Below are positions 1 to 64,000 of a DNA stretch of 64,000 nt, in pieces. Each line of letters opens with the position of its first letter. Within the stretch, counting starts at the first letter, position 1. A model generated the notes under the pieces. That model saw only the letters and a program-made list of their open reading frames with translations, had not been told where the DNA came from and did not search any database. Source of the stretch: a virus; the IMG/VR virus record IMGVR_UViG_3300006028_000010, positions 36,330 through 100,329 of that record; one strand, written 5' to 3'. A program made the translations under genes and the position numbers.

Positions 1-1
1 G

Positions 2-223
2 CCACTGACGAACGCGGAACGGTCACGGCTACCGAGCAGAACGGACCCGTGGCCCGAGTTAGAACAGTTATGGGGCCGGCTGACCCCCGCACAGAAGCAC
101 GCCGTCGTGTCCCTGATCGGCGCGTTCACCGAAGGGCGGAACCCCGCGCCCGGGCGGGAACCCGTGAACGTGGTCCGGTTGTCCACAACCGACGGCGTCC
201 CAGAAGACATGAACAACCATTAA
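2..223 (+). CDS. C-terminal part of an unidentified protein, cut by the window edge
   Basis: The frame is open from base 2 to a TAA at 221-223 (73 codons); the start lies outside the window. The visible part has a helical stretch around LTPAQKHAVVSLIGAF. Similar LTPEQ-type helices occur at the C-termini of some actinobacterial XRE-type regulators. With the att site and integrase downstream, a repressor or regulator is possible, but no DNA-binding domain is visible, so this is inference. It converges on, and overlaps by 4 nt, the minus-strand gene ending at 220. Confidence 0.45.
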   Translation, partial: PLTNAERSRLPSRTDPWPELEQLWGRLTPAQKHAVVSLIGAFTEGRNPAPGREPVNVVRLSTTDGVPEDMNNH

Positions 224-453
224 ACCCGGCTGTCGCAGCCAGGGCAGCCCTCACTGCACCCCAACAGGTGCTGCCCCCGCCTCGTAAGTTCCGCCGTGAC
301 ACGGGGATCGTCCCCAGTGGGGTACACCGCGAAGACCTCCCCGTCCTCGGTCAACGCGAGGGTGACCCAAGCGGCCACCGGTTTACCGACACGCTCAGCG
401 ATGTGAAAGCGGGCGCTGGACGTGTCAACGGCGCCGCCAAGACTCTCAGGCAT
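220..453 (-). CDS. Small hypothetical protein with C-terminal Cys cluster
   Basis: 77 residues from the ATG at 453. A purine-rich GGAGGGGG lies about 10-15 nt upstream, so the Shine-Dalgarno spacing is loose. The open frame continues upstream to 582 but that extension is low-complexity. The core (VAAWVTLALTEDGEVFAVY) alternates like beta strands, and the end carries CSEGCPGC, three cysteines that might bind a metal. I do not recognise the family. It points away from the att site and converges on the partial gene at the left edge. Confidence 0.5.
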   Translation of the reverse strand: MPESLGGAVDTSSARFHIAERVGKPVAAWVTLALTEDGEVFAVYPTGDDPRVTAELTRRGQHLLGCSEGCPGCDSRV

Positions 454-844
454 AGCTATGGGGTACCCCCTCCGTAAGGTCGCGGGGTTCGCCACATCGG
501 CTACTGGTGGGTCACCCGATCGATCCTTTGCTAACGGGGGTGGCTCCCAACCGGTGGACTTACCGGCGGCCTGCACATGCACGTGCCGATGCTAACCCCA
601 GCACGCTCAGCGTCGCATCCGTCAACACGGATTAAACCCGATGCGCTGCCCCTAGCCCAAACTGTCACCACGGTCGTAGACACGCAAACACACCCTGTTC
701 CATAATGGCCCGTTTGCCACCACCGGAGTAGCCGCGTCAATGGTGCGTTTGTCGTATTCCTGGTCGGTGAGCGCGGCTAGCTGGGGTGCCATGCGAAAGC
801 CCACTCTGGCGCTGGTTCCGCCCTGGGGTTGCCCTTATGTTGGT

Positions 845-914
845 ATGCACTGTCGTGCGTTGTGCGGCACAGTTCGGGGCGGCCGGCTTGGCATGATGCC
901 ACGTAATGCACTGT
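845..914 (+). repeat. Direct repeat ATGCACTGT, candidate integrase arm sites
   Basis: ATGCACTGT occurs at 845-853 and again at 906-914, both followed by a GC-rich CG/TACG context, 61 bp start to start, immediately left of the tRNA-like core. Tyrosine integrases bind short arm-type direct repeats flanking the core, so this is a candidate for that role. This is inference from position and spacing. Confidence 0.35.
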
Positions 915-929
915 TACGCACGAGCGCCA

Positions 930-972
930 GTTAATCGCAGGGTTGTTGGTTCGAGTCCAACTCGGGGAGCCC
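930..972 (+). other. att core: 3' half of a tRNA-Asn(GUU) gene
   Basis: From the anticodon GTTAATC onward the sequence matches the 3' half of an actinobacterial tRNA-Asn: anticodon-stem remnant, variable loop, a T-arm GTTGG-TTCGAGT-CCAAC, and an acceptor strand CGGGGAGC followed by C. No matching 5' acceptor strand GCTCCCCG lies upstream, and the anticodon stem does not pair, so it is not a complete tRNA. A tRNA 3' fragment next to an integrase gene is the usual signature of a phage attachment core: attP if this is phage DNA, or an att junction if it is a prophage. Confidence 0.75.
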
Positions 973-1080
973 AAACGCCCAGGTCAGAGGCCGAGTTAAG
1001 GGCAGACGTCACCGTTAGGTGATAAGATCGGCCCGTACGCACGCCCATGATCACCGTTCGATCGAGGGCGTAATAAGAGA

Positions 1081-1109
1081 CCCCGGCAACGGCGGCAACC
1101 GTCCCGGGG
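1081..1109 (+). promoter_or_regulatory. GC-rich hairpin in the leader of the Bro-N gene
   Basis: CCCCGG (1081-1086) pairs with CCGGGG (1104-1109), with an inner ACGG/CCGT pair. No T-run follows. It lies about 13 nt upstream of the AGGAG that serves the GTG start at 1134, so it could modulate expression of that gene. Confidence 0.35.
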
Positions 1110-1133
1110 CGTGGCCGACTGGTAGGAGTCGAC

Positions 1134-1844
1134 GTGGGCAACAGTAAGACGAAGGTGAACCGACCGACCCCCTCTGTTGTCTTTCAGATAGACGAGTTCA
1201 CCTACGAGGGGCACCCTGTGCGGACGGTGGTCCTTGACGATCAGCCCTGGTTCGTCGCATACGACGTGTGCCGGATCACCGGGTGGAACCTCATGACTGC
1301 TGTATGGTCAGTTCACGGTGATGACCGGTACAGCATCCCCGCGCGATGCCTAGGAACGGGTCAGGCTCATCTGCGGATCACTGGCGACGATGCGGTCTGG
1401 TTCTTCTCCGAGTATGGCCTTCATGACGTCGTGTTTCGCAGCGGCGATCCCTACAGGAAGAACTTCCGGCGTTGGATCATCGGCGAGCTGCTTCCAACCA
1501 TCGCGGCACGAGGACTGCCTTCAACTAACAGAACGGACCTGCCGGCGCGTCGCCACAAAGTGACGGTCAGCAAGAGCGATCAGCGTCGCCAGAAGGTGGA
1601 TCCCCTGTGGCGCAAGCCGCACGCTCTGTATCGCTTGTTCACCGACCGCTGCGATCTGTTGTATGTGGGCATATCACTATCGGCGCTTCAACGGATGAGT
1701 TCGCACCGGGCACGACAGCCATGGTGGCACGAAGTGGCATCGATCGAGATCGAGTACTACCCGACTAGGCAAGCCGTACTTAGTGCTGAGAGACAGGCGA
1801 TCCGCACGGAGCATCCCAGGTACAACGTCGCGCTCGTGAGTTAG
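1134..1844 (+). CDS. Bro-N domain / GIY-YIG nuclease fusion protein
   Basis: 236 residues from a GTG with AGGAG 7 nt upstream. Residues about 20-125 match a Bro-N (prophage antirepressor N-terminal) domain: VRTVVLDDQPWFVAYDV, then the HDVVFRSGDPYRKNFRRWI region. Residues about 155-235 look like a GIY-YIG nuclease: LYRLF, LLYVGIS, then an H-rich helix and the closing RAIRTEHPRYNV with the catalytic-type Glu. Bro-N proteins normally carry ANT or KilA-C tails, so a nuclease tail is unusual. It lies between the att core and int, 15 nt before the integrase start, and is probably cotranscribed with it. Antirepressor, recombination or exclusion functions are all possible. Confidence 0.8.
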   Translation: MGNSKTKVNRPTPSVVFQIDEFTYEGHPVRTVVLDDQPWFVAYDVCRITGWNLMTAVWSVHGDDRYSIPARCLGTGQAHLRITGDDAVWFFSEYGLHDVVFRSGDPYRKNFRRWIIGELLPTIAARGLPSTNRTDLPARRHKVTVSKSDQRRQKVDPLWRKPHALYRLFTDRCDLLYVGISLSALQRMSSHRARQPWWHEVASIEIEYYPTRQAVLSAERQAIRTEHPRYNVALVS

Positions 1845-1859
1845 CAGGGGGGGTCAACC

Positions 1860-3122
1860 ATGCCGAACAGTCGTTTGCGTCCAGGCGAGCCGCCGCGCAC
1901 CGTCCGTTTCGACGAACGCACTCGCACGCTTGCGGACGGCACCACCAAGACCGTTATCCGTGCGCGGGCCTACGTGTGCAACCTTCAGGGCCGCCGCGTG
2001 GAGTGCTCCGCGAGCGCGGCCACACAGAAACAAGCCGAACGCAAGCTCCGTCACCTCATTGCTGAAACCTTCTCCAGTCGTCGACCGACCATCAACGGCC
2101 AGACCCGCTTGCGCGCGTTCGCTGAGGTCATGTTCGACGAGAAACGCGCCATGGTCGCCGAAGCCCAGATGTCACCCGGCTCCCTACGGACTTATGAAGG
2201 GCACTGGCGGCGACACATCGAACCCGAACTCGGGGACCTCGCCGTCGAGTGGGTCGGCGTGCAACGCTGCGACCGGTTCCTGAAAACCCTGCGGGCCGCA
2301 CACGGCTATGCCACCGTGAAAGGCGTCCGCTCGGTGCTGTCAGAGATCCTCGCGGTCGCCGTGCGGCATGAGGTCATCCCCCGTAACCCCATCGAAGGCT
2401 GCGCCGACATCCACGGCGACGGCCGGCGCCGCATCAAAGCCCTCGAGGCCGGGGAGGCGGTGCACATTTGGCGGTTACTGTCAGACCTTGCCCGCACCCC
2501 CGCGCCGGCGGTGAACAACCGGCGTTACCGGGCGATGATGTGCGAGGCGTTCATCCCTGATCTGTGGTTGTGGATGCTCGGCACCGGGGACCGGATCTCT
2601 AACGCCCTCGCTGTCCGCTGGCCCTTGATCGACATGGTCAACGGGACCGCGCGCCTCGGCCCGAACGTGATCCGGGTCCCCGGCGAAGGTTTACGGATCA
2701 ACGAGGGCACCAGCAAAAGCCAGGAAGTTGAGGGCGTTGATCTGCCTGAGCAGGTGATCGCGATGCTGCTCGCCCGCCAACAACGGGATGACTACAACCC
2801 GAAGGGGCTGGTGTTCCCCGGCCGGTTCGGGGAGCTTCGTGACCCGTCGAACGTGTCCAGCAAGCAGCTACGGCCAGCGTTGAAAGCGATCGGTTACGGG
2901 CATGTGTCGTCGCATTGGTGCCGCCGCACCCTCGGGTCGGAACTGAACGCCGCTGGGTGCACCTTGATGGAGATCGCTGGTCGTCTCCGTCACTCCGATT
3001 CGCGGACGACTGAACGTCACTACATCGCTAAACGGGGCGGTAACTCCCGCGTCAAGGCCGCGATCGAGGCCATGCTGGACACCGATCCTGAACAAACCGT
3101 GATCACATTGAACCGCAACTAG
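1860..3122 (+). CDS. int: Tyrosine integrase
   Basis: 420 residues, the usual size for a phage tyrosine recombinase. The N-terminal 80 residues are an arm-binding type domain, followed by a SAM-like core-binding domain (about 85-180). The catalytic domain has Arg245 (GTGDRISNALAVRW), His352-x-x-Arg355 (SHWCRRTLGS), His378 (LRHSDSRTTE) and the nucleophile Tyr388 (RHYIAKR). A run of G lies 8 nt before the ATG. It should catalyse attP x attB recombination at the tRNA-Asn core about 0.9 kb upstream. The upstream Bro-N fusion probably shares its transcript. Confidence 0.95.
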   Translation: MPNSRLRPGEPPRTVRFDERTRTLADGTTKTVIRARAYVCNLQGRRVECSASAATQKQAERKLRHLIAETFSSRRPTINGQTRLRAFAEVMFDEKRAMVAEAQMSPGSLRTYEGHWRRHIEPELGDLAVEWVGVQRCDRFLKTLRAAHGYATVKGVRSVLSEILAVAVRHEVIPRNPIEGCADIHGDGRRRIKALEAGEAVHIWRLLSDLARTPAPAVNNRRYRAMMCEAFIPDLWLWMLGTGDRISNALAVRWPLIDMVNGTARLGPNVIRVPGEGLRINEGTSKSQEVEGVDLPEQVIAMLLARQQRDDYNPKGLVFPGRFGELRDPSNVSSKQLRPALKAIGYGHVSSHWCRRTLGSELNAAGCTLMEIAGRLRHSDSRTTERHYIAKRGGNSRVKAAIEAMLDTDPEQTVITLNRN

Positions 3123-3142
3123 GGAAAGGAGGCCACTAGCCG

Positions 3143-3652
3143 ATGCAGACCTGGACAACTGTGGCGGATAAAGCTGCTTGGGGCGATGGCCCGTGGGTGG
3201 ATGAGCCCGACAAGGTGCAATGGGTCGACCAGGCAACCGGTCTAACATGCCTAGCGAAGCGCAGCGGGACGTCTGGGAGTTGGTGCGGTTACGTCGGTGT
3301 CCATGCCGATCACCCACTCCACGGCCGTGACTACGACTCGGATGCCGCTGGGCACCTCGAGGTGCATGGTGGCCTCACGTACGCGGACGGCTGTCAGGAA
3401 GACGAACGGCCTATTGAACACCGCGTGTGCCACATCCCGGCACCCGGTGAGCCGGATGACGTGTGGTGGTTCGGTTTCGACTGCGCGCACTGCAGGGATT
3501 ACAGCCCAGCGATGGCTGCCTGCATGACCGCGGTGGGGGTGCCCTATGACCGTTTATACGGTGAGGAGTACCGCACCTTGGCGTACGTGCAGGCGGAATG
3601 CGCGGATCTTGCTAAGCAACTCGCTGACGTAGCGGCAGGAGACGCGTCATGA
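3143..3652 (+). CDS. Conserved actinophage protein of unknown function
   Basis: 169 residues starting 20 nt after int, with AAAGGAGG upstream. It has the conserved look of a protein common in actinobacteriophages: WVDQATGLTCLA, WCGYVGVHADHPLHG, VHGGLTYADGC, and VWWFGFDCAHCRDYSP with Cys and His residues. No catalytic site is evident and the function is unknown. Its TGA overlaps the ATG of a 35-codon frame (ATGA), so translation is probably coupled. Confidence 0.8.
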   Translation: MQTWTTVADKAAWGDGPWVDEPDKVQWVDQATGLTCLAKRSGTSGSWCGYVGVHADHPLHGRDYDSDAAGHLEVHGGLTYADGCQEDERPIEHRVCHIPAPGEPDDVWWFGFDCAHCRDYSPAMAACMTAVGVPYDRLYGEEYRTLAYVQAECADLAKQLADVAAGDAS

Positions 3653-3756
3653 TCCTGGTCAATGGTGAATTGTGTTCGTTGGTGGAGGCGTTGGAGCGTG
3701 TGCGCCGCTGGTTCGGGGTGGTGTCGGGGCCGGTGTTGTCGTCGGAGAGGCCATGA
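3649..3756 (+). CDS. Small coupled ORF (35 aa)
   Basis: ATG at 3649 overlaps the preceding stop as ATGA and encodes 35 residues beginning MILVNGELCSLVEALERV, which reads like a short helix. It overlaps the end of the minus-strand zinc-ribbon gene by 98 nt in antisense, so one of the two ends may be wrong. Function unknown. Confidence 0.4.
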   Translation: MILVNGELCSLVEALERVRRWFGVVSGPVLSSERP

Positions 3757-3877
3757 ATGGCTGACATAGCGGCAGTGGCGCTCCCTCGCAACAGCTCGCG
3801 CGATGAAAACAGTTAGGGCAGCGCCAGCGATACCTGATCGGGTCAAACTGCCGGTTGCACTGGAGGCAGGTCTCCAC
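3659..3877 (-). CDS. Small zinc-ribbon protein
   Basis: 72 residues from the GTG at 3877. The N-terminal half has a zinc-ribbon pattern: CLQC near the start, then YRWRCPNC and SCCEGAPL. Short proteins with this pattern and the CCEG-P-L ending are common in actinophages. The C-terminal 30 residues are Pro/Thr/Ala-rich. The start follows the preceding membrane-protein stop by a few bases and no separate Shine-Dalgarno is evident, so it is probably coupled. Likely a nucleic-acid- or protein-binding accessory. Confidence 0.6.
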   Translation of the reverse strand: METCLQCNRQFDPIRYRWRCPNCFHRASCCEGAPLPLCQPFMASPTTTPAPTPPRTSGAHAPTPPPTNTIHH

Positions 3878-3882
3878 GGGCT

Positions 3883-4032
3883 CTACAGCACCGTGTGCAG
3901 CAGCAGGATGATCCCGGTGACCGCGAACAGGACGACGCCGATCAGGGCGAGCAGGGCGAGTTTGATGACGAACCCGAAGATCGCTAACGCAAGCCACACG
4001 AGGAGCGCGACGAGGATGAGGGGGAGCATCAT
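3883..4032 (-). CDS. Small membrane protein (49 aa)
   Basis: 49 residues that are almost entirely hydrophobic: two membrane segments, roughly residues 3-24 and 25-48, with a single Lys between them. The ATG at 4032 overlaps the stop of the upstream gene as ATGA, so translation is coupled. It sits in a cluster of small membrane genes downstream of the lysis cassette and could be a holin-like or antiholin-like accessory. I cannot assign a family. Confidence 0.6.
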   Translation of the reverse strand: MMLPLILVALLVWLALAIFGFVIKLALLALIGVVLFAVTGIILLLHTVL

Positions 4033-4220
4033 CGGTCACCGGTGGTGGTGAAGCTGGTGTTGACTGTGACGTAGCGCCAGGCGAACACACCGGCGGCGGT
4101 GATGAGGGCGACGGCGGGTGCCCATTTGGCGGCGTTGCGTAGGTGTGGGTGTTTGGGTTGTTGGGGGTGGAGTTGGTTGAGCGCGTCGCGGACGTGTCGG
4201 CGCGTTGTGCGTTTGCTCAA
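4029..4220 (-). CDS. Small single-span membrane protein
   Basis: 63 residues from a TTG at 4220 with GGAAGGA 5-6 nt upstream. The N-terminus is basic (MSKRTTRRHVRDAL), followed by one hydrophobic segment (WAPAVALITAAGVFAW) and a short polar tail. The frame stays open to an ATG at 4409 (126 residues), which would add a Gly/Pro/Thr-rich N-terminus; I prefer the TTG because of its Shine-Dalgarno. It overlaps the next membrane gene by 4 nt. Confidence 0.55.
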   Translation of the reverse strand: MSKRTTRRHVRDALNQLHPQQPKHPHLRNAAKWAPAVALITAAGVFAWRYVTVNTSFTTTGDR

Positions 4221-4545
4221 GTGTGTTCCTTCCGGGCCCGGCTCTCTGTTTGTGGTAGTTGGCTCGCCGGTCGGGGCGGTGGTGGCTGGCCATTTAACCG
4301 AGGTGGTCCAAGTCTCTCGCCGGTTGGACACGATGACCCCGTAAACCGGGTCGTCCGCTCCGGGATTGAGGACGATGAGCCCAGGGCCGCCCTGGGGTAG
4401 CGCGCCCATCTCACTGTCCGGGGCGCGGGGTATTTGACAACTGGGTGTCTTTCCGTCTGGTCGTGGGTCGGTCGCGTGCCGCTCAGACGAGGGACACGCG
4501 ACCGACCTGGGGGAGGATCTTTTAACCCGACCTAGCTGGGTGTTT
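4221..4545. other. Mostly non-coding interval with a strong hairpin
   Basis: If the TTG at 4220 is the true start, this 325-bp stretch carries no gene beyond a possible in-frame extension to 4409. Its main feature is a perfect 13-bp inverted repeat at 4466-4507. Confidence 0.4.
4466..4507 (-). terminator. 13-bp stem-loop, possible terminator
   Basis: GGTCGGTCGCGTG (4466-4478) and CACGCGACCGACC (4495-4507) are perfect inverted repeats around a 16-nt loop. It lies downstream of the Ig-like gene and upstream of the small membrane genes. On the minus strand no long T-run follows; on the plus strand CTTTT follows a few bases later. It could terminate, attenuate or protect transcript ends. Confidence 0.5.
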
Positions 4546-4839
4546 TTACTGAGCGACGGGCGCACCGGTGGTGATCGTGAGGCTCGTGGCGTCACCAGCG
4601 GTCACATCGACCGCCAACGTGCCTTGAAGATCCCCACCGGGACTGTCGGGCCAGTCCGCTGTGATCACGGTAGAGCCTGGGTTGCCGGCGACGACCCAGA
4701 CTGTGCCGTCCGGGTCTGTGGTGATCGTGGCGATCGTGGGGTCTGCTGAGGTGAAGGTGACGTCGGTAACGGAAGCGGTGACTTGACCTTTCGCGTCTTC
4801 AGCGGTGACGGTGATCGGCGCTTTTTCGGTGTCTTTCAT
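4546..4839 (-). CDS. Ig-like (Big2-like) domain protein
   Basis: 97 residues from the ATG at 4839, preceded by GAAGGAGA at good spacing. The sequence reads as one bacterial Ig-like domain: VTAEDAKGQVTASV, FTSADPTIATITTDPDG, VVAGNPGSTVITADW. Such domains decorate phage virions and help attach to cell surfaces or glycans. The frame continues upstream without a stop to an ATG at 5013, and the extra 58 codons have high GC at third positions, so a longer form (155 aa) or a second short gene ending here is possible. Confidence 0.65.
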   Translation of the reverse strand: MKDTEKAPITVTAEDAKGQVTASVTDVTFTSADPTIATITTDPDGTVWVVAGNPGSTVITADWPDSPGGDLQGTLAVDVTAGDATSLTITTGAPVAQ

Positions 4840-5089
4840 CGTGTCTCCTTCGTTGTTTGTTGGTTGCCTGGTTGTTTGGTCAATCGTTGGTCCGCGGTTG
4901 AGGGTGAGTCGGATGGGTGCGGTGAGCCAGCAGAAGTAGAGGTTCGCGGTGCGCAGCACCCGGCGTGGGTTGCATGGCCCGAAGTCGTTTCTGTGTGAGA
5001 GCGCCGCGTACATGAGCGCGTAGTTACGTTCATCGCTGTAGTCGGTGATCCCTGATCCCTCCCTTCGCGAGTTCTGGTGTGTCGGGAGG

Positions 5090-5137
5090 TTACTTCCCGC
5101 TGGGGGTGAGGCCGGTGGCGGCGAACCAGTTGGGCAT
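5090..5137 (-). CDS. Very short ORF (15 aa) with Shine-Dalgarno
   Basis: ATG at 5137 with AAAGGG 7-8 nt upstream encodes 15 residues (MPNWFAATGLTPSGK), starting 3 nt after the peptidase stop. It may be a leader peptide or a gene remnant. The rest of the 4840-5139 interval holds only the possible upstream extension of the Ig-like gene. Confidence 0.3.
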   Translation of the reverse strand: MPNWFAATGLTPSGK

Positions 5138-5139
5138 GG

Positions 5140-6093
5140 TCAGATCCCTTTAGCCCGTCGCCAGGTGTTGATGGCGTCGGCGATGTTCTGCGTCCACGGA
5201 TGCCAGCCCTGCGTCGCCCAGGGTCCGACAGCGGTGACGAGGGCCTGGTCGGCGGCGTCAACAACAGGCGTGGGGGTTGGTGTGGGGGTTGGTGCGACAG
5301 GGAACGGTCCAGGCTGCCCGGTCAACTGCTGGAACGCGGCATTAAGCGCCACCACGTCCAGCCCTTGCGGGGCCTTATTAGCGCTGATCCACTCAAATGA
5401 GACCGGAGCCCACGCTTCTTCCATATAACGCGCCCAGAACCTGGGGGTAACATGTTGCAATCGTCCCCATGTCGTTACCACCAAATCCTGCCCGTTCACG
5501 TTGCAACCTAGATGGACGCAGTGACCACCAGCAATACCCCCGTCATTAGGGACCACATCCCAGGGTTGCCCGTTGCGGAATTGCTGAAGGGCGGAGTTGG
5601 GGCAGTTGAGGCCCACATAGAGTCCACCGAATAGATACAACGCGGCTTTGAGTTCGACCAAGTCCGTGACGTTGATCTCAAAAAACGCGCCGATCCTGTG
5701 CCCGCCGATCCCGGTTTTGCGCCAGATGTTGAGGCAGTCCTGCATTACCGCGCCGCTGTCACTGCTGGGATTGTTTGGATTGTACCCGGAGCACAGTTCG
5801 TAGAAGGTGAGGACATCCTGGTCTGTCGGTGTTGCGGTCACACCGGAACCATACGTAGTCCACGCCTCGGTGCAGTGGCATGCGGCTGATGCTGTGCAGC
5901 ACCCGAGACGGTCGTTCAACGCCATCGGCCACGTTTTCACCGACGACAGATAATCAACAGTTGGGGGAACTTGGCCGGTGTACTCGGCTCTAAGGAACGG
6001 GCTGAGCCTAAGCCGAGGCTTCGTTGGGTCGTTCGGTAAACGACCGAATTTCAATTCTGGGTAGTGAGTACCAATATGTGGGGGTGTTGGCAT
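5140..6093 (-). CDS. Papain-like cysteine peptidase family protein
   Basis: 317 residues from the ATG at 6093 (GAAGGGG 5 nt upstream; a GTG at 6138 is less well placed). A candidate nucleophile Cys lies in LNDRLGCCTASAA, a candidate His in GGIAGGHCVHLGCNV, and a TTWG motif follows. This order of C, H and W-G resembles papain-like folds in phage and actinobacterial proteins. A Thr-Pro linker (PTPTPTPTP) connects to a C-terminal segment of about 50 residues rich in Trp. It follows the endolysin, so it may cleave peptidoglycan cross-links or another host surface target. The activity is inferred. Confidence 0.6.
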   Translation of the reverse strand: MPTPPHIGTHYPELKFGRLPNDPTKPRLRLSPFLRAEYTGQVPPTVDYLSSVKTWPMALNDRLGCCTASAACHCTEAWTTYGSGVTATPTDQDVLTFYELCSGYNPNNPSSDSGAVMQDCLNIWRKTGIGGHRIGAFFEINVTDLVELKAALYLFGGLYVGLNCPNSALQQFRNGQPWDVVPNDGGIAGGHCVHLGCNVNGQDLVVTTWGRLQHVTPRFWARYMEEAWAPVSFEWISANKAPQGLDVVALNAAFQQLTGQPGPFPVAPTPTPTPTPVVDAADQALVTAVGPWATQGWHPWTQNIADAINTWRRAKGI

Positions 6094-6145
6094 TGTGACC
6101 CCTTCGCATGTTGAGTGGTCCGACGCGGAATACCGCACCAGGTGG

Positions 6146-6901
6146 TTATCCTTTGAAGCCGGCGCGGGTTAACGCTGCGATGGTCTGGGGTCCGATGTCT
6201 CTACCGTCCGCGCCGGTGATGCCCACTCGCCGCTGAAATTCGGCGATGACCGCTCGGGTCATGTCCCCGTAGTATCCGGTCACTGGTAGTTTGCTGTATG
6301 ACGCGTAGTTCGCGTTGAGCCAGGTTTGTAGGCGCCGGATTTCGTCGCTGGTCTGGCCGTAGTGCATCTCAATGATCGGGCCTGGCTGCGGTGGCGGCGG
6401 CGGGTGGTTGCCGCCCGGGTTGGCGTACGCCATGAACACGTCCCACGGGAAATTCGGGCCGGGGTCGGTGTGCGTTCCATCGTTTTTTCCGAGGGTCCAG
6501 TCCCAGTGCCCGCAGATACCTGAGTGGTCCGCGCCGACTTGCGCTGGGGTGAGTTTCACCGCCGGGATGCCCCACTTGGCGCACCATGCGCGGGCGACGG
6601 CGGCGGCGGAGCGGAGCATCCGGTCGTGGGCTAGCCATTCGGAGCGGGGCCATTTCGCGAACCCTGTGAAGCAAACTTGGAGTGATCTGTGGTTGCCGGA
6701 CAGCATCGCCCATGCTGCGACGTCGTCGGGTAGGTATTGGATGGTGGTGGTGTCGTCGACGATGACGTGGTAGGAGGCTTCGACGCCTGGCTGGTCCAAG
6801 TAGTTGACTAGGCCCGCTGCTGTGGTCGCGCCTTCCGCAGTGTGCACGCTGATGAGGCTGATGGGGGTGCCTTGGCGGTTTTCGCAGCCTCGGGGTATCA
6901 C
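6146..6901 (-). CDS. Endolysin: N-acetylmuramoyl-L-alanine amidase with peptidoglycan-binding domain
   Basis: 251 residues from a GTG at 6901 that overlaps the holin stop as GTGA. Residues 1-150 form an amidase_2/PGRP-type domain with zinc-ligand candidates in SVHTAEG, DHSGICGHWDW and THTDPGPNFPW. A Pro-rich linker (about residues 165-175) leads to a C-terminal PG_binding_1-like domain: IRRLQTWLNANY, GYYGDMTRAVIAEFQRRVG, IGPQTIAAL. It should hydrolyse the amide between muramic acid and the stem peptide at the end of infection. The frame remains open far upstream but overlaps real genes there. Confidence 0.9.
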   Translation of the reverse strand: MIPRGCENRQGTPISLISVHTAEGATTAAGLVNYLDQPGVEASYHVIVDDTTTIQYLPDDVAAWAMLSGNHRSLQVCFTGFAKWPRSEWLAHDRMLRSAAAVARAWCAKWGIPAVKLTPAQVGADHSGICGHWDWTLGKNDGTHTDPGPNFPWDVFMAYANPGGNHPPPPPQPGPIIEMHYGQTSDEIRRLQTWLNANYASYSKLPVTGYYGDMTRAVIAEFQRRVGITGADGRDIGPQTIAALTRAGFKG

Positions 6902-7122
6902 CGGAGGTGTCCTTGAGGTGGCGGCGCTGGGGGTGTGTTGGGTATTTGGTGTACGCCGAGCGCGCCGAGCGCGGCGGTGGCGATGATGAGCCATCCGGCG
7001 GTGGTGAATCCGCCGGCGATGTTGACGGCTTGCGCGGCGGTGAGTGCGGCGAAGAGGACCGCGACCACGGTTTTCGAGTAAGGGCGTAGGTCCCACGCGG
7101 GCGGGCTGGGCACAAGGATCAC
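6898..7122 (-). CDS. Holin
   Basis: 74 residues with two hydrophobic segments (about 17-38 and 41-58), a short loop and a polar Pro-rich tail ending PPPQGHLR. Size, topology and a 4-nt overlap with the amidase start identify it as the likely holin that gives the endolysin access to the wall. The family is inferred from context rather than a sequence motif. Confidence 0.75.
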   Translation of the reverse strand: MILVPSPPAWDLRPYSKTVVAVLFAALTAAQAVNIAGGFTTAGWLIIATAALGALGVHQIPNTPPAPPPQGHLR

Positions 7123-7128
7123 TCCCGG

Positions 7129-7521
7129 TTAGTGGGTGATGAGGGGGTCGAGGGCGACGGTGCCTTCGGCGAGGCACGCTGGTTCGTCTTGGGCGTGGGT
7201 GAGGAAGCAGTCCCAGGACGCGAGCCCGGGGAAGGTGAGCGCGGCGGTTTGCGCGCCGGTGATGACCAGCGTCAGGGTTGAGGTGAGGGTGACCGTGGAG
7301 TAGGTCAAAGCGGCGGCGCCGGTCTCTTCCCCGGGGGTGGTGTTCCATTCGAACAGGGCCGGGCCGCCACCGGCCCGGATTTGGGCGCGTGCCCCGTATC
7401 CGGTGGGGTCGGTGATGGCTGCGCCTAGCCGGTCGACGACGGTGAGGGTGATCACGGCCCCGGCGCCCTGTTTGAGGACCAGGTTGAGGTTGAGGATCGT
7501 CGGCGCGAGAAGGGTGGACAC
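7129..7521 (-). CDS. Phage structural protein, baseplate/tail type
   Basis: 130 residues, beta-rich: ILNLNLVLKQGAGAVITLTV, LFEWNTTPGEETG, TLTLVITGAQTAALTFPG, then a C-terminus ending VALDPLITH. Proteins of this pattern sit at the end of tail gene clusters in many phages and resemble small baseplate-upper-type proteins. It lies between a giant repeat protein and the holin. Role inferred from position. Confidence 0.65.
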   Translation of the reverse strand: MSTLLAPTILNLNLVLKQGAGAVITLTVVDRLGAAITDPTGYGARAQIRAGGGPALFEWNTTPGEETGAAALTYSTVTLTSTLTLVITGAQTAALTFPGLASWDCFLTHAQDEPACLAEGTVALDPLITH

Positions 7522-7536
7522 GGGGGGCTCCTCGCG

Positions 7537-9981
7537 TTAGACGTACGCGGCGGATGGGGCGGTGGGGGTGTCGGCGAGTGCTGCGGTGGCGCACCCGGTT
7601 GTTGATTCGGTGGTGGTGTTGGTGGCCGAGGCGGCGACGATTGTGACGCGGCCGTTGGTTGCGGTGGCTGCGCCGGCGAGGGCGGCGGTGATGCTGTGGT
7701 TCCCGACCAGTTCGGCGTTGGACACGCCGCTACTGGTGACGACCAGTTCCCCGTTGGTGGCGGAGCTGAGGATCGTGACCCGGCCGTTGATTCCAGCTGC
7801 GGTGACGCTGATGCCACCGGCGGTGGCCAGCGGGGGCCAGGCCGCGGGGTGGGAAACCACCGCGTGTCCGTGGGCGTTGTCGGCGCTGGCGGCGATGTCG
7901 TCGCTGACTGGCCGTGCTTGGGTGGTGAGCCAACGAATGGCGGTGTCGGTGGTGGTGGCAGCGTCTGCGGCGAGGGAGAGCAGGGGGGCGCGGTAATAGG
8001 CGCTGGACACAACGTCAGCGGCGACGGCTTGGTCGGTGCTGGTGTCACGAAGCAGGTCTTGTGTACGGGTCGTGGTGTCGTCGCCAGCCCCGGTGATGTC
8101 GGTGGCGGCGCGGTAGGTTACCCCGGACGCGGCACCGGCCGTGTCCGTTGCGGTGGCGGCGTCGCTGACCACCCGGCTGCTGACGGTGGCCGCGCTGGCG
8201 CTGTCCCCAGCGGGAGCGGTATCGCCGCTGGCTACCCGATTGCTGATGGTCGCGCTGGCGGCGCTGTCCAAAGCCGAAGCGGTGTCGTTGACCACCCGGC
8301 TGCTGACGGTGGTCGCGCTGGTGCTGCTTTCCCCAGAGGAAGCGGTATCGCTGATCGGGCGCCCGGCACCCGTAACGGGAGTAACAACATCGGCGGAGGT
8401 CGCGGTGTCGGCGCGGTCGCGTGCCGCAGTGTTTGACCGGGTTGCGGCGTCGCTGGTGACAGCGGCGTCACCAAGGGCGCGGTCTTGGAGACCGCTAGAT
8501 GATGAGGTGCTGACGAATTCCGTGGCGGGCGCGGTGCCCGATGTTTCGCGTAACACGATCAGGGCGCGACCGGCGCCGTCTGCGGCGGTGCCGCTGTCCG
8601 TGACAGCGCGGGTAACGGTCAGACCGCGGCTGGTGGCTTCTACGAATGCTGCTGTGGAATCGGCGGTGCTGCGGGCAAGGGACCGCGGGGAGCGGGTTGC
8701 GGTGTCAGCGGTATTCGCCGAGTCGGCGCAGCCGCGTACCCGGGTGGGGATACTGCGGGCGGCAACGTCGAGGAAAGCGGCTGCCGTGTCCGGGGTGGCG
8801 CGGGCCTCAGATAGCGGCGAGTGAACGGCGGTGTCCGCGGCAGCGGCGATGTCAGCGGCAACACGCGCCCGGACCGGGGCGCTACGCGCGGTCGTGTCAG
8901 CGCCCAACGCGCTCTCAACGGTGGCTCTGCCGAAAGCCTGGGTTGCGCGGCTTTCGGTGTCCGCGCCCGCAGCGGTGTTGTCCGTGGCCACGCGAACCAG
9001 GGCGAAGGCGCGGGACGAGGCGTCTGAGGCGGTCGCGGTGTCCAGCGACGCGATGCGGACTTTGGTGCCAGCGCTGCGGGTAACGCTATCGGTGGCCGTG
9101 GTGATGTCAGTGCTGACCCGCGCCCAGGTGGCGCCGCCGCGGGTGGCGCCGTCCGCGGCTGTCGCCGTGTCCGGGGCGGCGCGGGTACTAGATCGCGATG
9201 AGCGGGCCGCGGTGTCAGCGACGGCAGCGCTATCAGCAACGGAACGCGCCCAGCCCACGAGTGCGCGGCCAATCGCATCAACAACAGGTGCGCTGTCAAT
9301 ACCCAACCTGGGTAGAACCGGAGTTGCCCGGGTGGCGGTTTCCGTTGCTTGCGCGGTGTCCGCAATGACCGCTCGGATCAGGGCGAAGGCGCGGGCCACG
9401 GCGTCGGTGGTGGGCGCCTGATCTGAAGTAGTACGCGATTTGGCGGCGCCGCAGGTCACAGCGTCCGTGGCTGTCGCAGTGTCGGCGCGGGCACGGGTGA
9501 AACTCAGCGCCGAGCGGGCGGGGGCATCCGACGCGGCGGACGTGTCCCCAGCAGCCCCGGCTTTAACCGAAACCCGTGTCGCGGTGTCCGTTGCGGTGGC
9601 GGTGTCCGTCGTGACGCGGGTGAGGGTTGACGCTGCCCGGCTGGTGGCGTCAACAGCGCCGCCAATGTCCGTGGCGGCGCGGGAACCCGCAGCGCCCCGG
9701 GTTGCCGCGTCGGTGCCCGTCGTTGCGTCCGCGACGGTGCGGGTGACTTGAGTGGTTCTCCCCGCCGCGTCGGTAGCTGGCGCGTTTTCGCCGTCAGGGC
9801 GGGTTTTTAATCCTGCGACCCCGGTGACGGAATCCGTCGCTAGGGTCGTATCAACCACGGTCCGGGTTTTCGCGGCAAACCTTGACACGGAATCAGTCGC
9901 TGACGCCGTATCGGTTGCCGTCGCAGTAACAGTGCGCGCCGCTAGGGGAAGCCAGTGAGCGTGATAATGCTTGACCGCCAC
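7537..9981 (-). CDS. Giant Asp/Thr/Ala repeat tail protein 1
   Basis: About 814 residues from a GTG at 9981 with GGGGG 6-7 nt upstream (a TTG at 9987 is also open). Apart from an N-terminal stub containing HYHAHWLPL and a C-terminal 100 residues, it consists of about 33 degenerate copies of a 20-21-residue unit, pattern D-T-A-x-A-x-D-x3-R-x6-R-x3. The C-terminal part has two VTI(L/V) strands in similar contexts (NGRVTILSSATNGE and NGRVTIVAASATN). No signal peptide is present. Its place among tail genes suggests a fibre or spike shaft. The composition is low in aromatics and lacks Cys except in isolated cases. A second protein of the same design is encoded at 13862-16852. Confidence 0.8.
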   Translation of the reverse strand: MAVKHYHAHWLPLAARTVTATATDTASATDSVSRFAAKTRTVVDTTLATDSVTGVAGLKTRPDGENAPATDAAGRTTQVTRTVADATTGTDAATRGAAGSRAATDIGGAVDATSRAASTLTRVTTDTATATDTATRVSVKAGAAGDTSAASDAPARSALSFTRARADTATATDAVTCGAAKSRTTSDQAPTTDAVARAFALIRAVIADTAQATETATRATPVLPRLGIDSAPVVDAIGRALVGWARSVADSAAVADTAARSSRSSTRAAPDTATAADGATRGGATWARVSTDITTATDSVTRSAGTKVRIASLDTATASDASSRAFALVRVATDNTAAGADTESRATQAFGRATVESALGADTTARSAPVRARVAADIAAAADTAVHSPLSEARATPDTAAAFLDVAARSIPTRVRGCADSANTADTATRSPRSLARSTADSTAAFVEATSRGLTVTRAVTDSGTAADGAGRALIVLRETSGTAPATEFVSTSSSSGLQDRALGDAAVTSDAATRSNTAARDRADTATSADVVTPVTGAGRPISDTASSGESSTSATTVSSRVVNDTASALDSAASATISNRVASGDTAPAGDSASAATVSSRVVSDAATATDTAGAASGVTYRAATDITGAGDDTTTRTQDLLRDTSTDQAVAADVVSSAYYRAPLLSLAADAATTTDTAIRWLTTQARPVSDDIAASADNAHGHAVVSHPAAWPPLATAGGISVTAAGINGRVTILSSATNGELVVTSSGVSNAELVGNHSITAALAGAATATNGRVTIVAASATNTTTESTTGCATAALADTPTAPSAAYV
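7872..9930 (-). repeat. Degenerate 60-63-bp coding repeats, array 1
   Basis: The DNA of the repeat protein consists of 60-63-bp units, one per 20-21-residue repeat, with high GC and divergent copies. Strong compositional bias creates long open frames on the opposite strand, which I treat as shadows. Confidence 0.75.
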
Positions 9982-10002
9982 GGTCAACCCCCGGAGGTCA
10001 GG

Positions 10003-10659
10003 TCAGTCCAATGTGAGCACGCACCATGGGTACGCTCGCCCGGTGCCAGCGGTTTGTTTAAGGATGAACGTGGCCCCCTGGTTGGACGACACCGGAACGG
10101 TTTCGATGATGGGGACACCGAGCGTGTTAGCGAATGTCTGATAATACTGGTCCCGCAGGGTGCCGGCCGCCAGTACGGGTGTTTGTACATGCAATTCCAG
10201 AATATCCCCGGATGCCATCGCCGCGAGGTCAACACGCAGCACCCGCGTTTTGTTGGTGCTGGGCGCCGCCAATGTGTGCGAGGTGCCGATTACTGCGGTT
10301 TGGGTGCCAGATGATTCGACCGCCGGGACGAGGCCCGTAGTAAGTATCGTCCACGGATATGCTTTGGCTGCGCCCGCGGTTTGTTTAAGGGTGACCGTCA
10401 AACCCTGGTTAGCGGTAACCGGGATGGTTTCAACGATCGGAACACCGGGCGCGTGGAAATAAGTCTGATATAACTGATCGCCCACTGCGCCAGCGGCGAG
10501 TACCGCTGACTTGAGGCGAACCTCAATCGTGTCACCGGCCACCATCGCACCGCGATCAATCCGCAGCAACCGGCACTGACTAGTGCTCGGCGTCGCCAGC
10601 GTATGCTCAGTACCTATGACTGTTGTTTGGGTGCTCGATGACTCGACGGTAAGGGTCAT
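10003..10659 (-). CDS. Tail protein with two tandem copies of a beta domain
   Basis: 218 residues. The two halves (about 4-105 and 112-218) are clear duplicates: VESSSTQTTVIGTEHTLATP versus VESSGTQTAVIGTSHTLAAP, and GVPIVETIPVTANQG versus GVPIIETVPVSSNQG, both ending in a LKQTAG...AYPW motif. The domain is probably a beta-sandwich of virion proteins, function unknown. The ATG overlaps the preceding stop (TGATG). Confidence 0.8.
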   Translation of the reverse strand: MTLTVESSSTQTTVIGTEHTLATPSTSQCRLLRIDRGAMVAGDTIEVRLKSAVLAAGAVGDQLYQTYFHAPGVPIVETIPVTANQGLTVTLKQTAGAAKAYPWTILTTGLVPAVESSGTQTAVIGTSHTLAAPSTNKTRVLRVDLAAMASGDILELHVQTPVLAAGTLRDQYYQTFANTLGVPIIETVPVSSNQGATFILKQTAGTGRAYPWCVLTLD

Positions 10660-11483
10660 CAGCCGAATCCCGTCAGCGTGATGTTAGGCCGCGAGGCGGT
10701 GGAAATCGACGTGCACTGGTAACGCGCCGCGAGGCTAATGCCCGCAGGAATGTCCACGGGGAATAGCAGCGGTCTCCCGCAGTTGATCTCTTCATTCACG
10801 GACACAGAAAACGGCAGGTCCGGGATGATGACCCCGGGGGTGGCGCCCGTTCCAATGTCCAACAAGCCATCCCCCGCGGTCGCCGTCGTGGTGGGCGGTG
10901 AGCTGATGCCTACCAGCATCCAGCGAGCGGGGGCGGTGGTCGTGGCGATGGCTGTCCACGCCGATTTGGTGTTGATCGCGGTGGGTGCGGCGATCGCGGT
11001 TCCGGTGCTGGATGCGGTGACCGCCCCGTAGGTCACCGCCCGGTGCGCGGCCTCGATGCCCTGCCCCCCACCGAAAAGGCGGATGGCGAACGTGTTTGCT
11101 TTGCTGGCAACCGCGGAACGGACTCGCATTACCACGCGGCTACCGATAGGGATGTACAGCGGGAATGACCAGGATGCGAACGCTACCGATCCGCCGAACG
11201 CGATATCTTGGCTGATGGCGACCTCAGCTCCGGATGCTCCCCGACCTAGGTCTAGTAGTGCCTGAGTGTTGCTGGCCGCTACCGCCCATCCGGTTTTTCC
11301 CATAAACAGCTCGACACCGAAGACCGGAAACGTGACCCCCGCGTGCAGCTGTATCCAGTTTCCTACCGCGTTAACCGTGGCTGAGGCTGTCACAGTCGTC
11401 ATAAGCGAAGTGGTCGGGACGTGTCCGCCCATGCCGTTGCATCCCGCATCGGACACAAACCAGGGCACTAGCTCGACCCCCAC
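10659..11483 (-). CDS. Tail/fibre structural protein
   Basis: 274 residues, rich in Ala, Thr and beta strands, with Gly-containing turns; segments such as ARWMLVGISSPPTTTATAGDG and FPVDIPAGISLAARYQCTS resemble phage receptor-binding or host-interaction domains. It starts 16 nt inside the end of the upstream gene and its stop overlaps the next start, so the genes are coupled. I do not recognise the family. Confidence 0.7.
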   Translation of the reverse strand: MGVELVPWFVSDAGCNGMGGHVPTTSLMTTVTASATVNAVGNWIQLHAGVTFPVFGVELFMGKTGWAVAASNTQALLDLGRGASGAEVAISQDIAFGGSVAFASWSFPLYIPIGSRVVMRVRSAVASKANTFAIRLFGGGQGIEAAHRAVTYGAVTASSTGTAIAAPTAINTKSAWTAIATTTAPARWMLVGISSPPTTTATAGDGLLDIGTGATPGVIIPDLPFSVSVNEEINCGRPLLFPVDIPAGISLAARYQCTSISTASRPNITLTGFG

Positions 11484-11911
11484 CCGGCCTGCAAATCGAT
11501 GTCCTGAAAATCGAACCGGTAGCGGTACGGCCCGAGCATCTGCCCGATCCGAGCCTGCATCGCTTGACTATCGTTAGCGGAAAGTGAAGCCCATGCCGAG
11601 GTGAGTGTGGGGTCGGCAACCAGATCCACCACCCGGTCCACGAGAGTAGCGACAGGGGCGGCCACATAATTTCTCGCGGTGGTGTCCCAGATCAGTGAGG
11701 CGTCTGGTTCGTTACCTATTACTAAAACATCAGTACCGGACGGCAGAGGTAAATCCAGGGTGGTACCCAAAGAGAGCAGTTCACCCGTGGTCGTGTCATA
11801 GAGGGCGTACCAGAGGGTTTGCGGAACGGCAGTTATATTGTTGTAGGGGGTGATTTTTGCTTGGAGCGCGTAGCTGCGGCCTAAACGAGACAACTGAATC
11901 CCCCCCTGCAC
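11468..11911 (-). CDS. Phage structural protein
   Basis: 147 residues. The N-terminal part is beta-rich (LQAKITPYNNITAVPQTLWYALYD), the middle contains GTDVLVIGNEPDASLIWD, and the C-terminal part is helical (LSANDSQAMQARIGQMLGPYRYRFDFQDID). It lies between tail genes and overlaps the following gene by 16 nt. Function unknown. Confidence 0.65.
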   Translation of the reverse strand: MQGGIQLSRLGRSYALQAKITPYNNITAVPQTLWYALYDTTTGELLSLGTTLDLPLPSGTDVLVIGNEPDASLIWDTTARNYVAAPVATLVDRVVDLVADPTLTSAWASLSANDSQAMQARIGQMLGPYRYRFDFQDIDLQAGWGSS

Positions 11912-11950
11912 TGTTACTGTTGCGTGCGGTGGGCAACAGACCGTCCCCGA

Positions 11951-12451
11951 TCAACATTCTTGCCAGAGCACCCATGTGTAACAATTGACGGCGACTGGGG
12001 CGGTGACCCGCACCCTCAAGAACTTGCTGACCGGGACTTGTGGTTCGTTGTCCAGTGGCCACTGGTAGCTGTATTGGTTGGTGGGCGCGATGAATTGTAA
12101 ATCAAATTGCCGGGTGGCGGTGATGGTGCCTTCGGCGGTAGCGGTGTATCCGGTGGCTGTGGTGCCCAGTGTGACTAAAGATAGGGGAGCATTCGGGTCG
12201 TTGAACGCCTGCACCCCGGTGGAGGTGTGCGCGGTGACCGTGGCAGCCACGTCGGTTTGGAGTAGTTCACATCGGATGGGGGTAGCGGCGGCGCTGCCGT
12301 CGAAGCTGATGGACCATGCTTTGATGGTGAGCGGCCGGGTCGCTGGGGTGGCGATTTGCAGCATCGTTTTGATGGCGGAGCCGGTGGTGACCGGTGCGAA
12401 CGCGGCGGTCGTGGGCATGGGGCCATTGCCGGCCCAGTACAGATCAGGCAC
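11951..12451 (-). CDS. Virion protein, paralogue of the protein at 16935-17420
   Basis: 166 residues. The pattern TRPLTIKAWSISFDGSAAATPIRCELL, followed by a late FLRVRVTAPVAVNCYTWVLWQE, parallels the protein at 16935-17420 (MGLNELSVTFNGTSATAVPV and IGIQCVAPAIVACTACLAWTE). Both look like beta-sandwich virion decoration or fibre-associated proteins. It is part of the apparent duplication of the tail module. Confidence 0.7.
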   Translation of the reverse strand: MPDLYWAGNGPMPTTAAFAPVTTGSAIKTMLQIATPATRPLTIKAWSISFDGSAAATPIRCELLQTDVAATVTAHTSTGVQAFNDPNAPLSLVTLGTTATGYTATAEGTITATRQFDLQFIAPTNQYSYQWPLDNEPQVPVSKFLRVRVTAPVAVNCYTWVLWQEC

Positions 12452-12510
12452 CTTAGTCTACCCCATTACCGATAGTAAGATCGTCGGACGGCCTCTTGGG
12501 CAAAGAGTGT

Positions 12511-13062
12511 TCATTCGCCTGGGTCGAGGCCGGCGATCGCGCTGAACACATTCGTCGGGACAGTGGAATTAACGGTGAAATTGAGGTTGGTGTCCGTTTC
12601 CATCTTCTGCACCGTGCCGGTCGCGCCACCAACACCGTTACCAGGCCAAGGGATTGAGAACGTGGTGGTGCTCAACACCGTCACGACCCACGTACCGTTG
12701 GCGTTGGTGTTCACCGCGTGGTTGAGGACCTCCACCACATCACCGGAGGTGTATCCGTGTACTGGCGTGGTGATCACGATGGGGTTAGCGTTGGTCGATG
12801 ACGTGATCGCAATTGGGGCGAACCACGACAGCGATAGCCCAGGGTCGGAGGCCACCGCCGCCACAAACGACGGTAGATACGAGTCCGGGTTAACGAGGAT
12901 CCGGTTAGCTAGTCGTCGACGCTTCCACCAAGCGTTGACGCTTAGTGTGCCTTGCGGTTCGGTGGATACGTTCATCGCGGCCTTGACCATCGCCGCTCGG
13001 ATCCGTGCCTGGAATGACGCGTCGTTCACGAGCTGCGCGCCTTGACCTAGCGTCAACGCCAT
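12511..13062 (-). CDS. Phage structural protein
   Basis: 183 residues. The N-terminal 80 residues are helical with a WWKRRR cluster; the C-terminal half contains an ITTPVHGYTSGDVVEV motif and a strand-rich ATFSI-like ending seen in tail proteins. It is the only gene here combining these parts. The role is inferred from its place in the tail cluster. Confidence 0.65.
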   Translation of the reverse strand: MALTLGQGAQLVNDASFQARIRAAMVKAAMNVSTEPQGTLSVNAWWKRRRLANRILVNPDSYLPSFVAAVASDPGLSLSWFAPIAITSSTNANPIVITTPVHGYTSGDVVEVLNHAVNTNANGTWVVTVLSTTTFSIPWPGNGVGGATGTVQKMETDTNLNFTVNSTVPTNVFSAIAGLDPGE

Positions 13063-13088
13063 CGAGAACTCTCCTCATGCGGGCTCGA

Positions 13089-13754
13089 TTACCAGTAATA
13101 GGACCGTCGCACAGCCTCCTGAACCAACACCCTCGGAGGAGGTGGCGGAGGTACAGGCGGAACAGCGAACGTCACCGCGAACCAAGTGCCAGACCCCCCA
13201 CCGAACGCGCCGGGGTTTTCGCTTGCGGCGTTGAGCTGGCGCGTTCCTACAGCCACACTTAGACCAAGCCCGTTCAGGGGATTAACAAGCCCGGCATAGT
13301 TCGTTGGGAGAGTCGCGGCGGTTGACCCCGCATACGATTCAGCGGCTATCCATAACGTGTCGAGTTGGCCGTAGCTCGGCGTGTACGAGGGTGGGTCACC
13401 ACTACCTGTACCACTAGTCGCGAAAGTACCGATCTGTGGTGCAGTGACAGCCGATGCGGTAGTAATCCGGAGCATCACCCAAGCCCACGAAACGGTAGTA
13501 GCCGCAGTTAATGACGGTGGCGAATCACCAGTCTGATAATACCGGTACCCAGACTCCAACTTATTGGCGGTGCCACCGTTGTTGTTGAGCTGTGTCCAAC
13601 CGGTCCAGCCTGTCGTTTGCCCAGCAGAAGTACCCGCAGCGGCAATCAACAGCAACAAATCGCCTTGGGTTACACCTGTGGGAAAAGTTATAGTGGTTAT
13701 CGTTGCTGCGGTCGCTATACCGTTAGAGCTTGTGGCAACAGACGGAAACGCCAT
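13089..13754 (-). CDS. Tail protein, single-domain paralogue of 17437-18699
   Basis: 221 residues: one domain with FPTGVTQGDLLLLIAAAGTSAG, TGWTGWTQLNNNGG, YRYYQTGD, SWAWVMLRI, DPPSYTPSYGQLDTLWIAAES and a Pro-rich tail (PPPPPPRVLV). Residues match the second domain of the protein at 17437-18699 almost throughout, and the DNA is close to identical over long runs, so a recent duplication is likely. Probably a lectin-like or fibre domain; substrate unknown. Confidence 0.8.
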   Translation of the reverse strand: MAFPSVATSSNGIATAATITTITFPTGVTQGDLLLLIAAAGTSAGQTTGWTGWTQLNNNGGTANKLESGYRYYQTGDSPPSLTAATTVSWAWVMLRITTASAVTAPQIGTFATSGTGSGDPPSYTPSYGQLDTLWIAAESYAGSTAATLPTNYAGLVNPLNGLGLSVAVGTRQLNAASENPGAFGGGSGTWFAVTFAVPPVPPPPPPRVLVQEAVRRSYYW

Positions 13755-13820
13755 CTACATCACGCTTTGATTAAAGCTGGAAAAACCCATCGGTGATGAG
13801 GCGTCTTCAGGAATAGGCAT
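13755..13820 (-). CDS. 21-residue ORF with a very strong Shine-Dalgarno
   Basis: ATG at 13820 is preceded by AAAGGAGG 4 nt away and encodes 21 residues (opening MPIPEDASSPMGFSSFNQ), ending in TAG directly against the ATG at 13754. The spacing suggests a translated peptide that hands ribosomes to the next gene. It may be the remnant of the duplication joint. No homologue is recognised. Confidence 0.55.
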   Translation of the reverse strand: MPIPEDASSPMGFSSFNQSVM

Positions 13821-13861
13821 GGGCCTCCTTTGGGTACCTCTGAAACGAGGGCGCCTCGCGT

Positions 13862-16852
13862 TTAGTGAGCAATAAATGCGGGTGGGGTTAGTGTGGCGGT
13901 GGGTGCTCTGAGTGTCGCGAATTGTGGTCGGCTGGTGGCGTTGGGGATGAGCGCGGCGCTGGTGGCGTGTGGTGGCCACGGCGCGGGGTACAGCCAACGG
14001 GTGGTGTCCGCTGCGGCGGCGGTGTCCGCGGTGGTGGCGGTGATCAGGACCTGGGTGATCGCGGTAGCGGCGTCGGTGGTGGGCGCGGGGTCGCCAAGGA
14101 GTCGGGTGATGCGACGGCCGGTGACGGTGGTGGTGTCGGTGACCGCCGCGGTGTCCGTAGCGGTTCGGGTCTTGACTGGCGCCCCGACGGGGGTGTCGGC
14201 TGCGGGTGCGGTGTCCAGCGCCAGGGACCGGAGCTGGGTCAGCGCCTGGGTTTCCGCGTCTAGGGCGAGAGCTGTGCCGGTGACCGGTCGGGCTGTGCTA
14301 ACCCGGCGGGTCAACGCGTCGGCGGCGGGTGCGGTGTCGGTGGTCGCCCGGGGTTGGGCCGCTGCCCTAGTGACGACCCCGGTTGCTGGTGCGGTGTCGG
14401 TGGGGGCGCTGGACTGGGTGCCCGCGGTTGCGGGCGTGTCCACCGCGGTCGCGGTGTCCCCTCGGTTGCGGGTCAGGGTCAGCCCGCCGCGGAGTGCGGC
14501 GTCCGCGGCGGGCGCTGTGTCGGTCGTGACCGCAGACGCGCCCCGAACTGGGGTGGTCGTGTCGTTGACGGTGGCGGCGTCGGTTGCGGTGCGGGTGAAT
14601 AGCTGAGCTGTTCGGGTGGTGAGGGCGGTGGCGGTGGCGGGGTCTGGGGTGCTGCGGACGCTGGTCGTGGCCCGGGTGGTGGTGTCGGTCCCGGCGGCAG
14701 CGTCGGTTGCGGCGCTGATCCGCGTCGTGGCTCGGGTGGCGGCGTCGCCGGCAGTAGCGGTGTCCGCGGTGGCCCGGGGCGTGGTGGCCAGGACCCGGGT
14801 GGTGGTGTCCGCTGCGGTCGCCGTATCGGTGGGCGCGGCACTCGCGACGTGACCTGAAGAAGCAGCGTCCCCCGCCGTCGCGACGTCGCCCGTGCTGCGC
14901 CCTAGGGCCACCGTGGCGCGCTGGGTTACGTCGGCGGGTAGGGCAGTGTCGGTGGCTGCCCGCGTCGCAGTGCGGGCTCGCGTGGGCAGGTCAGTGACGG
15001 TGGTTGCGTCCGCCGCGGCCCGGGTCCGGGTGGTGCCACCACGGGTGGCGGTGTCCGATGCGGTGGCAGCGTCCGCGGTGCCCCTGGCCCCCGCACCCGC
15101 GGCCCGACTCGTGGCGTCGAATGCCCCCGCGGTGTTGTCGGTAACCAGTCGGGTCTCGATCGGCGAGCGGGTTGCGGCGTCGGTGGCGGGTGCGGGGTCG
15201 CCACCGATCCGCGTGGAGGTTCTACCCCGAACAGCTACGTCAACAGCGGAAGACGACGCGTCGGTAACCACCCGGAGCTGCGCCGACACCCGGCTACCCG
15301 CATCGGTAACCGGTGCGAGATCACCGACCGCGCGGGCGCGGACCGATATCGGGCCGGCCACGTCGGCGCTGTGCGCGGTGTCGCTGATCGGCCGTGCCGC
15401 GATACCAGTACGAGAAGCTGCATCAGCGGCCGGTGCGATGTCGGCAGCGGCGCGGGGGTTTGTTTCAGCACCCCGAATGGCGGTGTCAGTAGCGGGCGCG
15501 GTGTCCGCGGTGGCGGTGCGCGTGGCGTGCCCAACGCTCACCGCATCAGCTGCGGTCGCGGTGTCTGTGCCGCCGCGGCCCAACCCGAGAGCGCTCCGTC
15601 CGGTACTGTCCGACGCCGACGCAAGGTTGGTACCGGCGCGACTGAAGGCGCTAACACCGCGGGCGGACACCTCGCCGGCGTTGGCGGTGTCGCTGGCCGC
15701 ACCCGTAAGGCTTTGACCTGCGCGAACGGCCGCATCGGTCGCAGCAGCGGTGTCCGTAACGGCGCCGCGGGTGAGAACCAACCCGGCCCGGGTGACGGCA
15801 TCCGCCACCGGGGCGGAATCAACGAGGCCGCGGGTTTTCCCGCTCGCGTCGCGAACAACCGCATCGGCTGCTGCGCTGGTGTCAACTGTTGACCGCGCCA
15901 GTAACAGCGTCGCCCTGACCGGGGTGTCCGCGGCGGGTGCGGAATCCGCGGTGCTACGGGTGATGCTTTGCGCTGACCGCGCGACACCATCAGACGCGGA
16001 CGCTAGATCACCAACGGTTCGCGCTTTGGTTAACGCGCTGCCCGTGGCAACGTCGCTAGCCGAGCTCGTGTCACCTAATGCCCGGGCGAACAGCTGAGAT
16101 GGGCGGGTAACAATGTCCGCGGCGGGGCTAGCGTCCGCTCTAGCCCGAGCCGTGGTGATAGTTCGGGCGCAGCTATCACTAGCGCTGGCCGAGTCGCCCA
16201 GCGTGCGTGACCAAGCCGCTGCGCCACGAGAAGTGCTATCAGTGGCCGCTGCCGCGTCGGCGGCGCCGCGAATGAACACCTGGCCAGCGCGCGAGCTTAC
16301 GTCCGTGGCGGCAGCAGCGTCGGCGACGGCCCGGGAATGGGGCGCCGTCCGGCTGGTGCCATCGACCGCGGGGGACGTGTCGGTGGCACCACGAACCCAC
16401 GCCGACCCGGATTTGGCCGCCGCGTCCGCGGCTGACGAGGTGTCCGTGGTGGCCCGCGACTGCACAGCAGCACGGGTCACGGAATCCGTGGCGCCGCCGC
16501 CGGAATCAGAAACAGCGCGTGTTTTCAGCGCCGCGCTGCTTACTGTCGCGTCCACTATGGGAGCCGTGTCCGCGGCGGCGCGGATCAGGGCTTGCGCGGT
16601 TTTCGACGAGGTGTCCGTGGCCGCAGCGGTGTCGGCGGCCACCCGGGTTTTGATTGCTGCGCTGGTGGTGACCGCATCGACCGCGCCCGCGGTGTCCACG
16701 GCGCCCCGGGTGGGGACAAAAGCGGCCCGAGGGGCCGCGTCAGTCGCCGCAGCGGTGTCCGCCGCAGCGCGCGTTAAAGCAGCCGACCCCGCCCCGGGAA
16801 TCGGCCGAATCCAGCGAACCCGATCGGGGAAACCGCGCCCAAGCCTGGCCAT
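13862..16852 (-). CDS. Giant Asp/Thr/Ala repeat tail protein 2
   Basis: 996 residues. After about 25 residues (MARLGRGFPDRVRWIRPI) almost the whole protein is a run of some 45 degenerate 20-21-residue repeats of the form D-T-A-x-A-x-D-x3-R-x6-R-x3, as in the protein at 7537-9981. It ends with a short Pro/Ala segment (WLYPAPWPP) that resembles the end of the repeat block of protein 1 (SHPAAWPPL). No membrane span or signal is seen. It lies between fibre-type genes and should be virion-associated. Extended coiled or solenoid structure and glycosylation of its Ser/Thr are both conceivable. Confidence 0.8.
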   Translation of the reverse strand: MARLGRGFPDRVRWIRPIPGAGSAALTRAAADTAAATDAAPRAAFVPTRGAVDTAGAVDAVTTSAAIKTRVAADTAAATDTSSKTAQALIRAAADTAPIVDATVSSAALKTRAVSDSGGGATDSVTRAAVQSRATTDTSSAADAAAKSGSAWVRGATDTSPAVDGTSRTAPHSRAVADAAAATDVSSRAGQVFIRGAADAAAATDSTSRGAAAWSRTLGDSASASDSCARTITTARARADASPAADIVTRPSQLFARALGDTSSASDVATGSALTKARTVGDLASASDGVARSAQSITRSTADSAPAADTPVRATLLLARSTVDTSAAADAVVRDASGKTRGLVDSAPVADAVTRAGLVLTRGAVTDTAAATDAAVRAGQSLTGAASDTANAGEVSARGVSAFSRAGTNLASASDSTGRSALGLGRGGTDTATAADAVSVGHATRTATADTAPATDTAIRGAETNPRAAADIAPAADAASRTGIAARPISDTAHSADVAGPISVRARAVGDLAPVTDAGSRVSAQLRVVTDASSSAVDVAVRGRTSTRIGGDPAPATDAATRSPIETRLVTDNTAGAFDATSRAAGAGARGTADAATASDTATRGGTTRTRAAADATTVTDLPTRARTATRAATDTALPADVTQRATVALGRSTGDVATAGDAASSGHVASAAPTDTATAADTTTRVLATTPRATADTATAGDAATRATTRISAATDAAAGTDTTTRATTSVRSTPDPATATALTTRTAQLFTRTATDAATVNDTTTPVRGASAVTTDTAPAADAALRGGLTLTRNRGDTATAVDTPATAGTQSSAPTDTAPATGVVTRAAAQPRATTDTAPAADALTRRVSTARPVTGTALALDAETQALTQLRSLALDTAPAADTPVGAPVKTRTATDTAAVTDTTTVTGRRITRLLGDPAPTTDAATAITQVLITATTADTAAAADTTRWLYPAPWPPHATSAALIPNATSRPQFATLRAPTATLTPPAFIAH
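13990..16770 (-). repeat. Degenerate 60-63-bp coding repeats, array 2
   Basis: Repeat units of 60-63 bp encode the tandem D-T-A-x-A-x-D blocks. Copies differ in the six residues after the Arg, while the D, A and R positions are kept, so selection seems to act on the protein pattern. Confidence 0.75.
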
Positions 16853-16934
16853 CGCGACAGCCCCCCACCGAGCGGCTCAATACGTTATTGCCCGGCGGGG
16901 GATGCCCTCAAGAAACGGGCCGCTACAGAATGGG

Positions 16935-17420
16935 CTATTCAGTCCACGCGAGGCAGGCTGTGCACGCCACTATAGCCGGGGCCACGCATTGAATACCGAT
17001 ACCGCTGCCAGCCACCGCGGGGGTCACCACCTCTAAACCGAGGGGTATTTGGTAAACCATTCCCGAGGTGGGGGAGATGTACCAGCTGCGAAGCATGACA
17101 CCCACGGTGGGTGCTGTTGTTGCATACACCCCCGGGCTTGCCGTGGTGGGCATATACGCGGTGCATAAACTGGCCGGGGAGTTGGTGTCGGTCGGCGTTG
17201 GCGCCTGGGTGATCGTGCCGCCCCCCACCGGAACCACCGTGGTCCGCACCACCCGAACAATTACCGGTACCGCCGTCGCGCTGGTGCCGTTGAACGTCAC
17301 CGACAGCTCATTCAGGCCCATGCGCCGGGTGGTGCCAGTGGGGGTAACATCCAGCACCACCAAGGCAGTCGCCGCGCCCAGGTTAATACCTTCCGATATG
17401 GCAACATACTGGTCGGCCAC
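16935..17420 (-). CDS. Virion protein, paralogue of the protein at 11951-12451
   Basis: 161 residues from a GTG (MADQYVAISEG). Strand-rich, with TRRMGLNELSVTFNGTSATAVPV and a C-terminal IGIQCVAPAIVACTACLAW. The layout and Cys positions resemble the gene at 11951-12451. It lies directly before the second giant repeat gene, mirroring the arrangement of the first module. Probably a small fibre or decoration protein. Confidence 0.7.
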   Translation of the reverse strand: MADQYVAISEGINLGAATALVVLDVTPTGTTRRMGLNELSVTFNGTSATAVPVIVRVVRTTVVPVGGGTITQAPTPTDTNSPASLCTAYMPTTASPGVYATTAPTVGVMLRSWYISPTSGMVYQIPLGLEVVTPAVAGSGIGIQCVAPAIVACTACLAWTE

Positions 17421-17436
17421 AGCACCCTCTTATTCG

Positions 17437-18699
17437 CTAAAAGTTCGCGGCGCGTGCCACGGCCTGGGAGACAATCCGAAGTCTGATGGGAACACCACCT
17501 GACACCGGGGGTACGGCGAACGTCACCGCGAACCAGGTGCCAGAACCCCCACCGAACGCGCCGGGGTTTTCGCTCGCGGCATTGAGTTGGCGGGTTGCTA
17601 TAGCCACGCTTAGACCAAGCCCGTTTATGGGATTAACAAGCCCGGCATAGCTCGTTGGGACGGTAGCCGCGGTTGACCCCGCATACGACTCCGCCGCTAT
17701 CCATAGCGTGTCAAGCTGACCGTAACCCGGCGTATACGACGGTGGGTCACCACTACCTGTACCACTAGTCGCGAAAGTACCAATCTGCGGCGCCGTGGAG
17801 GCCGATGCGGCAGTGATCCGAAGCATTAACCAAGCCCAAGAGACAGTAGTGGCCGCGGTTAACGTCGGAGCGGTATCACCGGTTTGGTAATACCGGTACC
17901 CGGATTCCAGTTTGTTAGCAGTACCACCATTGTTGTTCAGCTGAGTCCAACCGGTCCAGCCTGTCGTTTGCCCAGCAGAAGTACCCGCGGCGGCGATTAA
18001 CAGTAATAGATCCCCCTGCGTTACACCCGCAGGGAAGGTGGTGGTTACTGATGCCGCGGTTGTTGTGCTATTAGAGTTACTAGCAACGGTCGGAAACGCC
18101 CCGGGTGGGACGGCTATCGTTGCGGCATACCAGGTGCCACTGAAACCGGCAAAAGCGCCGGGGTCTTCCGTGGCGGTCGTGAGTTGCCGCGTTCCTATCC
18201 CCACGGTCGGCCCGACCGCCGCGGAAGACTGGACCAATCCCGTGTAGTTGGCGGGCGCGGCACTCGGAATCGCGTTACCGGTAGCTGACGCTATGGCTAT
18301 CCATAACGTGGCGGCGCTTCCGTAGCTCGCGGTATACGACGGCGGGTCAGGCTGACCGCTCGCGGAGGTCGAGAATGTGCCCACCTCGGGCGCGGCGGTA
18401 GCACTTCCTCCGGTGATTCGTAGCATTAGCCACGCCCACCCCGTGGACGGTCCACCAATGGTTGGTGCGGTATCCCCGGCCTGATACCGGCGATAAGCAA
18501 TCTCCGCTTTTCCACCGAGCGTGGTGTTCACGAGCTTGGTCCATCCGGTCCACCCGGTGGTGGTTCCCGGTGCCGCACCCGTCGCGATCACTAGGAGCAG
18601 TAAATCCCCAGCGGTGACACCCGTGGGAAATGTTGTCACCGCTGAGGTACCGGAGGTGACCGTGTTACTTGAACTGGTGGCAACAGTGGCGAAACTCAC
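17437..18699 (-). CDS. Tail protein with two tandem lectin-like domains
   Basis: 420 residues made of two copies (about 1-200 and 202-410) of the same domain found singly at 13089-13754. Shared motifs are TGDLLLL or QGDLLLL, GWTGWT, YRRYQAGD or YRYYQTGD, WAWLMLRI, DPPSYT and GAF-SGTW. The second copy is nearly identical to the single-domain protein, the first is more diverged. This suggests an older tandem duplication and a younger copy moved downstream. The domain is probably a receptor- or glycan-binding unit. Confidence 0.8.
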   Translation of the reverse strand: MSFATVATSSSNTVTSGTSAVTTFPTGVTAGDLLLLVIATGAAPGTTTGWTGWTKLVNTTLGGKAEIAYRRYQAGDTAPTIGGPSTGWAWLMLRITGGSATAAPEVGTFSTSASGQPDPPSYTASYGSAATLWIAIASATGNAIPSAAPANYTGLVQSSAAVGPTVGIGTRQLTTATEDPGAFAGFSGTWYAATIAVPPGAFPTVASNSNSTTTAASVTTTFPAGVTQGDLLLLIAAAGTSAGQTTGWTGWTQLNNNGGTANKLESGYRYYQTGDTAPTLTAATTVSWAWLMLRITAASASTAPQIGTFATSGTGSGDPPSYTPGYGQLDTLWIAAESYAGSTAATVPTSYAGLVNPINGLGLSVAIATRQLNAASENPGAFGGGSGTWFAVTFAVPPVSGGVPIRLRIVSQAVARAANF

Positions 18700-18708
18700 A
18701 CGCCGTCC

Positions 18709-19359
18709 TTACATACTGACTGTTTCAGTAACGGTCAAAGCGTCGCCGGTGGCCGTCAACGTGGCGGTGGGTGAAATAAGCGTCAAAAACTGCGGACGAC
18801 CAGTCGCGCCGGACAGGGTATTAAAAATACCCATCTTTCCAATAGTGCGCGCCCCAAAAGTCTGGTCAGTACCCGTGTACGTAAAAGTCGCCGCCAGCGA
18901 ATAAGAGGCCACCGTGGTGGTGTGCGCGTAGGTGGCGAGTTTCCGTAAACAACCCGAGCTGGCCGCAGTAATTTCCGAAGTAAGGGTCGAGTCCGTGGCC
19001 AAGACGGTGGCCGTGTCAGTGCTGATCGCCATATACCAGTAGGGCGCCTGGCCAGGCACAATCATGAACACGGTGGTCGCGGTCGGCGTTGTCGCCGGGC
19101 CGGAACCGGGGGTGCCCAACGCATACCACTGATCCACCGTCAACTGAGACGTAGTATTCGCTGTGATAACCCCGTACGCCGCTGCTGCGGAAACGGTGAC
19201 CACAATGTGCCCAATGTAGGCACTGGCCACGAACGGTGTGCCGGTGGCTGTTAATGTGGTGGCCGTGCTGGCGGTGGCTGTGCCAGTATACCCAGCAAGA
19301 TCACCACCCATCGAGGCGGCTTGGGCGTCAGTCCCGCTATTGATCCGGATCTTGAACAC
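18709..19359 (-). CDS. Conserved actinophage tail protein
   Basis: 216 residues from a GTG at 19359. Features: a Thr/Ala-rich N-terminal region, PGQAPYWYMAISTDTATVLATD, GCLRKLATYAHTT, TFTYTG, TIGKMGIFNT, and a Thr-rich C-terminus ending TVTETVSM. This arrangement is familiar from tail-associated proteins of actinophages. It follows two hairpins that may separate it from the upstream genes. Confidence 0.75.
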   Translation of the reverse strand: MFKIRINSGTDAQAASMGGDLAGYTGTATASTATTLTATGTPFVASAYIGHIVVTVSAAAAYGVITANTTSQLTVDQWYALGTPGSGPATTPTATTVFMIVPGQAPYWYMAISTDTATVLATDSTLTSEITAASSGCLRKLATYAHTTTVASYSLAATFTYTGTDQTFGARTIGKMGIFNTLSGATGRPQFLTLISPTATLTATGDALTVTETVSM

Positions 19360-19379
19360 CTTCTTCTATTTAGGGCACG

Positions 19380-19411
19380 AAAAAGCCCCGGACGATGATC
19401 CAATCCTGGGC
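19380..19411 (-). terminator. Probable intrinsic terminator (minus strand)
   Basis: On the minus strand GCCCAGG and CCGGGGC form an imperfect 7-bp stem (one A-G mismatch) followed by TTTTT (19380-19384). It lies between the small gene ending at 19497 and the tail gene starting at 19359, so it may split the late transcript. Confidence 0.55.
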
Positions 19412-19435
19412 GGTTCGCGCGGGAGTGACTTAAAG

Positions 19436-19455
19436 CCACCCAACGTTTAGGGTGG
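19436..19455 (-). terminator. Second hairpin, CCACCC/GGGTGG
   Basis: CCACCC (19436-19441) and GGGTGG (19450-19455) pair around an 8-nt loop; on the minus strand CTTTAA follows. Together with the hairpin at 19380-19411 it forms a two-hairpin boundary. Confidence 0.45.
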
Positions 19456-19496
19456 GTCGGAGGCAGCGACTAGGTAGCCAATTGCTGCCATAAGCC

Positions 19497-19787
19497 TTAT
19501 TCGGTGAGTTCGCGGGCGTCGTCGGGTGCTTTATCTAAATCGGGTTCGCCGGCTGGGCAGTCGAAATGCCGGGCGAGCGCGGCTTCGAGTTCGGGGTCGT
19601 CGGACGCGACCCACGCGGGGGGTTCAGCGGCGAGCCGGGACCACAACCCGTCCCGGTGGGTGATGTTCCGCATCCGGTCCTCGTGGGGGTCCGTGTCGGG
19701 GATGTGGATGGTGGTGATCTGCTGACCGGGTACGGTGTTGCCGTCCGGGTCGAGCGCGGCGTGGTTACCGAGGCGGACAGTGGGCAT
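19497..19787 (-). CDS. Small hypothetical phage protein
   Basis: 96 residues from an ATG with AAAGGAG 8 nt upstream. It is acidic, with HIPDTDPHEDRMRNITHRDGLW and a C-terminus rich in Asp, Glu and Ala (DDPELEAALARHFDCPAGEPDLD). No known motif; possibly a chaperone or small virion protein. Confidence 0.65.
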   Translation of the reverse strand: MPTVRLGNHAALDPDGNTVPGQQITTIHIPDTDPHEDRMRNITHRDGLWSRLAAEPPAWVASDDPELEAALARHFDCPAGEPDLDKAPDDARELTE

Positions 19788-19799
19788 AACACAACTCCT

Positions 19800-20153
19800 T
19801 TAGTGATGCGTTTCCTCGCGGTGCCGGCCGGTGGGTTCGTTGGGGGACAGTTGGTGTTTGAGCCGCAGGTCGAGGAGGCTGCTGCCCAGCCAGAGGCATT
19901 GGGTGAACCCGAAACACAGGAACGCGGCGACCCCGGCGACGGCTGGGGTGACGAGCAGCGCACCAGTTCCGAGGAGCACGTAGAGGGCGGCGGCGAACAC
20001 GCGGCAGGCCACGGTGCGGACCAACCCGCGGCGCCGCACATCACCTGCCGTTTTGTTGCGTCGGATGCGGATGAGGGTCACGGTTTGCGCGGTCAACGCG
20101 ACCGTGCTGATGACGAGGAAGGCGCCGGGTGCTGCGTCGAGGGCGAAACTCAT
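19800..20153 (-). CDS. Membrane protein, about three spans
   Basis: 117 residues with hydrophobic segments at roughly 10-27, 50-70 and 72-92, separated by a basic cluster (IRIRRNKTAGDVRRRG). The C-terminus is polar and His-rich (GRHREETHH). It is one of three consecutive genes encoding membrane-associated proteins in the middle of the tail cluster, possibly involved in lysis or host membrane interaction. Confidence 0.65.
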   Translation of the reverse strand: MSFALDAAPGAFLVISTVALTAQTVTLIRIRRNKTAGDVRRRGLVRTVACRVFAAALYVLLGTGALLVTPAVAGVAAFLCFGFTQCLWLGSSLLDLRLKHQLSPNEPTGRHREETHH

Positions 20154-20183
20154 CGGTCGGGGCCCCGCCTTCAGGCGTGGGGT

Positions 20184-20636
20184 TTATGACCGCGGGGCCT
20201 CGTCTTCGATGAGTTCCCCACCTTCGGTCATCGCGTCTTCGGCTGCCTGGGAGGCTTCGGCGTTCATCCGCATCCGGTTGGTGACCCGCAGTTCCTCGAT
20301 TTGGCGGTGCGCGATGTCCAGGTCGGTGTGGAGTGTGGCGATGATCGCGGCCATGCGGGAGTTCTCGTCGTGCGCCCTGGTCAATTGTTCGGTGAACCGG
20401 GTGCGGTCCGTGCTGGCATCGCTTTCCGCTTTTTCGAGTCTCGTGTCGAGGGCTTTCACTTGCTCTTGAAGCATGGTCACCAGCGCCGCCGCGGCGGTGA
20501 TTTGGGTGGCGTCGGAGGTGGTGTTGTTCATCCGCAGTTGGGATTTGCGGGTGAACAAGAAAATGAACAGGGGCACGGAGGCTGCGAATATGGCCACCAT
20601 GGAGGTGGTGAGCGCACTGGGCAGGTCGACGGTCAC
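20184..20636 (-). CDS. Membrane-anchored coiled-coil protein
   Basis: 150 residues: an N-terminal span (MVAIFAASVPLFIFLF), then a long heptad-rich segment (about 45-120: VTMLQEQVKALDTRLEKAESD and following) and an acidic end. The topology resembles spanin-like or lysis-regulating proteins, but there is no lipobox or partner gene. The start overlaps the upstream stop (ATGA). Confidence 0.6.
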   Translation of the reverse strand: MTVDLPSALTTSMVAIFAASVPLFIFLFTRKSQLRMNNTTSDATQITAAAALVTMLQEQVKALDTRLEKAESDASTDRTRFTEQLTRAHDENSRMAAIIATLHTDLDIAHRQIEELRVTNRMRMNAEASQAAEDAMTEGGELIEDEAPRS

Positions 20637-21091
20637 GAACCGTGGGGGTCGAGCCGGTCACGGTCACGGCCGTCGGTGACCTGAATGTGGACACGCCCCA
20701 ACAAGGAAGCGATGACACAAACATGCCCAGCGGCGGCGAGTAAACCCAACATCCCCAACCCGAGCAGGTCACCGACAACATAAATTCCGCTGCCTAGGGT
20801 GATGAGCACTAGCCCGACAACCTCGTAGAGAGGGTCGTTACGCCAAATCCCCCACAGTTTGGTCACGCTACCAACGGTCCACGCCGCCCCCAGGATACGA
20901 ACGTCGGCGCCGCCGCCCACGTTGGTGAACGCGCGAGAAACGTCCTCACCGAGGATCATGGCGATGATTCCGATGGGGCCCAGGATGATGGGGGTGGTTA
21001 ACCCGGCTTGGTGGTCAACCCAGGCGCGGATGAAACGCGGCACCCAGCCCCGGATCCTGCCGCCGGTGCTCAAAGGGTGTTCCCCGCGCAT
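20633..21091 (-). CDS. Multi-span membrane protein
   Basis: 152 residues with about three hydrophobic segments: TTPIILGPIGIIAMIL, VVGLVLITLGSGIYVV, and LGMLGLLAAAGHVCVIASLL. The N-terminus overlaps the end of the collagen-like gene by 22 nt. It ends just inside the coiled-coil gene. No family recognised. Confidence 0.65.
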   Translation of the reverse strand: MRGEHPLSTGGRIRGWVPRFIRAWVDHQAGLTTPIILGPIGIIAMILGEDVSRAFTNVGGGADVRILGAAWTVGSVTKLWGIWRNDPLYEVVGLVLITLGSGIYVVGDLLGLGMLGLLAAAGHVCVIASLLGRVHIQVTDGRDRDRLDPHGS

Positions 21092-22158
21092 TGGTGCCCG
21101 TTGTGGCTGGTCACTAATTTGTCAACGACCTCAGTTAAGGAGTCCACTCTGGCTTGTTCGATCCCTAACGCTGTCCACAACACGCGGACCATTCCCGCGG
21201 TTTGGTCCGCACCTGACGGCTGCCGGGTAGTGCGGTTACCGTCTTTGTTGGCTATCGGGGAGTAGGTGCGGTAGGGGCCGAACCCGGATACTGTGACTTC
21301 GGATCGGCGGGGTTCAACCAACAGGGCGGGAAGGTCTTTGCGTACGGCTTTGACGAGCCACCACACGTCGATGTTTCCGGGACCGTCAGCGAAAATACGG
21401 AAACGACCCCCGGTGGGGTAGGTGGCGGAGAGGACGGGGGTGTCGATCACGTCTCGTACCGTGCGATCGGGTGGGGCTGTCGCGGTGAGATGCACCGACC
21501 GGTTCCCGGTTTCGGTGAGGGATTCGAAATAGGGGGGCAGCGCAACATCTACGAAACCGCCGGTGAGGGTCGCGGCACCCCAGTATTCAACCCCGTTATG
21601 CGGCGCCTCGGTGCAGGCGTGCACCAGCCAACGCTGCGAATCGGTGGGGTGGTCAACAACAAACCCTTTAGGACCGGCGGGTCCAACGGGGCCCACAGGA
21701 CCAACAGGACCCTGCACCTGGGGGAACACATTCCCGAAGTGGTTTCCGTGACTATCCCCGAAGATGACCCCGTCTACCACATCGCCGTGATGGATACCCA
21801 CAGTGTGACCATTGAAATAATACCAATCACCGGTTACTCCGACATCACCGTGGTGGGTGCCGAAGGTGGCCCCGTTCACATTATTTGCGGTGACGGAGTC
21901 CGCTTGCACGGCCCGATAGTTCGAGCCGGACTCGTCCATAACATGCAGCGTGCCTTCACGCATATTGAGGGCGACGTCGTGGCCTTGCGCGGCGAGTAGC
22001 GGGGTCGCCGATGTGGGATCGAGCGCGAGAATGTTCCCCGACGGGTCACGCAGCGCTGGCTGCCCGTGACTCACCGCCCGCGACAAATCCGCCTGGTTCT
22101 GCGCGAGCCGCTTGATGTGGTCCAGTGTGGACGTGTCAATTTCGGGGTGCGCGCCCAT
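21070..22158 (-). CDS. Collagen-like tail fibre protein
   Basis: 362 residues. A helical N-terminus is followed by a region with paired VGIHHGDVVDG/GTHHGDVGVTG-type strands and five collagen-like Gly-x-y triplets (GPVGPVGPVGPAGPKG at about 151-166). The C-terminal 190 residues form a beta-rich domain (YWGAATLTGGFVDVALPPYF, RFRIFADGPGNIDVWWLVKAVR) typical of a distal fibre. The collagen-like run probably marks a trimeric shaft. Confidence 0.8.
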   Translation of the reverse strand: MGAHPEIDTSTLDHIKRLAQNQADLSRAVSHGQPALRDPSGNILALDPTSATPLLAAQGHDVALNMREGTLHVMDESGSNYRAVQADSVTANNVNGATFGTHHGDVGVTGDWYYFNGHTVGIHHGDVVDGVIFGDSHGNHFGNVFPQVQGPVGPVGPVGPAGPKGFVVDHPTDSQRWLVHACTEAPHNGVEYWGAATLTGGFVDVALPPYFESLTETGNRSVHLTATAPPDRTVRDVIDTPVLSATYPTGGRFRIFADGPGNIDVWWLVKAVRKDLPALLVEPRRSEVTVSGFGPYRTYSPIANKDGNRTTRQPSGADQTAGMVRVLWTALGIEQARVDSLTEVVDKLVTSHNGHQCAGNTL

Positions 22159-22173
22159 AGGTTCCCTTCTCCC

Positions 22174-24681
22174 CTATAGTGATTCTGTGCTGGCCAGGGA
22201 CACCCACGGGCTGGCGTCACCCGAGACTTCGGTGATCCGCCGGGTGTACACGTCGGGAATGATGATCGGGTGCCGCCTAATATCGAGCAGCATGGAATCA
22301 CCCACCCGATAGGAGCCGAGGCCGGGTTCACCGTCGGCGCGGGTTTTCACCGTCCATTTGTCAACGGGTAGCGTGTACCGCGCCAGTGAGGCCCGCGCGT
22401 AGGAGTCCAACGCGGCTGGGTCGGCCACCGAACTTTGGGAGGTGTCGACCTCTTCCAACGCGGGGAACCCTTGATCCACCAACTGGTTGTCCACCCACCA
22501 AGACATCAGTTTCTTCTCGTCTTGTCCCGAGCCGGGGACGAACAGCATGCTGGCCATTCGGGCGGCGTCAATGTCTTGGCTGATCAACGAATTGGAATCG
22601 TCGAAAACCCAGGGATCGCTGGTCGACCCAAGGTGCGGGTTGCCGATGTTGAGTTCCCACGCCACATACAGCCCGTCGCGCCCGGTTTGCAGATAGGGGT
22701 CCAAGCGAAAATCTGGGCCGTCTTCTAATGTGACGATGCTGTTGATCGCTTCGGTGGCTGTGACGGTGTCGAACCCTTGGAAGAATCGGGTGACCGATCC
22801 TTGGGTTGAGGGTGGGTTGCTGCACGTGATGGGCAGTTCCCGCCCGGTGCGCCACCACGTGGTTCCCGGGATTTGTGAGGTGGCCGAATCGATGATCTGT
22901 TTGACCATGTCGCCGGGGCTGGTGGGTCCCAGGCTTAACGACCCGGCGGGGTCCGTCAGGACGCGCTTATCGAAAATGCGGGCCAGCTCGGAGGCGCCGA
23001 TATCGATTTTCGGGGTGTCCCCCGGGATGGTGCCCGGCAGGTAGGGGCCGGCGAACACGACAGCGTTGCCCCACACCAGGACCAGCGAGATCCGGTAGGG
23101 GCCGGTCAGGACTTCCCGGAGGGTGGCCCTCGGATCGATCGACCCGGTGGCCGCGATCTGGTCCAAGGCGTCTTCGATGACCAGGGATGCGCGTAGCTGC
23201 CCGACCGCGTTGATCGGGGTGTTCCATTGGATCGACTCGAAGGGTAGTTCCCACCCGATGCGCCCGGTGCGGGTGTCCGCCGCGTAAAGCCGGTACTGCG
23301 GGGTTTGCACCGGGTGGTAGACGCTGCCAGCGGGGGTGACCAAAGCCGGTCGGTAAGAGTCCGCGTTGGCAACAAGCCGGGATGAGACGACCAGGAGTAC
23401 GAGGTCCGAACCGCCGCCTACCAAATATGGGCCGATGACAGTGAATTGCGCGGCAGCGCGCAGCGTAGCCGCTACCGCCGGAACAGTCCCACCGGAAGTT
23501 AATACGGTGATGCTGCGCAGATTCGCGGCCCCAGCCCAGGTGGTGAACAACGTACCCGCGAACCCCGACTGGGCGTTAAGTTGCGCACCAACCGGGATGA
23601 ACCCGAACCCGACAATCCCCAGGCTTGAGGTCGCGGCCAATCCGCCGCCCGCCTTGGCGGGTGTTAACAACCCGGTGGTGACCAGTTGGGAATTCGCCAG
23701 CAGCGCGGTCGGGGGTGTCGTCAACCCGCTGAACAAAGACGTGGCGCTCAAGGTGGCCTGGGACACCGCGTAATACGTCAGCGCCGCGCCCAGATTAGAG
23801 CTGGTCACCAACGTTGCCGCGGCTACAGGTACCGCCGCGCCGGCAACAAGGTTGGATTGCCCCGCTAACGTGGCCGTCAGGAGCTGGGTAGGTGCCGACG
23901 CGGATATGTTCGATGTCGCCGCCAGCGTTGCTGCCCCGGCCGGAAGTGACGCCCCCACCGTCAATGACGATGCGGCAGCCAGCGTCGCCACACCGACCGC
24001 GGCGGCCGTGGGCAGAATCTCTAAAGCGGCGGTGTTGCTCTTGTCCGCGGTGGGCCACGTGCCACCGAACGACGGGGACGTGCCCACCGCAGCTGACGTG
24101 GTGGCGCTAGCCGAACGCCACGCCACAAGCCGTACCGTGTCAGTCGTGTCGTTATAGTCACCACTCGCGACAATGGTAGTAGCCGCATTAGGGGTCAGCG
24201 CCTCATTGATCGAACAGTTATCCGAGATCCCATAAACCCACGACCCGGTAACTGTCAGCGGGACAGTGAGCGCCCCATTAGTGGTGCCCGTCGCATCAAC
24301 CCGTGTGTTAGAACCCGCGCCCGCCTGGCTACTAGCCGCGCCCGTAAGCACCCGAACGGCCAGCATCCGCCCGCCACCAAGATTGGTGAACGTCGCGGAC
24401 ACCGTCATCGCACCCGGCGCGGTAGTCAGATAACGCGTGAATATTTTGGCGACACCACGCGCGGCACTCGCTGTGCCCTGCGCATTAGGCCCCGCGGTCC
24501 ACGTGCCCCCAACGGAGTCCGTGACCGAAGCATCCATGAGGCTGCCGCTGCCCCAACCACCAGCGACCAAAGCGACCAACAGTGACTGCGCGGGGGGCGT
24601 GAACGACGCGGTGGTACACGCCCCCGACGTGCCAGTAACCGGGACAGGCGCCGGGGTTGATGCGTCTTCGGCGATAGCCAC
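22174..24681 (-). CDS. Minor tail protein with Gp37-like C-terminal domain
   Basis: 835 residues. About 1-230: a lectin-like N-terminal domain (TSGACTTASFTPPAQSLLVALVAGGWGSG and following). About 230-450: degenerate Ala/Ser/Leu-rich repeats (ATLAATSNI, ATLSATSLFSG). About 455-835: a domain resembling the siphovirus ReqiPepy6 Gp37-like family (RLYAADTRTGRIGWELPFESI, DNQLVDQGF, SMLLDIRRHPIIIP), which forms part of the tail tip. The fusion is larger than typical Gp37-like proteins (about 370-420 aa). It may combine tail-tip and adhesion roles. Confidence 0.8.
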   Translation of the reverse strand: MAIAEDASTPAPVPVTGTSGACTTASFTPPAQSLLVALVAGGWGSGSLMDASVTDSVGGTWTAGPNAQGTASAARGVAKIFTRYLTTAPGAMTVSATFTNLGGGRMLAVRVLTGAASSQAGAGSNTRVDATGTTNGALTVPLTVTGSWVYGISDNCSINEALTPNAATTIVASGDYNDTTDTVRLVAWRSASATTSAAVGTSPSFGGTWPTADKSNTAALEILPTAAAVGVATLAAASSLTVGASLPAGAATLAATSNISASAPTQLLTATLAGQSNLVAGAAVPVAAATLVTSSNLGAALTYYAVSQATLSATSLFSGLTTPPTALLANSQLVTTGLLTPAKAGGGLAATSSLGIVGFGFIPVGAQLNAQSGFAGTLFTTWAGAANLRSITVLTSGGTVPAVAATLRAAAQFTVIGPYLVGGGSDLVLLVVSSRLVANADSYRPALVTPAGSVYHPVQTPQYRLYAADTRTGRIGWELPFESIQWNTPINAVGQLRASLVIEDALDQIAATGSIDPRATLREVLTGPYRISLVLVWGNAVVFAGPYLPGTIPGDTPKIDIGASELARIFDKRVLTDPAGSLSLGPTSPGDMVKQIIDSATSQIPGTTWWRTGRELPITCSNPPSTQGSVTRFFQGFDTVTATEAINSIVTLEDGPDFRLDPYLQTGRDGLYVAWELNIGNPHLGSTSDPWVFDDSNSLISQDIDAARMASMLFVPGSGQDEKKLMSWWVDNQLVDQGFPALEEVDTSQSSVADPAALDSYARASLARYTLPVDKWTVKTRADGEPGLGSYRVGDSMLLDIRRHPIIIPDVYTRRITEVSGDASPWVSLASTESL

Positions 24682-24749
24682 CCGCCCGCCACCACCTCAC
24701 CTCAACCAGTTACGGGCGGTGACACCTTCGCACGGGTGACAACGTCACA

Positions 24750-24783
24750 TGTTTGCGTTGCTCCACGAGGCTTGACGCAAACA
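24750..24783 (-). promoter_or_regulatory. Intergenic inverted repeat
   Basis: TGTTTGCGT (24750-24758) and ACGCAAACA (24775-24783) pair perfectly with a 16-nt loop, next to a GTGAC-AAC-GTCAC palindrome at about 24737-24749. It lies between the minor tail gene and the upstream structural gene. No T-run follows in the minus direction, so an operator or RNA-processing site is as likely as a terminator. Confidence 0.4.
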
Positions 24784-24812
24784 CGCAGGTCAAACCAGAC
24801 AATCGGCGCATA

Positions 24813-25226
24813 CTAGGTGAAACTGGCGACGAGCGCCCCTATGGCAAAGCTAAGCGTGTCACCGGCGGCGGTTATACGGGGAGTAGTCAACGCTCCGAAC
24901 CATTCCCGGCGCGGGGTGGCCCCGTTGTCGTAAACCTCGACACCTTGCACACCAGGTGAGCCAACGGCGGGCATCCCGGTGAAGTTGATCGCCGCGACGT
25001 TCGAGTTACTCAACGACGCAGCCGAGGCCATCGTGAACGCTTGCCGCGCGTAGGAGCCGCCAGTGACTTCGGTGCCGGCCGTGGTGGTTGTGCCCACGGT
25101 GCTGCTCAGAGCGAGCCGCATCCCGGAGGTGCCGCCCCCGCCGGTGAGGCTGGGTGCGGTGTAGGTGGCGACCCCGAAGCTCGCGTCTAGTAGCCGGTTG
25201 CCTTCGGTGGTGGTCAACGCTGCCAT
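24813..25226 (-). CDS. Conserved small tail protein
   Basis: 137 residues: LTTTEGNRLLDASFGVATYTAP, RLALSSTVG, TEVTGGSYARQAFT, and a late WFGAL...GDTLSFAIGAL. The pattern is that of a widespread actinophage tail-fibre-associated protein family. The start lies one base after the preceding stop. Confidence 0.75.
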   Translation of the reverse strand: MAALTTTEGNRLLDASFGVATYTAPSLTGGGGTSGMRLALSSTVGTTTTAGTEVTGGSYARQAFTMASAASLSNSNVAAINFTGMPAVGSPGVQGVEVYDNGATPRREWFGALTTPRITAAGDTLSFAIGALVASFT

Positions 25227-25553
25227 TTACTTGTCGTCCCTTCCCGGCGGGTCATGGCGCCGCTTTTCTTCCGCGTCTTTCTTCGCCTGGGCGTGCTGCA
25301 ACAGGTGCAGCCGCAGCTGGTGCCCGGTGCGGCCTTCGGCGCCGTGGATCGCGACTTGGATGTCTTCCCACCCGGGCTGCTGGGAGATGACGTAGCAGTC
25401 GTGGTGCCAGTAGATGGGTGGGGCGTCCAGCGCACCGGTGATGAGTTTGGGGTGGTTGTCTCGTTGCCCGCAGGCGATGCAGGTCCGTTCCAGTGCCCCC
25501 ACCCACGCGGGCACCAGCTCGTTGGGGGGAGGCTTTTCGATAGCGTCGGTCAT
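25227..25553 (-). CDS. Small Cys/His phage protein
   Basis: 108 residues with CIACGQRDNHPK, and later YWHHDCYVIS, that could form a zinc site. The C-terminus is charged (AKKDAEEKRRHD). Similar small proteins occur beside minor tail genes in actinophages. Function unknown. Its start overlaps the upstream stop by 1 nt. Confidence 0.65.
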   Translation of the reverse strand: MTDAIEKPPPNELVPAWVGALERTCIACGQRDNHPKLITGALDAPPIYWHHDCYVISQQPGWEDIQVAIHGAEGRTGHQLRLHLLQHAQAKKDAEEKRRHDPPGRDDK

Positions 25554-26749
25554 TACAAAAGCTCCATTTCCCCGGTGATACTCAAAATTCCGGCCTGCGG
25601 GTAGTTACCCGAGATGTAGGGGATGCCGGTACCCGTGAATTGGGATGATGTCGACGCGACTTGGTAGTAGCCGAGACGGCAGTCGCTGGACGAGAACGGG
25701 TACTGCGGGTACATCAGGTTCCCGGATGCGAAGATGACCGCGTCGCCAACCCACCGGGTGGTGTTGGTGGCCACATACAGCCAGGTGTGCAGGTGGGTTT
25801 CTTGTTTGGCGAACGCCCCCGCGGGTAGGAGTGTGAATACCGCGCCCCATCCCATGTTGTAGGGGGAGTTGCCCCAGTCGAAGAAGTAGTTGAGTCGCAG
25901 TGTTTTACCGACGGTTTGGTAACGGGCCACGGTTACCGCGCCGGACCCGAGGCTGCAAATTTTGGTGAGGTCGACTGCGCTGCCCGGCCCGCTGGGCTGG
26001 TAGTAGAGGGACGGGGTGAAACTGGACCATCCGGTGAGCGACACGATAGGCACCCACGCCTGTGCGGTGCCCTCCCACCCTTCGTAGGCGAGGGTGGTGA
26101 GGTTGTACCGCATTTGCCCCGGGTAGCCGCCTTGGCGGGTGTCGATTGATGTTGCTGGGTAGATGCCGCCGCGGGCGGTGGCGTACACCCTGCGACCGGA
26201 GATGTCGCTGGTCAAGATTTGGGTGGTGGCTGCCCGGACAGTGACCGCGGCCAGCAGGAAATCGCCTTCGGTGAGCAGCCCGGTGGGTTCCGCCGGGGTT
26301 GATGAGGGGGTGCCCTGAAGGATGACGATGTCCGCGGTGCGTGTCGGGGCGGGGGTGTCCACGTCACCGTCGCGGATGCGGATCACCACGTAGTCGATGC
26401 GCGGGTTGGAGGCGTTAGCGGTGGCGAACGTGATCGGAACAGGTGAGGTGATCGCACCCAGGTACACGCCCCGGTAGGAGCGGGCGATCATGTAGTTGCC
26501 GAAGTTGACTTGGGCGCCCATGTTCGCGGTGGGGGTGTTCGCCGTGACCTGGCAGTCGGTGATGGTGCCGTTGCTGGTTTGGGTGGGGAAAATACCCGAG
26601 CCGAAACCGAACGAGCCGCCACCGGGCAGCCCCTGGCTTAACCCGCCGAGCGCGATCCGCCAGTCGTCGGTTGTGTTGCCTATCCCGTTAGTGACATCCT
26701 TGTGCACGGCGACGGGATCCGTCATTTGGGATAAATTGGAAATTGTCAA
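25553..26749 (-). CDS. Minor tail protein
   Basis: 398 residues from a TTG at 26749 (GGATGGGGG upstream); the frame continues to 26782 but overlaps the HNH gene there. Contains ISNLSQMTDPVAVHKDV near the start, IDYVVIRIRDGDVDT, and a C-terminal beta domain with GKTLRLNYFFDW and SITGEMELL. The IDYVV(I/V)R-D pattern and Dit-proximal position support a minor tail or baseplate protein. Confidence 0.75.
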   Translation of the reverse strand: MTISNLSQMTDPVAVHKDVTNGIGNTTDDWRIALGGLSQGLPGGGSFGFGSGIFPTQTSNGTITDCQVTANTPTANMGAQVNFGNYMIARSYRGVYLGAITSPVPITFATANASNPRIDYVVIRIRDGDVDTPAPTRTADIVILQGTPSSTPAEPTGLLTEGDFLLAAVTVRAATTQILTSDISGRRVYATARGGIYPATSIDTRQGGYPGQMRYNLTTLAYEGWEGTAQAWVPIVSLTGWSSFTPSLYYQPSGPGSAVDLTKICSLGSGAVTVARYQTVGKTLRLNYFFDWGNSPYNMGWGAVFTLLPAGAFAKQETHLHTWLYVATNTTRWVGDAVIFASGNLMYPQYPFSSSDCRLGYYQVASTSSQFTGTGIPYISGNYPQAGILSITGEMELL

Positions 26750-27345
26750 GCCCCCATCCTGGCCCCCTTGCGCTGGTTGCACACCAGGTGAGCCAATTGG
26801 ACGTTATGTAGCGCGTGAACGCCGCCGCGAGTCAACGGAGTAATATGATCTAGTGTTGGACTTAGCGGGTGTGTGTACTTTACGCCTTTTTGTACAGGCT
26901 CCCCGCACAACTGGCAGATCCAGTTATCACGACGACACACGTCTATCCGAGAAAACGTAGCCATCTCGATACGATAACCCGTACGCCGTTTATACCCGTT
27001 GCGTCGTGTTAGTTCCTTAACAATATCATGATTGTCAGCACGGTAACGCGCCTCTCGTCGGAGAATCATCTCACGCCCAGGCCCTAGCCTACGCGCTTTC
27101 TGTGTACATGAATTGCTGCAAAACCTACGGTTACGCTGGACACCCGCGGGAAGCATTCGGTCACAGCCAGTGCGTTCACAACTCCGAGCGGTTGAAGAGT
27201 CCCCTCGCGCTCTGCGTTCACATCTTAAGCCGACGACATGATGTTTACATGCGCGTGAACAATAAATCTTGTCAGAACGATTAGGTATAAAACGCTTGCC
27301 GCAACGTGTATCCGCGCAAGCGCGCGGGGTATGTATAATCGCCAC
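26746..27345 (-). CDS. Free-standing HNH homing endonuclease 1
   Basis: 199 residues from a GTG at 27345. The N-terminal part has zinc-finger-like motifs (CADTRCGKRF, CSRACKHH; CERTGCDRML, CSNSCTQ), and the C-terminal part an HNH core: CQLCGEPVQ, LDHITPLTRGGVHALHNVQLAHLVCNQRKG. Third-codon GC is lower than in its neighbours, a sign of separate origin. It lies between the Dit-like and minor tail genes, and its end runs to the minor tail start. One of five such genes with a shared leader. Confidence 0.85.
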   Translation of the reverse strand: MAIIHTPRACADTRCGKRFIPNRSDKIYCSRACKHHVVGLRCERRARGDSSTARSCERTGCDRMLPAGVQRNRRFCSNSCTQKARRLGPGREMILRREARYRADNHDIVKELTRRNGYKRRTGYRIEMATFSRIDVCRRDNWICQLCGEPVQKGVKYTHPLSPTLDHITPLTRGGVHALHNVQLAHLVCNQRKGARMGA

Positions 27346-27413
27346 TGTCTGACCTGCCTCACAGGTTGGGCCACGCCCCCGGACGGTTGCGCCCGTCGCG
27401 GGGGTCCGTTTAA
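27346..27413 (-). ncRNA. Two-hairpin leader of HNH gene 1
   Basis: On the minus strand, after AAACGG, hairpin 1 pairs CCCCCG with CGGGGG and GACGG with CCGTC around the loop GCGCAA. Hairpin 2 is ACCTG-TGAGG-CAGGT, whose loop and 3' arm supply the likely Shine-Dalgarno (GAGGCAGG) for the GTG start. The same layout precedes four other HNH genes here. It begins about 25 nt after the Dit-like stop. Confidence 0.7.
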
Positions 27414-27436
27414 TCTACGCAGCATACAGTAAATGA

Positions 27437-28369
27437 TTAGTACCAAGCTGAGCGCACGGACGCGACGAGCACGGCGGTGGACAGCGCGGACGCTGTGATT
27501 TGGTAGGTCGCGATGTCCTGCGGGTCGATTTGTGGCCAGTCGCCGTTGCGGACGACTTGGGACCACACGTTGGTGGCCCCGTTGAGGAGGGCGCTGTGCC
27601 CTGGTTGGCCCCGTTGTGGGAATTCGTCGCAGTTGATGGTGAGTACGTCACCGGCGAGTAGGGACCCGATGAACAGCAGCGACCAGCCGGAGATGAGGTC
27701 GGTGATTCGCGGCTGGTCAACTGGTCCGGTGATCGAGATGTATGGCCCGACTGGGGCGGTGCCGTAGTTCGCGACTTGCGCCACCGCTGGTGAGCCGCTG
27801 ACGCCGTAGTCCATGCCGTTGGTGAAGTCGACACCCCCGGTGTAGTCGACACCGTCGGTGCTGGGGGTGGGTAGTAGTGAGGTGCGGTCCATCCACGCGG
27901 CTGACCATTTGCGGGGGTCGGGTGCCACGAACTGGGCGCTGACCAGCAACGACTGCCATGTTCTTGGGGCGATCAGCAGCGCGTCGTCTAGTTCGACGAG
28001 CGCTGTTTGCGGGTCGAGGGGCGGGTCGCTGACACTGAGCTCATAAAGCCGGCCACCGTCGGAGCACCACGCGCCTAGTTGTTGTTCAACGAGGCGGATG
28101 GTGGGCGCGTCGGGGGCGGTGACCACGAACTCGATACCGATGATGCGGCTGTCCTGGTATGCCCTCGAGCGGAATGATCCGGCCCCGAACGGTTTCGCGG
28201 TCCGCGCGGTGCGGGGTTTGGGCCGCCCAGCCCAGCCGCTGAGTTTGGTGCACACCCATTCGACCCCGCCGCTATCGACTGGTTGCGGTCCGCCGATCAC
28301 CCGCATCAGCAGCTGAACCCCGTCGAGGGTGACGGTGGATTGGGTGGTGACCGGCGCGAACATTGTCAT
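27437..28369 (-). CDS. Distal tail protein (Dit-like)
   Basis: 310 residues directly downstream of the tape measure, with an ATGA overlap. The N-terminal half resembles siphophage Dit/minor tail domains (GVQLLMRVIGGPQPV, GIEFVVTAPDAPTI, LISVQF-like LLVSAQFVAPDPRKWSA). The C-terminal half contains a galectin-like beta domain (YGTAPVGPYISITGPVDQPRI, GDVLTINCDEFPQ). It should form the ring joining tube and tip. Confidence 0.8.
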   Translation of the reverse strand: MTMFAPVTTQSTVTLDGVQLLMRVIGGPQPVDSGGVEWVCTKLSGWAGRPKPRTARTAKPFGAGSFRSRAYQDSRIIGIEFVVTAPDAPTIRLVEQQLGAWCSDGGRLYELSVSDPPLDPQTALVELDDALLIAPRTWQSLLVSAQFVAPDPRKWSAAWMDRTSLLPTPSTDGVDYTGGVDFTNGMDYGVSGSPAVAQVANYGTAPVGPYISITGPVDQPRITDLISGWSLLFIGSLLAGDVLTINCDEFPQRGQPGHSALLNGATNVWSQVVRNGDWPQIDPQDIATYQITASALSTAVLVASVRSAWY

Positions 28370-31300
28370 GAGCGGAGGGCGAACGCTTGCCGGCGGTCAA
28401 CCATGAGGGCGATGGATTCCTCGTTTTGGTCGGCCCGTGGGTAGATGTGGAACACCGACTGCTCCCTAGTCCGGTCACGGGACTGCTGGTACATCCACGA
28501 CGGGTCCGGTCGGGGTGAGTTGGCCATTTCACCCGTGTAGGCCCGGTCGTAGCCGGGTGGCAGCGCGGTGGTGGTGGAGGGTCCGGCGGTGGTGCCGATA
28601 CCGGTGCCCTGGTGCCGCGGCCACCACTGCCCTAATTGGGGGCTTTGCGGCGCTATGGTTTGCATCGCTGCGGTGAAGCTCGCTGCCTGCTGTTGCAGCA
28701 GGCCCGCCAACTGCTGGCCACCACCAGCCCCGGCCCCGGAGAGGGCTGGGGCGATGAACTGCGCGAACAGGCGCCGCAGCAGACCCCACAGGTTGAACCC
28801 GTCGAAGCCGTCGCCTCCTCTGCGACGCCCGCGGGGGCCGTAGTCCGGTGCGGGGGCATCCGGTTCGGTGGCGTAACCCAACGCCGCCCCCGAGTCGTCG
28901 GTGGCAAGGATCCTGCCCTGGGCCAGCCCCAGGATCGGGGCGAGCATTTTGAGCAGCGGCAACAATTTGCGGGGGATGAGCATTTGCCCCATCAGTTCAG
29001 CGGTCCGGGCTAGAATCGCTTGGGACATCGCTGACTGGTTGATGGGAATGAACGCTTCCATTCCTTGCAGCCGGTCACCGATGACGCGCCACGTGTTGGG
29101 GGGCACGATTTGCGCGATGCTCGACGACATTGGGGTGAGTTTCCCCCCGGCAGCCATTCCCACGACCCCACCGGCCGCCATAGGGGCCACGATCATTCCG
29201 CTGGCGCCGCCGGTGACCGCGTTGACCACAGCGGTCCAGGTGCGGCTGACGATCGATTCCAGGCTGGCGAGAATGCCCTGAATAACACCGGATGCGTTGT
29301 CTAGGGCACCGATCGTCGCGTTCCACGCCCTACCGACGTATTCACCGGCCTTGCTGATAACGGTTTGGATGACGCTGCTAGCACTGTCAGTGGCGCTGAC
29401 CACAGCATCCCACGCCCGCCCAACCCACCCACCAACGGTGCTGATCACGGACTGGATGACGCTACTAGCGGTGTCGGTGGCGCTAACAACAGCGTCCCAC
29501 GCCCGCCCGACCCACCCACCGACCGCGCCGATCACGGACTGGATGACACCACTCGCGGTGTCGATCGCGCCGACGACAGCGTTCCACGCCCGACCAGCCC
29601 ATTCGCTGGCTTTGTTGATGACAGCCTGAATGGCTGCGGTGACGGCGGTGAACGCGGTGGTCGCGGCGCTCGCAATGCCGCTCCACAACGCAGCCGCACC
29701 CGCCGAAATACCAGCCCACAAACTGGAGAAGAACCCGCTGACAGCACCCCAAGCGGTGGTGATCCCCGTCCAGGCAGTGGACGCGGCGGCGGTGATCCCC
29801 GACCACGCCGCCGTAGCCCCCGACGAGATACCAGCCCACAAACCGGCGAAGAACCCTTGGACAGCGCCCCACGCCGCCGTGATCCCCGACCACGCCGCCG
29901 TAGCCGCCGCTTTAATGCCGGTCCACGTCGCGGACGCCGCTGCCGTTATCCCATCCCAGCCCTGTTTCAGCCCAGCAACGAACGTGTCCCAACCGGATTT
30001 GATGGCGGTCCACGTCGCGGAAGCTGCGGTCGACAACCCGGAACCGGCGTCCTTGAACCCCTGAACGAACTTGTCCCAACCGGCTTTGATTCCCTGCCAC
30101 GCCCCGTCCGCGCCGGCTTTGATACCAGCCCAGGCGTCTTTGAATCCTTGCAGGAACATGTTGTCGGGGTTGATGGCCTTCCACATGTCCTTGAAGCCCT
30201 GGATAGTGAAATCCCAGTTTTTCCACACCAGCAGCGCGATACCGGCCAAAGCCAGCAGCGGTAGCGCGATCGCCGCCACCGGGGCTAGCGCGGCTAGGAA
30301 TCCAGCGGCGATGCCTTCACCCGCGACGGCCCCTGCCACTCCTGCTTCCGCTCCCGCCACGGTCGCTGCTTCCTCCGCGACGGTCACAGCCAACCAGGCC
30401 GCCCGAAGCTTCCCGAGTAACCCGATCGCCGACCCGATGGTGGACACCATCCCAGCGGCGCCGGATACGAGTTTCGCGAACAGCCACGCATCGAAAAACG
30501 CCTGAATAATGGCGGTGGCACCGGGCACGTTGTCCATGACCCAGCGGATGACGCTGGTGACGTCATGCAGTGCTTGCAGGAAGTTAGGGCCGAACCCTTG
30601 GGCTGTCGCCAAGTCCTTGATGATCGCCACAAGGTCTTTGAACGCGCCCCACAGCTCCTTCACCGCAGCCATACCAGATTGGATCCACTGCGCTAACTGC
30701 CCGGTTTGCCGGGCATTAGACACAAACGCGGCAGCAGCTTGCGCGGCGGACGTGAAACTCGCCGCCAACCCGGGCAGAAACTGCGAGCCCACCCGGGCGA
30801 CATCGGTGAAAATCTGCAAAATGGGTTGCACCGCGCCCGCCAGCGAATGCGCCGCGGTACCAATATTGTTGAAAATAGCCTGGTAATCCGCGATCGCTGC
30901 TTTCGAAGTGGCGAACTTCGCGAAGTTCAGGACAGCCTCATTGATCGCTGCCGCTACTTGGGTCAACCCGGACCGCAGCACCGGTAACACGGTGGTGCCC
31001 ATGTTGAGCATGGCCGCACCGACACCCTGAAACAGTTGCTGCTGAACATCCATTTTCAGCGCATCAAACGCGGGTTTGAGCTGAATAATCGCCGACACAA
31101 CCTGCTGAGCGGCTGGCGCCAAGTTCTTGAGGGACGCTGCGTAGTCATCAGCGGCTTTCGCTGCGCTCTTATGCGCGGCTGCTGCTGCTGTCACGGCCTG
31201 GGTGGCGGCCTGGTGCGCCGCGGCGGACCCACCCACCGCAGCCGCGACAGCCTTGTTAGCCGTCGCGTCCGCCTCGGTGGCTTTCGCGGCGGCATCCGCC

Positions 31301-32173
31301 GCGGTGCCCGCACCTTTCAGCGCCTCACTCATACCTTGGACACCGATGGCCACCGCGCCCAAACCGAGCCCAGCACCCAACGCGATAGCGGGAATCAAAC
31401 CCAGCACACCGGTCAATTGAGCAGCGGACGCGATCGCAGGAACAAATGCCGCGCCCATGGCGACACCCATCAGCGAGCCCTTGCTGCCAACATCGGTGAC
31501 CGCTGTCCCCAACGTTTTAAGGGCAGTCGTCGCCGAGTTGGTATCAACATTGACTTTGATATTCGGGGACCGGGCACCCAAAGCGGCTAACGCAGCCTCC
31601 AACTCAGCGATTTTCGCCATAGCCGCAGCGGTGTCAATGTTTACACTGACATGAGCGTCCCTCAACGCGTCCAAGCGGGCCTTGAGCTCATCAATCCGGG
31701 CCTCAGCCTCAGCGATATCCGCATCAACCTTAACGCTGGACGGCTGAGCCTTCAGCCGCTCCAAATCGGCCTCTAAACGAGTCAGCTCAGCCCGAGCAAC
31801 AGCATCATCAAGCTCAATCCTCAGTTTAGCGGCCTGCGCCGCCGCCAACTCCGCCTTAAGAGCCGCTATCTTCTCACGGAACAACCCCGGATCAGCATCC
31901 ACCCGGATCTTGGTGTCACCGATCGTCGCGGTCTCAGCGGCGACCTTCTCCTTAAAGCCGGCCATGTTCGGGGACACGTCAACTTCGGTGTCCCGAATGT
32001 TCGCGGTCTCAGCGTCGACCTTTTCCCGGAAACCCGCCATGTTCGGCGAGATGTCGACCTCAGCGTCGTTGAGGTCGGCGAGAGCCGCGCGGATCTTCTC
32101 GTGCAAACCCTCCAGCGAAGGCGTGACCTGAAGGAAGGCTCCCCTAAGCCTCGCCTACGTTGAAGCGAGCCAT
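28366..32173 (-). CDS. Tape measure protein (apparent recoding at codon 9-10)
   Basis: About 1,260 residues. The open frame 28366-32106 has only a poorly placed TTG start. A better start is the ATG at 32173 (MARFNVGEA), which meets TAG at 32144-32146. A +1 shift at GCT-TAG, or a 10-nt bypass from GCT to GCC at 32137-32139, joins it to the main frame as ...VGEA-FLQVTPSLEGL, the opening expected for this family. Then come helical repeats (ISPNMAGFREKV twice), a hydrophobic region (about 560-600), Trp-rich repeats and four 36-residue repeats. It sets tail length and may aid DNA passage. A sequencing error or inactivating mutation cannot be excluded. Confidence 0.8.
29290..29630 (-). repeat. 108-bp coding repeats in the tape measure gene
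   Basis: About four tandem copies encode a 36-residue unit like GRAWDAVVSATDTASSVIQ. Neighbouring copies are nearly identical. Such repeats in tape measure genes allow length changes by recombination. Confidence 0.7.
32137..32149 (-). promoter_or_regulatory. Candidate recoding site at the start of the tape measure gene
   Basis: On the minus strand codon 9 is GCT (32149-32147), directly followed by TAG, GGG and AGCC. A +1 slip gives GCT-(T)-AGG-GGA-GCC; a bypass from GCT to GCC skips TAGGGGA. AGGCT and AGCCT flank the stop as inverted repeats. T4 gene 60 bypassing also starts at a codon followed by UAG, and RF2/antizyme +1 frameshifting occurs at a stop codon. Confidence 0.45.
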
Positions 32174-32176
32174 GGG

Positions 32177-32218
32177 CACCACCCCCTCACTGCCCGAAGG
32201 CGGTCAAAGGGGGTGGTG
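32177..32218 (-). promoter_or_regulatory. Hairpin enclosing the tape-measure Shine-Dalgarno
   Basis: CACCACCCCC (32177-32186, plus strand) and GGGGGTGGTG (32209-32218) pair perfectly over 10 bp around a 22-nt loop. On the mRNA the 3' arm GGGGGUGGUG contains the Shine-Dalgarno of the ATG at 32173. The stem would block initiation unless opened, for example by ribosomes finishing the chaperone extension, which stops at 32220. Confidence 0.65.
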
Positions 32219-32219
32219 A

Positions 32220-33049
32220 CTACGGTGACCCGTTGAGCGGTGGTTCGGTGAGCCGGGCTAGTTGTTGCTCGAGGTCACTCATGGCCTCATCGCGACGTTG
32301 CCGGTGGACGCGTTGCACCGCGGTTTCGGGGCGGGGTTGGGGCCGGAATTCCGGGACCCGGCCTCCTTGGGGGGTGTTGACGAGGATAATGGTGCGAACG
32401 ACCATGGCGAGCCCGTCGAGCAGCGATGCCCGCAGCTCGGCCATTTGGTCCCAATGTGACAGTGGTATCGACGCTGTGGTTCCGCGTTGTTCTGGGTCGT
32501 CTTCGTCGTCGAGTACGGCGGCGGCGGTTTCGTCGTCGTCAACGATGGCTAGTTTGTAGGCGGAATCCCAGGGTAGTCGTTCGGCTAGCGTCAGTAGTTT
32601 CCGCCAGGAGTACCGGCCCCGGAAAAAGTCCAGTAGATCGATCCCGAGGCGGGCGTGGAAATCGTATTCGAGGTGCTCGCCGTAGCGCTCTATAAGCGAG
32701 ACGAGCGCCGCAGGTTTCCCAGGTCGTCGTCCTCACCGTCGTAGTCGGGGTCGAACGGGTTCCGTTTCCATAACCCGAATTCGACCATCACATCACCGAG
32801 CATCCGCTGCAACGCCCCCGCGGGGGCGTCGATGGCCGCGTCAAGCAGTTTACGGCCTTGCTCGGCCCCCATGAGTGCTAAAACGAACTGGTCGTCGTCG
32901 GAGCGCCGGGCTTTGTTGACGAGGTCGATGGTCCGTTTGGAGGGGAACGGGATGGTCAGGATTTCCCCGTCGGGCATTTCCAGCTCGACGGGTTCCCGGG
33001 CGGCTTCTTTGGTGTAGGTGTCCCAGCGGCTCGCGAGACGTTTAGCCAT
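32220..33049 (-). CDS. Tail assembly chaperone, frameshifted long form (GT)
   Basis: 276 residues made by reading 33049-32714 and then continuing in the -1 frame to the stop at 32220. The slippery heptamer G-GGA-AAC (32714-32720) is a standard X-XXY-YYZ site, and the zero frame ends soon after at TAG (32690-32692). The extension begins PAALVSLIERYGEHLEYD and continues through WRKLLTLAERLPWDSAY, typical of gpGT-type extensions, and ends in a charged helical region. The two products should bind the tape measure and guide tube assembly. Confidence 0.85.
32690..33049 (-). CDS. Tail assembly chaperone, short form (G)
   Basis: 119 residues in the zero frame. Helical, with DGEILTIPFPSKRTIDLVNKA, a middle QFVLALMGAEQ, and an acidic end (DYDGEDDDLGN) where the slippery site lies. 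Size, position two genes after the major tail protein, and the downstream frameshift extension support the assignment. Confidence 0.85.
   Translation of the reverse strand: MAKRLASRWDTYTKEAAREPVELEMPDGEILTIPFPSKRTIDLVNKARRSDDDQFVLALMGAEQGRKLLDAAIDAPAGALQRMLGDVMVEFGLWKRNPFDPDYDGEDDDLGNLRRSSRL
32714..32720 (-). promoter_or_regulatory. -1 frameshift slippery site GGGAAAC
   Basis: The heptamer GGGAAAC is in the zero-frame phase needed for -1 slippage (CTG GGA AAC). A small fraction of ribosomes would make the long chaperone form, as in most siphophages. Confidence 0.85.
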
Positions 33050-33252
33050 CAGCCGCCGTCCCCTAATCCTGGTGGTTTGTCGGTGGCCCTGGTGGGTTCC
33101 GGTTCGGGGGCATGTTCAGCGCGGGCCTCAGCGGGGGCCTCAGCGGGGGCGTCTGGGGCGATGCGGTATCCGTGACCGAACCGTAGATCGTTCGCCTCGA
33201 CGGGGGTGGCGGCCTCGTATTCGGTGCCGTCGGGGGCGATGAGCCGGATCAT
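33049..33252 (-). CDS. Small phage protein between major tail and chaperone genes
   Basis: 67 residues from the ATG at 33252 (GGGGGATCC upstream). N-terminal MIRLIAPDGTEYEAATPVEANDL is a short beta unit; the rest is an Ala/Glu/Pro-rich repeat tail (APAEAPAEARAEHAPEPEP). Probably an accessory virion protein. Stop overlaps the chaperone start. Confidence 0.6.
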   Translation of the reverse strand: MIRLIAPDGTEYEAATPVEANDLRFGHGYRIAPDAPAEAPAEARAEHAPEPEPTRATDKPPGLGDGG

Positions 33253-33268
33253 GCGGGATCCCCCTTTC

Positions 33269-34210
33269 TCAGGAGGTGGTGACGGTGACAACGTTGGATG
33301 GGGTCGCCGAGGGGCCGATGGTGTTGACGGCGAACACCTCGAAGTCGTAGCTGGTCGCGGTGGTCAACCCGGTGATGGTGGTGCTGTTCGTGGTGGGGGT
33401 GCCACCAGCGCCGGACAGGACCGCGGTGAAAGAACCGGACCCGGCGGGGGTGCGCTTCGACACGGTGTAGCTGGTGGCCCCAGCGGTGGCGTTCCACGAC
33501 AACACCACCGTGGTCGTTGTCTTCGCCCCGAGCGTAAGACCGGTGGGGGCGACGGGCACCACGATCGGCGGGAACCCCATGGCTGGTAGCGCGGCCTGAA
33601 GCCCAGGGCCGCCCCACAGTTCGGACACCGCGTAACCCAGGGCGTCGTCCACGGTGGCTGTGAATGTCACATCCACCTGAATTTCCGTGGTTTCCGACCA
33701 CGACTGGGCGTTGACGTCGGACACCAAAACGCGGGGCAGGAACCGGGCGTAGTAGTACGTGGATGTTCCCGCGCCGTCCTGCGCCAAGGCCAGCAGCCGG
33801 AAGTATGTGGTGGACGGTGTGGTGGGTCTCCGGAAGTAGACCTCCCCGGTGACCGGGGTGGGTACCACGGTGGATAGGTCAGCGTTGAGGGCCAGCTGCA
33901 ACGTCATCAGCTTCGACTCTTGCAGTGTGACCTTCACCGACATCACATCGGAGGTGATGTCGCGGCGGACCGCGTCGGACACGCCGTGGCTGAACACCTC
34001 ATCGTTTTTGATGTCCCGGTTCCACACCAGGCCATGATCCTTGGTGTGTCGCCCGAGGGAAACGTAGGCGGGGTCAATCGCGTTCAGCGTCGGGGACGCA
34101 CCGGAAGTGATCGACGTGATCTCCGGGGCGGTCGACGGCCCCAGCATGATCACCGCGTCCTGCGCCTTGCGGATCAGGCCCGAGTTACGAGTAATGGCGG
34201 ACAGTGGCAT
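33269..34210 (-). CDS. Major tail protein with C-terminal Fn3 domain
   Basis: 313 residues. About 1-215: tail tube domain, with FSHGVSDAVRRDITSDVMSV and VYFRRPTTPSTTYFRLLALA. About 220-313: fibronectin type III domain (APTGLTLGAKTTTTVVLSW, TSYTVSKR, ATSYDFEVFAVN). Ig/Fn3 tails on tube proteins are exposed on the tail surface and may bind carbohydrates. The next gene is the small protein at 33049. Confidence 0.85.
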   Translation of the reverse strand: MPLSAITRNSGLIRKAQDAVIMLGPSTAPEITSITSGASPTLNAIDPAYVSLGRHTKDHGLVWNRDIKNDEVFSHGVSDAVRRDITSDVMSVKVTLQESKLMTLQLALNADLSTVVPTPVTGEVYFRRPTTPSTTYFRLLALAQDGAGTSTYYYARFLPRVLVSDVNAQSWSETTEIQVDVTFTATVDDALGYAVSELWGGPGLQAALPAMGFPPIVVPVAPTGLTLGAKTTTTVVLSWNATAGATSYTVSKRTPAGSGSFTAVLSGAGGTPTTNSTTITGLTTATSYDFEVFAVNTIGPSATPSNVVTVTTS

Positions 34211-34284
34211 GACAAACGACCCCTTTCACGGGGTTGGGCTGCAAAACCGGACATCCCCGAAATTTGGGGTGGGGAAAAAATGAC

Positions 34285-34686
34285 CTAGAAGGGGCGGCGC
34301 AAATCCACGCGGTACTCGGCGACAATGAACCGGATATCGGGGTTCGGGTAAGGGATTTGTTTACCCGAAGAAATCGTTTCGGTGTAGTCGATCAAAACGT
34401 CGGTGACGAAATCCCCACTCACTGCGGTGCCGCAGGCAGCGAGAATGACCTGCTGCACATCCCGGTACAGCGACCACGCCTGCGGCCTGGTCGACCCGAA
34501 TGTGCTGACCTGAATGATGGCGTGGTCCGTGACCCCGTCATCGGGCCCGCCGATACGCTGAACCAGAATGTAAGGCGGGACCAGGTTCTCGTCGGTGTGG
34601 GTGACCGTGGTCCCCGGCGCGGCAACCGGTTTAAGCAAATCCATCATCACCAGCTCCGCATCGGGGTACGGGGCCAGAACAGTCAT
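34285..34686 (-). CDS. Tail terminator / completion protein
   Basis: 133 residues. Helical N-terminus, then VPPYILVQRIGGPDDGVTDHAIIQVSTFG and a C-terminal beta pair (IRFIVAEYRVDLRRPF). Matches the layout of siphophage tail-terminator proteins that cap the tube. Located between the HK97 gp10-like gene and the major tail gene. Confidence 0.75.
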   Translation of the reverse strand: MTVLAPYPDAELVMMDLLKPVAAPGTTVTHTDENLVPPYILVQRIGGPDDGVTDHAIIQVSTFGSTRPQAWSLYRDVQQVILAACGTAVSGDFVTDVLIDYTETISSGKQIPYPNPDIRFIVAEYRVDLRRPF

Positions 34687-34982
34687 TAGGCCCCCGATGC
34701 TCTGCGGAGCACGTGCTGGCCCCGACCGTGGGTATGCGCGTTGCCGAACTCAACAGCGGCGCTGTACGGGACTGATGCGATGACATCAGCCGCGACCCGC
34801 CCATCCCAGCCGCGGCCAGCCTCAACGTGGATGCTGGCCTTGTACCGCCCAGTGCGGACCGGGGCGATAGCCCTAGCTACGTCAGCGATCCGCTCAGCCT
34901 CAACACGCACCGCGGCGCTCAGGTCACCACTGGACCGCAACCAGGCCCCCGTCTCGGCGATGTTCGCCCGATACGTCGCCAC
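34686..34982 (-). CDS. HK97 gp10-like head-tail connector
   Basis: 98 residues from a GTG at 34982 (GAGAGGGGGG upstream; TTG at 34985 possible). Pattern: helix LSAAVRVEAERIADVARAIAPVRTGRYKASIHVE, then VPYSAAVEFGNAHTHGRGQHVLRRA. The APVRTG-KxSI and AAxVEFGN motifs are characteristic of gp10-like neck proteins. Confidence 0.8.
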   Translation of the reverse strand: MATYRANIAETGAWLRSSGDLSAAVRVEAERIADVARAIAPVRTGRYKASIHVEAGRGWDGRVAADVIASVPYSAAVEFGNAHTHGRGQHVLRRASGA

Positions 34983-35002
34983 CAACCCTACCCCCCTCTC
35001 GT

Positions 35003-35341
35003 TTAGCCCGAGAAGTACCGCAAGGGGACCTGCATACCCGGCAGCCACCCGGTGAACGGGGACTGGAACTCGGTGGGCAACCCCCACACCCGCCACACCG
35101 TGCCATCATCAAGAGTGATCGTGTCCGAGTTACGGATATCGGACCCGGAAGGTGCGAACAGAATGGTGCGGGACACCACAATGTCGTGCTCGTAGGTTTC
35201 CAACTCGAAAGTGGACCGGGTTTTCGACGCGAGACTGATCGCGCATCCCGGTAACCGGTACGAGCTGACAATCGTGTAATCCCCGTTACGGTCCGCTGCG
35301 CGATGATTCACCGTCACCGTGATCGAATGGAGGAAAAACAC
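35003..35341 (-). CDS. Head-tail stopper (head closure) protein
   Basis: 112 residues: beta barrel-like, with ITLDDGTVWRVWGLPTEFQSPFTGW. This D-G-x-x-W-x-V-G-x-P pattern is typical of small head closure proteins. The start GTG overlaps the preceding stop. Sits between adaptor and gp10-like genes as in other siphophages. Confidence 0.75.
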   Translation of the reverse strand: MFFLHSITVTVNHRAADRNGDYTIVSSYRLPGCAISLASKTRSTFELETYEHDIVVSRTILFAPSGSDIRNSDTITLDDGTVWRVWGLPTEFQSPFTGWLPGMQVPLRYFSG

Positions 35342-35968
35342 TCACCCACCCCGCAGTTCCAGCGAGGACATCGGAGCGGGCTGATAGGCGGCCAGGATGC
35401 TTTTCTCGGCGCTCGTCAGCGCCATCGGGCCCTGCACGGCGATGTCCGACAACCGGTACCCGTAGTCACCGACGTTTTCCGAGACGACACCACCCATGCT
35501 GGGGGCGGTGATGAGGCGGGTCACCACGGAGCACACCACGGCCACCACATCTTCGGGGATTTCGGTGTAGCCGTGGGTGTAGGTCACCGCGAACATGGGT
35601 GTTTGCCACGCCAGGGTGTCGGTCATCTCCTCCGGCATGTTGATGACGTAGTTCCCGGAGGTGAGTAGCCATATTTCGTTGGACCCGTCCCAGAACCATG
35701 CGGGGAACGGCGCCGGGTCGCCGTCCCGCTGCAACCAGACCCGCACGTCGTCAACCGAAATAACCGGCTGGTTGGGTAAACGCAGCCGGGATCCCACCGG
35801 GCGGATGTTCGCGGTGGATTGGGTGGCGGTGAATGTTTGTTTCGTGAACCGGCGGACCGCTGCGGATGCGTCCGCGAGTAGCGCGGTGACCCGGATGGGT
35901 TCCACGGAGATCGTTGATGGCAGCCGGTTGGTGACGTCCCGTACTTGCGCGAGCGGAGGCAACCCCAC
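35342..35968 (-). CDS. Head-tail adaptor (HK97 gp6-like)
   Basis: 208 residues from a GTG at 35968 (GAGGGGGTGG upstream; TTG at 35983 also open). N-terminal helices (ALLADASAAVRRFTKQTF), the strand-rich insert (VISVDDVRVWLQRDGDP), VTYTHGYTEIPEDVVAVVCSVV, and a C-terminal helical segment ending YQPAPMSSLELRGG. The YTHG(Y/F)-IP-D motif is typical of this family. Binds the portal ring. Confidence 0.85.
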   Translation of the reverse strand: MGLPPLAQVRDVTNRLPSTISVEPIRVTALLADASAAVRRFTKQTFTATQSTANIRPVGSRLRLPNQPVISVDDVRVWLQRDGDPAPFPAWFWDGSNEIWLLTSGNYVINMPEEMTDTLAWQTPMFAVTYTHGYTEIPEDVVAVVCSVVTRLITAPSMGGVVSENVGDYGYRLSDIAVQGPMALTSAEKSILAAYQPAPMSSLELRGG

Positions 35969-35995
35969 CAGCCACCCCCTCAATCAAGGTTGTTT

Positions 35996-37030
35996 TCAGA
36001 CCGTGGTCAGGCGGCGGGATGTGGGGACCAGGGATTCAGCCGCCGCGACCCACCGCTCGAGGTCGGTGTCGGTGTCCAACCGGTCCGCGATGCCTCTGGC
36101 CCGGGTCGACGCGGCCAGCCACTCCCGGGGGGTGGTGAGCCGCTGCAACGCTGCTACCCACGCCGACAGATCATCCCGGTCGCAGAACGTGCCCCCATCG
36201 CCCAACGCCTCCACCAAACCCGCAGTGGGATGCGCAATGGTGGGGATACCGGAACACGCCGCCTCAACCCCAGCCCGGCCGTAGCTTTCGTACGAGCTGG
36301 GCATCAACAGGATCCGGGTGCGGGCATACACCTTACGGGGCATGTCATGCGCCGCCACATGTGGAATGATCTCAACATTCGGCAGGCCATAACGGATGTC
36401 CTGCGTGCCGTAGGCGCCCCGCACACCCAGAAACTTCAGCCGAGGGAACCGGGCCGCCAACGCGTAAAACACGTCAGAACCCTTCTCCTCAAACAAGTTA
36501 ACCAACGTGACATGCCCTGTGGCGGCCGACGGGGGCTTCACCCGGTACCGGTCCCGAACGATCGGCGGGTGCACCACAATCCCCCGCGGTGGGGTGTCGT
36601 TGTGGTGTGTTCGCCACCACAACTCAGCATCGGCGCGCATCCACTCCGTGTTATAAACCGCGAGCCTGCAACCCCACCGCAGGTCAGCGAAACTCTTCGA
36701 ATGCCCATTGTGCACGATAACGGCGACCGGGATTTTGTGCATGTCACCCAAGATGCTCGCCCGTAGCGTGTTCTCCAGGTAGGTAACAATCAAATCTGGT
36801 GGATGCTCTGACTCAACCCAACGTATCGGATCGTACTGATCCTGATAGGGAAATACTGTCACGCCTTCATAGGTGTACGGTCCGGTGGCGAACATCGGGT
36901 GCGGCGTTGACAATTGCACCGAACACTGATGCCCGCTGGCCACCAACGCTTTCAGCAACTCACTAGACATGACCTCCGCGCCGGCACAGTGATGCGGCAA
37001 CCAGAGGTGCGCGCAGCACAGGACCCGCAC
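35996..37030 (-). CDS. Glycosyltransferase, GT4-like
   Basis: 344 residues. Two Rossmann-like halves: N-terminal MRVLCCAHLWLPHHCAGAEVM and HPPDLIVTYLENTLRASI, C-terminal GHVTLVNLFEEKGSDVFYALAARFP and the donor-binding PSSYESYGRAGVEAACSGIPTIA with the E-x7-E type pattern of GT4 enzymes. Placed between capsid and adaptor genes. It probably transfers a sugar to a virion protein or host target; substrate unknown. Two more glycosyltransferases and an epimerase lie at 50-54 kb. Confidence 0.85.
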   Translation of the reverse strand: MRVLCCAHLWLPHHCAGAEVMSSELLKALVASGHQCSVQLSTPHPMFATGPYTYEGVTVFPYQDQYDPIRWVESEHPPDLIVTYLENTLRASILGDMHKIPVAVIVHNGHSKSFADLRWGCRLAVYNTEWMRADAELWWRTHHNDTPPRGIVVHPPIVRDRYRVKPPSAATGHVTLVNLFEEKGSDVFYALAARFPRLKFLGVRGAYGTQDIRYGLPNVEIIPHVAAHDMPRKVYARTRILLMPSSYESYGRAGVEAACSGIPTIAHPTAGLVEALGDGGTFCDRDDLSAWVAALQRLTTPREWLAASTRARGIADRLDTDTDLERWVAAAESLVPTSRRLTTV

Positions 37031-37057
37031 GTGTGGCCCCCTTGATCCAACCCTAGA

Positions 37058-38308
37058 TCACCCCGTAGAGGGGAGTGGCTCACCTGGGTGAAACGTGGCC
37101 CAGTAACGACACCTCTTATTGCAGTAAGTAGCCCCACGGCGGCGGCCTGGTGCTATCTCTGTACCGCACGCAGGGCAGTGCCTGTAGGCAGGATCACCAG
37201 GGTAGTTCGGGTTATTTCGTTTGTAAATGTAGCACGACCTACAGCAGCCCTTTACTTGGATAAGGGCCGACTTGCCGCACAATGCACAAGGTAACCGTTC
37301 GCTAGAAACCGGGGGGACATCGTTCATTTTAATGAAATTTTCGATGTTCCGCCGAGACCCACGACTGCGCGAACCAGCGCGCCATTCAACAAGCAGTAAC
37401 GCATGCTTGGACACGTTGCATGTGGCGCAAGCTGGCAGGATGTTACCTATCCCACCTCGACCACCCCGAGAAACCGGCACCACATGGTCAATATGTAGTT
37501 TGTTCGGCCGATCCCCACAATAGGCGCAACACCCACCGTAGCGATTCACGAGACGACGCCAGTCGCGTTCTAGTACCGCGACAGTGAAAGGGTTGTCTCT
37601 CACTAGCCTACGTCGATTACGGCCCCATAGACGCATATACAACCTGTTGTTTTCGCGCCACACACGCTGCCCCTGGCGTTGACTACACTCCTTTGAGCAG
37701 TATTTCCAACGCACAAAGTCGCCAGGCGTGAAAACTGAGTCGCACTCCTGGCACATAACTTTATCGGGCAACGCCGAGCGACCCATAGTCGCGCGGGAGT
37801 AGCACAAGCTGCCACAATATTTTACATCAATTCGGCGATGATCCAGTGACTTCTTGCACCCGATATAGTTGCATTGACGACCGGCTTTCGGTGGACGCTT
37901 TCGGCCAGCATTACCGCCGCCGACTGCCCACGACTTGCATCTGTCTGAACAGTATTTCCGTTTACGGTCCGATTCAGCTGGAATTATCGTGTCACACGCC
38001 AAGCAAACACGATCACCAACTGGCAACCGCTTTACCTCAGGTGGGTGTTCCCGATACCAGTGAAGGCAAGCGGAAGAACAGAATCTTCGTTTCCAGTTTG
38101 CTTCCGCTGGTATCGCGGCGTCACACGCCAAGCATGCCCGCCCTGCCTGATTGATTCCATCTCGTTTACGCCGAAGTTCAACGAGTTCAACGGCACATGC
38201 TTCACATAACTGACGGTGAGCGCGGCGCTGTTGATCGCGCCTTACAATAAACTCACTAAGCGGCTTACACTCATTACACCTAGTGCAAACGTTGGTACGC
38301 TGGGACAT
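37058..38308 (-). CDS. Free-standing HNH homing endonuclease 2
   Basis: 416 residues, with at least five Cys4-type zinc-finger repeats of the form CxACDxxIPAExxxK(R)xFCSxxC (about 35-330) and an HNH core CAYCGDRPNKLHIDHVVPVSRGGRGGIGNILPACATCN near residue 245. Finger repeats continue after the core. Lower GC at third positions than flanking genes. Inserted between capsid and glycosyltransferase genes. Confidence 0.9.
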   Translation of the reverse strand: MSQRTNVCTRCNECKPLSEFIVRRDQQRRAHRQLCEACAVELVELRRKRDGINQAGRACLACDAAIPAEANWKRRFCSSACLHWYREHPPEVKRLPVGDRVCLACDTIIPAESDRKRKYCSDRCKSWAVGGGNAGRKRPPKAGRQCNYIGCKKSLDHRRIDVKYCGSLCYSRATMGRSALPDKVMCQECDSVFTPGDFVRWKYCSKECSQRQGQRVWRENNRLYMRLWGRNRRRLVRDNPFTVAVLERDWRRLVNRYGGCCAYCGDRPNKLHIDHVVPVSRGGRGGIGNILPACATCNVSKHALLLVEWRAGSRSRGSRRNIENFIKMNDVPPVSSERLPCALCGKSALIQVKGCCRSCYIYKRNNPNYPGDPAYRHCPACGTEIAPGRRRGATYCNKRCRYWATFHPGEPLPSTG

Positions 38309-38377
38309 GTTGGACCTGCACTCTCAGGTTCGACATGTCCCAGCGGGCTGGCCTAATCGCTTGCCGGGGCCTTACTC
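38309..38377 (-). ncRNA. Two-hairpin leader of HNH gene 2
   Basis: Opens AGTAAGGCCCCGG on the minus strand, about 15 nt after the capsid stop. Hairpin 1 is weaker than in the others (CCC/GGG, AGCG/CGCT). Hairpin 2 is ACCTG-AGAGTG-CAGGT, enclosed by GGGACATG and CATGTCCC so that the start codon lies in the outer stem. Confidence 0.65.
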
Positions 38378-38392
38378 CGTCGATCTGGACCA

Positions 38393-39352
38393 CTAGCTGG
38401 AAGCGCTACCCGCAGTAAGCACTCCGAAAGGAAATCGCGTGGCCGAGTTAGCGTTCAACGCGGTCACCGGGTTCACCGTCGCGAACGCTAACCTCATGAC
38501 CACACGCATGATGCTGCCGTCCATCTGGACCGCGTTGTAAATAATTTTGCCGTCAGCATCATTGATGGTGCCCTGATCAAAGATCTTAAAGGTGATATCT
38601 TGCCGGGTGCCGATAATGGCCTTGGACCAGTCCCCGACGAGCAGGTCCGCGACGCTGGGATCCCACGCGCCGTTCGCGACCTCGGTCATGGGGTAGCCGT
38701 ACAGGCTGCCACCGCGACCGTTTTGCAGGTCAGGCTCATAAATGGGGTCACCGGAACCGGTGGACCGGATCCGCAGCAGACGCCACTTGAACCCGGGCCT
38801 AATCAACCATCCGTTGATGTTGGTGTAGCCGTCGAGGGCTACTTTCTCCGCGAGAAGCGCCACACTGGCCGGGACATCAGCAGTCGTGTCAGCGACCGTG
38901 TTCCCCGCGGCGATAGCAGCTGGGATAAGAGCCTGGGACCACGTAGCTGGCTTGTTCACACCGAACAGGCAGGCTTGGTCGATGGCTTTGCCGAGGGCTT
39001 CAACGAGACGGGGGCGGACTTCATCCCACAACGGGACACTGGTGTCCGCCATGTACGCGTCGGGAATCGGCACGAGAGCGGCCAGTTCCTCAACCACCAG
39101 CGAAACGTTCTTCCACTCAAGGTTCGTGGATTGCTTGAGACCGGAATCCCCAGACACGAAATAGGCTTGGGGTAGGACGTCGAGCACGGCGAGCCGCTGG
39201 GTGCGGGTGGACATGGGCACGCTGCGCGCCATGTTCAGCACCGCGGATTGGGTGGGGAGTTCCTGGATGATGTCCTCGGACAACGGTTCCGGGACGAGGG
39301 GGTCGGTGGTGGGCGGTGTCGCCCTGGTGATTCCCGTGTTGTAGGTAGGCAC
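38393..39352 (-). CDS. Major capsid protein, HK97 fold
   Basis: 319 residues. N-arm with EDIIQELPTQSAVLNMARSVPMST, the E-loop region (VEELAALVPIPDAYMADTSVPLWDEVRPRLVEALGKAID), GVNKPATW, and the P-domain (GDWSKAIIGTRQDITFKI, VVMRLAFATVNP). This is the standard order for HK97-type capsids without a protease domain. Followed by an HNH gene and a glycosyltransferase; preceded by the scaffold. Confidence 0.9.
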   Translation of the reverse strand: MPTYNTGITRATPPTTDPLVPEPLSEDIIQELPTQSAVLNMARSVPMSTRTQRLAVLDVLPQAYFVSGDSGLKQSTNLEWKNVSLVVEELAALVPIPDAYMADTSVPLWDEVRPRLVEALGKAIDQACLFGVNKPATWSQALIPAAIAAGNTVADTTADVPASVALLAEKVALDGYTNINGWLIRPGFKWRLLRIRSTGSGDPIYEPDLQNGRGGSLYGYPMTEVANGAWDPSVADLLVGDWSKAIIGTRQDITFKIFDQGTINDADGKIIYNAVQMDGSIMRVVMRLAFATVNPVTALNANSATRFPFGVLTAGSASS

Positions 39353-39416
39353 GAGGCCCGTCTCCTGTCTTTATGGCGCAGCTAGGAGCCGGGCTTGGGC
39401 CTGGCTGCTGCTGGGG

Positions 39417-39983
39417 TTAGTGCCCGTACCCGGCGAGCCCGCGGAGCAGCTCATCGCGTGATTGCTGCGCGGGGGTGTGGGGTCGGGTGCCTTGTTTGAG
39501 GTCCGCTGGTTTGGGCTCTGGGGTTTTGATGTCTTTGGCGAGTTCTTTGGCTTGCTCCAGCGCTTCCGCCTCATCCGCGGCGGTGATGTATTTCATGTAT
39601 TTCGGGGGCAGCCCAGCGGCTTCCGCCGCGCCGCGCCGGATCTCGGCTACCCGGAAACCCTGTAATTCGACTTGCGCGGAAGCCAGCTGGTCGTTGAGTT
39701 TCTCAACTTCGCTTTTTTGGGCGTCTTGCATCTTGTCGAACTCGGTGGCCTTCTTTTTGAGCCCGTCGTAGTCAGCGAACTTTTTGCGTTCCCTGGCCAG
39801 CCGGTCGGTGAGGAGCCGGTCAACGTCGGCCTGGGTGAATGTTTTGTTGTCGTCTTTGCGGTCCGGTTCCCTCGGCTGGTCCTGGTTGGTGTCGTCGCGC
39901 TGGGCGCGCGGGTCACTGTCCTGGTCGTTTTGCTGGGGTTCCGTGGTTCCGCCCTCGTTTTCGGGGGCGTCGTCGTCTGCCAT
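39417..39983 (-). CDS. Capsid scaffolding protein
   Basis: 188 residues from the ATG at 39983 with GGAGA upstream. Acidic N-terminus (DDDAPENEGG), a coiled-coil middle (QADVDRLLTDRLARERKKFADYDGLKKKATEF) and a charged C-terminus (RDELLRGLAGYGH). The domain order and position before the capsid gene are typical for DUF4355-like scaffolds. Confidence 0.85.
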   Translation of the reverse strand: MADDDAPENEGGTTEPQQNDQDSDPRAQRDDTNQDQPREPDRKDDNKTFTQADVDRLLTDRLARERKKFADYDGLKKKATEFDKMQDAQKSEVEKLNDQLASAQVELQGFRVAEIRRGAAEAAGLPPKYMKYITAADEAEALEQAKELAKDIKTPEPKPADLKQGTRPHTPAQQSRDELLRGLAGYGH

Positions 39984-40076
39984 GTGGTTCTCCGTAAGCC
40001 CGTCGGCATTGCTCCGGCCTTCAGCGCGGCCGTGGCGCGTCAACCCGCCTATTTGCGGGGCGTCTTCAGTGAGGGG

Positions 40077-40313
40077 TCAGGAACGCAGGGTGCCGTCCGG
40101 TCGCCAGTTCGCGGGTATCTTCCCGAGTTGATTCATGGCCCTGGCACGCTTATAGACGTGCTTTCGTTCCACCGGGGTCCTGGCAAGGTTGATGGCCGAG
40201 TCCAGGTCGGAGCTGTCAGCGATGGGGAACCGTGGCGGGCCGCCGTCCTTGCCGGGCAGCGCCTTACCCTGCTTCAGCAACTGACGTCGCGCCTCAGCGT
40301 TGTGGTTACCCAC
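40077..40313 (-). CDS. Small head-region protein
   Basis: 78 residues from the GTG at 40313 (GGGAGG upstream). Contains GPPRFPIADSSDLDSAINLARTP and KRARAMNQLGKIPANW. Similar RFPI-D-DL-AI sequences occur in small phage proteins and in the end of some MuF-linked proteins. Function unknown. The start overlaps the MuF-like stop region. Confidence 0.65.
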   Translation of the reverse strand: MGNHNAEARRQLLKQGKALPGKDGGPPRFPIADSSDLDSAINLARTPVERKHVYKRARAMNQLGKIPANWRPDGTLRS

Positions 40314-40315
40314 GA

Positions 40316-41158
40316 TTAGCCTCCCGGGATCTCGCTGGGGCCGGTCCAATGCTGATCCCGCACAGCCAGGACAGGACCGAGTTCCCCATGGTTGTGCGTG
40401 ACGAGTATTTTGTGGTAATCAATAGGCCCGCTGGTGCCACCGGCCGACACGTACTTGTCACCTAAGTCCCGAGCTATCACAGCGTGCAACTCTTCAGCGG
40501 GCACTTCATCTGGGCGAGCACCACCGAAGAGGGGTTCCACGGCACAATCACAATTATTGTGGATAGGAAGCAGGTCACCACGGCTGTACCGCCGGGTTGA
40601 CGCTAAAACACACAGCGCGCAAGAATGCGGACCAGTAAGAACGCGGCGATAACCAGTAACGCGTCGATCATTCCGCATCACCTCTCGGGCAGTGTGCGTT
40701 TTGGCCAGCTGCAAATCGGTGGCCGCGATGCTCTGCGCCCGCCGCCCACCAGCAGCCACCGCCACATCAAACGGTTTACCGCGGGACAGATCGGTCCACA
40801 CCTGAACGTAGGGCCGCCGATACACCTCGGTCGGGGCGACGCCACGCAGCCCGCTCAACGCATCCTGAGAGATGCCCACGGGGGCGGTGCTGCCCCCACC
40901 GGCAGCGGCTATCACCTGCGCAAGATAAGCGCTGGTCACACCCGCCATGACCTGCTGGGCAGCCAACACAGTGGGCACCACCGACAAAACGAACGCCTCA
41001 GCCGCGGCATCCCGATAATCACCCTGAGCGGCGTACATCATGGCCACAAAACCCAGCAGCCGGGACCTCAACGCGGTGGTAGCCGCGAAATAGGCGGCGG
41101 TCATGGCCGCTGTGCTGGCGTCCTGGGGTTGCGGCGGCGGATTGGGAGGGGCGGTCAC
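40316..41158 (-). CDS. MuF-like minor capsid protein
   Basis: 280 residues. Helical N-terminus (about 1-130), then the MuF domain: TDLQLAKTHTAREVMRND, GYRRVLTGPHSCALCVLASTRRYSRGDLLPIHNNCDCAVEPLFGG with the Cys-His cluster. The C-terminal 60 residues (EELHAVIARDLGDKYV, KILVTHNHGELGPVLAV) are a short tail often seen in such proteins. GTGA overlap with the portal stop. Confidence 0.85.
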   Translation of the reverse strand: MTAPPNPPPQPQDASTAAMTAAYFAATTALRSRLLGFVAMMYAAQGDYRDAAAEAFVLSVVPTVLAAQQVMAGVTSAYLAQVIAAAGGGSTAPVGISQDALSGLRGVAPTEVYRRPYVQVWTDLSRGKPFDVAVAAGGRRAQSIAATDLQLAKTHTAREVMRNDRRVTGYRRVLTGPHSCALCVLASTRRYSRGDLLPIHNNCDCAVEPLFGGARPDEVPAEELHAVIARDLGDKYVSAGGTSGPIDYHKILVTHNHGELGPVLAVRDQHWTGPSEIPGG

Positions 41159-43911
41159 GGCTGCGAACTAATGGCAGGACCAGACGGTCGCACCCTTTCA
41201 GCGGCAGCGCTACCAGCGGGCAGCCCCATAGCCCGAGCGACCGCCTGGGCGGGAACCGCGGCACCACCAGGGGCACCAGCCGGCTTAGGCGCATTGAACG
41301 GCGCCGCCGGTGGAGACAGAATCGAGTTCAGCATGGCGTCCGATGCCCGTTCCGACTGCATCCGATCAATCTGGCTGGGCGTGAACGGTAACAAACTCAT
41401 CCGGGTACGCCACGGAACCCCCGCAGTGACCAGCTGCACATTCGCCGCTGCCATCTCCATCAACGTCCGGAACTGGGGGTCCTGCCAGATCACTTCGCAA
41501 TCATCGGGGACGGTTTTGCCTTGCACCATCCCCGCGAGCTGATACACGGTCTCCCACGATTCCCCGAATTCGGCGCTGCGTTCGGTGACCTTGCTGGTCA
41601 GGCCGGTTTCGGCGGCGGCCAAGGCGTCGCCGCTGTTGTGTGTTGCGATAAATGCATCGGTCACGCAGAACAGATGCGATGGGCCTGTTACAGTGATGCA
41701 CCGCACCGGCACAGAATCAACCGGGTCGCATGACACGATGAACCGTTGGAATACCTTCTGCTGCCCTGAGCTACTGAACTCAGTGTTCTGGAGTGCCGCT
41801 TTGCGCGCCAACCGGAACACTGGGTCGCGGGCCGACCATACCAAACGCCAACGATCCCCCGCGATTCCCTTGCTTTTTGACGTGAACCGGCCCTTTCGCA
41901 ACATCACCTTGTGTCCAAGGGACTGAATCAAGCGCGCGGCGTCTGTAGATAGCCGCTCATCATGGAAGCCTAGCTCCATTCCACCCTGGCCACGTTTCAC
42001 GGTGCCATCGGTGTCCATCAACCCTTGCAGCAACGCAAGCCGCTGCTTAAATGATCCGTGGAAGTACTCCTCGGGAATGTGCTTATTCTTCCACAATCCT
42101 GCAAGTTTAAGCCGCGCCACGAATGACCGGTTGGACCTAGCCGGAAGTTGGCTCGGACGCCCATGATACTTGTCCAGCTGCCGAACGCGATCACACTCCA
42201 TGCAATGCCTGCTGATCGTGTGAGTACCCTTTGGCTGTCCCCGATCGTGCCCATAAGGACACAGATCCGGGTCATGCCGGATACAGATATGCATACAGTT
42301 CCGGTGTTCGTGATCAGTGTAGGGGCGTACATCCACACGCTCACCACAGTCACGTAAGTGCGTGGCCATCTCCGCAGCGTCATCAACATGTGATGTGATC
42401 AGGCCGTTCACTCGGTCACCGTCACCGAGCCACACACCTAGTACATAGGGATGGATCAAGTACTCACGTTCCGGGCCATCGGGTGGTCCGGCCACCTCGA
42501 TGAAGTGGTTGTTCGTGCCCATGCTTGTGCGCAGCGACGCAGCTATCTGCTCCGTCGTCACCGTGGAGGTTTCCCGGAAAGCGCCTCGCAACTGTTTGCC
42601 CGTGTATCCAGTACCTCTGGTCGGCCGCCAGTACGGCCGTTGCGGATCACTGAAGTGGGTAGTTGTCCACAAGTGCGCTCCGTCAGCAACCACTGACGTA
42701 CCGTCAGAGAAGACGACTCTGTAGCAATCCCGATCGACGAAAATCGGAGAGATCGCTGTGACTTTCTGAACAGTGCCCGTCTCATCGAACACCGCATCAC
42801 CGATGGACACATCACCCATGGTGGTGCGCCCATCGGGGGTAGGAATGACCGTGTCGAGAGCTAGGGGAGCGTTGATAATTGATCCTAGCAGGTAGTGCGG
42901 CGGGGTGCGGGTGATAGCCGCTAGATGCTGCACATCGGCCTCGACCGCTTTCAGCACCGACGTCAGGTCGGCGGGTTGGAATTCCCCGAATTTCGCGGCG
43001 TCATCAGCCACGTTCCACAACAAATCAGCACCCGGGTCGAAACCCCCGGCGGGGTTACCGTTCTCATCCGTGAGATCCACGCCGGTGGCCCACCGTTGCC
43101 GATACGCTTGCATCGTGGAAATCACCATCCGGTCCAACACTTCAGTGTTGATCCGGTCCTGCACCGGTAGTACGTCCTCGAATTCGCCTAACGTGTTCCC
43201 ACCAAGGTCGGGGCAGCACATGAAGGGAACAACGGGGACCTCGCCGAGGGTGTTGACGGCGTACCCGTCGGGGTAGTCGTCGCTGACGTCTGGTTCCCAC
43301 GCGGCTTGGGTCCACATGTTGGTGGGGGGCTGTTTTTGGGTGCGGCCCCGGTAGTAGTGGATCGAGTCGGGTAGGTACAGCACGGCTTGCTGGCGGCTGT
43401 TGATGTCGTCCCACCACGTTTTGAGCGCGGCGAGCCGTTTCCGCCGGTTGGTGGGGGAGCTTTCGTGGATGACCTGCCGCGGGTCTTCACCTGTGACCAG
43501 CGGCTGCCCGGGGTGGTCCGGGTCTTCCCCGACGATGACGTACGCGCGGGACATGACGATCGCAGCCCTGTGTACGAGCCCGGAGTCGGCGTCGAGATGG
43601 TTGGACTGCCACCATCCCCAGGCTTGTTTGTCGAGGGTTTCGGAGCCGTCACCCCCGGTGCGGAACCCGGTGACTTTGAGGCGTTCCACCACGGACTCGG
43701 CGACCAGTTTGCAGAAGTTCGTTTTGCTCTGCTTCTGGAATTTGCGGTACGCCTCCCGCATCTTCATATTCCCGAAGGGCAGGGGGTGGTTACCGCGCCA
43801 GTAGTCGTCGAGGCGGTCCATGCGGGGGATGTCCCCGCCGAGGCGGGCCCCGAGGCGCAGTAGCCACCAGTCGGGGCTGTTGGGGGTTTTCGCGTCAGGC
43901 AGCACGCACAC
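41155..43911 (-). CDS. Portal protein interrupted by an intein
   Basis: 918 residues as translated; excision of residues 349-759 would leave about 507, the usual size of SPP1/HK97-type portals. N-extein: DYWRGNHPLPFG, RAAIVMSRAYVIVG, VVPFMCCPDLGG, ending YLLGSIINA. C-extein resumes at SGDALAAAETGLTSKV, giving NA-SGDAL across the joint as in intact portals. The intein must splice for packaging. The start is at 43911, 47 nt from the divergent XRE gene. Confidence 0.9.
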   Translation of the reverse strand: MCVLPDAKTPNSPDWWLLRLGARLGGDIPRMDRLDDYWRGNHPLPFGNMKMREAYRKFQKQSKTNFCKLVAESVVERLKVTGFRTGGDGSETLDKQAWGWWQSNHLDADSGLVHRAAIVMSRAYVIVGEDPDHPGQPLVTGEDPRQVIHESSPTNRRKRLAALKTWWDDINSRQQAVLYLPDSIHYYRGRTQKQPPTNMWTQAAWEPDVSDDYPDGYAVNTLGEVPVVPFMCCPDLGGNTLGEFEDVLPVQDRINTEVLDRMVISTMQAYRQRWATGVDLTDENGNPAGGFDPGADLLWNVADDAAKFGEFQPADLTSVLKAVEADVQHLAAITRTPPHYLLGSIINAPLALDTVIPTPDGRTTMGDVSIGDAVFDETGTVQKVTAISPIFVDRDCYRVVFSDGTSVVADGAHLWTTTHFSDPQRPYWRPTRGTGYTGKQLRGAFRETSTVTTEQIAASLRTSMGTNNHFIEVAGPPDGPEREYLIHPYVLGVWLGDGDRVNGLITSHVDDAAEMATHLRDCGERVDVRPYTDHEHRNCMHICIRHDPDLCPYGHDRGQPKGTHTISRHCMECDRVRQLDKYHGRPSQLPARSNRSFVARLKLAGLWKNKHIPEEYFHGSFKQRLALLQGLMDTDGTVKRGQGGMELGFHDERLSTDAARLIQSLGHKVMLRKGRFTSKSKGIAGDRWRLVWSARDPVFRLARKAALQNTEFSSSGQQKVFQRFIVSCDPVDSVPVRCITVTGPSHLFCVTDAFIATHNSGDALAAAETGLTSKVTERSAEFGESWETVYQLAGMVQGKTVPDDCEVIWQDPQFRTLMEMAAANVQLVTAGVPWRTRMSLLPFTPSQIDRMQSERASDAMLNSILSPPAAPFNAPKPAGAPGGAAVPAQAVARAMGLPAGSAAAERVRPSGPAISSQP
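41635..42867 (-). other. Class 3-like intein with LAGLIDADG endonuclease in the portal
   Basis: Portal residues 349-759 (411 aa). It begins PLALDTVIPTPDG with Pro, not Cys or Ser, at position 1. The block B region has Trp415 (GAHLWTTTH), block F has Cys738 (PVRCITV), and block G has Thr751 (FCVTDAFIATHN) before Ser+1. Trp-Cys-Thr with no N-terminal nucleophile is the signature of class 3 inteins, which initiate through the block F Cys. The middle has two LAGLIDADG motifs, YVLGVWLGDGD and ALLQGLMDTDG, and a Cys-rich insert (CPYGHD, HCMECDR) between them. It is inserted in a conserved portal motif. Confidence 0.85.
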
Positions 43912-43921
43912 CCCCTCGGCT

Positions 43922-43957
43922 GTGCCACCAGGGCACGAGTTGTGCTAGTGTTGTGTC
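43922..43957 (+). promoter_or_regulatory. Promoter/operator of the plus-strand XRE gene
   Basis: GTGCC-ACCAG-GGCAC (43922-43936) is a perfect inverted repeat and an operator candidate. TAGTGT at 43946-43951 sits 7 nt before the ATG at 43958, so the mRNA may be leaderless. No clear -35 is visible. Confidence 0.4.
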
Positions 43958-44212
43958 ATGAACGAACACCTGTTGACAAGCAGCCAGCTCGTTGCCCGGT
44001 TCCGAGCCATCCGGCGCAAACGTGGCATGTCCGCGCAGGATGTCGCTAACGCCACCGGCATCCCCAGGCATGTCATAGCAAGTCTTGAAACAGGGCGAAG
44101 GGCCACGCTCACCATCGATGAAGCGAAGGCCATAGCCGACGCACTCAACGCGGACCTCATCGCCTGCCTACAACCCGACCCGATCGAAGTGATCCCAGCA
44201 GTAACCGCTTAA
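43958..44212 (+). CDS. XRE-family helix-turn-helix regulator
   Basis: 84 residues. HTH at about 12-65: LVARFRAIRRKRGMSAQDVANATGIPRHVIASLE, then TGRRATLTIDEAKAIADALN. There is no effector domain. It is transcribed opposite to the flanking late genes (portal and terminase), a hallmark of a moron expressed in lysogeny. No Shine-Dalgarno; a leaderless start fits. It probably regulates itself and the following membrane gene. Confidence 0.85.
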   Translation: MNEHLLTSSQLVARFRAIRRKRGMSAQDVANATGIPRHVIASLETGRRATLTIDEAKAIADALNADLIACLQPDPIEVIPAVTA

Positions 44213-44236
44213 CAACAATTGCAGAACGGAATAATC

Positions 44237-44500
44237 ATGCGTATGTCAGTGGGCGTCGGCCTGCTCCGCTTCTACAGCAACGGCCGCAGAATGTCCCCCG
44301 AAGGCCGAGGACTCCTCCTGCTACTGTTCATCACACTGATGACCATACTCATCGCCATCAAATTCTGGTACGTGTCACTACCCCTCATAGCGATCGGGAT
44401 ACTGACCTGGAAACTGTACCCAGCCGCCCGTAAACAACAGGCGGCCAGCAAGACGACGGACAAACCCGGCAACCAGGCGTCAGTCAGCAACCGCCGCTAG
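44237..44500 (+). CDS. Small membrane protein in the plus-strand moron
   Basis: 87 residues from the ATG at 44237 (a TTG at 44219 extends it). Two adjacent hydrophobic segments: GLLLLLFITLMTILIAIKFW and VSLPLIAIGILTWKLY, then a basic polar tail (PAARKQQAASKTTDKPG). It starts 24 nt after the XRE stop and ends 4 nt inside the terminase gene in opposite orientation. Superinfection exclusion is a plausible role for such a protein, but only by context. Confidence 0.6.
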   Translation: MRMSVGVGLLRFYSNGRRMSPEGRGLLLLLFITLMTILIAIKFWYVSLPLIAIGILTWKLYPAARKQQAASKTTDKPGNQASVSNRR

Positions 44501-46110
44501 AAACGCACCAACCTCTTGGACTTGCGCGGCTGGACGGTCACACCGGCCGCCACCGCGTCAGCCCGAGCCTCATACGCCAACACCGCAGCCATCGCCGCGT
44601 CAATCTTCCGGGAACTCGACGGGTTCTCCTTACTGATCAGGACCCCTGAACGCGTCACCCGACGGTGAGCGTTAAGGACATGCCGAGTGAGCACCGAACC
44701 ACCGTCATGCCGAAGCGTCCCAGCTGCAGCAGCTTCCCGGAAACGCTCAAGAGCAGTCACCATGCTTCTCACCCGGTTCGTCCACCACTCCAAAGGGCGT
44801 TCCCTCGTGGCATGCACCCGCATCCGGGAACCGAACTCCGCCGACCAACGATCAAGGTAATCCTGCCAATGCGCGGGATCGGCGTAAAACCCAACCACCT
44901 GGAACCGGTCCATCGCCCCAGCGACCGCCGCGTCCACCGCAACCCGGTCAACCTGCCATTCCACACTGGCAGGCAGGTCGGGACGTTCCCAACAACCCAG
45001 AACGTTCAGGTAGGCATCCTCGATCCGGCAGGCGACCAGCGCGGTGGAGTCCTCCCGCACCGACCCGTCAAACCCGAGAGTCACTATGTCCCCGTCACGG
45101 AGACTGGTTGTGACATCAGCGCACGCACCCCACTCATGCGGCGCGATCCACGAGTCCTCCATCGCGACGATCTGGTTGAGATAAAACCGTCTGGACATCG
45201 CCGGCGGGGTTGCAGGGTCGTAAATCTCCTCGATCAACCGATCAACATCCAGCCAATGCGAGTCCCCCCGAGCTGTTAACAACCCGGCCCGCAGAGAGTC
45301 CCGATCCGACATGTCGGTGTCCGCTGGAGCTTCCAGGGAGTCGTACAGGAATCCCGTCGCTTTCGATCGACCCTGCTTAATCGCTAGATAGGCTTCCCAG
45401 TCCCGTTCGGCCACCGAGTCCTCACCCGGCTGGTGGGCGTTTGTTAACGCCAACGCGCGAGCTGAGCCGTCCCGCGATTTAGCGAGGTTCCTGGCGATGG
45501 CCCGAGCCATCTCATGCCCCTCAGTTGAGGCGATCCAGTGGTGCACCTCGTTGAGGATCACGTAGGAAGGTCGGCCACCCTCCAGCGCGCGCGGAGAGCT
45601 GGTGACAGCCTCGATCCGGCCACCACCCCGCGAATAGATGATTGTCTTCCCAAGGTCGATGCCGAACTCATCAACCGCTTTCTGTGAGAACATTCCGGGG
45701 AACAGGGTCATCGTGTTCCGCGTCTGGTCCACCGACACTGCCGCGACCTGCACCCACGGCGCCGAGTACGGGATCGCCACCGGTTCACCCTGAGCGTCCC
45801 AACCACCGAAACGGCACGGACCGCAAAATTCCGTCGCAGCCAGAGCCGCCGCAATCGGGTCTTTACCCCAACCCTTCATCCGCCGCAACACGGCGCGGCG
45901 ATACACGAACCGACCTAGGTCGTCGATGGCGTACCACCACAAAAAAAACCGCAACTGCTCCGCAGTCAACCGCCACGGCGACCCCGCATCCGGCCCATCT
46001 GGTTGCAGCAAGTACTCCAGCTGCCACTCCAGAATCGACCACCCCAAGGTCCGGTTCTCCAGCGGGAAACCCTCCGGTCCGATCCGCACCGCCACCGACG
46101 CCGTGGTCAT
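44497..46110 (-). CDS. terL: Terminase large subunit
   Basis: 537 residues from the ATG at 46110 (GAGGAG upstream). ATPase domain: P-loop-like RRMKGWGKDPIAAALA, Walker B-type PSYVILNEVHHW, coupling motif ARALALTNAHQPG. Nuclease domain: GFDGSVREDSTALVAC with catalytic Asp, later VGFYADPAHWQDYLDRW and KIDAAMAAVLAYEA. Complete motor plus nuclease. Partners are the small subunit at 47360 and the HNH protein at 49051. Confidence 0.95.
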   Translation of the reverse strand: MTTASVAVRIGPEGFPLENRTLGWSILEWQLEYLLQPDGPDAGSPWRLTAEQLRFFLWWYAIDDLGRFVYRRAVLRRMKGWGKDPIAAALAATEFCGPCRFGGWDAQGEPVAIPYSAPWVQVAAVSVDQTRNTMTLFPGMFSQKAVDEFGIDLGKTIIYSRGGGRIEAVTSSPRALEGGRPSYVILNEVHHWIASTEGHEMARAIARNLAKSRDGSARALALTNAHQPGEDSVAERDWEAYLAIKQGRSKATGFLYDSLEAPADTDMSDRDSLRAGLLTARGDSHWLDVDRLIEEIYDPATPPAMSRRFYLNQIVAMEDSWIAPHEWGACADVTTSLRDGDIVTLGFDGSVREDSTALVACRIEDAYLNVLGCWERPDLPASVEWQVDRVAVDAAVAGAMDRFQVVGFYADPAHWQDYLDRWSAEFGSRMRVHATRERPLEWWTNRVRSMVTALERFREAAAAGTLRHDGGSVLTRHVLNAHRRVTRSGVLISKENPSSSRKIDAAMAAVLAYEARADAVAAGVTVQPRKSKRLVRF

Positions 46111-46118
46111 ACCACTCC

Positions 46119-47363
46119 TCACGGCACGGGGACGAACGACACCTCATCCCCCGTGGACTCCAGAACCGGCACCGTCCCAGTGTGCTCCTGAAACCGCCGG
46201 CAAATCACGTCAGCATATTTTTCGTCCAGTTCGATGAGCGCCGCTCTGCGGTTGGTTCCGTGGCAGGCGATGAGCGTGGATCCGGAGCCGGCGAACGGGT
46301 CGACCACCAAGTCCCCAGGGTCGGTGGAGTTTTCGATGTGTCGCGTAATCAGTTCCACTGGTTTCATCGTGGGATGATCCTCGGACCGCTTCGGCCTAGC
46401 GATCTCGAACACCGTGTCCTGCTTGCGGTCTGGTGGCGGGTGATGTGCCGCGCCGGGAGTCCACCCGTAGAACACCGGCTCGTGACGGTAGTGGTAATCA
46501 GAGCGGCCCATCACGAATTGGTCTTTCACCCATATTAGCGTTTGCCTGTAAACTCTTAGCTCGACAAGGAGGTCGCCGAATGTTAAATGCAGCGGCCCGG
46601 GCGGAGCGGCTACGTACCAGGCCGCTCCAACGTCGCATGAGGTGAACGCAATCCCCAGGACCGATCGTAGGAATTGGCGCAACCCGTCGGAACTCAACTC
46701 GTCGTTGGTGATGGTCAGTGCGTCTTTTGTTTTGCCGACGTACGAGACCCCGTACGGGGGGTCGGTCCACATGCAGTCGGCCTTGTTGTCGTCGAGCAGC
46801 AGTTCCCACACCAGCGGATCGGTGGAGTCGCCCACAGCTAAACGGTGGGGGCCGAGTTGCCACAGGTCGCCGCATTTCGTGACCGTCTCGGCTGACAGCC
46901 CGGGCGCGTCATCGGGGTCGTTCAACGCGGGAGGCTGATCCCGCGCCGCAAGCGCACGTTCCAACTCGTCCAGATCACCAGGGTCGTACCCCGTGCCATC
47001 CAAATCCGGCAAATCAGCCAGCAACTCCAGCAACAGCCGGTCGTCATACTCACCGAGATCAGCGGTCCGATTATCCGCCGCAACGATCCGGGCGGCCTGG
47101 TCCTCATCTACATCAACGAACGTTACCGCTATCGTTTTCCACCCGAGATCCCGGGCCGCCATAAGCGTATGATTCCCCGCAAGAACCTCATTAGGGCGAC
47201 CAGTGTGAGTACCACGATTAACAGCTATCGCCCTGTACTGGGAATTAACCTCCAACGACCGGGCAATAGCCCCCGTGTTCCCCCGCCGAGGATTCCGATA
47301 ATAAGTCCGCAACTCACCCACCGGCACATACGACACCGCGAGCTCATGCCGCGGAACCGTCAC
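46119..47363 (-). CDS. ParB-like/DNA methyltransferase fusion
   Basis: 414 residues. About 1-115: ParB/Srx-like domain (VPVGELRTYYRNPRRGN, VLAGNHTLMAARDLGWKTI). About 165-405: class-beta-type N6/N4 DNA methyltransferase with catalytic DPPYG (MWTDPPYGVSYVG) and the SAM motif DPFAGSGSTLIA, plus HPTMKPVELI. It probably methylates phage DNA for protection against restriction or to mark it for packaging. It lies between the terminase subunits and overlaps the small subunit stop as GTGA. Confidence 0.9.
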   Translation of the reverse strand: MTVPRHELAVSYVPVGELRTYYRNPRRGNTGAIARSLEVNSQYRAIAVNRGTHTGRPNEVLAGNHTLMAARDLGWKTIAVTFVDVDEDQAARIVAADNRTADLGEYDDRLLLELLADLPDLDGTGYDPGDLDELERALAARDQPPALNDPDDAPGLSAETVTKCGDLWQLGPHRLAVGDSTDPLVWELLLDDNKADCMWTDPPYGVSYVGKTKDALTITNDELSSDGLRQFLRSVLGIAFTSCDVGAAWYVAAPPGPLHLTFGDLLVELRVYRQTLIWVKDQFVMGRSDYHYRHEPVFYGWTPGAAHHPPPDRKQDTVFEIARPKRSEDHPTMKPVELITRHIENSTDPGDLVVDPFAGSGSTLIACHGTNRRAALIELDEKYADVICRRFQEHTGTVPVLESTGDEVSFVPVP

Positions 47364-48061
47364 CGAGCCATCCGCCGATACGCATCCATCGCCGACACCA
47401 CCGCCAACTCAGCATCCGGCTCCACATCCGGCTCCACATACCGAATCCGCAAATCCCGACGCGCATCATGCGTCGTCCCCAAAATCTTCTCCCGCTGCCG
47501 CAACTCCGCCGCCACCCGCACATCACCCGCATGAAACGTCGCAGCCACCACAGCCGAATCCAACGCAAACTGCCAATCAGCCGCAGACCACAACACACAA
47601 TGCGGCATCCGCGACACCGCCGCCCACCACCGCCGAGTCTCAGCCGGCCACTCCCCAGGCACCGACCGCGCACTCGACAACCCCAACGACGCCAACCCCG
47701 CCGCAACCTGCTGATCCAACACCCGCAACGCCGCCCGCTCCCGCCACCCCTTCTCCCGCAACACCTTCACCCGCAACGGCACACGCTCATCCATCTGCTC
47801 ACACAAAACCAACAACGCCTCAGCATCCACCGGGGCCGTACCAGCCTCATTCCACGCCTTACCCCACAACTCCAACCCAAACCGACCCAACGGCCGAGAC
47901 GGCTCAGGAACCTCACGAGGCTCCACACCACGCGGCCTAGCCGGCAACTCCGGAACCACCCCGCTATACGGAACGTCGGGAACCTCGGTCCAATCCACAG
48001 GGGACTTCACCCGATGCCGCTTCATCCCCTCAGGCTTCGGCTTCGCCCCAGAAATAGGCAC
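47360..48061 (-). CDS. terS: Terminase small subunit
   Basis: 233 residues from a GTG at 48061 with AAGGAGG 6 nt upstream; the opening MPISGAKPKPEGMKRHR is typical. Helical body with GLELWGKAWNEAGTAPVDAEALLVLCEQMDERV and a C-terminal region ending SAMDAYRRMAR. Matches P27-like small subunits that bind the packaging site. The long frame upstream to 48250 is not needed. Confidence 0.8.
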   Translation of the reverse strand: MPISGAKPKPEGMKRHRVKSPVDWTEVPDVPYSGVVPELPARPRGVEPREVPEPSRPLGRFGLELWGKAWNEAGTAPVDAEALLVLCEQMDERVPLRVKVLREKGWRERAALRVLDQQVAAGLASLGLSSARSVPGEWPAETRRWWAAVSRMPHCVLWSAADWQFALDSAVVAATFHAGDVRVAAELRQREKILGTTHDARRDLRIRYVEPDVEPDAELAVVSAMDAYRRMAR

Positions 48062-48544
48062 AGCGGCCCTCCTTATCCCAATCAGAAAGCCCCCTGGCCA
48101 ACAACCCGGATCTATACCGACCGGGACCGGCAGAACCTCCCGGTGTCGGTATCTGTGCGTAGGGGGGTGACCCCCGGGGGTAGTCGTCGTGGGAGGGAGC
48201 TGGAGTGCCAGCGGTGGTGTTGCTGCTTTGCTGTCGCTGTGGCTGCTCATGTTTGTTGCGCTTGCGCTTAGGTCTCATGTTCGAGCATACGTAGGTTAGG
48301 CGCGTCGGGGTTGGCTAGCCACACATGAAGTGTGATTCCTCTAACCGTGGTGGGTGTCGCCTGGTTGGGTGGTGGGGTGACTGTGGGTGGGTGGTGTGGG
48401 GTGGTGTGTGGGTTGGTTGTGGCCTCGTGGTTACCGTTGTGGGGGGTGGGGGTGTGGGTGGGTGCGGGTACGCTTCGTGGTCCTAGCAGCGTCTTAGGCA
48501 GTAGGGCGTTGGTCGTTCCTCCCTGGACCCCGGAGGTTTGTGTT
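48062..48544. other. Intergenic region upstream of terS: palindrome and GT-rich tract
   Basis: No convincing gene. CACAC-ATGAA-GTGTG (48320-48334) is a perfect small inverted repeat. From about 48345 to 48480 the plus strand is almost pure G and T (runs such as GGTGGGGTGACTGTGGGTGG), an extreme strand asymmetry. Lying beside the terminase genes, it is a candidate cos or pac region. Confidence 0.45.
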
Positions 48545-48808
48545 ATGTCGTTGTTGTCGTCTTCGCGTGCTGCTGCGTATCGTCCGGCTCCGCCGCCGGC
48601 GTCGATTTTGCGGGAGCTTGTGGTGGAGGGTTTCGATCAGCGGTTTGATGCGTGTGTTGCGGTGGCTGCGACGGTGTGGGGTTATGGGTTGAACATGTGT
48701 CGTACTGTGGCGGAGCGTAGGGCGTGGATGGATGCTTATTTTGAGCATTTGAGGTTGGCGTTGTCGGCGCGTTCGGGGGTTGAGTCCGGGCCGGGGGGTT
48801 CGCCGTAG
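48545..48808 (+). CDS. Small hypothetical protein on the plus strand
   Basis: 87 residues from the ATG at 48545, GGAGG 9 nt upstream. Helical protein: ASILRELVVEGFDQRFDACVAVAATVWGYGLNMCRTVAERRAWMDAYFEHLRLALS; Gly/Ser-rich end. Transcribed against the terminase genes; the opposite-strand open frame here is Arg/Pro/Thr-rich and looks like a shadow. Function unknown. Confidence 0.5.
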   Translation: MSLLSSSRAAAYRPAPPPASILRELVVEGFDQRFDACVAVAATVWGYGLNMCRTVAERRAWMDAYFEHLRLALSARSGVESGPGGSP

Positions 48809-48888
48809 TTCCTGGGGGTTTTGGTTGCGCCCGTGTCGCGTTTTTTGGTGGGGGTTTGTCCTGCTGGGGAGCGTGGCGCGGGCGTCTT

Positions 48889-49038
48889 TTAGTGGAGGAG
48901 GGAGAAGATGAGGGCTAGCGCGAATGCGACGACGGCGGTGATGCGGCTGGTGGTCGCCGCGGATGGTGCGGGTAGCAGGAACGACAGCGCGAGGAGGAGG
49001 AGTCCTGCGGCGACAGCGGTTGGGTAGTAGACGGTCAC
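48889..49038 (-). CDS. Small membrane protein (49 aa)
   Basis: GTG start at 49038 with AGGGGAG upstream. Two spans: VAAGLLLLALSFLLPA and ITAVVAFALALIFSLL, with a short polar loop. No family recognised. Located between the packaging HNH gene and the terminase region. Confidence 0.6.
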   Translation of the reverse strand: MTVYYPTAVAAGLLLLALSFLLPAPSAATTSRITAVVAFALALIFSLLH

Positions 49039-49050
49039 CGGTTATCTCCC

Positions 49051-49356
49051 CTAAACGTTTAGTCCTGGGTGTGGTTCTTGGGGTCTGGTTTCGCGGTGGC
49101 GCCATCGTTCGGTGTTGCCTTCGGTTGAGCTTTTCTTGCGGTGGTGCGCGGCGCAGAGTGAGCGCAAGGATTCGAGGGTGTGGTCGTCGGTCATGGGTTT
49201 GATGTGGTCGACGTCGGTGGCTGGTTGTGGGCAGCGTTGCCCGTTGTGTATCCAGGTGCATTGGTGTCCGTCTCTGCGGAGCACAGCGGCCCTGATAGCC
49301 GGCCAGTTGGCGGGTAGCCTGGCACGTCGTTGGCTGCTGGCCCACCTACCCGGCAT
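49051..49356 (-). CDS. HNH endonuclease of the packaging type
   Basis: 101 residues from the ATG at 49356. HNH core: RRDGHQCTWIHNGQRCPQPATDVDHI, then SLRSLCAAHHRKKSSTEG. Small HNH proteins next to terminase genes are required for cos cleavage in HK97-like phages, so this is probably a packaging partner rather than a homing enzyme. It lacks the leader seen at the five other HNH genes. Confidence 0.85.
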   Translation of the reverse strand: MPGRWASSQRRARLPANWPAIRAAVLRRDGHQCTWIHNGQRCPQPATDVDHIKPMTDDHTLESLRSLCAAHHRKKSSTEGNTERWRHRETRPQEPHPGLNV

Positions 49357-49453
49357 AAAGGCTCCCACTCAGCGCGGGCCAGCCCCGTTTTGTAACGCGG
49401 CAAGCTGTTTCGTCGACATGTTAGGTGTGACGCGCAACTTTTTTGATGATGTG

Positions 49454-49555
49454 ATGGACGCTAGATGGGCCCGCCGGGAACGTCGCGGGGATCCTCGGGT
49501 CCTCATCATCGTGCTCGCGATCCTCGCGATCATCGCGCTCATCACCCTGATCTGA
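49454..49555 (+). CDS. Possible tiny membrane peptide
   Basis: 33 residues: basic start (MDARWARRERRGDPR) followed by one perfect hydrophobic run (VLIIVLAILAIIALITLI). No Shine-Dalgarno is evident. It could be a small toxin-like or regulatory peptide, or chance. Confidence 0.3.
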   Translation: MDARWARRERRGDPRVLIIVLAILAIIALITLI

Positions 49556-49608
49556 TTTAGGGCGGGTGACCTGCCAATCGGGGCCAGTGTTGGTCGCCTG
49601 CCCTGCCC

Positions 49609-50016
49609 TCACAGTGCTGGCGGAATCGTGACCGCGATAACACGGTCCTTGCCAACCATCTCCACCAACTCGGACAGCGGCTCCCGTCCGACATACGCGC
49701 CGAAGGGCATAGGTGCGACTGGATGGAACTCGCCATACTTGCTGGCCAGCGCGGCAAGCCATTCATCAACGTGCGCCTTGTCACGGAACTCATCTGGCGC
49801 GATCACTTCAGCCAGCCATGGGTGTTGCTTCAGTAACCACGTTTTGCATTCATCGGCAGCTCGGGGTAGCTGATGGGTGAAGTGTGGGATTCCAGTGATG
49901 TAATCAATGATCCGATAAACGCCGTCCATATGATTCGGTGAGACGAGATGCCCGTCAGTGATAGACAGCATATCGCCGAGGTGAAATTGTTGTGGTTCAG
50001 GTGTGGCGGTGGTCAT
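49609..50016 (-). CDS. Conserved phage protein of unknown function
   Basis: 135 residues: LGDMLSITDGHLVSPNHMDGVYRIIDYITGIPHFTHQLPRAADECKTW, then QHPWLAEV and ASKYGEFHPVAPMP. This matches, from memory, a family seen widely in actinophages (DUF7736-like). No catalytic motif is visible. Overlaps the epimerase stop. Confidence 0.7.
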   Translation of the reverse strand: MTTATPEPQQFHLGDMLSITDGHLVSPNHMDGVYRIIDYITGIPHFTHQLPRAADECKTWLLKQHPWLAEVIAPDEFRDKAHVDEWLAALASKYGEFHPVAPMPFGAYVGREPLSELVEMVGKDRVIAVTIPPAL

Positions 50017-50891
50017 TCCACCTCCAATGCTGCCCTGACGCCCTGCTCTAGGCCGATCTTCGGCTCGTAAACTTTGAGCATCTCGGTGGGGTCACCAACC
50101 CGATACCTGACCCCAACGGGTGAATCCAGACGGTGGTGTATCTGAGGGCCGTAGCCAACGCTCTTACACACGAGGTCGGCGAGCTGGTTGAACGAGGTGC
50201 CGATCCCGGTGCACAGGTTCAACGGACCGGGGTGGTCCTGTTCCACGACGGCGAGGGCGGCGGATATCACATCGTCCACGTGGATGAAGTCTCTGACCTG
50301 CTCACCATCACCCCACACGGTGAACGGTGACTCCCGTCGGCGTGCCCGGTCGATAAAGCTGGGGAAGGGGTAGTCGAGGCTCTGCCCAGGGCCGTAGCCA
50401 GAAAAGGTTCTGAGCACGTGGGTTCTGATGCCCTCAGCTTGCGCCTCAGCAGCTAACCGCTCCCCAGTAAGCTTCACCCACCCATAAGTGGCATCCGGCA
50501 ATTCTGGATTGTGAAGATCGACGTCAATCTCTCGCAGCAAGCCTGCATCATCTTTACTTTGACGTGATACTGGATAGACCGCTGAGGACGACCAGTAGAT
50601 GATGTGATCCGGTCGAGTTCGTAATGTCCATTCGAACATCGCCCCATCTAGCATCAGGTTCATAGCACCGATATATGTGGGGCGGCCCTCAATGTCTACT
50701 CTACCACCAACATGGGCGGCACAATGCGCGACCAGATTGAACTTCGTGCTTTCGCGACGGAAGAAATCTCGGGCATCTATTCCATTATTGTTTATGTCAA
50801 CCGATGTGACGGACCAATCGCATTTATCAAGCTGGCAGACTATGTGTCTGCCGATAAATCCATCAGCCCCAGTCACCAGCGCCCGCTTCAC
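50013..50891 (-). CDS. NAD-dependent epimerase/dehydratase (extended SDR)
   Basis: 292 residues from a GTG at 50891 (GGAGACAGAA upstream). N-terminal Rossmann motif [20 protein letters not shown] with Ser; catalytic YGWVK (Tyr-x3-Lys); substrate-side [19 protein letters not shown]. Resembles sugar-nucleotide epimerases or reductases. Together with the downstream methyltransferase and glycosyltransferases it may make or modify a sugar for virion or host-surface decoration. Confidence 0.85.
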
Positions 50892-51466
50892 TTCTGTCTC
50901 CGAGGCTTCTTGTCTGCGCAGATGCCACCCTGTCCACGATTGCAGTTGCATCGACATTTACGCGGCCTAGTGTACGGTCGCCGGTTAAGCATCTGCTGAT
51001 TTGGAGTTGCCCACCTTACGTTACCCGGCTCATAGTTACCGTCGTTGTCGATCCGATCCAGGCTCATGCCTGGCGGTCTGGGTCCCATGTCTTTGTAGAA
51101 GTTTTCAAACTTCATCCATCGATCGCAGACTTTGATTCCTCTGCCACCATAATCTGAGTAGCTGGGAACATTCGGATTCAAGCACCGCGATTTCATGGTT
51201 TTCCACACGCCGTATATTAAAGTGTGTCGCATTCCATGAGTTCGGTGTGTATCCCCTGCATGTTCTCTCCGGTAGCATCCGCACGAAGACGTGTGCCCAT
51301 TTCTGAGGTCGGCAGACAACTTAATGCAAGCGTTTCCACATTCACAAATGCAGTTCCATCTAGATGTACCACCAGGTAGCGAACTAGACCCCTTAGAGTT
51401 ACTAGCTTGGGATATTACGGTGAGCCGGCCGTAGACGTGGCCGGTCCGGTCTATAAGCTTAGGCAT
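50888..51466 (-). CDS. Free-standing HNH homing endonuclease 3
   Basis: 192 residues. N-terminal [13 protein letters not shown] and zinc-binding [24 protein letters not shown]-terminal [29 protein letters not shown], then [21 protein letters not shown]. This architecture (AP2-type DNA binding, HNH) is common in phage mobile endonucleases. Low GC at third positions compared with neighbours. It overlaps the epimerase start by 4 nt. Confidence 0.85.
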
Positions 51467-51535
51467 GTCGGTCCTGCTCCTAACAGGTCGACCATGGCCT
51501 CGGGCCTGTTACCGCAGGCGCCGGGGTCCTTACTT
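51467..51535 (-). ncRNA. Two-hairpin leader of HNH gene 3
   Basis: Opens AGTAAGGACCCCGG on the minus strand, about 22 nt after the methyltransferase stop. Hairpin 1: GCCTG-CGGTAA-CAGGC with an outer CCCCGG/CCGAGG stem and a bulged C. Hairpin 2: ACCTG-TTAGGAG-CAGG with the Shine-Dalgarno AGGAG in the loop. Confidence 0.7.
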
Positions 51536-51557
51536 GATCAGTATAGCGTATCGGGCC

Positions 51558-52130
51558 CTAATACCTGCTTCGCCCGGCGATGATTTGGGACCAGTCCACT
51601 GTTTCGTGAACCATGATCTCGAAGTGTGGTTCGATCAACGCTCGATAGCCCGCCATGTCCCACGCGTAGCTATGACAGTCACCGTGCTGAAGGTCGGTTT
51701 CGCCGTGCGGTGAGGACGCCACCAGATACCGGGCGTGGTGGGCGACCCATTCCACGACGCTATGAGGGGCGGCTAAGTGTTCGAGGACTTCGGTGCATAC
51801 GGCGAGTTCACCCCAGCGGGGAACGTCACGATCGTTGAACACGTCGCGGAGTTCGGCGGTGACACCACGCTCGGCCCAGCCGGCCTGGTTGGTGGGTTGG
51901 AAGTCGTAGCCCCACGCGTCCAAGCCGGTGAGAAGAGATAGGAGTCCACCGTCACCGCCGCCTAGGTCAACGACGCTGGCCGGGTTGAGTTGGTGAATGA
52001 GTTGCGCGGTGCGCAGCAGCCGGGCCCGGTGGTCGGGTTGCTCGAGGTGGGGTGCGCGGTCACGGTCCGCGTGGAACTCGACGGTCGACACGAACGGTGT
52101 AGCGCCGGTGAACAACCGCCATTCAGCCAT
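51558..52130 (-). CDS. SAM-dependent methyltransferase
   Basis: 190 residues. Class I motif VVDLGGGDGGLLSLL, then GYDFQPTNQAGWAERGV and WGELAVCTEVLEHL, YLVASSPHGETDLQHGDCHSY. Substrate is not evident; given the epimerase and glycosyltransferases it may methylate a sugar or another small substrate. Overlaps the glycosyltransferase stop by 8 nt. Confidence 0.8.
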   Translation of the reverse strand: MAEWRLFTGATPFVSTVEFHADRDRAPHLEQPDHRARLLRTAQLIHQLNPASVVDLGGGDGGLLSLLTGLDAWGYDFQPTNQAGWAERGVTAELRDVFNDRDVPRWGELAVCTEVLEHLAAPHSVVEWVAHHARYLVASSPHGETDLQHGDCHSYAWDMAGYRALIEPHFEIMVHETVDWSQIIAGRSRY

Positions 52131-52740
52131 GCGCGCCGCGGGCTCTGATCAGGTTCGCGGTTTCGTTGGGGTTGCCGCTGTTCCGGTCCGAGGGGTGCCA
52201 CAAATGCCACACCACCCCTTCGTGCCGCACCGGCGGCCCGATCGTGGCAGTGACCACGGTGTGCCACGCGTTGTCCTCGAAACCCCAACCGACGAAACCC
52301 TCATCCATCCCACCAGCGGCGAGCCACCCATCGGCGAGCATCACCATGATCCCACCCTGGGCGGCGGGGATGGAGAACTCGATCCGCGCAGGGTCCGGTG
52401 GCTGACCGTGGAGAACCTCGCGGGTGCCGGCCTCGGTGAGGTAGTGGCAGATCGTGTACGGGTAGTGCAGCCGCCCGTCGTACGCGGAGGCGACCGCCAA
52501 CGCGAGAGGCTGCGGGTCGGGCAGAATGTCGGCGTCGCACACCACCGCAACATGCCCGGCGGGGGCGGCGCGGACACCGAAGTTACGCGACGCCGCCCGG
52601 TTGAACGTTTCGTGACCGGAATCAACAAGCAGCACCGGGAAACCAGGCAGCGCCCGGCGCAGCGCGGCGCACACAACACGACACCCAGCCGCCCAATCCC
52701 CACCCGGCGTGTCCCGCCACGGAACCACAACGATGGTCAC
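52123..52740 (-). CDS. Glycosyltransferase, galactosyltransferase-like
   Basis: 205 residues from a GTG at 52740. VCDADILPDPQ is a DxD-type motif; C-terminal GGMDEGFVGWGFEDNAW is the Glyco_transf_7C signature; YPYTICHYLTEAGT in between. Likely GT-A fold, sugar and acceptor unknown. Starts 59 nt after the next small gene and precedes the methyltransferase. Confidence 0.8.
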   Translation of the reverse strand: MTIVVVPWRDTPGGDWAAGCRVVCAALRRALPGFPVLLVDSGHETFNRAASRNFGVRAAPAGHVAVVCDADILPDPQPLALAVASAYDGRLHYPYTICHYLTEAGTREVLHGQPPDPARIEFSIPAAQGGIMVMLADGWLAAGGMDEGFVGWGFEDNAWHTVVTATIGPPVRHEGVVWHLWHPSDRNSGNPNETANLIRARGAHG

Positions 52741-52799
52741 CGCTTCCCCCACTGCGCGTCGCGGGCCGCCCGGCGGGAACACCGAGTCAACACACCCGA

Positions 52800-52976
52800 C
52801 TAGGTATCCTCCCCGTCGTCGGTGACAATCTCCAGTTCACCGCTAGCGACCGCAGCAGCGGTTTCAGCGGACAGCCCTTTCACCTGCGGGATTTTCGCGC
52901 GGAGGATCTCAGCGCTTCGCTCTCTTTCCAGATCATCGGTGAGTAGCCGGCGAACCGTTTCCCACTTCTCGCCCAT
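52800..52976 (-). CDS. Small charged protein (58 aa)
   Basis: ATG at 52976 encodes 58 residues, helical and charged: MGEKWETVRRLLTDDLERE, AAAVASGELEIVTDDGEDT. Small proteins of this kind are common in phage early gene clusters. Function unknown; no clear Shine-Dalgarno. Confidence 0.55.
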   Translation of the reverse strand: MGEKWETVRRLLTDDLERERSAEILRAKIPQVKGLSAETAAAVASGELEIVTDDGEDT

Positions 52977-52985
52977 AACGCCCAG

Positions 52986-53285
52986 TCACTTTCTTCCCGC
53001 GCGCCGTGGACCACCCGGCGGGTCACCAGTCAACACGACCACCGTCAGGAACGCGGCGACAAGCACAACATGCGCCCCGACCAGCGACACGAGCCGATTA
53101 CCCGGGCCACGCCAAAACGTGACCGCCCCATTAACCGCCACGAACACGGCAGTCACAACCCAACCCCGCCAACTAACAGGCGCCCAGCCCCAACCGAGAT
53201 ACCGTTTCGGACCGAACCACGCCGTTCTCGTCACCCGAAACGACCTCATAAACAGGGCCACCTTCGCATCCGCCGGTTCGGTCAC
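52986..53285 (-). CDS. Small membrane protein
   Basis: 99 residues with two spans: VTAVFVAVNGAVTFW and LVGAHVVLVAAFLTVVVL; basic tail (GGPRRAGRK). Shares an ATGA overlap with the following membrane gene. Family unknown. Confidence 0.6.
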   Translation of the reverse strand: MTEPADAKVALFMRSFRVTRTAWFGPKRYLGWGWAPVSWRGWVVTAVFVAVNGAVTFWRGPGNRLVSLVGAHVVLVAAFLTVVVLTGDPPGGPRRAGRK

Positions 53286-53509
53286 TGCGGTGGCGGCGCA
53301 ACGGGGTTAGGCGATGGGATTGGTGCAACAGACGACGTGGGCGACGGGGGAATCACAACACCCCCACGCCTAAGGTTGAAACCACCCACAGCCGCAACCA
53401 CAACCAACGCGATCAACACCAACACCAACACCACACCAAGCAACACATACGGCCACCGCTTACGCTTCGGCGCCGCCACATAAACCACACCAGGCTGCGG
53501 AGCCGTCAC
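53282..53509 (-). CDS. Single-span membrane protein with Pro-rich tail
   Basis: 75 residues: basic N-terminus (APKRKRWPY), one span (VLLGVVLVLVLIALVVVAAVGG), Pro/Ser tail (PPSPTSSVAPIPSPNP). Probably outside-facing tail. No family recognised. Confidence 0.6.
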   Translation of the reverse strand: MTAPQPGVVYVAAPKRKRWPYVLLGVVLVLVLIALVVVAAVGGFNLRRGGVVIPPSPTSSVAPIPSPNPVAPPPQ

Positions 53510-53557
53510 CAGTCACCCCGTCCCTTCCCGAACCAATGAGACGGCGCTAACCCGCAC

Positions 53558-54241
53558 CTAAAGGAGGGCCTTCAACTTCGCGACATCGTCATGGAACCGG
53601 TCCGCCATATACGTGAAATACGCGGCACTATCACCAGACATCCGCCCCGGACTGTTCGCGTCCTCATACCCAGCGTCCATCGGAGCCTTCCCCAACGCCG
53701 GATGAACATGCTCAACAATAACATCCGGCAGGTAAGTGATCCGGTTAATCGCATTACCAAGCTCAAGCCACACAAGATCCACACACAAGTGGACCATCGA
53801 TGGTGGAGCCATGTAACCCAGGGTGGTCACGATGTCCGACGTCATGGCCACCGCAGTCGGCATGTTCTCGCCCTGCAACAAATCATTGCCATACACGAAA
53901 CCCGTACCACCCGACAAACACTCACAAAACCGCTGATCCCACCCGGCGGTGCGAGGCCGATGATCATCCCCCATGAAACCCAAAAACCGGTACCTCGACG
54001 CGTTAGCTACAGCCACCGCGTTCAACGTGCCCACCATGCGCAGCCGAGGACCAACATGCAACAACACACCCCGCATGCGGCTGATCACAGCCTGGTAACG
54101 GTTCAGCTCCGGGTCATCAACATCCACAGCGAACAACAAATCAGCCGCACCCGTAGACGTGGACTGCCACGCCTCCCACAGAGCCTCCGCATTATGAGGA
54201 CGACCCCGGGTCGGGACAATAACTAGGAGGTCCGCAGTCAT
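53558..54241 (-). CDS. Glycosyltransferase, GT2-like
   Basis: 227 residues. Start MTADLLVIVPTRGRPHNAEALWEAW; DLLFAVDVDDPE (DxD); RFLGFMGDDHRPRTAGWD, with a second DD; VYGNDLLQGENMPTAVAM. A typical GT-A fold. The ATG shares one base with the preceding stop (TGATG), so it is coupled to the small upstream gene. Third glycosyltransferase of the window. Confidence 0.85.
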   Translation of the reverse strand: MTADLLVIVPTRGRPHNAEALWEAWQSTSTGAADLLFAVDVDDPELNRYQAVISRMRGVLLHVGPRLRMVGTLNAVAVANASRYRFLGFMGDDHRPRTAGWDQRFCECLSGGTGFVYGNDLLQGENMPTAVAMTSDIVTTLGYMAPPSMVHLCVDLVWLELGNAINRITYLPDVIVEHVHPALGKAPMDAGYEDANSPGRMSGDSAAYFTYMADRFHDDVAKLKALL

Positions 54242-54480
54242 CAGTGTTGTTCGGACGGCGCGCGTCCCGGCCAAAAACCGGTAGCTCTGTGGTGAAGATT
54301 GGCGCACAATCCGTCAACTACAGTTGGACCTACGAATTTAGACAGGTGGATTCGGCATCGATTAAAGTCCCCCGGAACTCCCCAGCGAATCTTGGCTGCA
54401 CCCTCTCCTTCAGCCCAATACCGCATTAAGCGCTCGGTTGAGACAGCATCTCCGGGGGTCACTTCACGTCCGGCTACCAT
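54241..54480 (-). CDS. Small conserved phage protein
   Basis: 79 residues: RLMRYWAEGEGAAKIRWGVPGDFNRCRIHLSKFVGPTVVDGLCANLHHRATGFWPG. The YWAxGEGAAKIRWGxPGDFNRC and LCANLHxRATG motifs recur in many phages. Function unknown. Translationally coupled to the glycosyltransferase. Confidence 0.75.
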   Translation of the reverse strand: MVAGREVTPGDAVSTERLMRYWAEGEGAAKIRWGVPGDFNRCRIHLSKFVGPTVVDGLCANLHHRATGFWPGRAPSEQH

Positions 54481-54502
54481 TTGACACCACCTCCTCCTTC
54501 GG

Positions 54503-55312
54503 TCAGGGACGAGGTTTTATCCCTCTCCGCATTCGCCATTCCATGAGGAATGAGTCATGCTTGCTACAATTGCATGACTTGCACGCGGCAACAATGTTGC
54601 CTATCGAATGCGCTCCACCACGGTTAATGGGAACCACATGCTCCATCGTTAGCGGTTTCTTACCTCCGCAGTAGAAGCAACGGCCTCGACTACGCAGACG
54701 AATTCGGCGCCACTCCAGCTCTGGAACTCCGTAACCGACGGTAGCAGCACGTTTGACCGCATTGCGTTGCTGTTGCCGAGCCGCGTACCGTTCACGGTTT
54801 TGAACTTTGCCGTATTGCCCACCGCAATAGCTGGAACACGTCTCCGCGTCGGCCCTGTATGCGGTAATATCCGTTTGGCAGATTACACAATACTTCGGTG
54901 CCCGGGCGGCTATGCGGACCACACGAGTTCTGCGTGCTATTAGCACGTATCGGCAATGCTCCGAACAGTACGAGCTATCAGACCGCGGTCGTTCGAACAC
55001 GCGACCGCACGCCTCGCAGGGCATTTGAATGCGCGTTACGTGTTTTTTGGCGTTCTGCTCAGAGTTATTCAGATTTACACGGCATGGCTTGCTACACGTT
55101 CGCTGTGTTGCACGGGTCGGGGTGAACTCAGCTCCGCACCACTCGCAGTTGGCGGGTTCGTGCACACGAGGTAAGCGCCCGTGTTGGCGACGTAGTTCAA
55201 CTTTCCTTGCACACCGTAACTGACTACGGCATTCATCGGAACATGCGCGTTGATTGATCCTCTGCGGAACATATAGTGCCGAACACCAGGAACATCGGGT
55301 ACCGTGGGCCAC
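54503..55312 (-). CDS. Free-standing HNH homing endonuclease 4
   Basis: 269 residues from a GTG at 55312. At least four Cys4 fingers of the form CxxC...R(T)CSxxCR (CSWCSALY-CSDEC, CEWCGAEF-CSKPC, CEACGRVF-CSEHC, CVICQTD-CSSYC), then HNH: CFYCGGKKPLTMEHVVPINRGGAHSIGNIVAACKSCNCSK. Codon choice is low-GC compared with neighbours. Confidence 0.9.
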   Translation of the reverse strand: MAHGTRCSWCSALYVPQRINQRACSDECRSQLRCARKVELRRQHGRLPRVHEPANCEWCGAEFTPTRATQRTCSKPCRVNLNNSEQNAKKHVTRIQMPCEACGRVFERPRSDSSYCSEHCRYVLIARRTRVVRIAARAPKYCVICQTDITAYRADAETCSSYCGGQYGKVQNRERYAARQQQRNAVKRAATVGYGVPELEWRRIRLRSRGRCFYCGGKKPLTMEHVVPINRGGAHSIGNIVAACKSCNCSKHDSFLMEWRMRRGIKPRP

Positions 55313-55389
55313 GGGCGTTGCACCTTCTAAGGCTAGGTGTAGCTGCCTAGGCCCTGGGTGACGTGTGGAGCGTCCCTGGGGCCGTTTTG
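55313..55389 (-). ncRNA. Two-hairpin leader of HNH gene 4
   Basis: Opens AAACGGCCCCAGG on the minus strand. Hairpin 1: GGCCC/GGGCC outer, GACG-CTCCACA-CGTC inner. Hairpin 2: CACCT...AGGTG. More diverged than those of HNH genes 1, 3 and 5 but the same layout. It begins about 20 nt after the lipoprotein stop. Confidence 0.6.
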
Positions 55390-55407
55390 TTGCTTAAGGG
55401 TATCACG

Positions 55408-55770
55408 TTATTTTTTGACGCAGGTGACTACGATGTTGTCGTTGGATTGGGCGGTGCTGCCGGGGGCTGGTTCGATTTTGGCGACGGTCCAGTCGGCGAG
55501 GTGGGCGGTGTCGACGGATTGGTCGGTGTTTTGTGAACCGTATTTGATGTTGTCGAAGCCTGTTTTGCGGAGTTCGTCGTCGGCGAGTTGCGCGTTTTTG
55601 CCTACGAGGTCTGCGGGGATGGTGAGTTTGGTGTTGTTGCCGTTGGTTTCTGTGGCTGCGGTGGTGGGTACGGGTGGTTGGTTGGGGTTGGGGTTTTTGT
55701 TTGTGCAGCCGGCGAGTAGTGCTGCTGCGGTGAGGGTGGTGAGGAGTGTGGCTGTGACGGGTTTGTGCAT
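55408..55770 (-). CDS. Lipoprotein with a PASTA domain
   Basis: 120 residues from the ATG at 55770 (GGAG upstream). Signal peptide with lipobox LLAGC; linker rich in Asn, Pro and Thr; then a PASTA domain (IPADLVGKNAQLADDELRKTG, VAKIEPAPGSTAQSNDNIVV). PASTA domains bind muropeptides. As a phage gene this is probably a lysogenic-conversion or exclusion factor. Confidence 0.8.
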   Translation of the reverse strand: MHKPVTATLLTTLTAAALLAGCTNKNPNPNQPPVPTTAATETNGNNTKLTIPADLVGKNAQLADDELRKTGFDNIKYGSQNTDQSVDTAHLADWTVAKIEPAPGSTAQSNDNIVVTCVKK

Positions 55771-55817
55771 GATCGCTCCGCTGGGGGTGAGGGGTTCTGG
55801 GTGGTTAAGTCGCTGGG

Positions 55818-56318
55818 TTACCGTACCAACCGGCCTGGATAGTCCTCGCCGACCGCCGCGCAATGCTCACGAACCCGTCTGGTCAGACAGGCGATGCTGA
55901 CGCCGAACTGGGCGGCGATGACTCGCCACAACGCACCGGTGAGGCGTTTCTGGTAGGCGGCGTGGATGTCGTCGTCTGTAAGTTTCTTCACCGGCCCGCG
56001 TATCGCGCGGGGCTTACTCGCCCGTTTCACCGTTTGTCGTAGAATTGTTGGTCGCAGCCCGATGCGTGTGGCGATCTGATCCTCAGCGAGTCCGCTACCG
56101 GCAAGACACTTGTAGTCATCCAGCGTGTCTGCCCATGGTTTAGTGAGTCGTGCATAGTCGGCCCACGACCCGTCGCATTTCGATGCGTAGCAGCAGTTGA
56201 CGCACACGCCGCGCCCAGCGTGAACAACTGCCCCGTCGTACCGCTGCGACGCCCACGTAACCATCGGCAGATCGCAGCGGCGACAGTTCGGTGGGCGAAC
56301 GATGACACCGCCGGGCAT
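55818..56318 (-). CDS. Zinc-ribbon HTH DNA-binding protein
   Basis: 166 residues with AGGAGG upstream. N-terminal zinc ribbon CRRCDLPMVTW...GRGVCVNCC. Then two HTH-like segments (GLAEDQIATRIGLRPTILRQTVKRA and LTDDDIHAAYQKRLTGALWRVIAAQFGVSIACLTRRVREH). Divergent from the operon at 56528; probably a regulator of early genes. Confidence 0.75.
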   Translation of the reverse strand: MPGGVIVRPPNCRRCDLPMVTWASQRYDGAVVHAGRGVCVNCCYASKCDGSWADYARLTKPWADTLDDYKCLAGSGLAEDQIATRIGLRPTILRQTVKRASKPRAIRGPVKKLTDDDIHAAYQKRLTGALWRVIAAQFGVSIACLTRRVREHCAAVGEDYPGRLVR

Positions 56319-56347
56319 CCTGCGTCCTCCTGTGGACTATCGTCTTG

Positions 56348-56466
56348 GGGGTGCTGTGAGCGTCGGAGTCCCTATCCGATTATCTGGCGGAAGTCAGACC
56401 GAAACGATGGCGGCTCGGCGTGTCGCCGGAGGGGTCCGGGGCGCGCACCGACGCTCACAGCACCCC
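56348..56466. promoter_or_regulatory. 19-bp perfect inverted repeat in a divergent promoter region
   Basis: GGGGTGCTGTGAGCGTCGG (56348-56366) and its exact reverse complement (56448-56466) are separated by 81 nt between divergent genes. The right arm ends 25 bp before the plus-strand -35. Paired operators for a repressor, or a folded RNA, are possible. Confidence 0.6.
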
Positions 56467-56490
56467 ATCTAACGCTGACCCCGCCTCTAC

Positions 56491-56520
56491 TTGACACACT
56501 GCTCCGTACCGGAGCATGAT
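56491..56520 (+). promoter_or_regulatory. Promoter of the plus-strand operon
   Basis: TTGACA (56491-56496), 18 nt, CATGAT (56515-56520), then 7 nt to the GTG at 56528. This predicts a leaderless mRNA starting at that GTG, as is common in actinobacteria. Confidence 0.6.
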
Positions 56521-56527
56521 AGGTGGC

Positions 56528-56740
56528 GTGACTAAAACCCCGACACCCCCAGATGTCACGGATCCCGTTGAACGCCAATGGCGTAACGACTTCACCAGCC
56601 TCGCGAACGCGATCCCGACCTCTTGGATCGTCACCGACGAAGACGGATTGATGTGGATCACCACAGACCACAGAGACGACCCCCGAGCCAAGCTATATCA
56701 CAATCATTGCATCGTCGGGTACGCAAAAGGATGGCTGTGA
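56528..56740 (+). CDS. Small hypothetical protein, first of an operon
   Basis: 70 residues from the GTG at 56528 (ATG at 56516 is also open). MTKTPTPPDVTDPVERQWRNDF, then SWIVTDEDGLMWITTDHRDDPRAKLYHN. Small acidic protein. Followed at 2 nt by the next gene, so an operon is clear. Function unknown. Confidence 0.6.
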   Translation: MTKTPTPPDVTDPVERQWRNDFTSLANAIPTSWIVTDEDGLMWITTDHRDDPRAKLYHNHCIVGYAKGWL

Positions 56741-56741
56741 C

Positions 56742-57038
56742 ATGGCCACATCGACAGATGACAGTGTCTACGACGCGATCACAGAACTGTCGCAAACGCT
56801 GATTACCTGCTTTGACCGGGCAGGTGACCTACCCACGACAGGATCCGACTACAACATGGGTCAGCGCGTCGCCTACGGTGACTGTGTTCGCCTTGTGCGT
56901 CAGCATGCTTCCACATATCTACTCGCGGGTAGACCCGAGAAACAGACCGCATCATTGCTTCAGCACATGCGTAACGGATTGATCACCCCGGACGGAGACT
57001 CGCCGTCACACGTAACCTCATCAGCGACCAATGCGTGA
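56742..57038 (+). CDS. Small hypothetical protein
   Basis: 98 residues, helical: SVYDAITELSQTLITCFDRA, MGQRVAYGDCVRLVRQHAS. Starts 2 nt after the previous stop and overlaps the HTH gene by 8 nt. No family recognised. Confidence 0.6.
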   Translation: MATSTDDSVYDAITELSQTLITCFDRAGDLPTTGSDYNMGQRVAYGDCVRLVRQHASTYLLAGRPEKQTASLLQHMRNGLITPDGDSPSHVTSSATNA

Positions 57039-57189
57039 CGATCAGCTTTTGTCCAGAGAGCAAGTCGCGGAGCTGCTGGGCATCGACCCCGAGTCGGTGC
57101 GGTCGACAATGCGCCGAGCTGGAATAGCCGAGGAACGGGGCTACCCTCGAGATCAAGTGCTGGAACTGTTAAGGAACCGTCACCGGTAA
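57031..57189 (+). CDS. Small HTH (excisionase/MerR-like) protein
   Basis: 52 residues, below the usual cut-off for gene callers. LLSREQVAELLGIDPESVRSTMRRAGIAEERGYPRDQVLELL is a winged-HTH of the type in excisionases and MerR N-termini. It overlaps the upstream stop by 8 nt. It could be the excisionase or a regulator of the plus-strand operon. Confidence 0.7.
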   Translation: MRDDQLLSREQVAELLGIDPESVRSTMRRAGIAEERGYPRDQVLELLRNRHR

Positions 57190-57232
57190 GATCGCCGCGC
57201 TCGCTAAGAGATCCCAAAAGGAGGGGCCTGTG

Positions 57233-57583
57233 ATGACCGTCCCTGACGCTGCTGCTGCCCTGCTCGCTGGGATCACGAAGGGCGGTATGACGTATGGCAT
57301 CAACCCGGACATGGTTCATCATGTGCTCGCCGTGTTGGAAGACGCCGACATGGCCGTCGTGGCCCTGCCCCCGGCGAGCGGTAAGCGGGTCACGCCGGCG
57401 GGGGTTCGCATCGCCGAGTTCGATGGTGTGGTGGGGGTGAGTTTTTACCCTGAGGACGGCACGTGGCGGGTGTACGAGATTCATGACCGCTGCTTTTGGG
57501 ATCATGACGATGACCCGCTGCGGGTGGCGGCGGCTATTGTCGCGGCTGTTCGTTGGGCGCAACGCGAGAAGCGTCGTCGGTGA
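57233..57583 (+). CDS. Hypothetical protein
   Basis: 116 residues from the ATG at 57233 (AGGAGG upstream; GTG at 57230 equally possible). ITKGGMTYGINPDMVHHVLAVLEDADMAVVALPP, VRIAEFDGVVGVSFYPEDGTWRVYEIHDRCFW, basic end (AQREKRRR). Beta-rich C-terminal part. Family unknown. Confidence 0.65.
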   Translation: MTVPDAAAALLAGITKGGMTYGINPDMVHHVLAVLEDADMAVVALPPASGKRVTPAGVRIAEFDGVVGVSFYPEDGTWRVYEIHDRCFWDHDDDPLRVAAAIVAAVRWAQREKRRR

Positions 57584-57598
57584 CGCCGTGGCGGATGC

Positions 57599-57985
57599 TT
57601 AGGGCGATGTTGAGCTGATTCGGGTTTCGAGTCCTACTGCGGCGCGGAGTTCGGCGCTGTCGGTGCGTAGGTCGCCGTGGTCGGTGGTGAGTTCGTCCAT
57701 GAGGTCGGCGAGGCCGTCGGCGATGGCGTTGAGTTTTTGTTGTATGGCGCTGTCGGCGCGGCGTTGGGTGTTTTGCAGCAGGGCCACCAGGATGAATGTG
57801 ATTATCGTGGTCAACGTATTTATGATCAACTGCCACAGATCGACATCACGAAACGCGAAATACGAAGGCAGCCACAACACGACCAACAGAACACACAAAG
57901 CGAAGAACCAGGCCCGGGACACGAACCCCGCCGTGGCGGTGGCGAACCGGTCAAACAGGGTCAGCTGGCCGGGTTCAGGCGGCAT
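57599..57985 (-). CDS. Low-affinity iron permease family protein
   Basis: 128 residues from the ATG at 57985 (GGAGG upstream). FDRFATATAGFVSRAWFFALCVLLVVLW, FRDVDLWQLIINTLTTIITFILVALLQNTQRRADSAIQQKLNAI: this is the pattern of the small low-affinity iron permease family (two spans, NTxTTIxTFxxVxLxQNTQ). Rarely noted in phages; a host-derived moron is likely. Whether it transports iron is unproven. Confidence 0.75.
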   Translation of the reverse strand: MPPEPGQLTLFDRFATATAGFVSRAWFFALCVLLVVLWLPSYFAFRDVDLWQLIINTLTTIITFILVALLQNTQRRADSAIQQKLNAIADGLADLMDELTTDHGDLRTDSAELRAAVGLETRISSTSP

Positions 57986-58064
57986 GAACGATGCCTCCTG
58001 CGGGTCCACCGGCGTTGAGTTTGTTGATGGTGACGTGGGGTGCCCGCCGCCTAGGCGGGTCCGG

Positions 58065-58226
58065 TCAGGGCACGCCTCGGGCAACTGTCTCGGAGGTACT
58101 AGTGTCGAACCAGCACCCGCAATTACTACGGGATCTACCGTCGCGCCCAATCCGCCATTGCCACCATGCGAATAACGAACCACAGAGACGACAAGGACGA
58201 GGTGTCACTACGCCCCGTCGCTTCAT
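58065..58226 (-). CDS. Small Cys-containing protein, possible endonuclease remnant
   Basis: 53 residues from the ATG at 58226: MKRRGVVTPRPCRLCGSLF, WQWRIGRDGRSRSNCGCWF. One CxxC and one CxC could form a zinc site. Codon use is low-GC, like the five HNH genes, and its leader has a GAACGC-AAG-GCGTTC hairpin (58258-58272). It might be a truncated HNH N-terminal part. Confidence 0.4.
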   Translation of the reverse strand: MKRRGVVTPRPCRLCGSLFAWWQWRIGRDGRSRSNCGCWFDTSTSETVARGVP

Positions 58227-58361
58227 TCGATGAGCGGGATTATGCCTAGGGTTCTTAGAACGCCTTGCGTTCCATGCGTGGGCGCTCACACTAGGTATCC
58301 TAGCTTAATCCCTCCGTGGGGACCCGCTTCTCTAACAACCGCGACAACGTCACAGCGGGGG

Positions 58362-58505
58362 TCACGGTGTGGACAGCAGGAACACGAGCAGGGCGAGGGT
58401 CAGCAGCCCCAGCAGCGCAGCGCAGACCAGCACCCCGGCACCGATAAGGATGGCGTAGGCGACGGTGGTGACGGCCCGGCGGGGACGGTGACGCCCGGGG
58501 CACAA
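58362..58505 (-). CDS. Small single-span membrane protein (47 aa)
   Basis: TTG start at 58505 with GGGGGTGG upstream. Basic N-terminus (CPGRHRPRRAV), then a long hydrophobic run (VAYAILIGAGVLVCAALLGLLTLALLVFLL). Directly downstream of a similar small membrane gene. Confidence 0.5.
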   Translation of the reverse strand: MCPGRHRPRRAVTTVAYAILIGAGVLVCAALLGLLTLALLVFLLSTP

Positions 58506-58523
58506 TCCGCCACCCCCGGCCGC

Positions 58524-58661
58524 TCAGGGTGCCGGGAACAGATCTAAGCCAGCTGCGGCGAGCACCGCGACGATCCACCACGCCTGCCACACGGATACAG
58601 CGCTCATCGCCACCCAGATGCCTGAGCCGATGACGATGACGAGGACTGCCTCGCGCACCAT
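58524..58661 (-). CDS. Small membrane protein (45 aa)
   Basis: ATG at 58661: MVREAVLVIVIGSGIWVAMSA, then WQAWWIVAVLAAAGLDLFPAP, two short spans. It starts 10 nt after the NlpC/P60 stop and probably belongs to the same transcript. Confidence 0.55.
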   Translation of the reverse strand: MVREAVLVIVIGSGIWVAMSAVSVWQAWWIVAVLAAAGLDLFPAP

Positions 58662-58671
58662 GGCTGGTGGT

Positions 58672-59376
58672 CTAGTTGATGAGTCGTCGGGCCTCAACGA
58701 AGCCGTTGGTGTAGAGCGGTCTTACGTGAACTGGTACCCCGAAGGTTGAGGCTTCAGCGATTTTGCCGTCGCCGACGTACATGACGACATGATCGATAGG
58801 CGTGTAATACAGGAGCAGGTCACCAGGGCGTAGGTCATTCAGGCTGACCCGGTAGCCAACACTGGCTTGCGCGGCTGCGGTGCGGGGCAGGTTGATCCCG
58901 GCTTGTTTGTAGGCCCATTGGATGAGCCCGGAGCAGTCGAAGCCACCTGGTGAGTCGCCGCCGTAGACGTAGCGTGATCCGATTTGGGAGATGGCGGCGG
59001 TGACGGCTTTCGCGGCTGCTGGTGCTTGTTGCGGTGCGGGGGTTTGGGCTGGTGCCGGGGTTGGCAGCGCAACCGGCGCGGGCCGTTGCGCGATGGGGGT
59101 TTGGGGCGGAACGCTGTACCAGCGCCGAGCCGCTGGGGGCGGGTACCAGTCAACGCCGGCGGGGGCCATCCGGGGCGGCGCGAGCATCATCAACGCCGGA
59201 CGCGGGTGGGGGTGGGGGCGTCGCATCGGTTGGGTAGCGGCCACGGTTTTCACCGGGGCGGTGATCACGGGCAGGGTGCCGGTGGTAGTGACGAGGGTGA
59301 GCGCGGTGACGGTGGCACCAGCGGCGGTGGGAATCAACTCCCGCGCCGGGTTCCGCTTCCTGTGCCGGCCCGCCAT
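58672..59376 (-). CDS. Secreted NlpC/P60 peptidoglycan endopeptidase
   Basis: 234 residues from the ATG at 59376, sharing one base with the preceding stop (TGATG). N-terminal membrane/signal segment, a long Pro/Ala/Gln linker (about 45-120), and an NlpC/P60 domain with catalytic Cys in GGFDCSGLIQWAY, His in PIDHVVMYVG and the usual LPRTAAAQ and LRPGDLLLYY motifs. It should cut stem-peptide links. Probably virion-associated or a wall-remodelling moron. Confidence 0.9.
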   Translation of the reverse strand: MAGRHRKRNPARELIPTAAGATVTALTLVTTTGTLPVITAPVKTVAATQPMRRPHPHPRPALMMLAPPRMAPAGVDWYPPPAARRWYSVPPQTPIAQRPAPVALPTPAPAQTPAPQQAPAAAKAVTAAISQIGSRYVYGGDSPGGFDCSGLIQWAYKQAGINLPRTAAAQASVGYRVSLNDLRPGDLLLYYTPIDHVVMYVGDGKIAEASTFGVPVHVRPLYTNGFVEARRLIN

Positions 59377-59756
59377 CAGAGGCCACCCCAACAGCTGCGG
59401 GACGCTGCCCACGGGCTCAACCCGGCAGACGCGAATGCCCGATCAGCGACGGCGAACTGCTGAGCAACGGTCGCGTCCTTAGCGCGATGCGCGTACCTGC
59501 CGCCGCCAAACGCGAGCCACGTGGAATCTAAAAATTGAAACAGGCCACTGGCTGTTGACGACGGGTTCTGCGCGTGAGGATTGCCACCCGATTCACACCG
59601 AATGATTGGGCCCCACGCTGGGTCGGCGTACGCCGTTCCCGTGTCGAGCACGATAGTACAGGCGACGGCCGCGACGGATGCGCCGATCACAAATCGAGGT
59701 ACCCGCCTACGGCATTGCCCGGGCTTCCGGTGACGACCACGACATGCTTGATGCAT
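59376..59756 (-). CDS. Secreted Rpf-like transglycosylase
   Basis: 126 residues. Basic start, hydrophobic core (VIGASVAAVACTIVLDTGTAYA) with a cleavage-like AYA-DP, then PAWGPIIRCESGGNPHAQNPSSTASGLFQFLDSTWLAFGGG: the transglycosylase-like domain of resuscitation-promoting factors with the catalytic Glu in CESGG. Translation is coupled to the NlpC/P60 gene; together they resemble an Rpf-RipA-like pair that cleaves glycan and peptide. Confidence 0.85.
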   Translation of the reverse strand: MHQACRGRHRKPGQCRRRVPRFVIGASVAAVACTIVLDTGTAYADPAWGPIIRCESGGNPHAQNPSSTASGLFQFLDSTWLAFGGGRYAHRAKDATVAQQFAVADRAFASAGLSPWAASRSCWGGL

Positions 59757-59798
59757 GGCGGTAGTGCGCCAGTGGGTAACGCCTCACGGAAACCCTTC

Positions 59799-59814
59799 GC
59801 TGGTTCCAACCAGC
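59799..59814. promoter_or_regulatory. 16-bp palindrome upstream of the Rpf-like gene
   Basis: GCTGGTT-CC-AACCAGC is a perfect palindrome 43 bp upstream of the Rpf-like start and 53 bp from the end of the HNH gene. Operator candidate for the wall-lytic pair. Confidence 0.4.
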
Positions 59815-59866
59815 TAAGCGGTCGGTTTTAATCGCCGAACGGTCGTCTACAATGGACTACGTTCCA

Positions 59867-60670
59867 TCAGGACGAATCGCTGTCCGGTGCTCTATCTGCG
59901 ACGGCGAGACCCTTGCAGGTCTCCTCCATGCAACCGCTCTCCACCGGAGGCCGTTGCGCTGGAGTGAACGAAAGATCAGCTAAGCTCAGCCTTCGATGTG
60001 AGCGCCCCGGATTTAGGCGTCTAAATTGCGCCTGCTTGCATGCTTGATTACAGAATTTCGCGTTTCGCCGCTTGGTGTCCGGGATCCTTTGGCCGCAGAA
60101 CCCGCAGTGGCGTACTGGTCTCGGCGCGCTGGCGCGCCGATGTCTCGGCTTCACCGGCCACACGCCGTACTGATTGGTGACCCAGCCACGCTCTTCGGCG
60201 TGCTCCAATGCATGCTCTGCTTTGGTCTTGGCTTTGAGGTTAGCGGCACTGTTGTCGATTTTGACTTCGTTGACGTGGTGTACGTCGTGATCGGGATTGA
60301 TCAGCGCGCCCGCGTCCCACATCTGCTTGCGATGTTCAAAAACATAACCATCACGACGCGCTAACGGGTGTGACGGCTCGTAAATGTCTACATACCCATC
60401 AGGACGAACGCGTCGCTTCACCCCGTAATTGCGTACAGTGCAAGTCGGGTCGCCATGCCGTTTCCATCGGCAGTAGTGCTTCAAGCACCAGCCACGAATA
60501 CGTGCAACCCCGCCGCAATCAGAAATCGAACAGATAGTCACTGGTCGGCGACGCGCATCACCCGCCGAGCCGGGATCTCCCCGCAATCGCCACCGTTGGT
60601 AGTGGGTTCCGCACCACCCACGAGCCTTTCGTGGTCTGTCGCAGCCTTCAACCGCGCACGTAACATCCAT
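59867..60670 (-). CDS. Free-standing HNH homing endonuclease 5
   Basis: 267 residues. Two N-terminal fingers (CAVEGCDRPRKARGWCGTHY, CSISDCGGVARIRGWCLKHY), then an HNH-like core PDHDVHHVNEVKIDNSAANLKAKTKAEHALEH, then a further finger (CGFCGQRIP...CNQACKQ). Low-GC codon use. The gene is flanked by DUF397 and Rpf-like genes, outside the structural cluster. Confidence 0.85.
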   Translation of the reverse strand: MDVTCAVEGCDRPRKARGWCGTHYQRWRLRGDPGSAGDARRRPVTICSISDCGGVARIRGWCLKHYCRWKRHGDPTCTVRNYGVKRRVRPDGYVDIYEPSHPLARRDGYVFEHRKQMWDAGALINPDHDVHHVNEVKIDNSAANLKAKTKAEHALEHAEERGWVTNQYGVWPVKPRHRRASAPRPVRHCGFCGQRIPDTKRRNAKFCNQACKQAQFRRLNPGRSHRRLSLADLSFTPAQRPPVESGCMEETCKGLAVADRAPDSDSS

Positions 60671-60740
60671 GAACGTCGACCTGCCTTCATCAGGTTGACC
60701 ACGCCCCGGGGTCGTTGGCGCGACCGCCGGGGTCCTTACT
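60671..60740 (-). ncRNA. Two-hairpin leader of HNH gene 5
   Basis: Opens AGTAAGGACCCCGG on the minus strand. Hairpin 1: CCCCGG/CCGGGG, bulged C, GGTCG-CGCCAA-CGACC. Hairpin 2: ACCTG-ATGAAGG-CAGGT, with AAGGCAGG as likely Shine-Dalgarno. Closest to the leaders of HNH genes 1 and 3. Confidence 0.7.
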
Positions 60741-60827
60741 GTCTTATTCTACCTGCGCTAAGCAACTCGCCGTGTCTTATTGGGTGGGCGGCGGGCGGCC
60801 TACGGTGGAATGGTCGTCGTGAGTTGT

Positions 60828-61019
60828 TCAGGTGTTGAACTGGTCGGCTCGCACGGCGACGATGAATGCGTCCCACTCGCCGGCGTTGACGGTCAAGACA
60901 CGGGCCGTTGGGTTCTTCGAATCCCGGACGGCGATGGCGCCGTTATCGGAACAAGCAACTTCAACGCAATTTCCGACGCCGGAGAACGTTGACTTGCGGA
61001 AACCACTGGCACGAGTCAT
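60828..61019 (-). CDS. DUF397 protein
   Basis: 63 residues: FRKSTFSGVGNCVEVACSDNGAIAVRDSKNP, then LTVNAGEWDAFIVAVRADQF. This is a complete DUF397 domain, a family confined to actinobacteria where it usually sits next to an XRE-type regulator. No XRE gene is adjacent here, which is unusual. Confidence 0.9.
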   Translation of the reverse strand: MTRASGFRKSTFSGVGNCVEVACSDNGAIAVRDSKNPTARVLTVNAGEWDAFIVAVRADQFNT

Positions 61020-61179
61020 CGACCGAGCCTCACGTGGGAGGGGGGTGCTGGGCCCAGCGGGGTGGGTGATGACACTGTCGCTGGGCCCAGCGGCGCGTCC
61101 AACAGCCGGGCGAACGGAACCAGGGCCGCGAGTCGGGGGCCGCGCTGGTTCCGGCGGCGTGGACGCGGAACAGGTGGTG

Positions 61180-61572
61180 TTAGCAGCCGCAGGGTGCTGG
61201 GGCGGCTACGGGGCACGGCGCTGGGGCTGCGACCACACCGCAGGCCGCGCCTACTGAACAAGGAGACCCCACCGGGACACCCACCGGGTAACCAACGGGG
61301 ACACCAACGGGGACACCAACGGGGACACCCACGGGGAAGCCGCAGCCCACACCGCAACCACCCACCGGGACACCCACGGGGCTCTGCTCCCACCAATCAC
61401 CGAGATGCAACCCGAGAAGCCCGTGGTGAGGGTGACCGAGGTCGATGCCGACACCGCTGCCACCCTGATCCATGGGGGTGACAGTGTCAGCGAACGCCGC
61501 ACCCGCACCAGCAGTGGACAACGCGACCACGAAACCAGCCACAACCAAGGCACGCTTACCGACAGCGACCAT
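61180..61572 (-). CDS. Secreted Val-Pro-Gly repeat protein
   Basis: 130 residues from the ATG at 61572 (AAAGGAG upstream). Signal peptide MVAVGKRALVVAGFVVALSTAGAGAAFA. The mature part has GDWWEQSPVGVPVGGCGVGCG, followed by repeated G-(V/Y/F)-P-V units (FPVGVPVGVPVG and on) and an Ala/Cys/Pro-rich end (CGVVAAPAPCPVAAPAPCGC). About eight PVG repeats. Possibly a surface or fibrous protein; function unknown. Region 61020-61179 holds no visible gene. Confidence 0.7.
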   Translation of the reverse strand: MVAVGKRALVVAGFVVALSTAGAGAAFADTVTPMDQGGSGVGIDLGHPHHGLLGLHLGDWWEQSPVGVPVGGCGVGCGFPVGVPVGVPVGVPVGYPVGVPVGSPCSVGAACGVVAAPAPCPVAAPAPCGC

Positions 61573-61670
61573 TCTTGCTCCTTTGTGTGACCCCGACCTG
61601 ATGAGTTGCCAATTGTTGTGTTGCTTAGACGTGCTGCCCGTTGGGGGCGTTGCTCCACCCCTGGCGGTGG

Positions 61671-61838
61671 TTACCGGGGTGGTGGGTCTTGGTTGGGCCA
61701 GAGCGCCAGCATGTCGAGCAGTGTCCGCAGCTCGTCTGCGTCGCGGGCGAACCGTGCGGCCGTGAGGCGGGCTTTGGTGCGTTCCTCCACGGTGCCTGGG
61801 GGCACCAGCGGCACCGGATGACACTCGTGGATCGTCAC
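61671..61838 (-). CDS. Small helical protein
   Basis: 55 residues from a GTG at 61838: VTIHECHPVPLVPPGTVEERTKARLTAARFARDADELRTLLDMLALWP. Single amphipathic helix. Similar short frames occur in actinobacterial integrated elements. Function unknown. Confidence 0.5.
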   Translation of the reverse strand: MTIHECHPVPLVPPGTVEERTKARLTAARFARDADELRTLLDMLALWPNQDPPPR

Positions 61839-61845
61839 CGGCTGG

Positions 61846-62001
61846 CTACCAGTACCACCGGCGGCCACCGACCGCGTACGGTGTGGCCCCCAAAATGGCC
61901 AGGATGACCCCCACTACTAGCAGGATCAGCCCTAACGTTTCGAGCACACCGATCCCGACTAGGTAACCCACGATTATCAACACGAGACCGAGAACGATCA
62001 C
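61846..62001 (-). CDS. Small two-span membrane protein (DUF6131-like)
   Basis: 51 residues from a GTG at 62001 (GGAGG upstream): VIVLGLVLIIVGYLVGIGVLETLG, LILLVVGVILAILGATPYAVGGRRWYW. The pattern of Gly-spaced spans is that of the small actinobacterial DUF6131-like proteins. Confidence 0.7.
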   Translation of the reverse strand: MIVLGLVLIIVGYLVGIGVLETLGLILLVVGVILAILGATPYAVGGRRWYW

Positions 62002-62051
62002 AGCGCGCCTCCCCCCTTGGGTGGATTTGTGGGGCAGGTGGGGGTGGACGC

Positions 62052-62085
62052 AAAAAATCCGCCGACCCGGGGGCAGGTCGGCGGA
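62052..62085 (-). terminator. Intrinsic terminator
   Basis: On the minus strand TCCGCCGACC pairs perfectly with GGTCGGCGGA (10 bp, 8-nt loop), followed by TTTTTT (62052-62057). It terminates the operon 64000-62153. Confidence 0.85.
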
Positions 62086-62152
62086 ACTGGGCATAGTAAT
62101 GCCGTCCGTCAGGGTATGGCACTAGAACGCGATCACGCAAACGCGGGGGCGG

Positions 62153-62497
62153 TCAAGAACTGTCGCGGTGCCCGGCGATCCAGCGCCGAACCACCCCATG
62201 CTGAAATCTGATCCCCTCATTCGTGACCAGCGACGGCATGCCCCGGTGCCGCCAGGAGTACACGGTGGCGAGGGACACACCGGCGTACTGGGCGACTTGC
62301 TCCGCGGACATCCAATCGTCCTCGGACCACGCCACCACCCGGGGGACGATCCAATCAACCCCCATGGTGATCATTTGTTGGTCGAGTTGGTGGCATATGT
62401 CGGGGGCTATGTCTTCCAGAACGGCTCGGTAGCTGGCGGCGATCCGCCGGGCTCGGGTCAGGGCGGTGTCACCCGGCCATGGCCACTGGCTGCTCAC
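62153..62497 (-). CDS. HTH DNA-binding protein, excisionase-like C-terminus
   Basis: 114 residues from a GTG overlapping the previous stop. Helical N-terminal part; C-terminal winged HTH (MSAEQVAQYAGVSLATVYSWRHRGMPSLVTNEGIRFQHGVVRRWIAG). MerR/Xis-like DNA binding. Last gene of its operon before the terminator. Confidence 0.75.
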   Translation of the reverse strand: MSSQWPWPGDTALTRARRIAASYRAVLEDIAPDICHQLDQQMITMGVDWIVPRVVAWSEDDWMSAEQVAQYAGVSLATVYSWRHRGMPSLVTNEGIRFQHGVVRRWIAGHRDSS

Positions 62498-63336
62498 GCC
62501 ACCGTGGGTTGGTGCTCTTCGGCTTGCCTGGCTGCGAGGCACACAAGGACTAGGCGCCGGTACTCCTCCTCGGGGAAAACCACGGGGCACCGGACGCAGT
62601 GGACCTCGCTGGCCCCGTTTTCCCGCACCAACTGCCCCCCGCACGCTGGGCAAGGCGCCGACCGGGGGAGTTCGTGGGTGAGTTTCGTTAACCCGAGGAT
62701 CACGCGTGACGCGTGATGCAGTTCGAGTAGCGCCAGGGCGCCGCTGATGCCGTCGGTTTGCTCATACGAGGAGTACCAGCCGTTGTCGGCCCACATTTGC
62801 ACTTCGACGCCTTTGAGGGCGAGCAGTACGGAGACGTGGCGGCCGAGTAGCCGGGTGGCGCGTTGCAGCGCGAACCCTGGCCGTGCGTTGCGGTCCATTT
62901 TTTGGGAGTCCCAGTCGATGCGTAGGAGCTCCGCGACGGGTTCCGCGAACACGGTGGCGATCCGCACCATTTCGGCGGCTACGGCGGCCACGTTGATCCG
63001 CAGCGGTGCTGGTAGATCTTTGGTGGCGGCGACTAGGTCGGTCATGCCGATCACACCGTGTTCGAGTGCGACGTGGAGGTCGACGTAGTCGCGGGGGAGT
63101 TCGTTGATGGCGTATACCACCACGCGGGTGCAGGTGGGGCACAACCCGTCGGCGGCCATGATCGGGCCGCCTACTCGGGTGGGGACCGTTTTATGTAAAT
63201 GCCCGCAGCCGCCGCTGACACTGCATGCGTATCCGGGGCCGAGGTGGCATCGGCATTCGTCGCACACGGGGGGGCGTAGCTCAATTTTGGTGGACTCGTA
63301 GCAGCGTTCCGCGCGCCGACACCGGTGGTCGGTCAC
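62494..63336 (-). CDS. Zinc-ribbon protein of unknown function
   Basis: 280 residues. N-terminal CDECRCHLGPGYACSVSGGCGHLH, LCPTCTRVVVYAINELPRDYVDLHVAL; C-terminal CPACGGQLVRENGASEVHCVRC. Helical centre with RATRLLGRHVSVLLALKGV. Members of this type occur in integrated elements and phages of actinobacteria. Overlaps both neighbours by 4 nt. Confidence 0.7.
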   Translation of the reverse strand: MTDHRCRRAERCYESTKIELRPPVCDECRCHLGPGYACSVSGGCGHLHKTVPTRVGGPIMAADGLCPTCTRVVVYAINELPRDYVDLHVALEHGVIGMTDLVAATKDLPAPLRINVAAVAAEMVRIATVFAEPVAELLRIDWDSQKMDRNARPGFALQRATRLLGRHVSVLLALKGVEVQMWADNGWYSSYEQTDGISGALALLELHHASRVILGLTKLTHELPRSAPCPACGGQLVRENGASEVHCVRCPVVFPEEEYRRLVLVCLAARQAEEHQPTVA

Positions 63337-63773
63337 GGGGCCCGGTCCCAGAGCACGATCGCGGGCGCGACGGTCGTGTTGACTGCTGCTGCCGACGGCG
63401 GATACCACTTGACTGAGAAAACGGTCTGCTCCCGGCTAAGCCCACTGAGGTGCAGGGCTTCGTTAAGCCGCCGGGACAATTCCTCAAAGGTGTTCCCGCC
63501 AACAACATGGTTGTGACCGCGGATCGCGGCCCACCACAAGCCGTTCTCGCGGTGCACCGCGATCGTCAGGTCTTTACTGGACTCGTCGCTACGGTGGGCG
63601 GCTTCGATCGCGAGTGCGCGCAGCGACCCTGAGATCGTGAGACCGTGGTCTGTTGCGTACTTCTGAAGTGATTCCAGTTCTTCGTCGTTGAGCCGGACAC
63701 TCACGACCGTTGACCGTTGACGCGGTGGTGGGGGCTCGGCGGTGTCAAACTCATCGAACTCGCCGGCTGTCAT
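63333..63773 (-). CDS. Ribbon-helix-helix protein with HicB-like domain
   Basis: 146 residues. RHH at about 20-58 (STVVSVRLNDEELESLQKYATDHGLTISGSLRALAIEAAH); HicB-like strand-helix at about 70-108 (LTIAVHRENGLWWAAIRGHNHVV, TFEELSRRLNEAL). HicB proteins usually have the two domains in the reverse order and are antitoxins; no HicA partner is visible. Confidence 0.65.
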   Translation of the reverse strand: MTAGEFDEFDTAEPPPPRQRSTVVSVRLNDEELESLQKYATDHGLTISGSLRALAIEAAHRSDESSKDLTIAVHRENGLWWAAIRGHNHVVGGNTFEELSRRLNEALHLSGLSREQTVFSVKWYPPSAAAVNTTVAPAIVLWDRAP

Positions 63774-64000
63774 GGTAGGCCACCGATGGTGATCAGCAGC
63801 CCGTTGTCACTATCACTCGGTTCGCCGTCGGGGTGGCTGTTCCAGTGGTCGTTGTGGTCATCCCCTTCGCGGTGCGCGTCGCTGTCGTTGTTGTTGTGGT
63901 TGCCGCGCCGGGGGTGGGGTGTCCAGTTGTCGTCGGGTGGGGGTTCGGCCCGGTCCGGGACGGTGGGTGCTGGCGGGGGCGCTGGTGTGTCGGTGACCGC
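63770..64000 (-). CDS. C-terminal part of an unidentified protein, cut by window edge
   Basis: The frame is open from the right edge to a TGA at 63770-63772 that overlaps the RHH start. The visible 76 residues are rich in Pro, Asp, Asn and His (PAPPPAPTVPDRAEPPPDD, NHNNNDSDAHREGDDHND) and end DNGLLITIGGLP. Start and function lie outside the window. Confidence 0.5.
   Translation of the reverse strand, partial: AVTDTPAPPPAPTVPDRAEPPPDDNWTPHPRRGNHNNNDSDAHREGDDHNDHWNSHPDGEPSDSDNGLLITIGGLP

Follow-up and report, generated by a model that had tools for sequence, protein, structure and literature searches.

What kind of phage protein is built almost wholly from degenerate copies of a 20- to 21-residue unit? 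The question is raised by two genes in a 64-kb piece (positions 36,330 to 100,329) of the 100,329-bp IMG/VR record IMGVR_UViG_3300006028_000010, and we refer to the whole of this piece as the window. A sequence-only reading had taken both products for tail proteins with about 33 and 45 repeats, and our analysis recovered the two giant repeat-built frames, p1 and p2, on the minus strand (Table 1). Both proteins are rich in Ala, Thr, and Ser and contain few large hydrophobic residues. Translation of p1 may begin at TTG 9987 (giving 816 aa) or at GTG 9981 (giving 814 aa), and the spacing of a G-rich Shine-Dalgarno-like stretch favors the GTG. The N-terminus of p2, MARLGRGFPDRVRWIRP, resembles MARFGRSFPTRPKFI of the relative L042 and MARLGRANRIQPKII of the relative L036.

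Table 1. The repeat genes p1 and p2 and neighboring features, in window coordinates
Feature	Coordinates	Strand	Basis or remark
Endolysin (Amidase_2 + PG_binding_1)	6146..7594	-	Homologue directly downstream of the L014 repeat gene
Small beta-sandwich protein	7129..7521	-	Weak LtfC-like match (E 0.0047, below the Pfam cut-off)
p1, giant repeat protein, 814 aa	7537..9981	-	ORF, start context, repeat tiling
p1 repeat array, ~33 units of 20-22 residues	7840..9912	-	Unit cutting and profile tiling
Four small genes between p1 and the duplicated module	10003-10659, 10659-11483, 11468-11911, 11951-12451	-	
221-aa protein	13089..13754	-	Duplicate of the C-terminal half of 17437-18699
p2, giant repeat protein, 996 aa	13862..16852	-	ORF, N-terminal comparison with relatives
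p2 repeat array, ~45 units	13964..16759	-	Unit cutting and profile tiling
161-aa protein directly upstream of p2	16935..17420	-	Homologues beside repeat genes in L036 and L042
420-aa protein, two copies of a ~200-aa domain	17437..18699	-	
216-aa tail-cassette protein	18709..19359	-	
835-aa minor tail protein	22174..24681	-	phrog_1885 over residues 458-830

Cutting p1 and p2 at the Asp pair gave a unit spacing of mostly 20 to 22 residues. Profile tiling placed 28 scored and about 5 degenerate units in p1 (residues 26 to 716), and 40 scored and about 5 degenerate units in p2 (residues 32 to 963), in agreement with the repeat numbers first read from the letters. The tiling scores of 348 (p1) and 494 (p2) compare with maxima of 9 and 11 for composition-preserving shuffles, a margin that is somewhat flattering since the profile was built partly from p1 and p2 themselves. 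In addition, the autocorrelation at 20/21 residues (0.191 for p1 and 0.239 for p2) exceeded that of all 2000 shuffles (maxima of 0.174 and 0.179), and the pattern D-x-A-x3-D-x3-R occurred 10 times in p1 and 19 times in p2, against shuffle means of 0.10 and 0.17. A tandem-repeat finder run on the window DNA returned fragments only, the repeats having largely diverged at the DNA level, which suggests that the protein pattern was kept while the DNA drifted.

A consensus pooled from 53 window units and 395 units of relatives reads D1-[TS]2-A3-x-A5-x-D7-x-[VA]9-x-R11, followed by a loop and then by R17/18-x-[VA]19/20-x. The motif originally proposed, D-T-A-x-A-x-D-x3-R-x6-R-x3, had picked out a genuine repeat, but its wording is better corrected to R-x-[VA]-x-D-[TS]-A-x-A-x-D-x-[VA]-x-R, after which comes a loop of 5 to 6 residues. 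Nearly all units are 20 or 21 residues long, with the difference in length located between the two Arg residues, and the few 22-residue units mostly obey the same loop-length rule. Conservation in the 20-residue units falls on odd positions throughout (1, 3, 5, 7, 9, 11, (15), 17, and 19), with small, variable residues at the even ones. A Fourier analysis of conservation in these units, from which the two anchoring Asp residues were excluded, peaked at 180 degrees (5.55 vs 1.57 at 100 degrees). Such period-2 conservation is a beta-strand signature and fits extended beta structure, not heptads. The series R-V-D-A-A-D-V-R is nearly mirror-symmetric around position 4, where Pro is common in relatives.

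Selection on the unit was assessed in the arrays of the close relatives L028, L032, and L039. The dN/dS was 0.04 to 0.07 at the key columns and 0.48 to 0.58 elsewhere in the array, the former values being biased somewhat downward by the definition of key columns from the motif in one of the two sequences. Between L028 and L032, no unit has been gained or lost across 33 units. Such strong constraint on spacing and residue identity points to structure, not filler.

The repeat is not confined to the window. A DNA pattern encoding two units at 21-codon spacing matched 34 stretches in IMG/VR, of which about 30 are real arrays (some sharing one contig) on about 28 contigs; the matches L016, L025, L027, and L031 were judged to be chance or tape-measure matches. 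Not counting p1 and p2, 27 frames of the IMG/VR relatives contain at least 8 chained units. One subfamily, which we call "freshwater" by inference and not from the habitat data of the records, has a shorter, more hydrophobic array of 11 units with Ala replacing Arg, and its profile aligns with the main one at a probability of 97.9%, a figure to be read cautiously, since scores of this kind are inflated for low-complexity profiles. Among 84,980 cellular species genomes, a stricter pattern retrieved one contig, inside a phage tail module. Of 296 actinobacterial genomes searched with a profile, 2 carried the unit: the assembly already caught by the stricter pattern, and a second one in which a phage-like repeat protein is encoded on a 3.1-kb contig. 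Judging from these searches, the repeat is widespread over many uncultivated phages, and it appears mostly viral within the genomes searched.

Scanned against Pfam, p1, p2, and 78 repeat blocks gave no convincing match and no triple beta-spiral or shaft family, and a PDB sequence search returned no match to the repeat proteins. The initial view that the repeat is not collagen, beta-helix, or known coiled coil agrees with the lack of any such match in Pfam or PDB sequences, and none of the described fiber families matched. We rejected a collagen-like (Gly-X-Y) fiber, the unit profile having no glycine periodicity, and we regard as low-complexity resemblance both the scattered weak Pfam matches of repeat blocks (best 0.0016) and the MSCRAMM/serine-rich adhesin models of NCBIfam that some blocks matched (best 3.2e-5). 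A tblastn search of p2 and relatives against named phages gave nothing, which is weak evidence of absence since low-complexity filtering probably hides the arrays. No homologues of the window cassette proteins were found in named phages, and searching with peptide patterns from p2, from the minor tail protein, or from the tape measure retrieved no repeat relative.

When compared with PHROGs, p1 and p2 had no match, including to phrog_12240 and phrog_23524. These two clusters and phrog_16445 (PHROGs v4, unknown function) were matched by 26, 12, and 5 of the 78 repeat blocks, respectively, and the first two also by proteins of L036, L010, and L020. The three clusters are probably earlier captures of the same repeat, to go by these matches; they differ in carrying no function or structure annotation and are linked to the window proteins through relatives only. 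In the literature that we searched, this repeat is nowhere described, although, going by the PHROG matches, it has been sampled before.

The sequence-only reading had named structure prediction as a check, and the monomer models gave low confidence instead of a clear verdict of disorder. For ten p2 units (78 alignment rows), AlphaFold2 returned a model made up entirely of strands, with a 21-residue rhythm and no helix (pLDDT 48, pTM 0.36); for the 11-repeat freshwater relative L043, the model was helical (pLDDT 33). A Foldseek search with the low-confidence p2 model was insignificant (best E 3.0), its top matches being beta-helix enzymes. The main rival to a beta-structured shaft is that the arrays are disordered, Thr/Ser/Ala-rich virion brushes, possibly O-glycosylated, with the Asp/Arg spacing acting as a binding or glycosylation motif. 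We consider this unlikely, although the low AlphaFold2 confidence and the Ala-, Thr-, and Ser-rich composition are in its favor, and the phage encodes, within its structural gene cluster, a group 1 glycosyltransferase (35996-37030, minus strand) and, elsewhere in the window, an NAD-dependent epimerase (50013-50957, minus strand), a pair that hints at possible virion glycosylation. The very low dN/dS at the Asp, Ala, and Arg columns, the restriction of indels to one loop, and the strict alternation argue against disorder, as do charge-hydropathy values on the folded side. Moreover, low confidence is also expected of intertwined trimeric fibers, on which monomer prediction often fails, and an intertwined oligomer is the reason we favor for the poor prediction.

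The genomic setting bears on where such a protein would be mounted. The gene order of the window is portal, capsid, long tape-measure-like protein, minor tail protein, repeat cassette, and endolysin, so that the repeat genes sit in the late tail module beside minor tail and lysis genes; the true start of the endolysin probably lies well inside its frame. In nine loci on independent contigs, a repeat gene is found near homologues of window cassette genes. Homologues of the 216-aa protein occur near repeat genes in L021, L024, L032, L035, L036, and L042, those of the small beta-sandwich protein directly downstream of repeat genes in L019, L028, and L032, and those of the last of the four small genes (11951-12451) beside repeat genes in L014 and L036.

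Domain organization in relatives points the same way. The repeat proteins of L021, L024, L028, and L032 have an N-terminal domain homologous to that of the 835-aa minor tail protein. In L042, a 994-aa protein that matches phrog_5313 begins with 5 repeats; its gene comes after a tape-measure-like gene, with two small genes in between. The repeat gene of L028 is followed by a homologue of the beta-sandwich gene and then by one for an 866-aa protein with motifs of the L042 C-terminal part (by eye), and the L014 repeat protein matches a PHROG "tail protein" (phrog_15881), with a GDSL hydrolase located within that match. The array is therefore fused to tail proteins or surface-acting enzymes in L042 and L014. 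Gene order and these fusions support the tail region to which p1 and p2 had been assigned; it is from these two lines that their presence in the virion is suggested.

That p1 and p2 are head-anchored fibers (capsid whiskers) and not tail parts seems to us decidedly unlikely. The repeat gene comes after a capsid-like gene in the same run of genes in L036 and precedes a terminase-like gene in L029 (both by eye), and it lies before a tape-measure-like gene in L017; in some phages, the appendage may therefore be mounted on the head. Against this, minor-tail-like or tail-cassette genes are the neighbors in the window, L028, L032, and L042, and the L042 repeats are fused to one such protein. Repeats forming helices or a coiled coil, an idea that goes back to the earlier remark that three heptads fit 21 residues, are highly improbable: Ala richness, the four-residue spacing of both Asp-Arg pairs (D7-R11 and R18-D22 as i,i+4 salt bridges), and the helical, albeit poor, model of L043 speak for them, whereas conservation alternates with a period of 2 and not 3.5 (the Fourier contrast given above), the hydrophobic a/d heptad pattern is absent, 20-residue units break the heptad phase, the variable sites carry Thr, Val, Ser, and Pro, and the AlphaFold2 model of the window protein has no helix.

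Several further observations were made in the window. The cassette holds a recent duplication, the 221-aa product being 83% identical at the amino acid level to the C-terminal half of the 420-aa protein. Residues 969-989 of p2 and 182-202 of the 216-aa protein form a common 21-residue C-terminal stretch (67% identical) in otherwise different proteins. A second, different degenerate repeat (~L-A-A-x-S-x-L-x-A, by eye) occupies residues ~230-440 of the minor tail protein, between its N-terminal domain and its tail domain. The portal gene (41155-43911, minus strand) matches SPP1_portal at residues 27-284 and is interrupted by a long stretch that matches LAGLIDADG (623-676) and shows Hint-like motifs (by eye); this insertion is probably an intein. 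Adjoining the terminase, the product of 46119-47363 (minus strand) combines a DNA methylase domain (N6_N4_Mtase, residues 196-387) with a ParB-like N-terminus (by eye). Cys/His-rich HNH-type endonuclease-like genes (by eye) lie at 26746-27345, 37058-38308, 54503-55312, and 59867-60670 (minus strand). Among named phages, the closest terminases belong to phages of Streptomyces and Gordonia (~51% identity), and from this likeness we guess that the host is probably an actinobacterium.

We propose that p1 and p2 are beta-structured shafts of long tail appendages of a siphovirus-like phage, either side fibers or baseplate whiskers, and put the probability of this reading at roughly 0.6. It is based on the order of the tail cassette, the fusions in relatives, selection, period-2 conservation, loop-confined indels, and the weak all-strand model; the low AlphaFold2 confidence, the scarcity of large hydrophobic residues, and the head-side gene positions in L036, L029, and L017 count against it. 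Each unit would add extended beta structure, with R-V-D-A-A-D-V-R facing one way, small Thr/Ser/Ala residues on the opposite face, and one variable loop between the two Arg residues. The two Asp and two Arg residues per unit may form a charge-balanced face, stacked copy on copy, and salt bridges could hold the stack in place of a greasy core, either within a solenoid or between intertwined chains. Repeat number would set fiber length, and the ends and inserted domains (N-terminal beta-rich domains and, in a relative, the GDSL hydrolase) would anchor the fiber or act on the cell surface. A beta fold, an oligomer, virion presence, and an adsorption role are thus what we infer for p1 and p2. More tentatively, the D-A-A-D/R-R unit may represent an undescribed fiber architecture, in which Asp-Arg salt-bridge ladders and alanine packing replace the hydrophobic core across many uncultivated phages.

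Known systems offer partial parallels to such a shaft. The adenovirus fiber has a triple beta-spiral shaft, a long thin appendage built from short tandem units that combine a turn with alternating residues. The triple-stranded beta-helix of T4 gp5 is also a type of viral beta-repeat fiber shaft (PMC4576200). The phage repeat shares short tandem units, alternating residues, and a turn with both, but differs in unit length and motif and has no Pfam or PDB sequence match. Curli exemplify beta-solenoid repeats of ~20 residues (PMC10192328). Like that type of solenoid, the phage repeat has ~20 residues per unit, alternating inward residues, and one variable loop, and no repeat protein matched the curlin repeat in Pfam. 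The conserved curli pattern also differs from the Asp/Ala/Arg of the phage repeat. As for attachment, the actinobacterial siphophage Douge, a mycobacteriophage, has a baseplate with a trimeric central fiber and BppU appendages (PMC13033339). A Douge-type baseplate, likened by description and not by sequence, would be a plausible mounting place for the repeat fiber. To our knowledge, there is no link between the Douge fiber or BppU proteins and this repeat.

In these phages, some of the largest proteins consist of little else than this repeat, which corresponds to no named family in Pfam or NCBIfam and to no solved structure. In our searches, ordinary BLAST missed these repeat proteins, probably because of low-complexity filtering, and the repeat provides a searchable signature for probable host-contact proteins. 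It also poses a testable question, namely, how Ala, Thr, Asp, and Arg could make up a stable rod that has hardly any greasy core.

What the first reader, a model, noticed from the sequence alone, without database searches (positions are those of the whole stretch)
32137..32173. Tape-measure start requires a +1 frameshift or 10-nt bypass at a UAG
The ATG at 32173 with a good Shine-Dalgarno opens MARFNVGEA and stops at TAG. The main frame begins just after, and reads FLQVTPSLEGL only if ribosomes move from GCT to GCC ten bases on (or slip +1). The main frame alone has only a poor TTG start. The stop lies directly after the take-off codon, with inverted repeats AGGCT/AGCCT around it. This resembles T4 gene 60 bypassing or RF2-type +1 shifts.
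Basis: partly seen in the sequence, partly recalled or inferred. Interest (0 to 1): 0.7.

Follow-up and report, generated by a model that had tools for sequence, protein, structure and literature searches.

The report
Ribosome hop in phage tail gene
In this phage and in at least seven related phages or prophages, the gene for the tail-length "tape measure" protein is broken near its start by a UAG stop codon that ribosomes apparently jump over, usually landing on a matching codon, and in most of the others a DNA-cutting (homing-type) enzyme gene sits just in front, much as in the long-unique phage T4 gene 60.

Summary
On the minus strand ATG(32173) opens MARFNVGEA-UAG, and the 1,256-codon tape-measure (TMP) frame resumes ten nucleotides on, with no start codon at the junction. 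It is not isolated. I found seven more TMP genes with a UAG after codon 9-12. In six of them the stop is followed by a codon synonymous with the one before it (L003 CTC|TAGTTAG|CTT; L048, L165, L168, L215 CTT|TAG|CTY; L069/L164 GTT|TAG|GTC). The seventh (L218) needs a net +1 shift. Joining at the synonymous codon recreates exactly the contiguous TMP N-terminus of ordinary relatives. Window and L003 share 13/13 residues across the gap with only synonymous differences, yet the gap lies two codons apart. A blind scan of 302,578 possible splices, any stop and any shift, essentially recovered only these genes, all UAG. Plain +1 slippage is excluded in L003 and readthrough cannot explain the 10-nt gaps. 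Take-off codons are mostly rare NNU codons. In five relatives an HNH or HNH-like gene abuts the affected TMP start, recalling T4 mobA/gene 60; the window has none adjacent. Best reading: a recurrent natural stop-hop/bypass class, at least partly tied to homing-endonuclease insertion. No protein data yet.

The parts
32177..32218 (-). 12-bp hairpin just upstream of the TMP start, containing the strong Shine-Dalgarno run GAGGGGG; also present in L003
   Evidence: 17 nt GGGCAGTGAGGGGGTGG shared exactly with L003; no Rfam match
32147..32173 (-). First coding segment ATG..GCT, MARFNVGEA; take-off codon GCT at 32149-32147
   Evidence: peptide identical in L003 with synonymous-only differences
32144..32146 (-). 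UAG stop codon directly after the take-off codon
   Evidence: UAG in all eight genes
32137..32146 (-). 10-nt skipped segment TAGGGGAGCC (7-nt gap plus landing codon GCC 32139-32137)
   Evidence: absent from contiguous TMP relatives
28366..32136 (-). Main tape-measure frame from the resume codon TTC (FLQVTPSLEGLHEKI...) to its TGA stop; 1,256 codons
   Evidence: PHROG tail length tape measure families, best E 1e-49
32220..33049 (-). Tail assembly chaperones G and G-T, upstream gene, with a -1 slippery heptamer GGGAAAC at 32720-32714
   Evidence: context only

Best explanation
Ribosomes initiate at ATG 32173 and make MARFNVGEA. With UAG in the A site, the peptidyl-tRNA-Ala leaves GCU, the mRNA slides 10 nt, the tRNA re-pairs with GCC, and decoding resumes at UUC, giving MARFNVGEAFLQVTPSLEGL..., the normal TMP N-terminus. 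The site belongs to a recurrent class in actinobacterial phages: UAG after an NNY codon, at TMP codon 9-12, followed after 0 or 4 nt by a synonymous codon read by the same G34 tRNA (one member, L218, shifts +1 instead). Shown: the sequence design, its independent recurrence, coding conservation on both sides, exact agreement of the joint with contiguous relatives, and an HNH-type gene abutting five of the eight affected TMPs. Inferred: the hop itself; that the insert arose with, or protects against, a homing endonuclease aimed at the TMP start, as proposed for T4 mobA/gene 60; and that a leaky early stop may also keep TMP synthesis low. In the window the endonuclease is not adjacent, so there the homing link is only by kinship.
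For: Window vs L003: same design at different codons, 13/13 residues identical, nine synonymous-only differences. L003 has TAG in the +1 frame too. Contiguous TMPs fit the spliced, not the slipped, product: L018 VGTAFLQVLPSF, L021 AGVAYLHVVPSLEGLH, GMA4, Poushou, M. abscessus prophages. A DNA alignment shows an exact 6-nt insertion in L165/L168/L048 against M. abscessus prophages. More cases: L048, L069/L164, L165 and L168, L215 and L218. Blind scan: only UAG, best joint is the synonymous codon in 7 of 8. Take-off codons rare: CTT 1/42, 0/78 and 4/43, GTT 1/28 of the synonyms in the same genes. Chance of synonymous landing about 4e-6 for five conservatively independent sites. HNH-type gene directly upstream in L164, L165, L168, L215, L218; 5 of 8 HNH-led TMPs have TAG against about 1 of 40 others, Fisher p about 2e-4. 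No suppressor tRNA found.
Against: No protein or reporter data. The 9-12 residue nascent peptide cannot supply a gene 60-type tunnel signal, and no conserved RNA structure surrounds the site, so the stimulator is unknown. The window and L003 have no adjacent HNH gene. L048 lies in a degraded element and could be a pseudogene. L218 has no matched landing codon and its upstream ORF matched only a zinc finger in Pfam. Some members may share ancestry, so the counts are not fully independent. Three HNH-led TMPs are contiguous (L213, L216, L217).
Confidence: 0.77

Rival explanations
1. Programmed +1 frameshift at GCU-UAG (RF2-like), adding Arg-Gly-Ala before FLQV.
For: Net 10 nt equals +1; the +1 frame is open in the window. 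L218 (CTC TAG C) does need net +1.
Against: tRNA-Ala cannot re-pair with CUU; the three extra residues are absent from all contiguous relatives; the +1 frame is blocked by TAG in L003; it does not explain the synonymous landing codons; the in-frame 6-nt members need no shift.
Confidence: 0.06
2. Stop-codon readthrough (suppressor or near-cognate tRNA) of UAG.
For: In L048, L069, L165, L168 and L215 the downstream frame is in phase with the stop. All stops are UAG.
Against: It cannot serve the window or L003, whose frames differ; it would add two residues absent from relatives; the flanking synonymous codons would be coincidence; no tRNA genes were found in the window or the rest of its record.
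Confidence: 0.05
3. Termination at UAG followed by re-initiation downstream (TTG 32106, or a non-AUG codon at the landing site), giving a TMP without the first nine residues; the leader only couples translation.
For: A TTG exists at 32106. Cluster O mycobacteriophages with an HNH gene before tmp appear to start at ACG or use bypassing (PMC4351075).
Against: Codons between the gap and the TTG are conserved as protein (FLQV 4/4 with L003, only third-position changes); L003 has no in-frame start until an ATG 30 codons after the gap; GCC is not a start codon; the leader equals the true TMP N-terminus of relatives.
Confidence: 0.07
4. Sequencing/assembly error or a dead gene.
For: Metagenome-derived records; L048 lies in a degraded element.
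Against: The same design is found in several records from different metagenomes and in a whole bacterial genome (G486); insert lengths are only 1, 6 or 10 nt and create a UAG at once; the downstream frames are intact as far as the records reach, up to 1,256 codons.
Confidence: 0.05

Closest known systems
Bacteriophage T4 gene 60 programmed bypassing with adjacent mobA HNH gene (PMC5009743, PMC3014915, PMC2988022)
   Same: Take-off codon followed at once by UAG, matched landing codon, untranslated gap, phage gene, HNH homing-type gene next to the affected gene in several relatives.
   Different: Gap 3 or 7 nt instead of about 47; only 9-12 codons precede it, so no tunnel peptide; no conserved take-off stem-loop; synonymous rather than identical codons, typically NNU to NNC; tape-measure gene; recurs in several phages at slightly different codons.
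Synthetic 'stop hops' (nine nt specifying one amino acid; Weiss et al. 1987, cited in PMC5009743)
   Same: CTT TAG CTC and GTT TAG GTC in the relatives are this arrangement exactly.
   Different: Those were laboratory constructs; the 2016 review says that no natural in-frame occurrence is known. Here they sit in conserved phage genes.
Streptomyces phage Hau3 / prophage StrepC.1 terminase bypass candidate (PMC5009743)
   Same: Actinobacterial phage structural/packaging gene with a suspected short bypass.
   Different: Different gene, UUA-dependent, KGWG nascent motif, no UAG stop-hop described in the passages read.
Corndog/Firecracker (Cluster O) tape-measure start (PMC4351075)
   Same: HNH gene inserted directly before tmp; tmp lacks a normal start; authors proposed ACG start or bypass; no RNA splicing.
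   Different: I found no short leader ending in TAG with a matched landing codon there; the HNH belongs to another family (HNH_3).
Magnusiomyces mitochondrial byp elements (PMC5009743)
   Same: Short inserts skipped by ribosomes.
   Different: Mitochondrial, many genes, relaxed codon matching.

Membership tests
T4 gene 60-type programmed bypassing | Stop codon immediately after the take-off codon | tested here: met
   UAG in window and all relatives
[quoted passage not shown]
   Synonymous (GCT/GCC in window), seven of eight genes; identical only in L048
T4 gene 60-type programmed bypassing | Gap is untranslated and one protein is made | not testable with these tools
   Supported by comparison with contiguous relatives; needs mass spectrometry
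T4 gene 60-type programmed bypassing | Nascent-peptide signal about 30 residues upstream | tested here: not met
   Only 9 residues precede the take-off site
T4 gene 60-type programmed bypassing | Take-off stem-loop | tested here: inconclusive
   AGGCU/AGCCU possible in window; no structural excess or conservation in eight genes (z +0.2 to -1.7)
T4 gene 60-type programmed bypassing | Adjacent HNH endonuclease gene (mobA) | tested here: inconclusive
   Adjacent in L164, L165, L168, L215, L218 (L218's domain uncertain); not adjacent in window, L003, L048
RF2-type +1 frameshift | P-site tRNA re-pairs one nt downstream; +1 frame open | tested here: not met
   GCU to CUU mismatch; +1 frame closed in L003
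Stop-codon readthrough / recoded UAG | Downstream frame in phase with the stop; suppressor tRNA or recoded genes | tested here: not met
   Frame differs in window; no tRNA gene found
Stop hop (in-frame, nine nt for one residue) | Same-tRNA codons flanking a stop | tested here: met
   Met exactly in L048, L069/L164, L165, L168, L215; window and L003 have a version with 4 extra nt

The most novel reading that the evidence does not exclude
A natural class of short ribosomal hops over UAG at the start of phage tape-measure genes, arising repeatedly and spreading as a cassette with an HNH homing endonuclease inserted between the tail chaperone and the tape measure. The hop element makes the phage's own target uncuttable while a same-tRNA NNU-to-NNC re-pairing keeps the essential gene readable.
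Probability: 0.55. Interest if true: 0.92.

Novelty: new variant of a known kind. Interest (0 to 1): 0.84.

Why it matters
T4 gene 60 is the standard, nearly solitary bacterial example of programmed bypassing, and a major 2016 review knew of no natural in-frame stop hop. A family of short hops, with no tunnel peptide and no conserved RNA structure, would show how little is needed to make a ribosome jump. The M. abscessus prophages offer intact counterparts for reporter tests. The link to HNH genes would extend the mobA/gene 60 idea into a rule, and it bears on the unexplained Corndog tape-measure start left open in 2015.

Tried and rejected
DNA similarity of the window TMP to phage records: none. 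Pattern for the upstream hairpin: only L003 plus a chance hit, L011. Genome scan with the spliced N-terminus: nothing. HNH-led Gordonia phages Periwinkle, Phistory and Whitney: ordinary contiguous TMP starts. Firecracker, Smooch, Catdawg and Suarez: no short leader with a matched landing codon. Pattern hits L166, L167 and L263 are chance. Rfam: no match. RNA folding at the hop: no conserved structure. Plasmid search: nothing useful. Suppressor tRNA: none found. A +1 slip, readthrough, re-initiation and pseudogene readings were weighed and ranked lower.

Full report
What is there. The window is part of a 100 kb IMG/VR virus record. On its minus strand, after the tail assembly chaperones, an ATG at 32173 with a strong Shine-Dalgarno run opens MARFNVGEA and meets TAG at 32146-32144. 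The tape-measure frame lies ten nucleotides on: GCT | TAGGGGA | GCC TTC CTT CAG .... It runs 1,256 codons to 28366 and matches tape-measure families in PHROGs, best E-value 1e-49. Between the stop and the first possible start, TTG 32106, the frame reads FLQVTPSLEG.

A second, independent copy of the design. Searching IMG/VR with the spliced N-terminus gave L003. It reads ATG GCT CGA TTT AAT GTT GGC GAG GCG TTT CTC | TAGTTAG | CTT CAA GTA. Spliced at CTC/CTT it gives MARFNVGEAFLQV, identical to the window for 13 residues. The nine nucleotide differences over those codons are all synonymous third-position changes. The gap is again 7 nt, begins with TAG, and is followed by a synonymous codon, yet it sits two codons further on and its letters differ. 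In L003 the +1 frame also carries a TAG directly before the landing codon, so a plain +1 slip is impossible there.

Contiguous relatives show what the joint should look like. Ordinary tape measures begin VGTAFLQVLPSF (L018), AGVAYLHVVPSLEGLH (L021), TTIGYATLQIIPS (M. abscessus prophages) and so on, with no extra residue at this place. The window product with a 10-nt hop fits exactly; a +1 slip would add Arg-Gly-Ala.

More members. Profile and pattern searches of whole genomes and viral contigs found further TMP starts with a stop: L048 CTT TAG CTT, L069 GTT TAG GTC with the same sequence in L164, and L165 and L168 CTT TAG CTC. A search seeded on the upstream nuclease gave L215 CTT TAG CTC and L218 CTC TAG C, the latter a net +1 case. 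At DNA level L165, L168 and L048 differ from M. abscessus prophages by exactly six inserted bases. A blind scan of 302,578 possible splices over all fetched loci used any stop, any net shift from -2 to +24, and a profile built only from contiguous TMPs. It returned these eight genes and two spurious weak hits. All eight stops are UAG, and the best joint is the synonymous codon in seven.

Codon pattern. Take-off codons are GCT, CTT (four times), GTT, and CTC (L003 and L218); most landing codons are the C-ending synonym. CTT and GTT are rare in these genes (0/78, 1/42, 4/43, 1/28 of synonyms) and CTT is uncommon at this position in contiguous TMPs (5 of about 60). All take-off and landing codons end in U or C, so a single G34 tRNA should read both, by weak wobble at take-off and usually by a Watson-Crick pair at landing. 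That is an inference from standard decoding rules, but it has no place in a readthrough or re-initiation model. Rough chance for synonymous landing is 4e-6 for five conservatively independent sites.

Neighbourhood. In L164/L069, L165 and L168 a zinc-finger HNH gene (PF01844) lies between the chaperone and the TMP, and in L165 and L168 it overlaps the TMP start. L215 also has one; the corresponding ORF of L218 matches only a zinc-finger model. Among 171 TMP upstream regions this HNH family occurred only before interrupted TMPs. In the nuclease-seeded set five of eight TMPs are interrupted, against about one of forty in the profile-seeded genome set; Fisher p about 2e-4, with the caveat that loci are not fully independent and the background count is approximate. 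The window, L003 and L048 have no such neighbour. The parallel to T4, where the HNH gene mobA lies next to the bypassed gene 60, is plain (PMC3014915, PMC2988022, PMC5009743). A second parallel is the Cluster O mycobacteriophages, where an HNH gene before tmp goes with a tmp lacking a normal start and where bypassing was suggested in 2015 (PMC4351075).

How it most likely works. With UAG in the A site, and a short nascent chain, the P-site tRNA lets go, the mRNA moves 6 or 10 nt, and the tRNA re-pairs with the next synonymous codon. No conserved RNA structure, Rfam element or suppressor tRNA was found, and the leader is too short for a gene 60-type tunnel signal, so the stimulus is unknown. 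The upstream hairpin shared by window and L003 is a candidate only for those two. Why it exists is less certain: protection of the target from an HNH nuclease, as proposed for T4, or a brake on TMP synthesis, or both.

Verdict. The bypass reading is supported and the finding is larger than first described: a recurrent class of short natural stop hops and bypasses in tape-measure genes. Without peptide or reporter data it remains a strong comparative inference.

Noticed in passing
window 32714-32720 (-): Canonical -1 slippery heptamer G GGA AAC in the tail assembly chaperone pair, in the right phase for a G to G-T fusion.
   Followed up: partly
window 41155-43911 (-): Portal-type gene with an apparent in-frame intein (ALDTVIPTPDGRTTMGDV ... 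DAFIATHN).
   Followed up: no
window 26746-27345 and 37058-38308 (-): Two free-standing HNH endonuclease genes (PF01844) among the structural genes, not adjacent to the tape measure.
   Followed up: partly
window 32177-32218 (-): Strong hairpin just before the tape-measure start, sharing 17 identical nt with L003 although the upstream genes differ; it would cover the Shine-Dalgarno run.
   Followed up: partly
L206 1497-1510 (Firecracker), L208 997-1010 (Smooch): Cluster O phages: HNH gene ends a few nt before the tmp frame, which begins without ATG/GTG/TTG at ACG; still unexplained in the literature read here.
   Followed up: partly
L050 / G332 contig C69: Small degraded prophage-like element with capsid gene directly followed by a tape-measure gene carrying the stop hop, plus two integrases.
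   Followed up: no
L218 2108-2140: Tape-measure start that needs a net +1 shift at CTC TAG C, next to a zinc-finger gene with an HNH-like C-terminus.
   Followed up: partly
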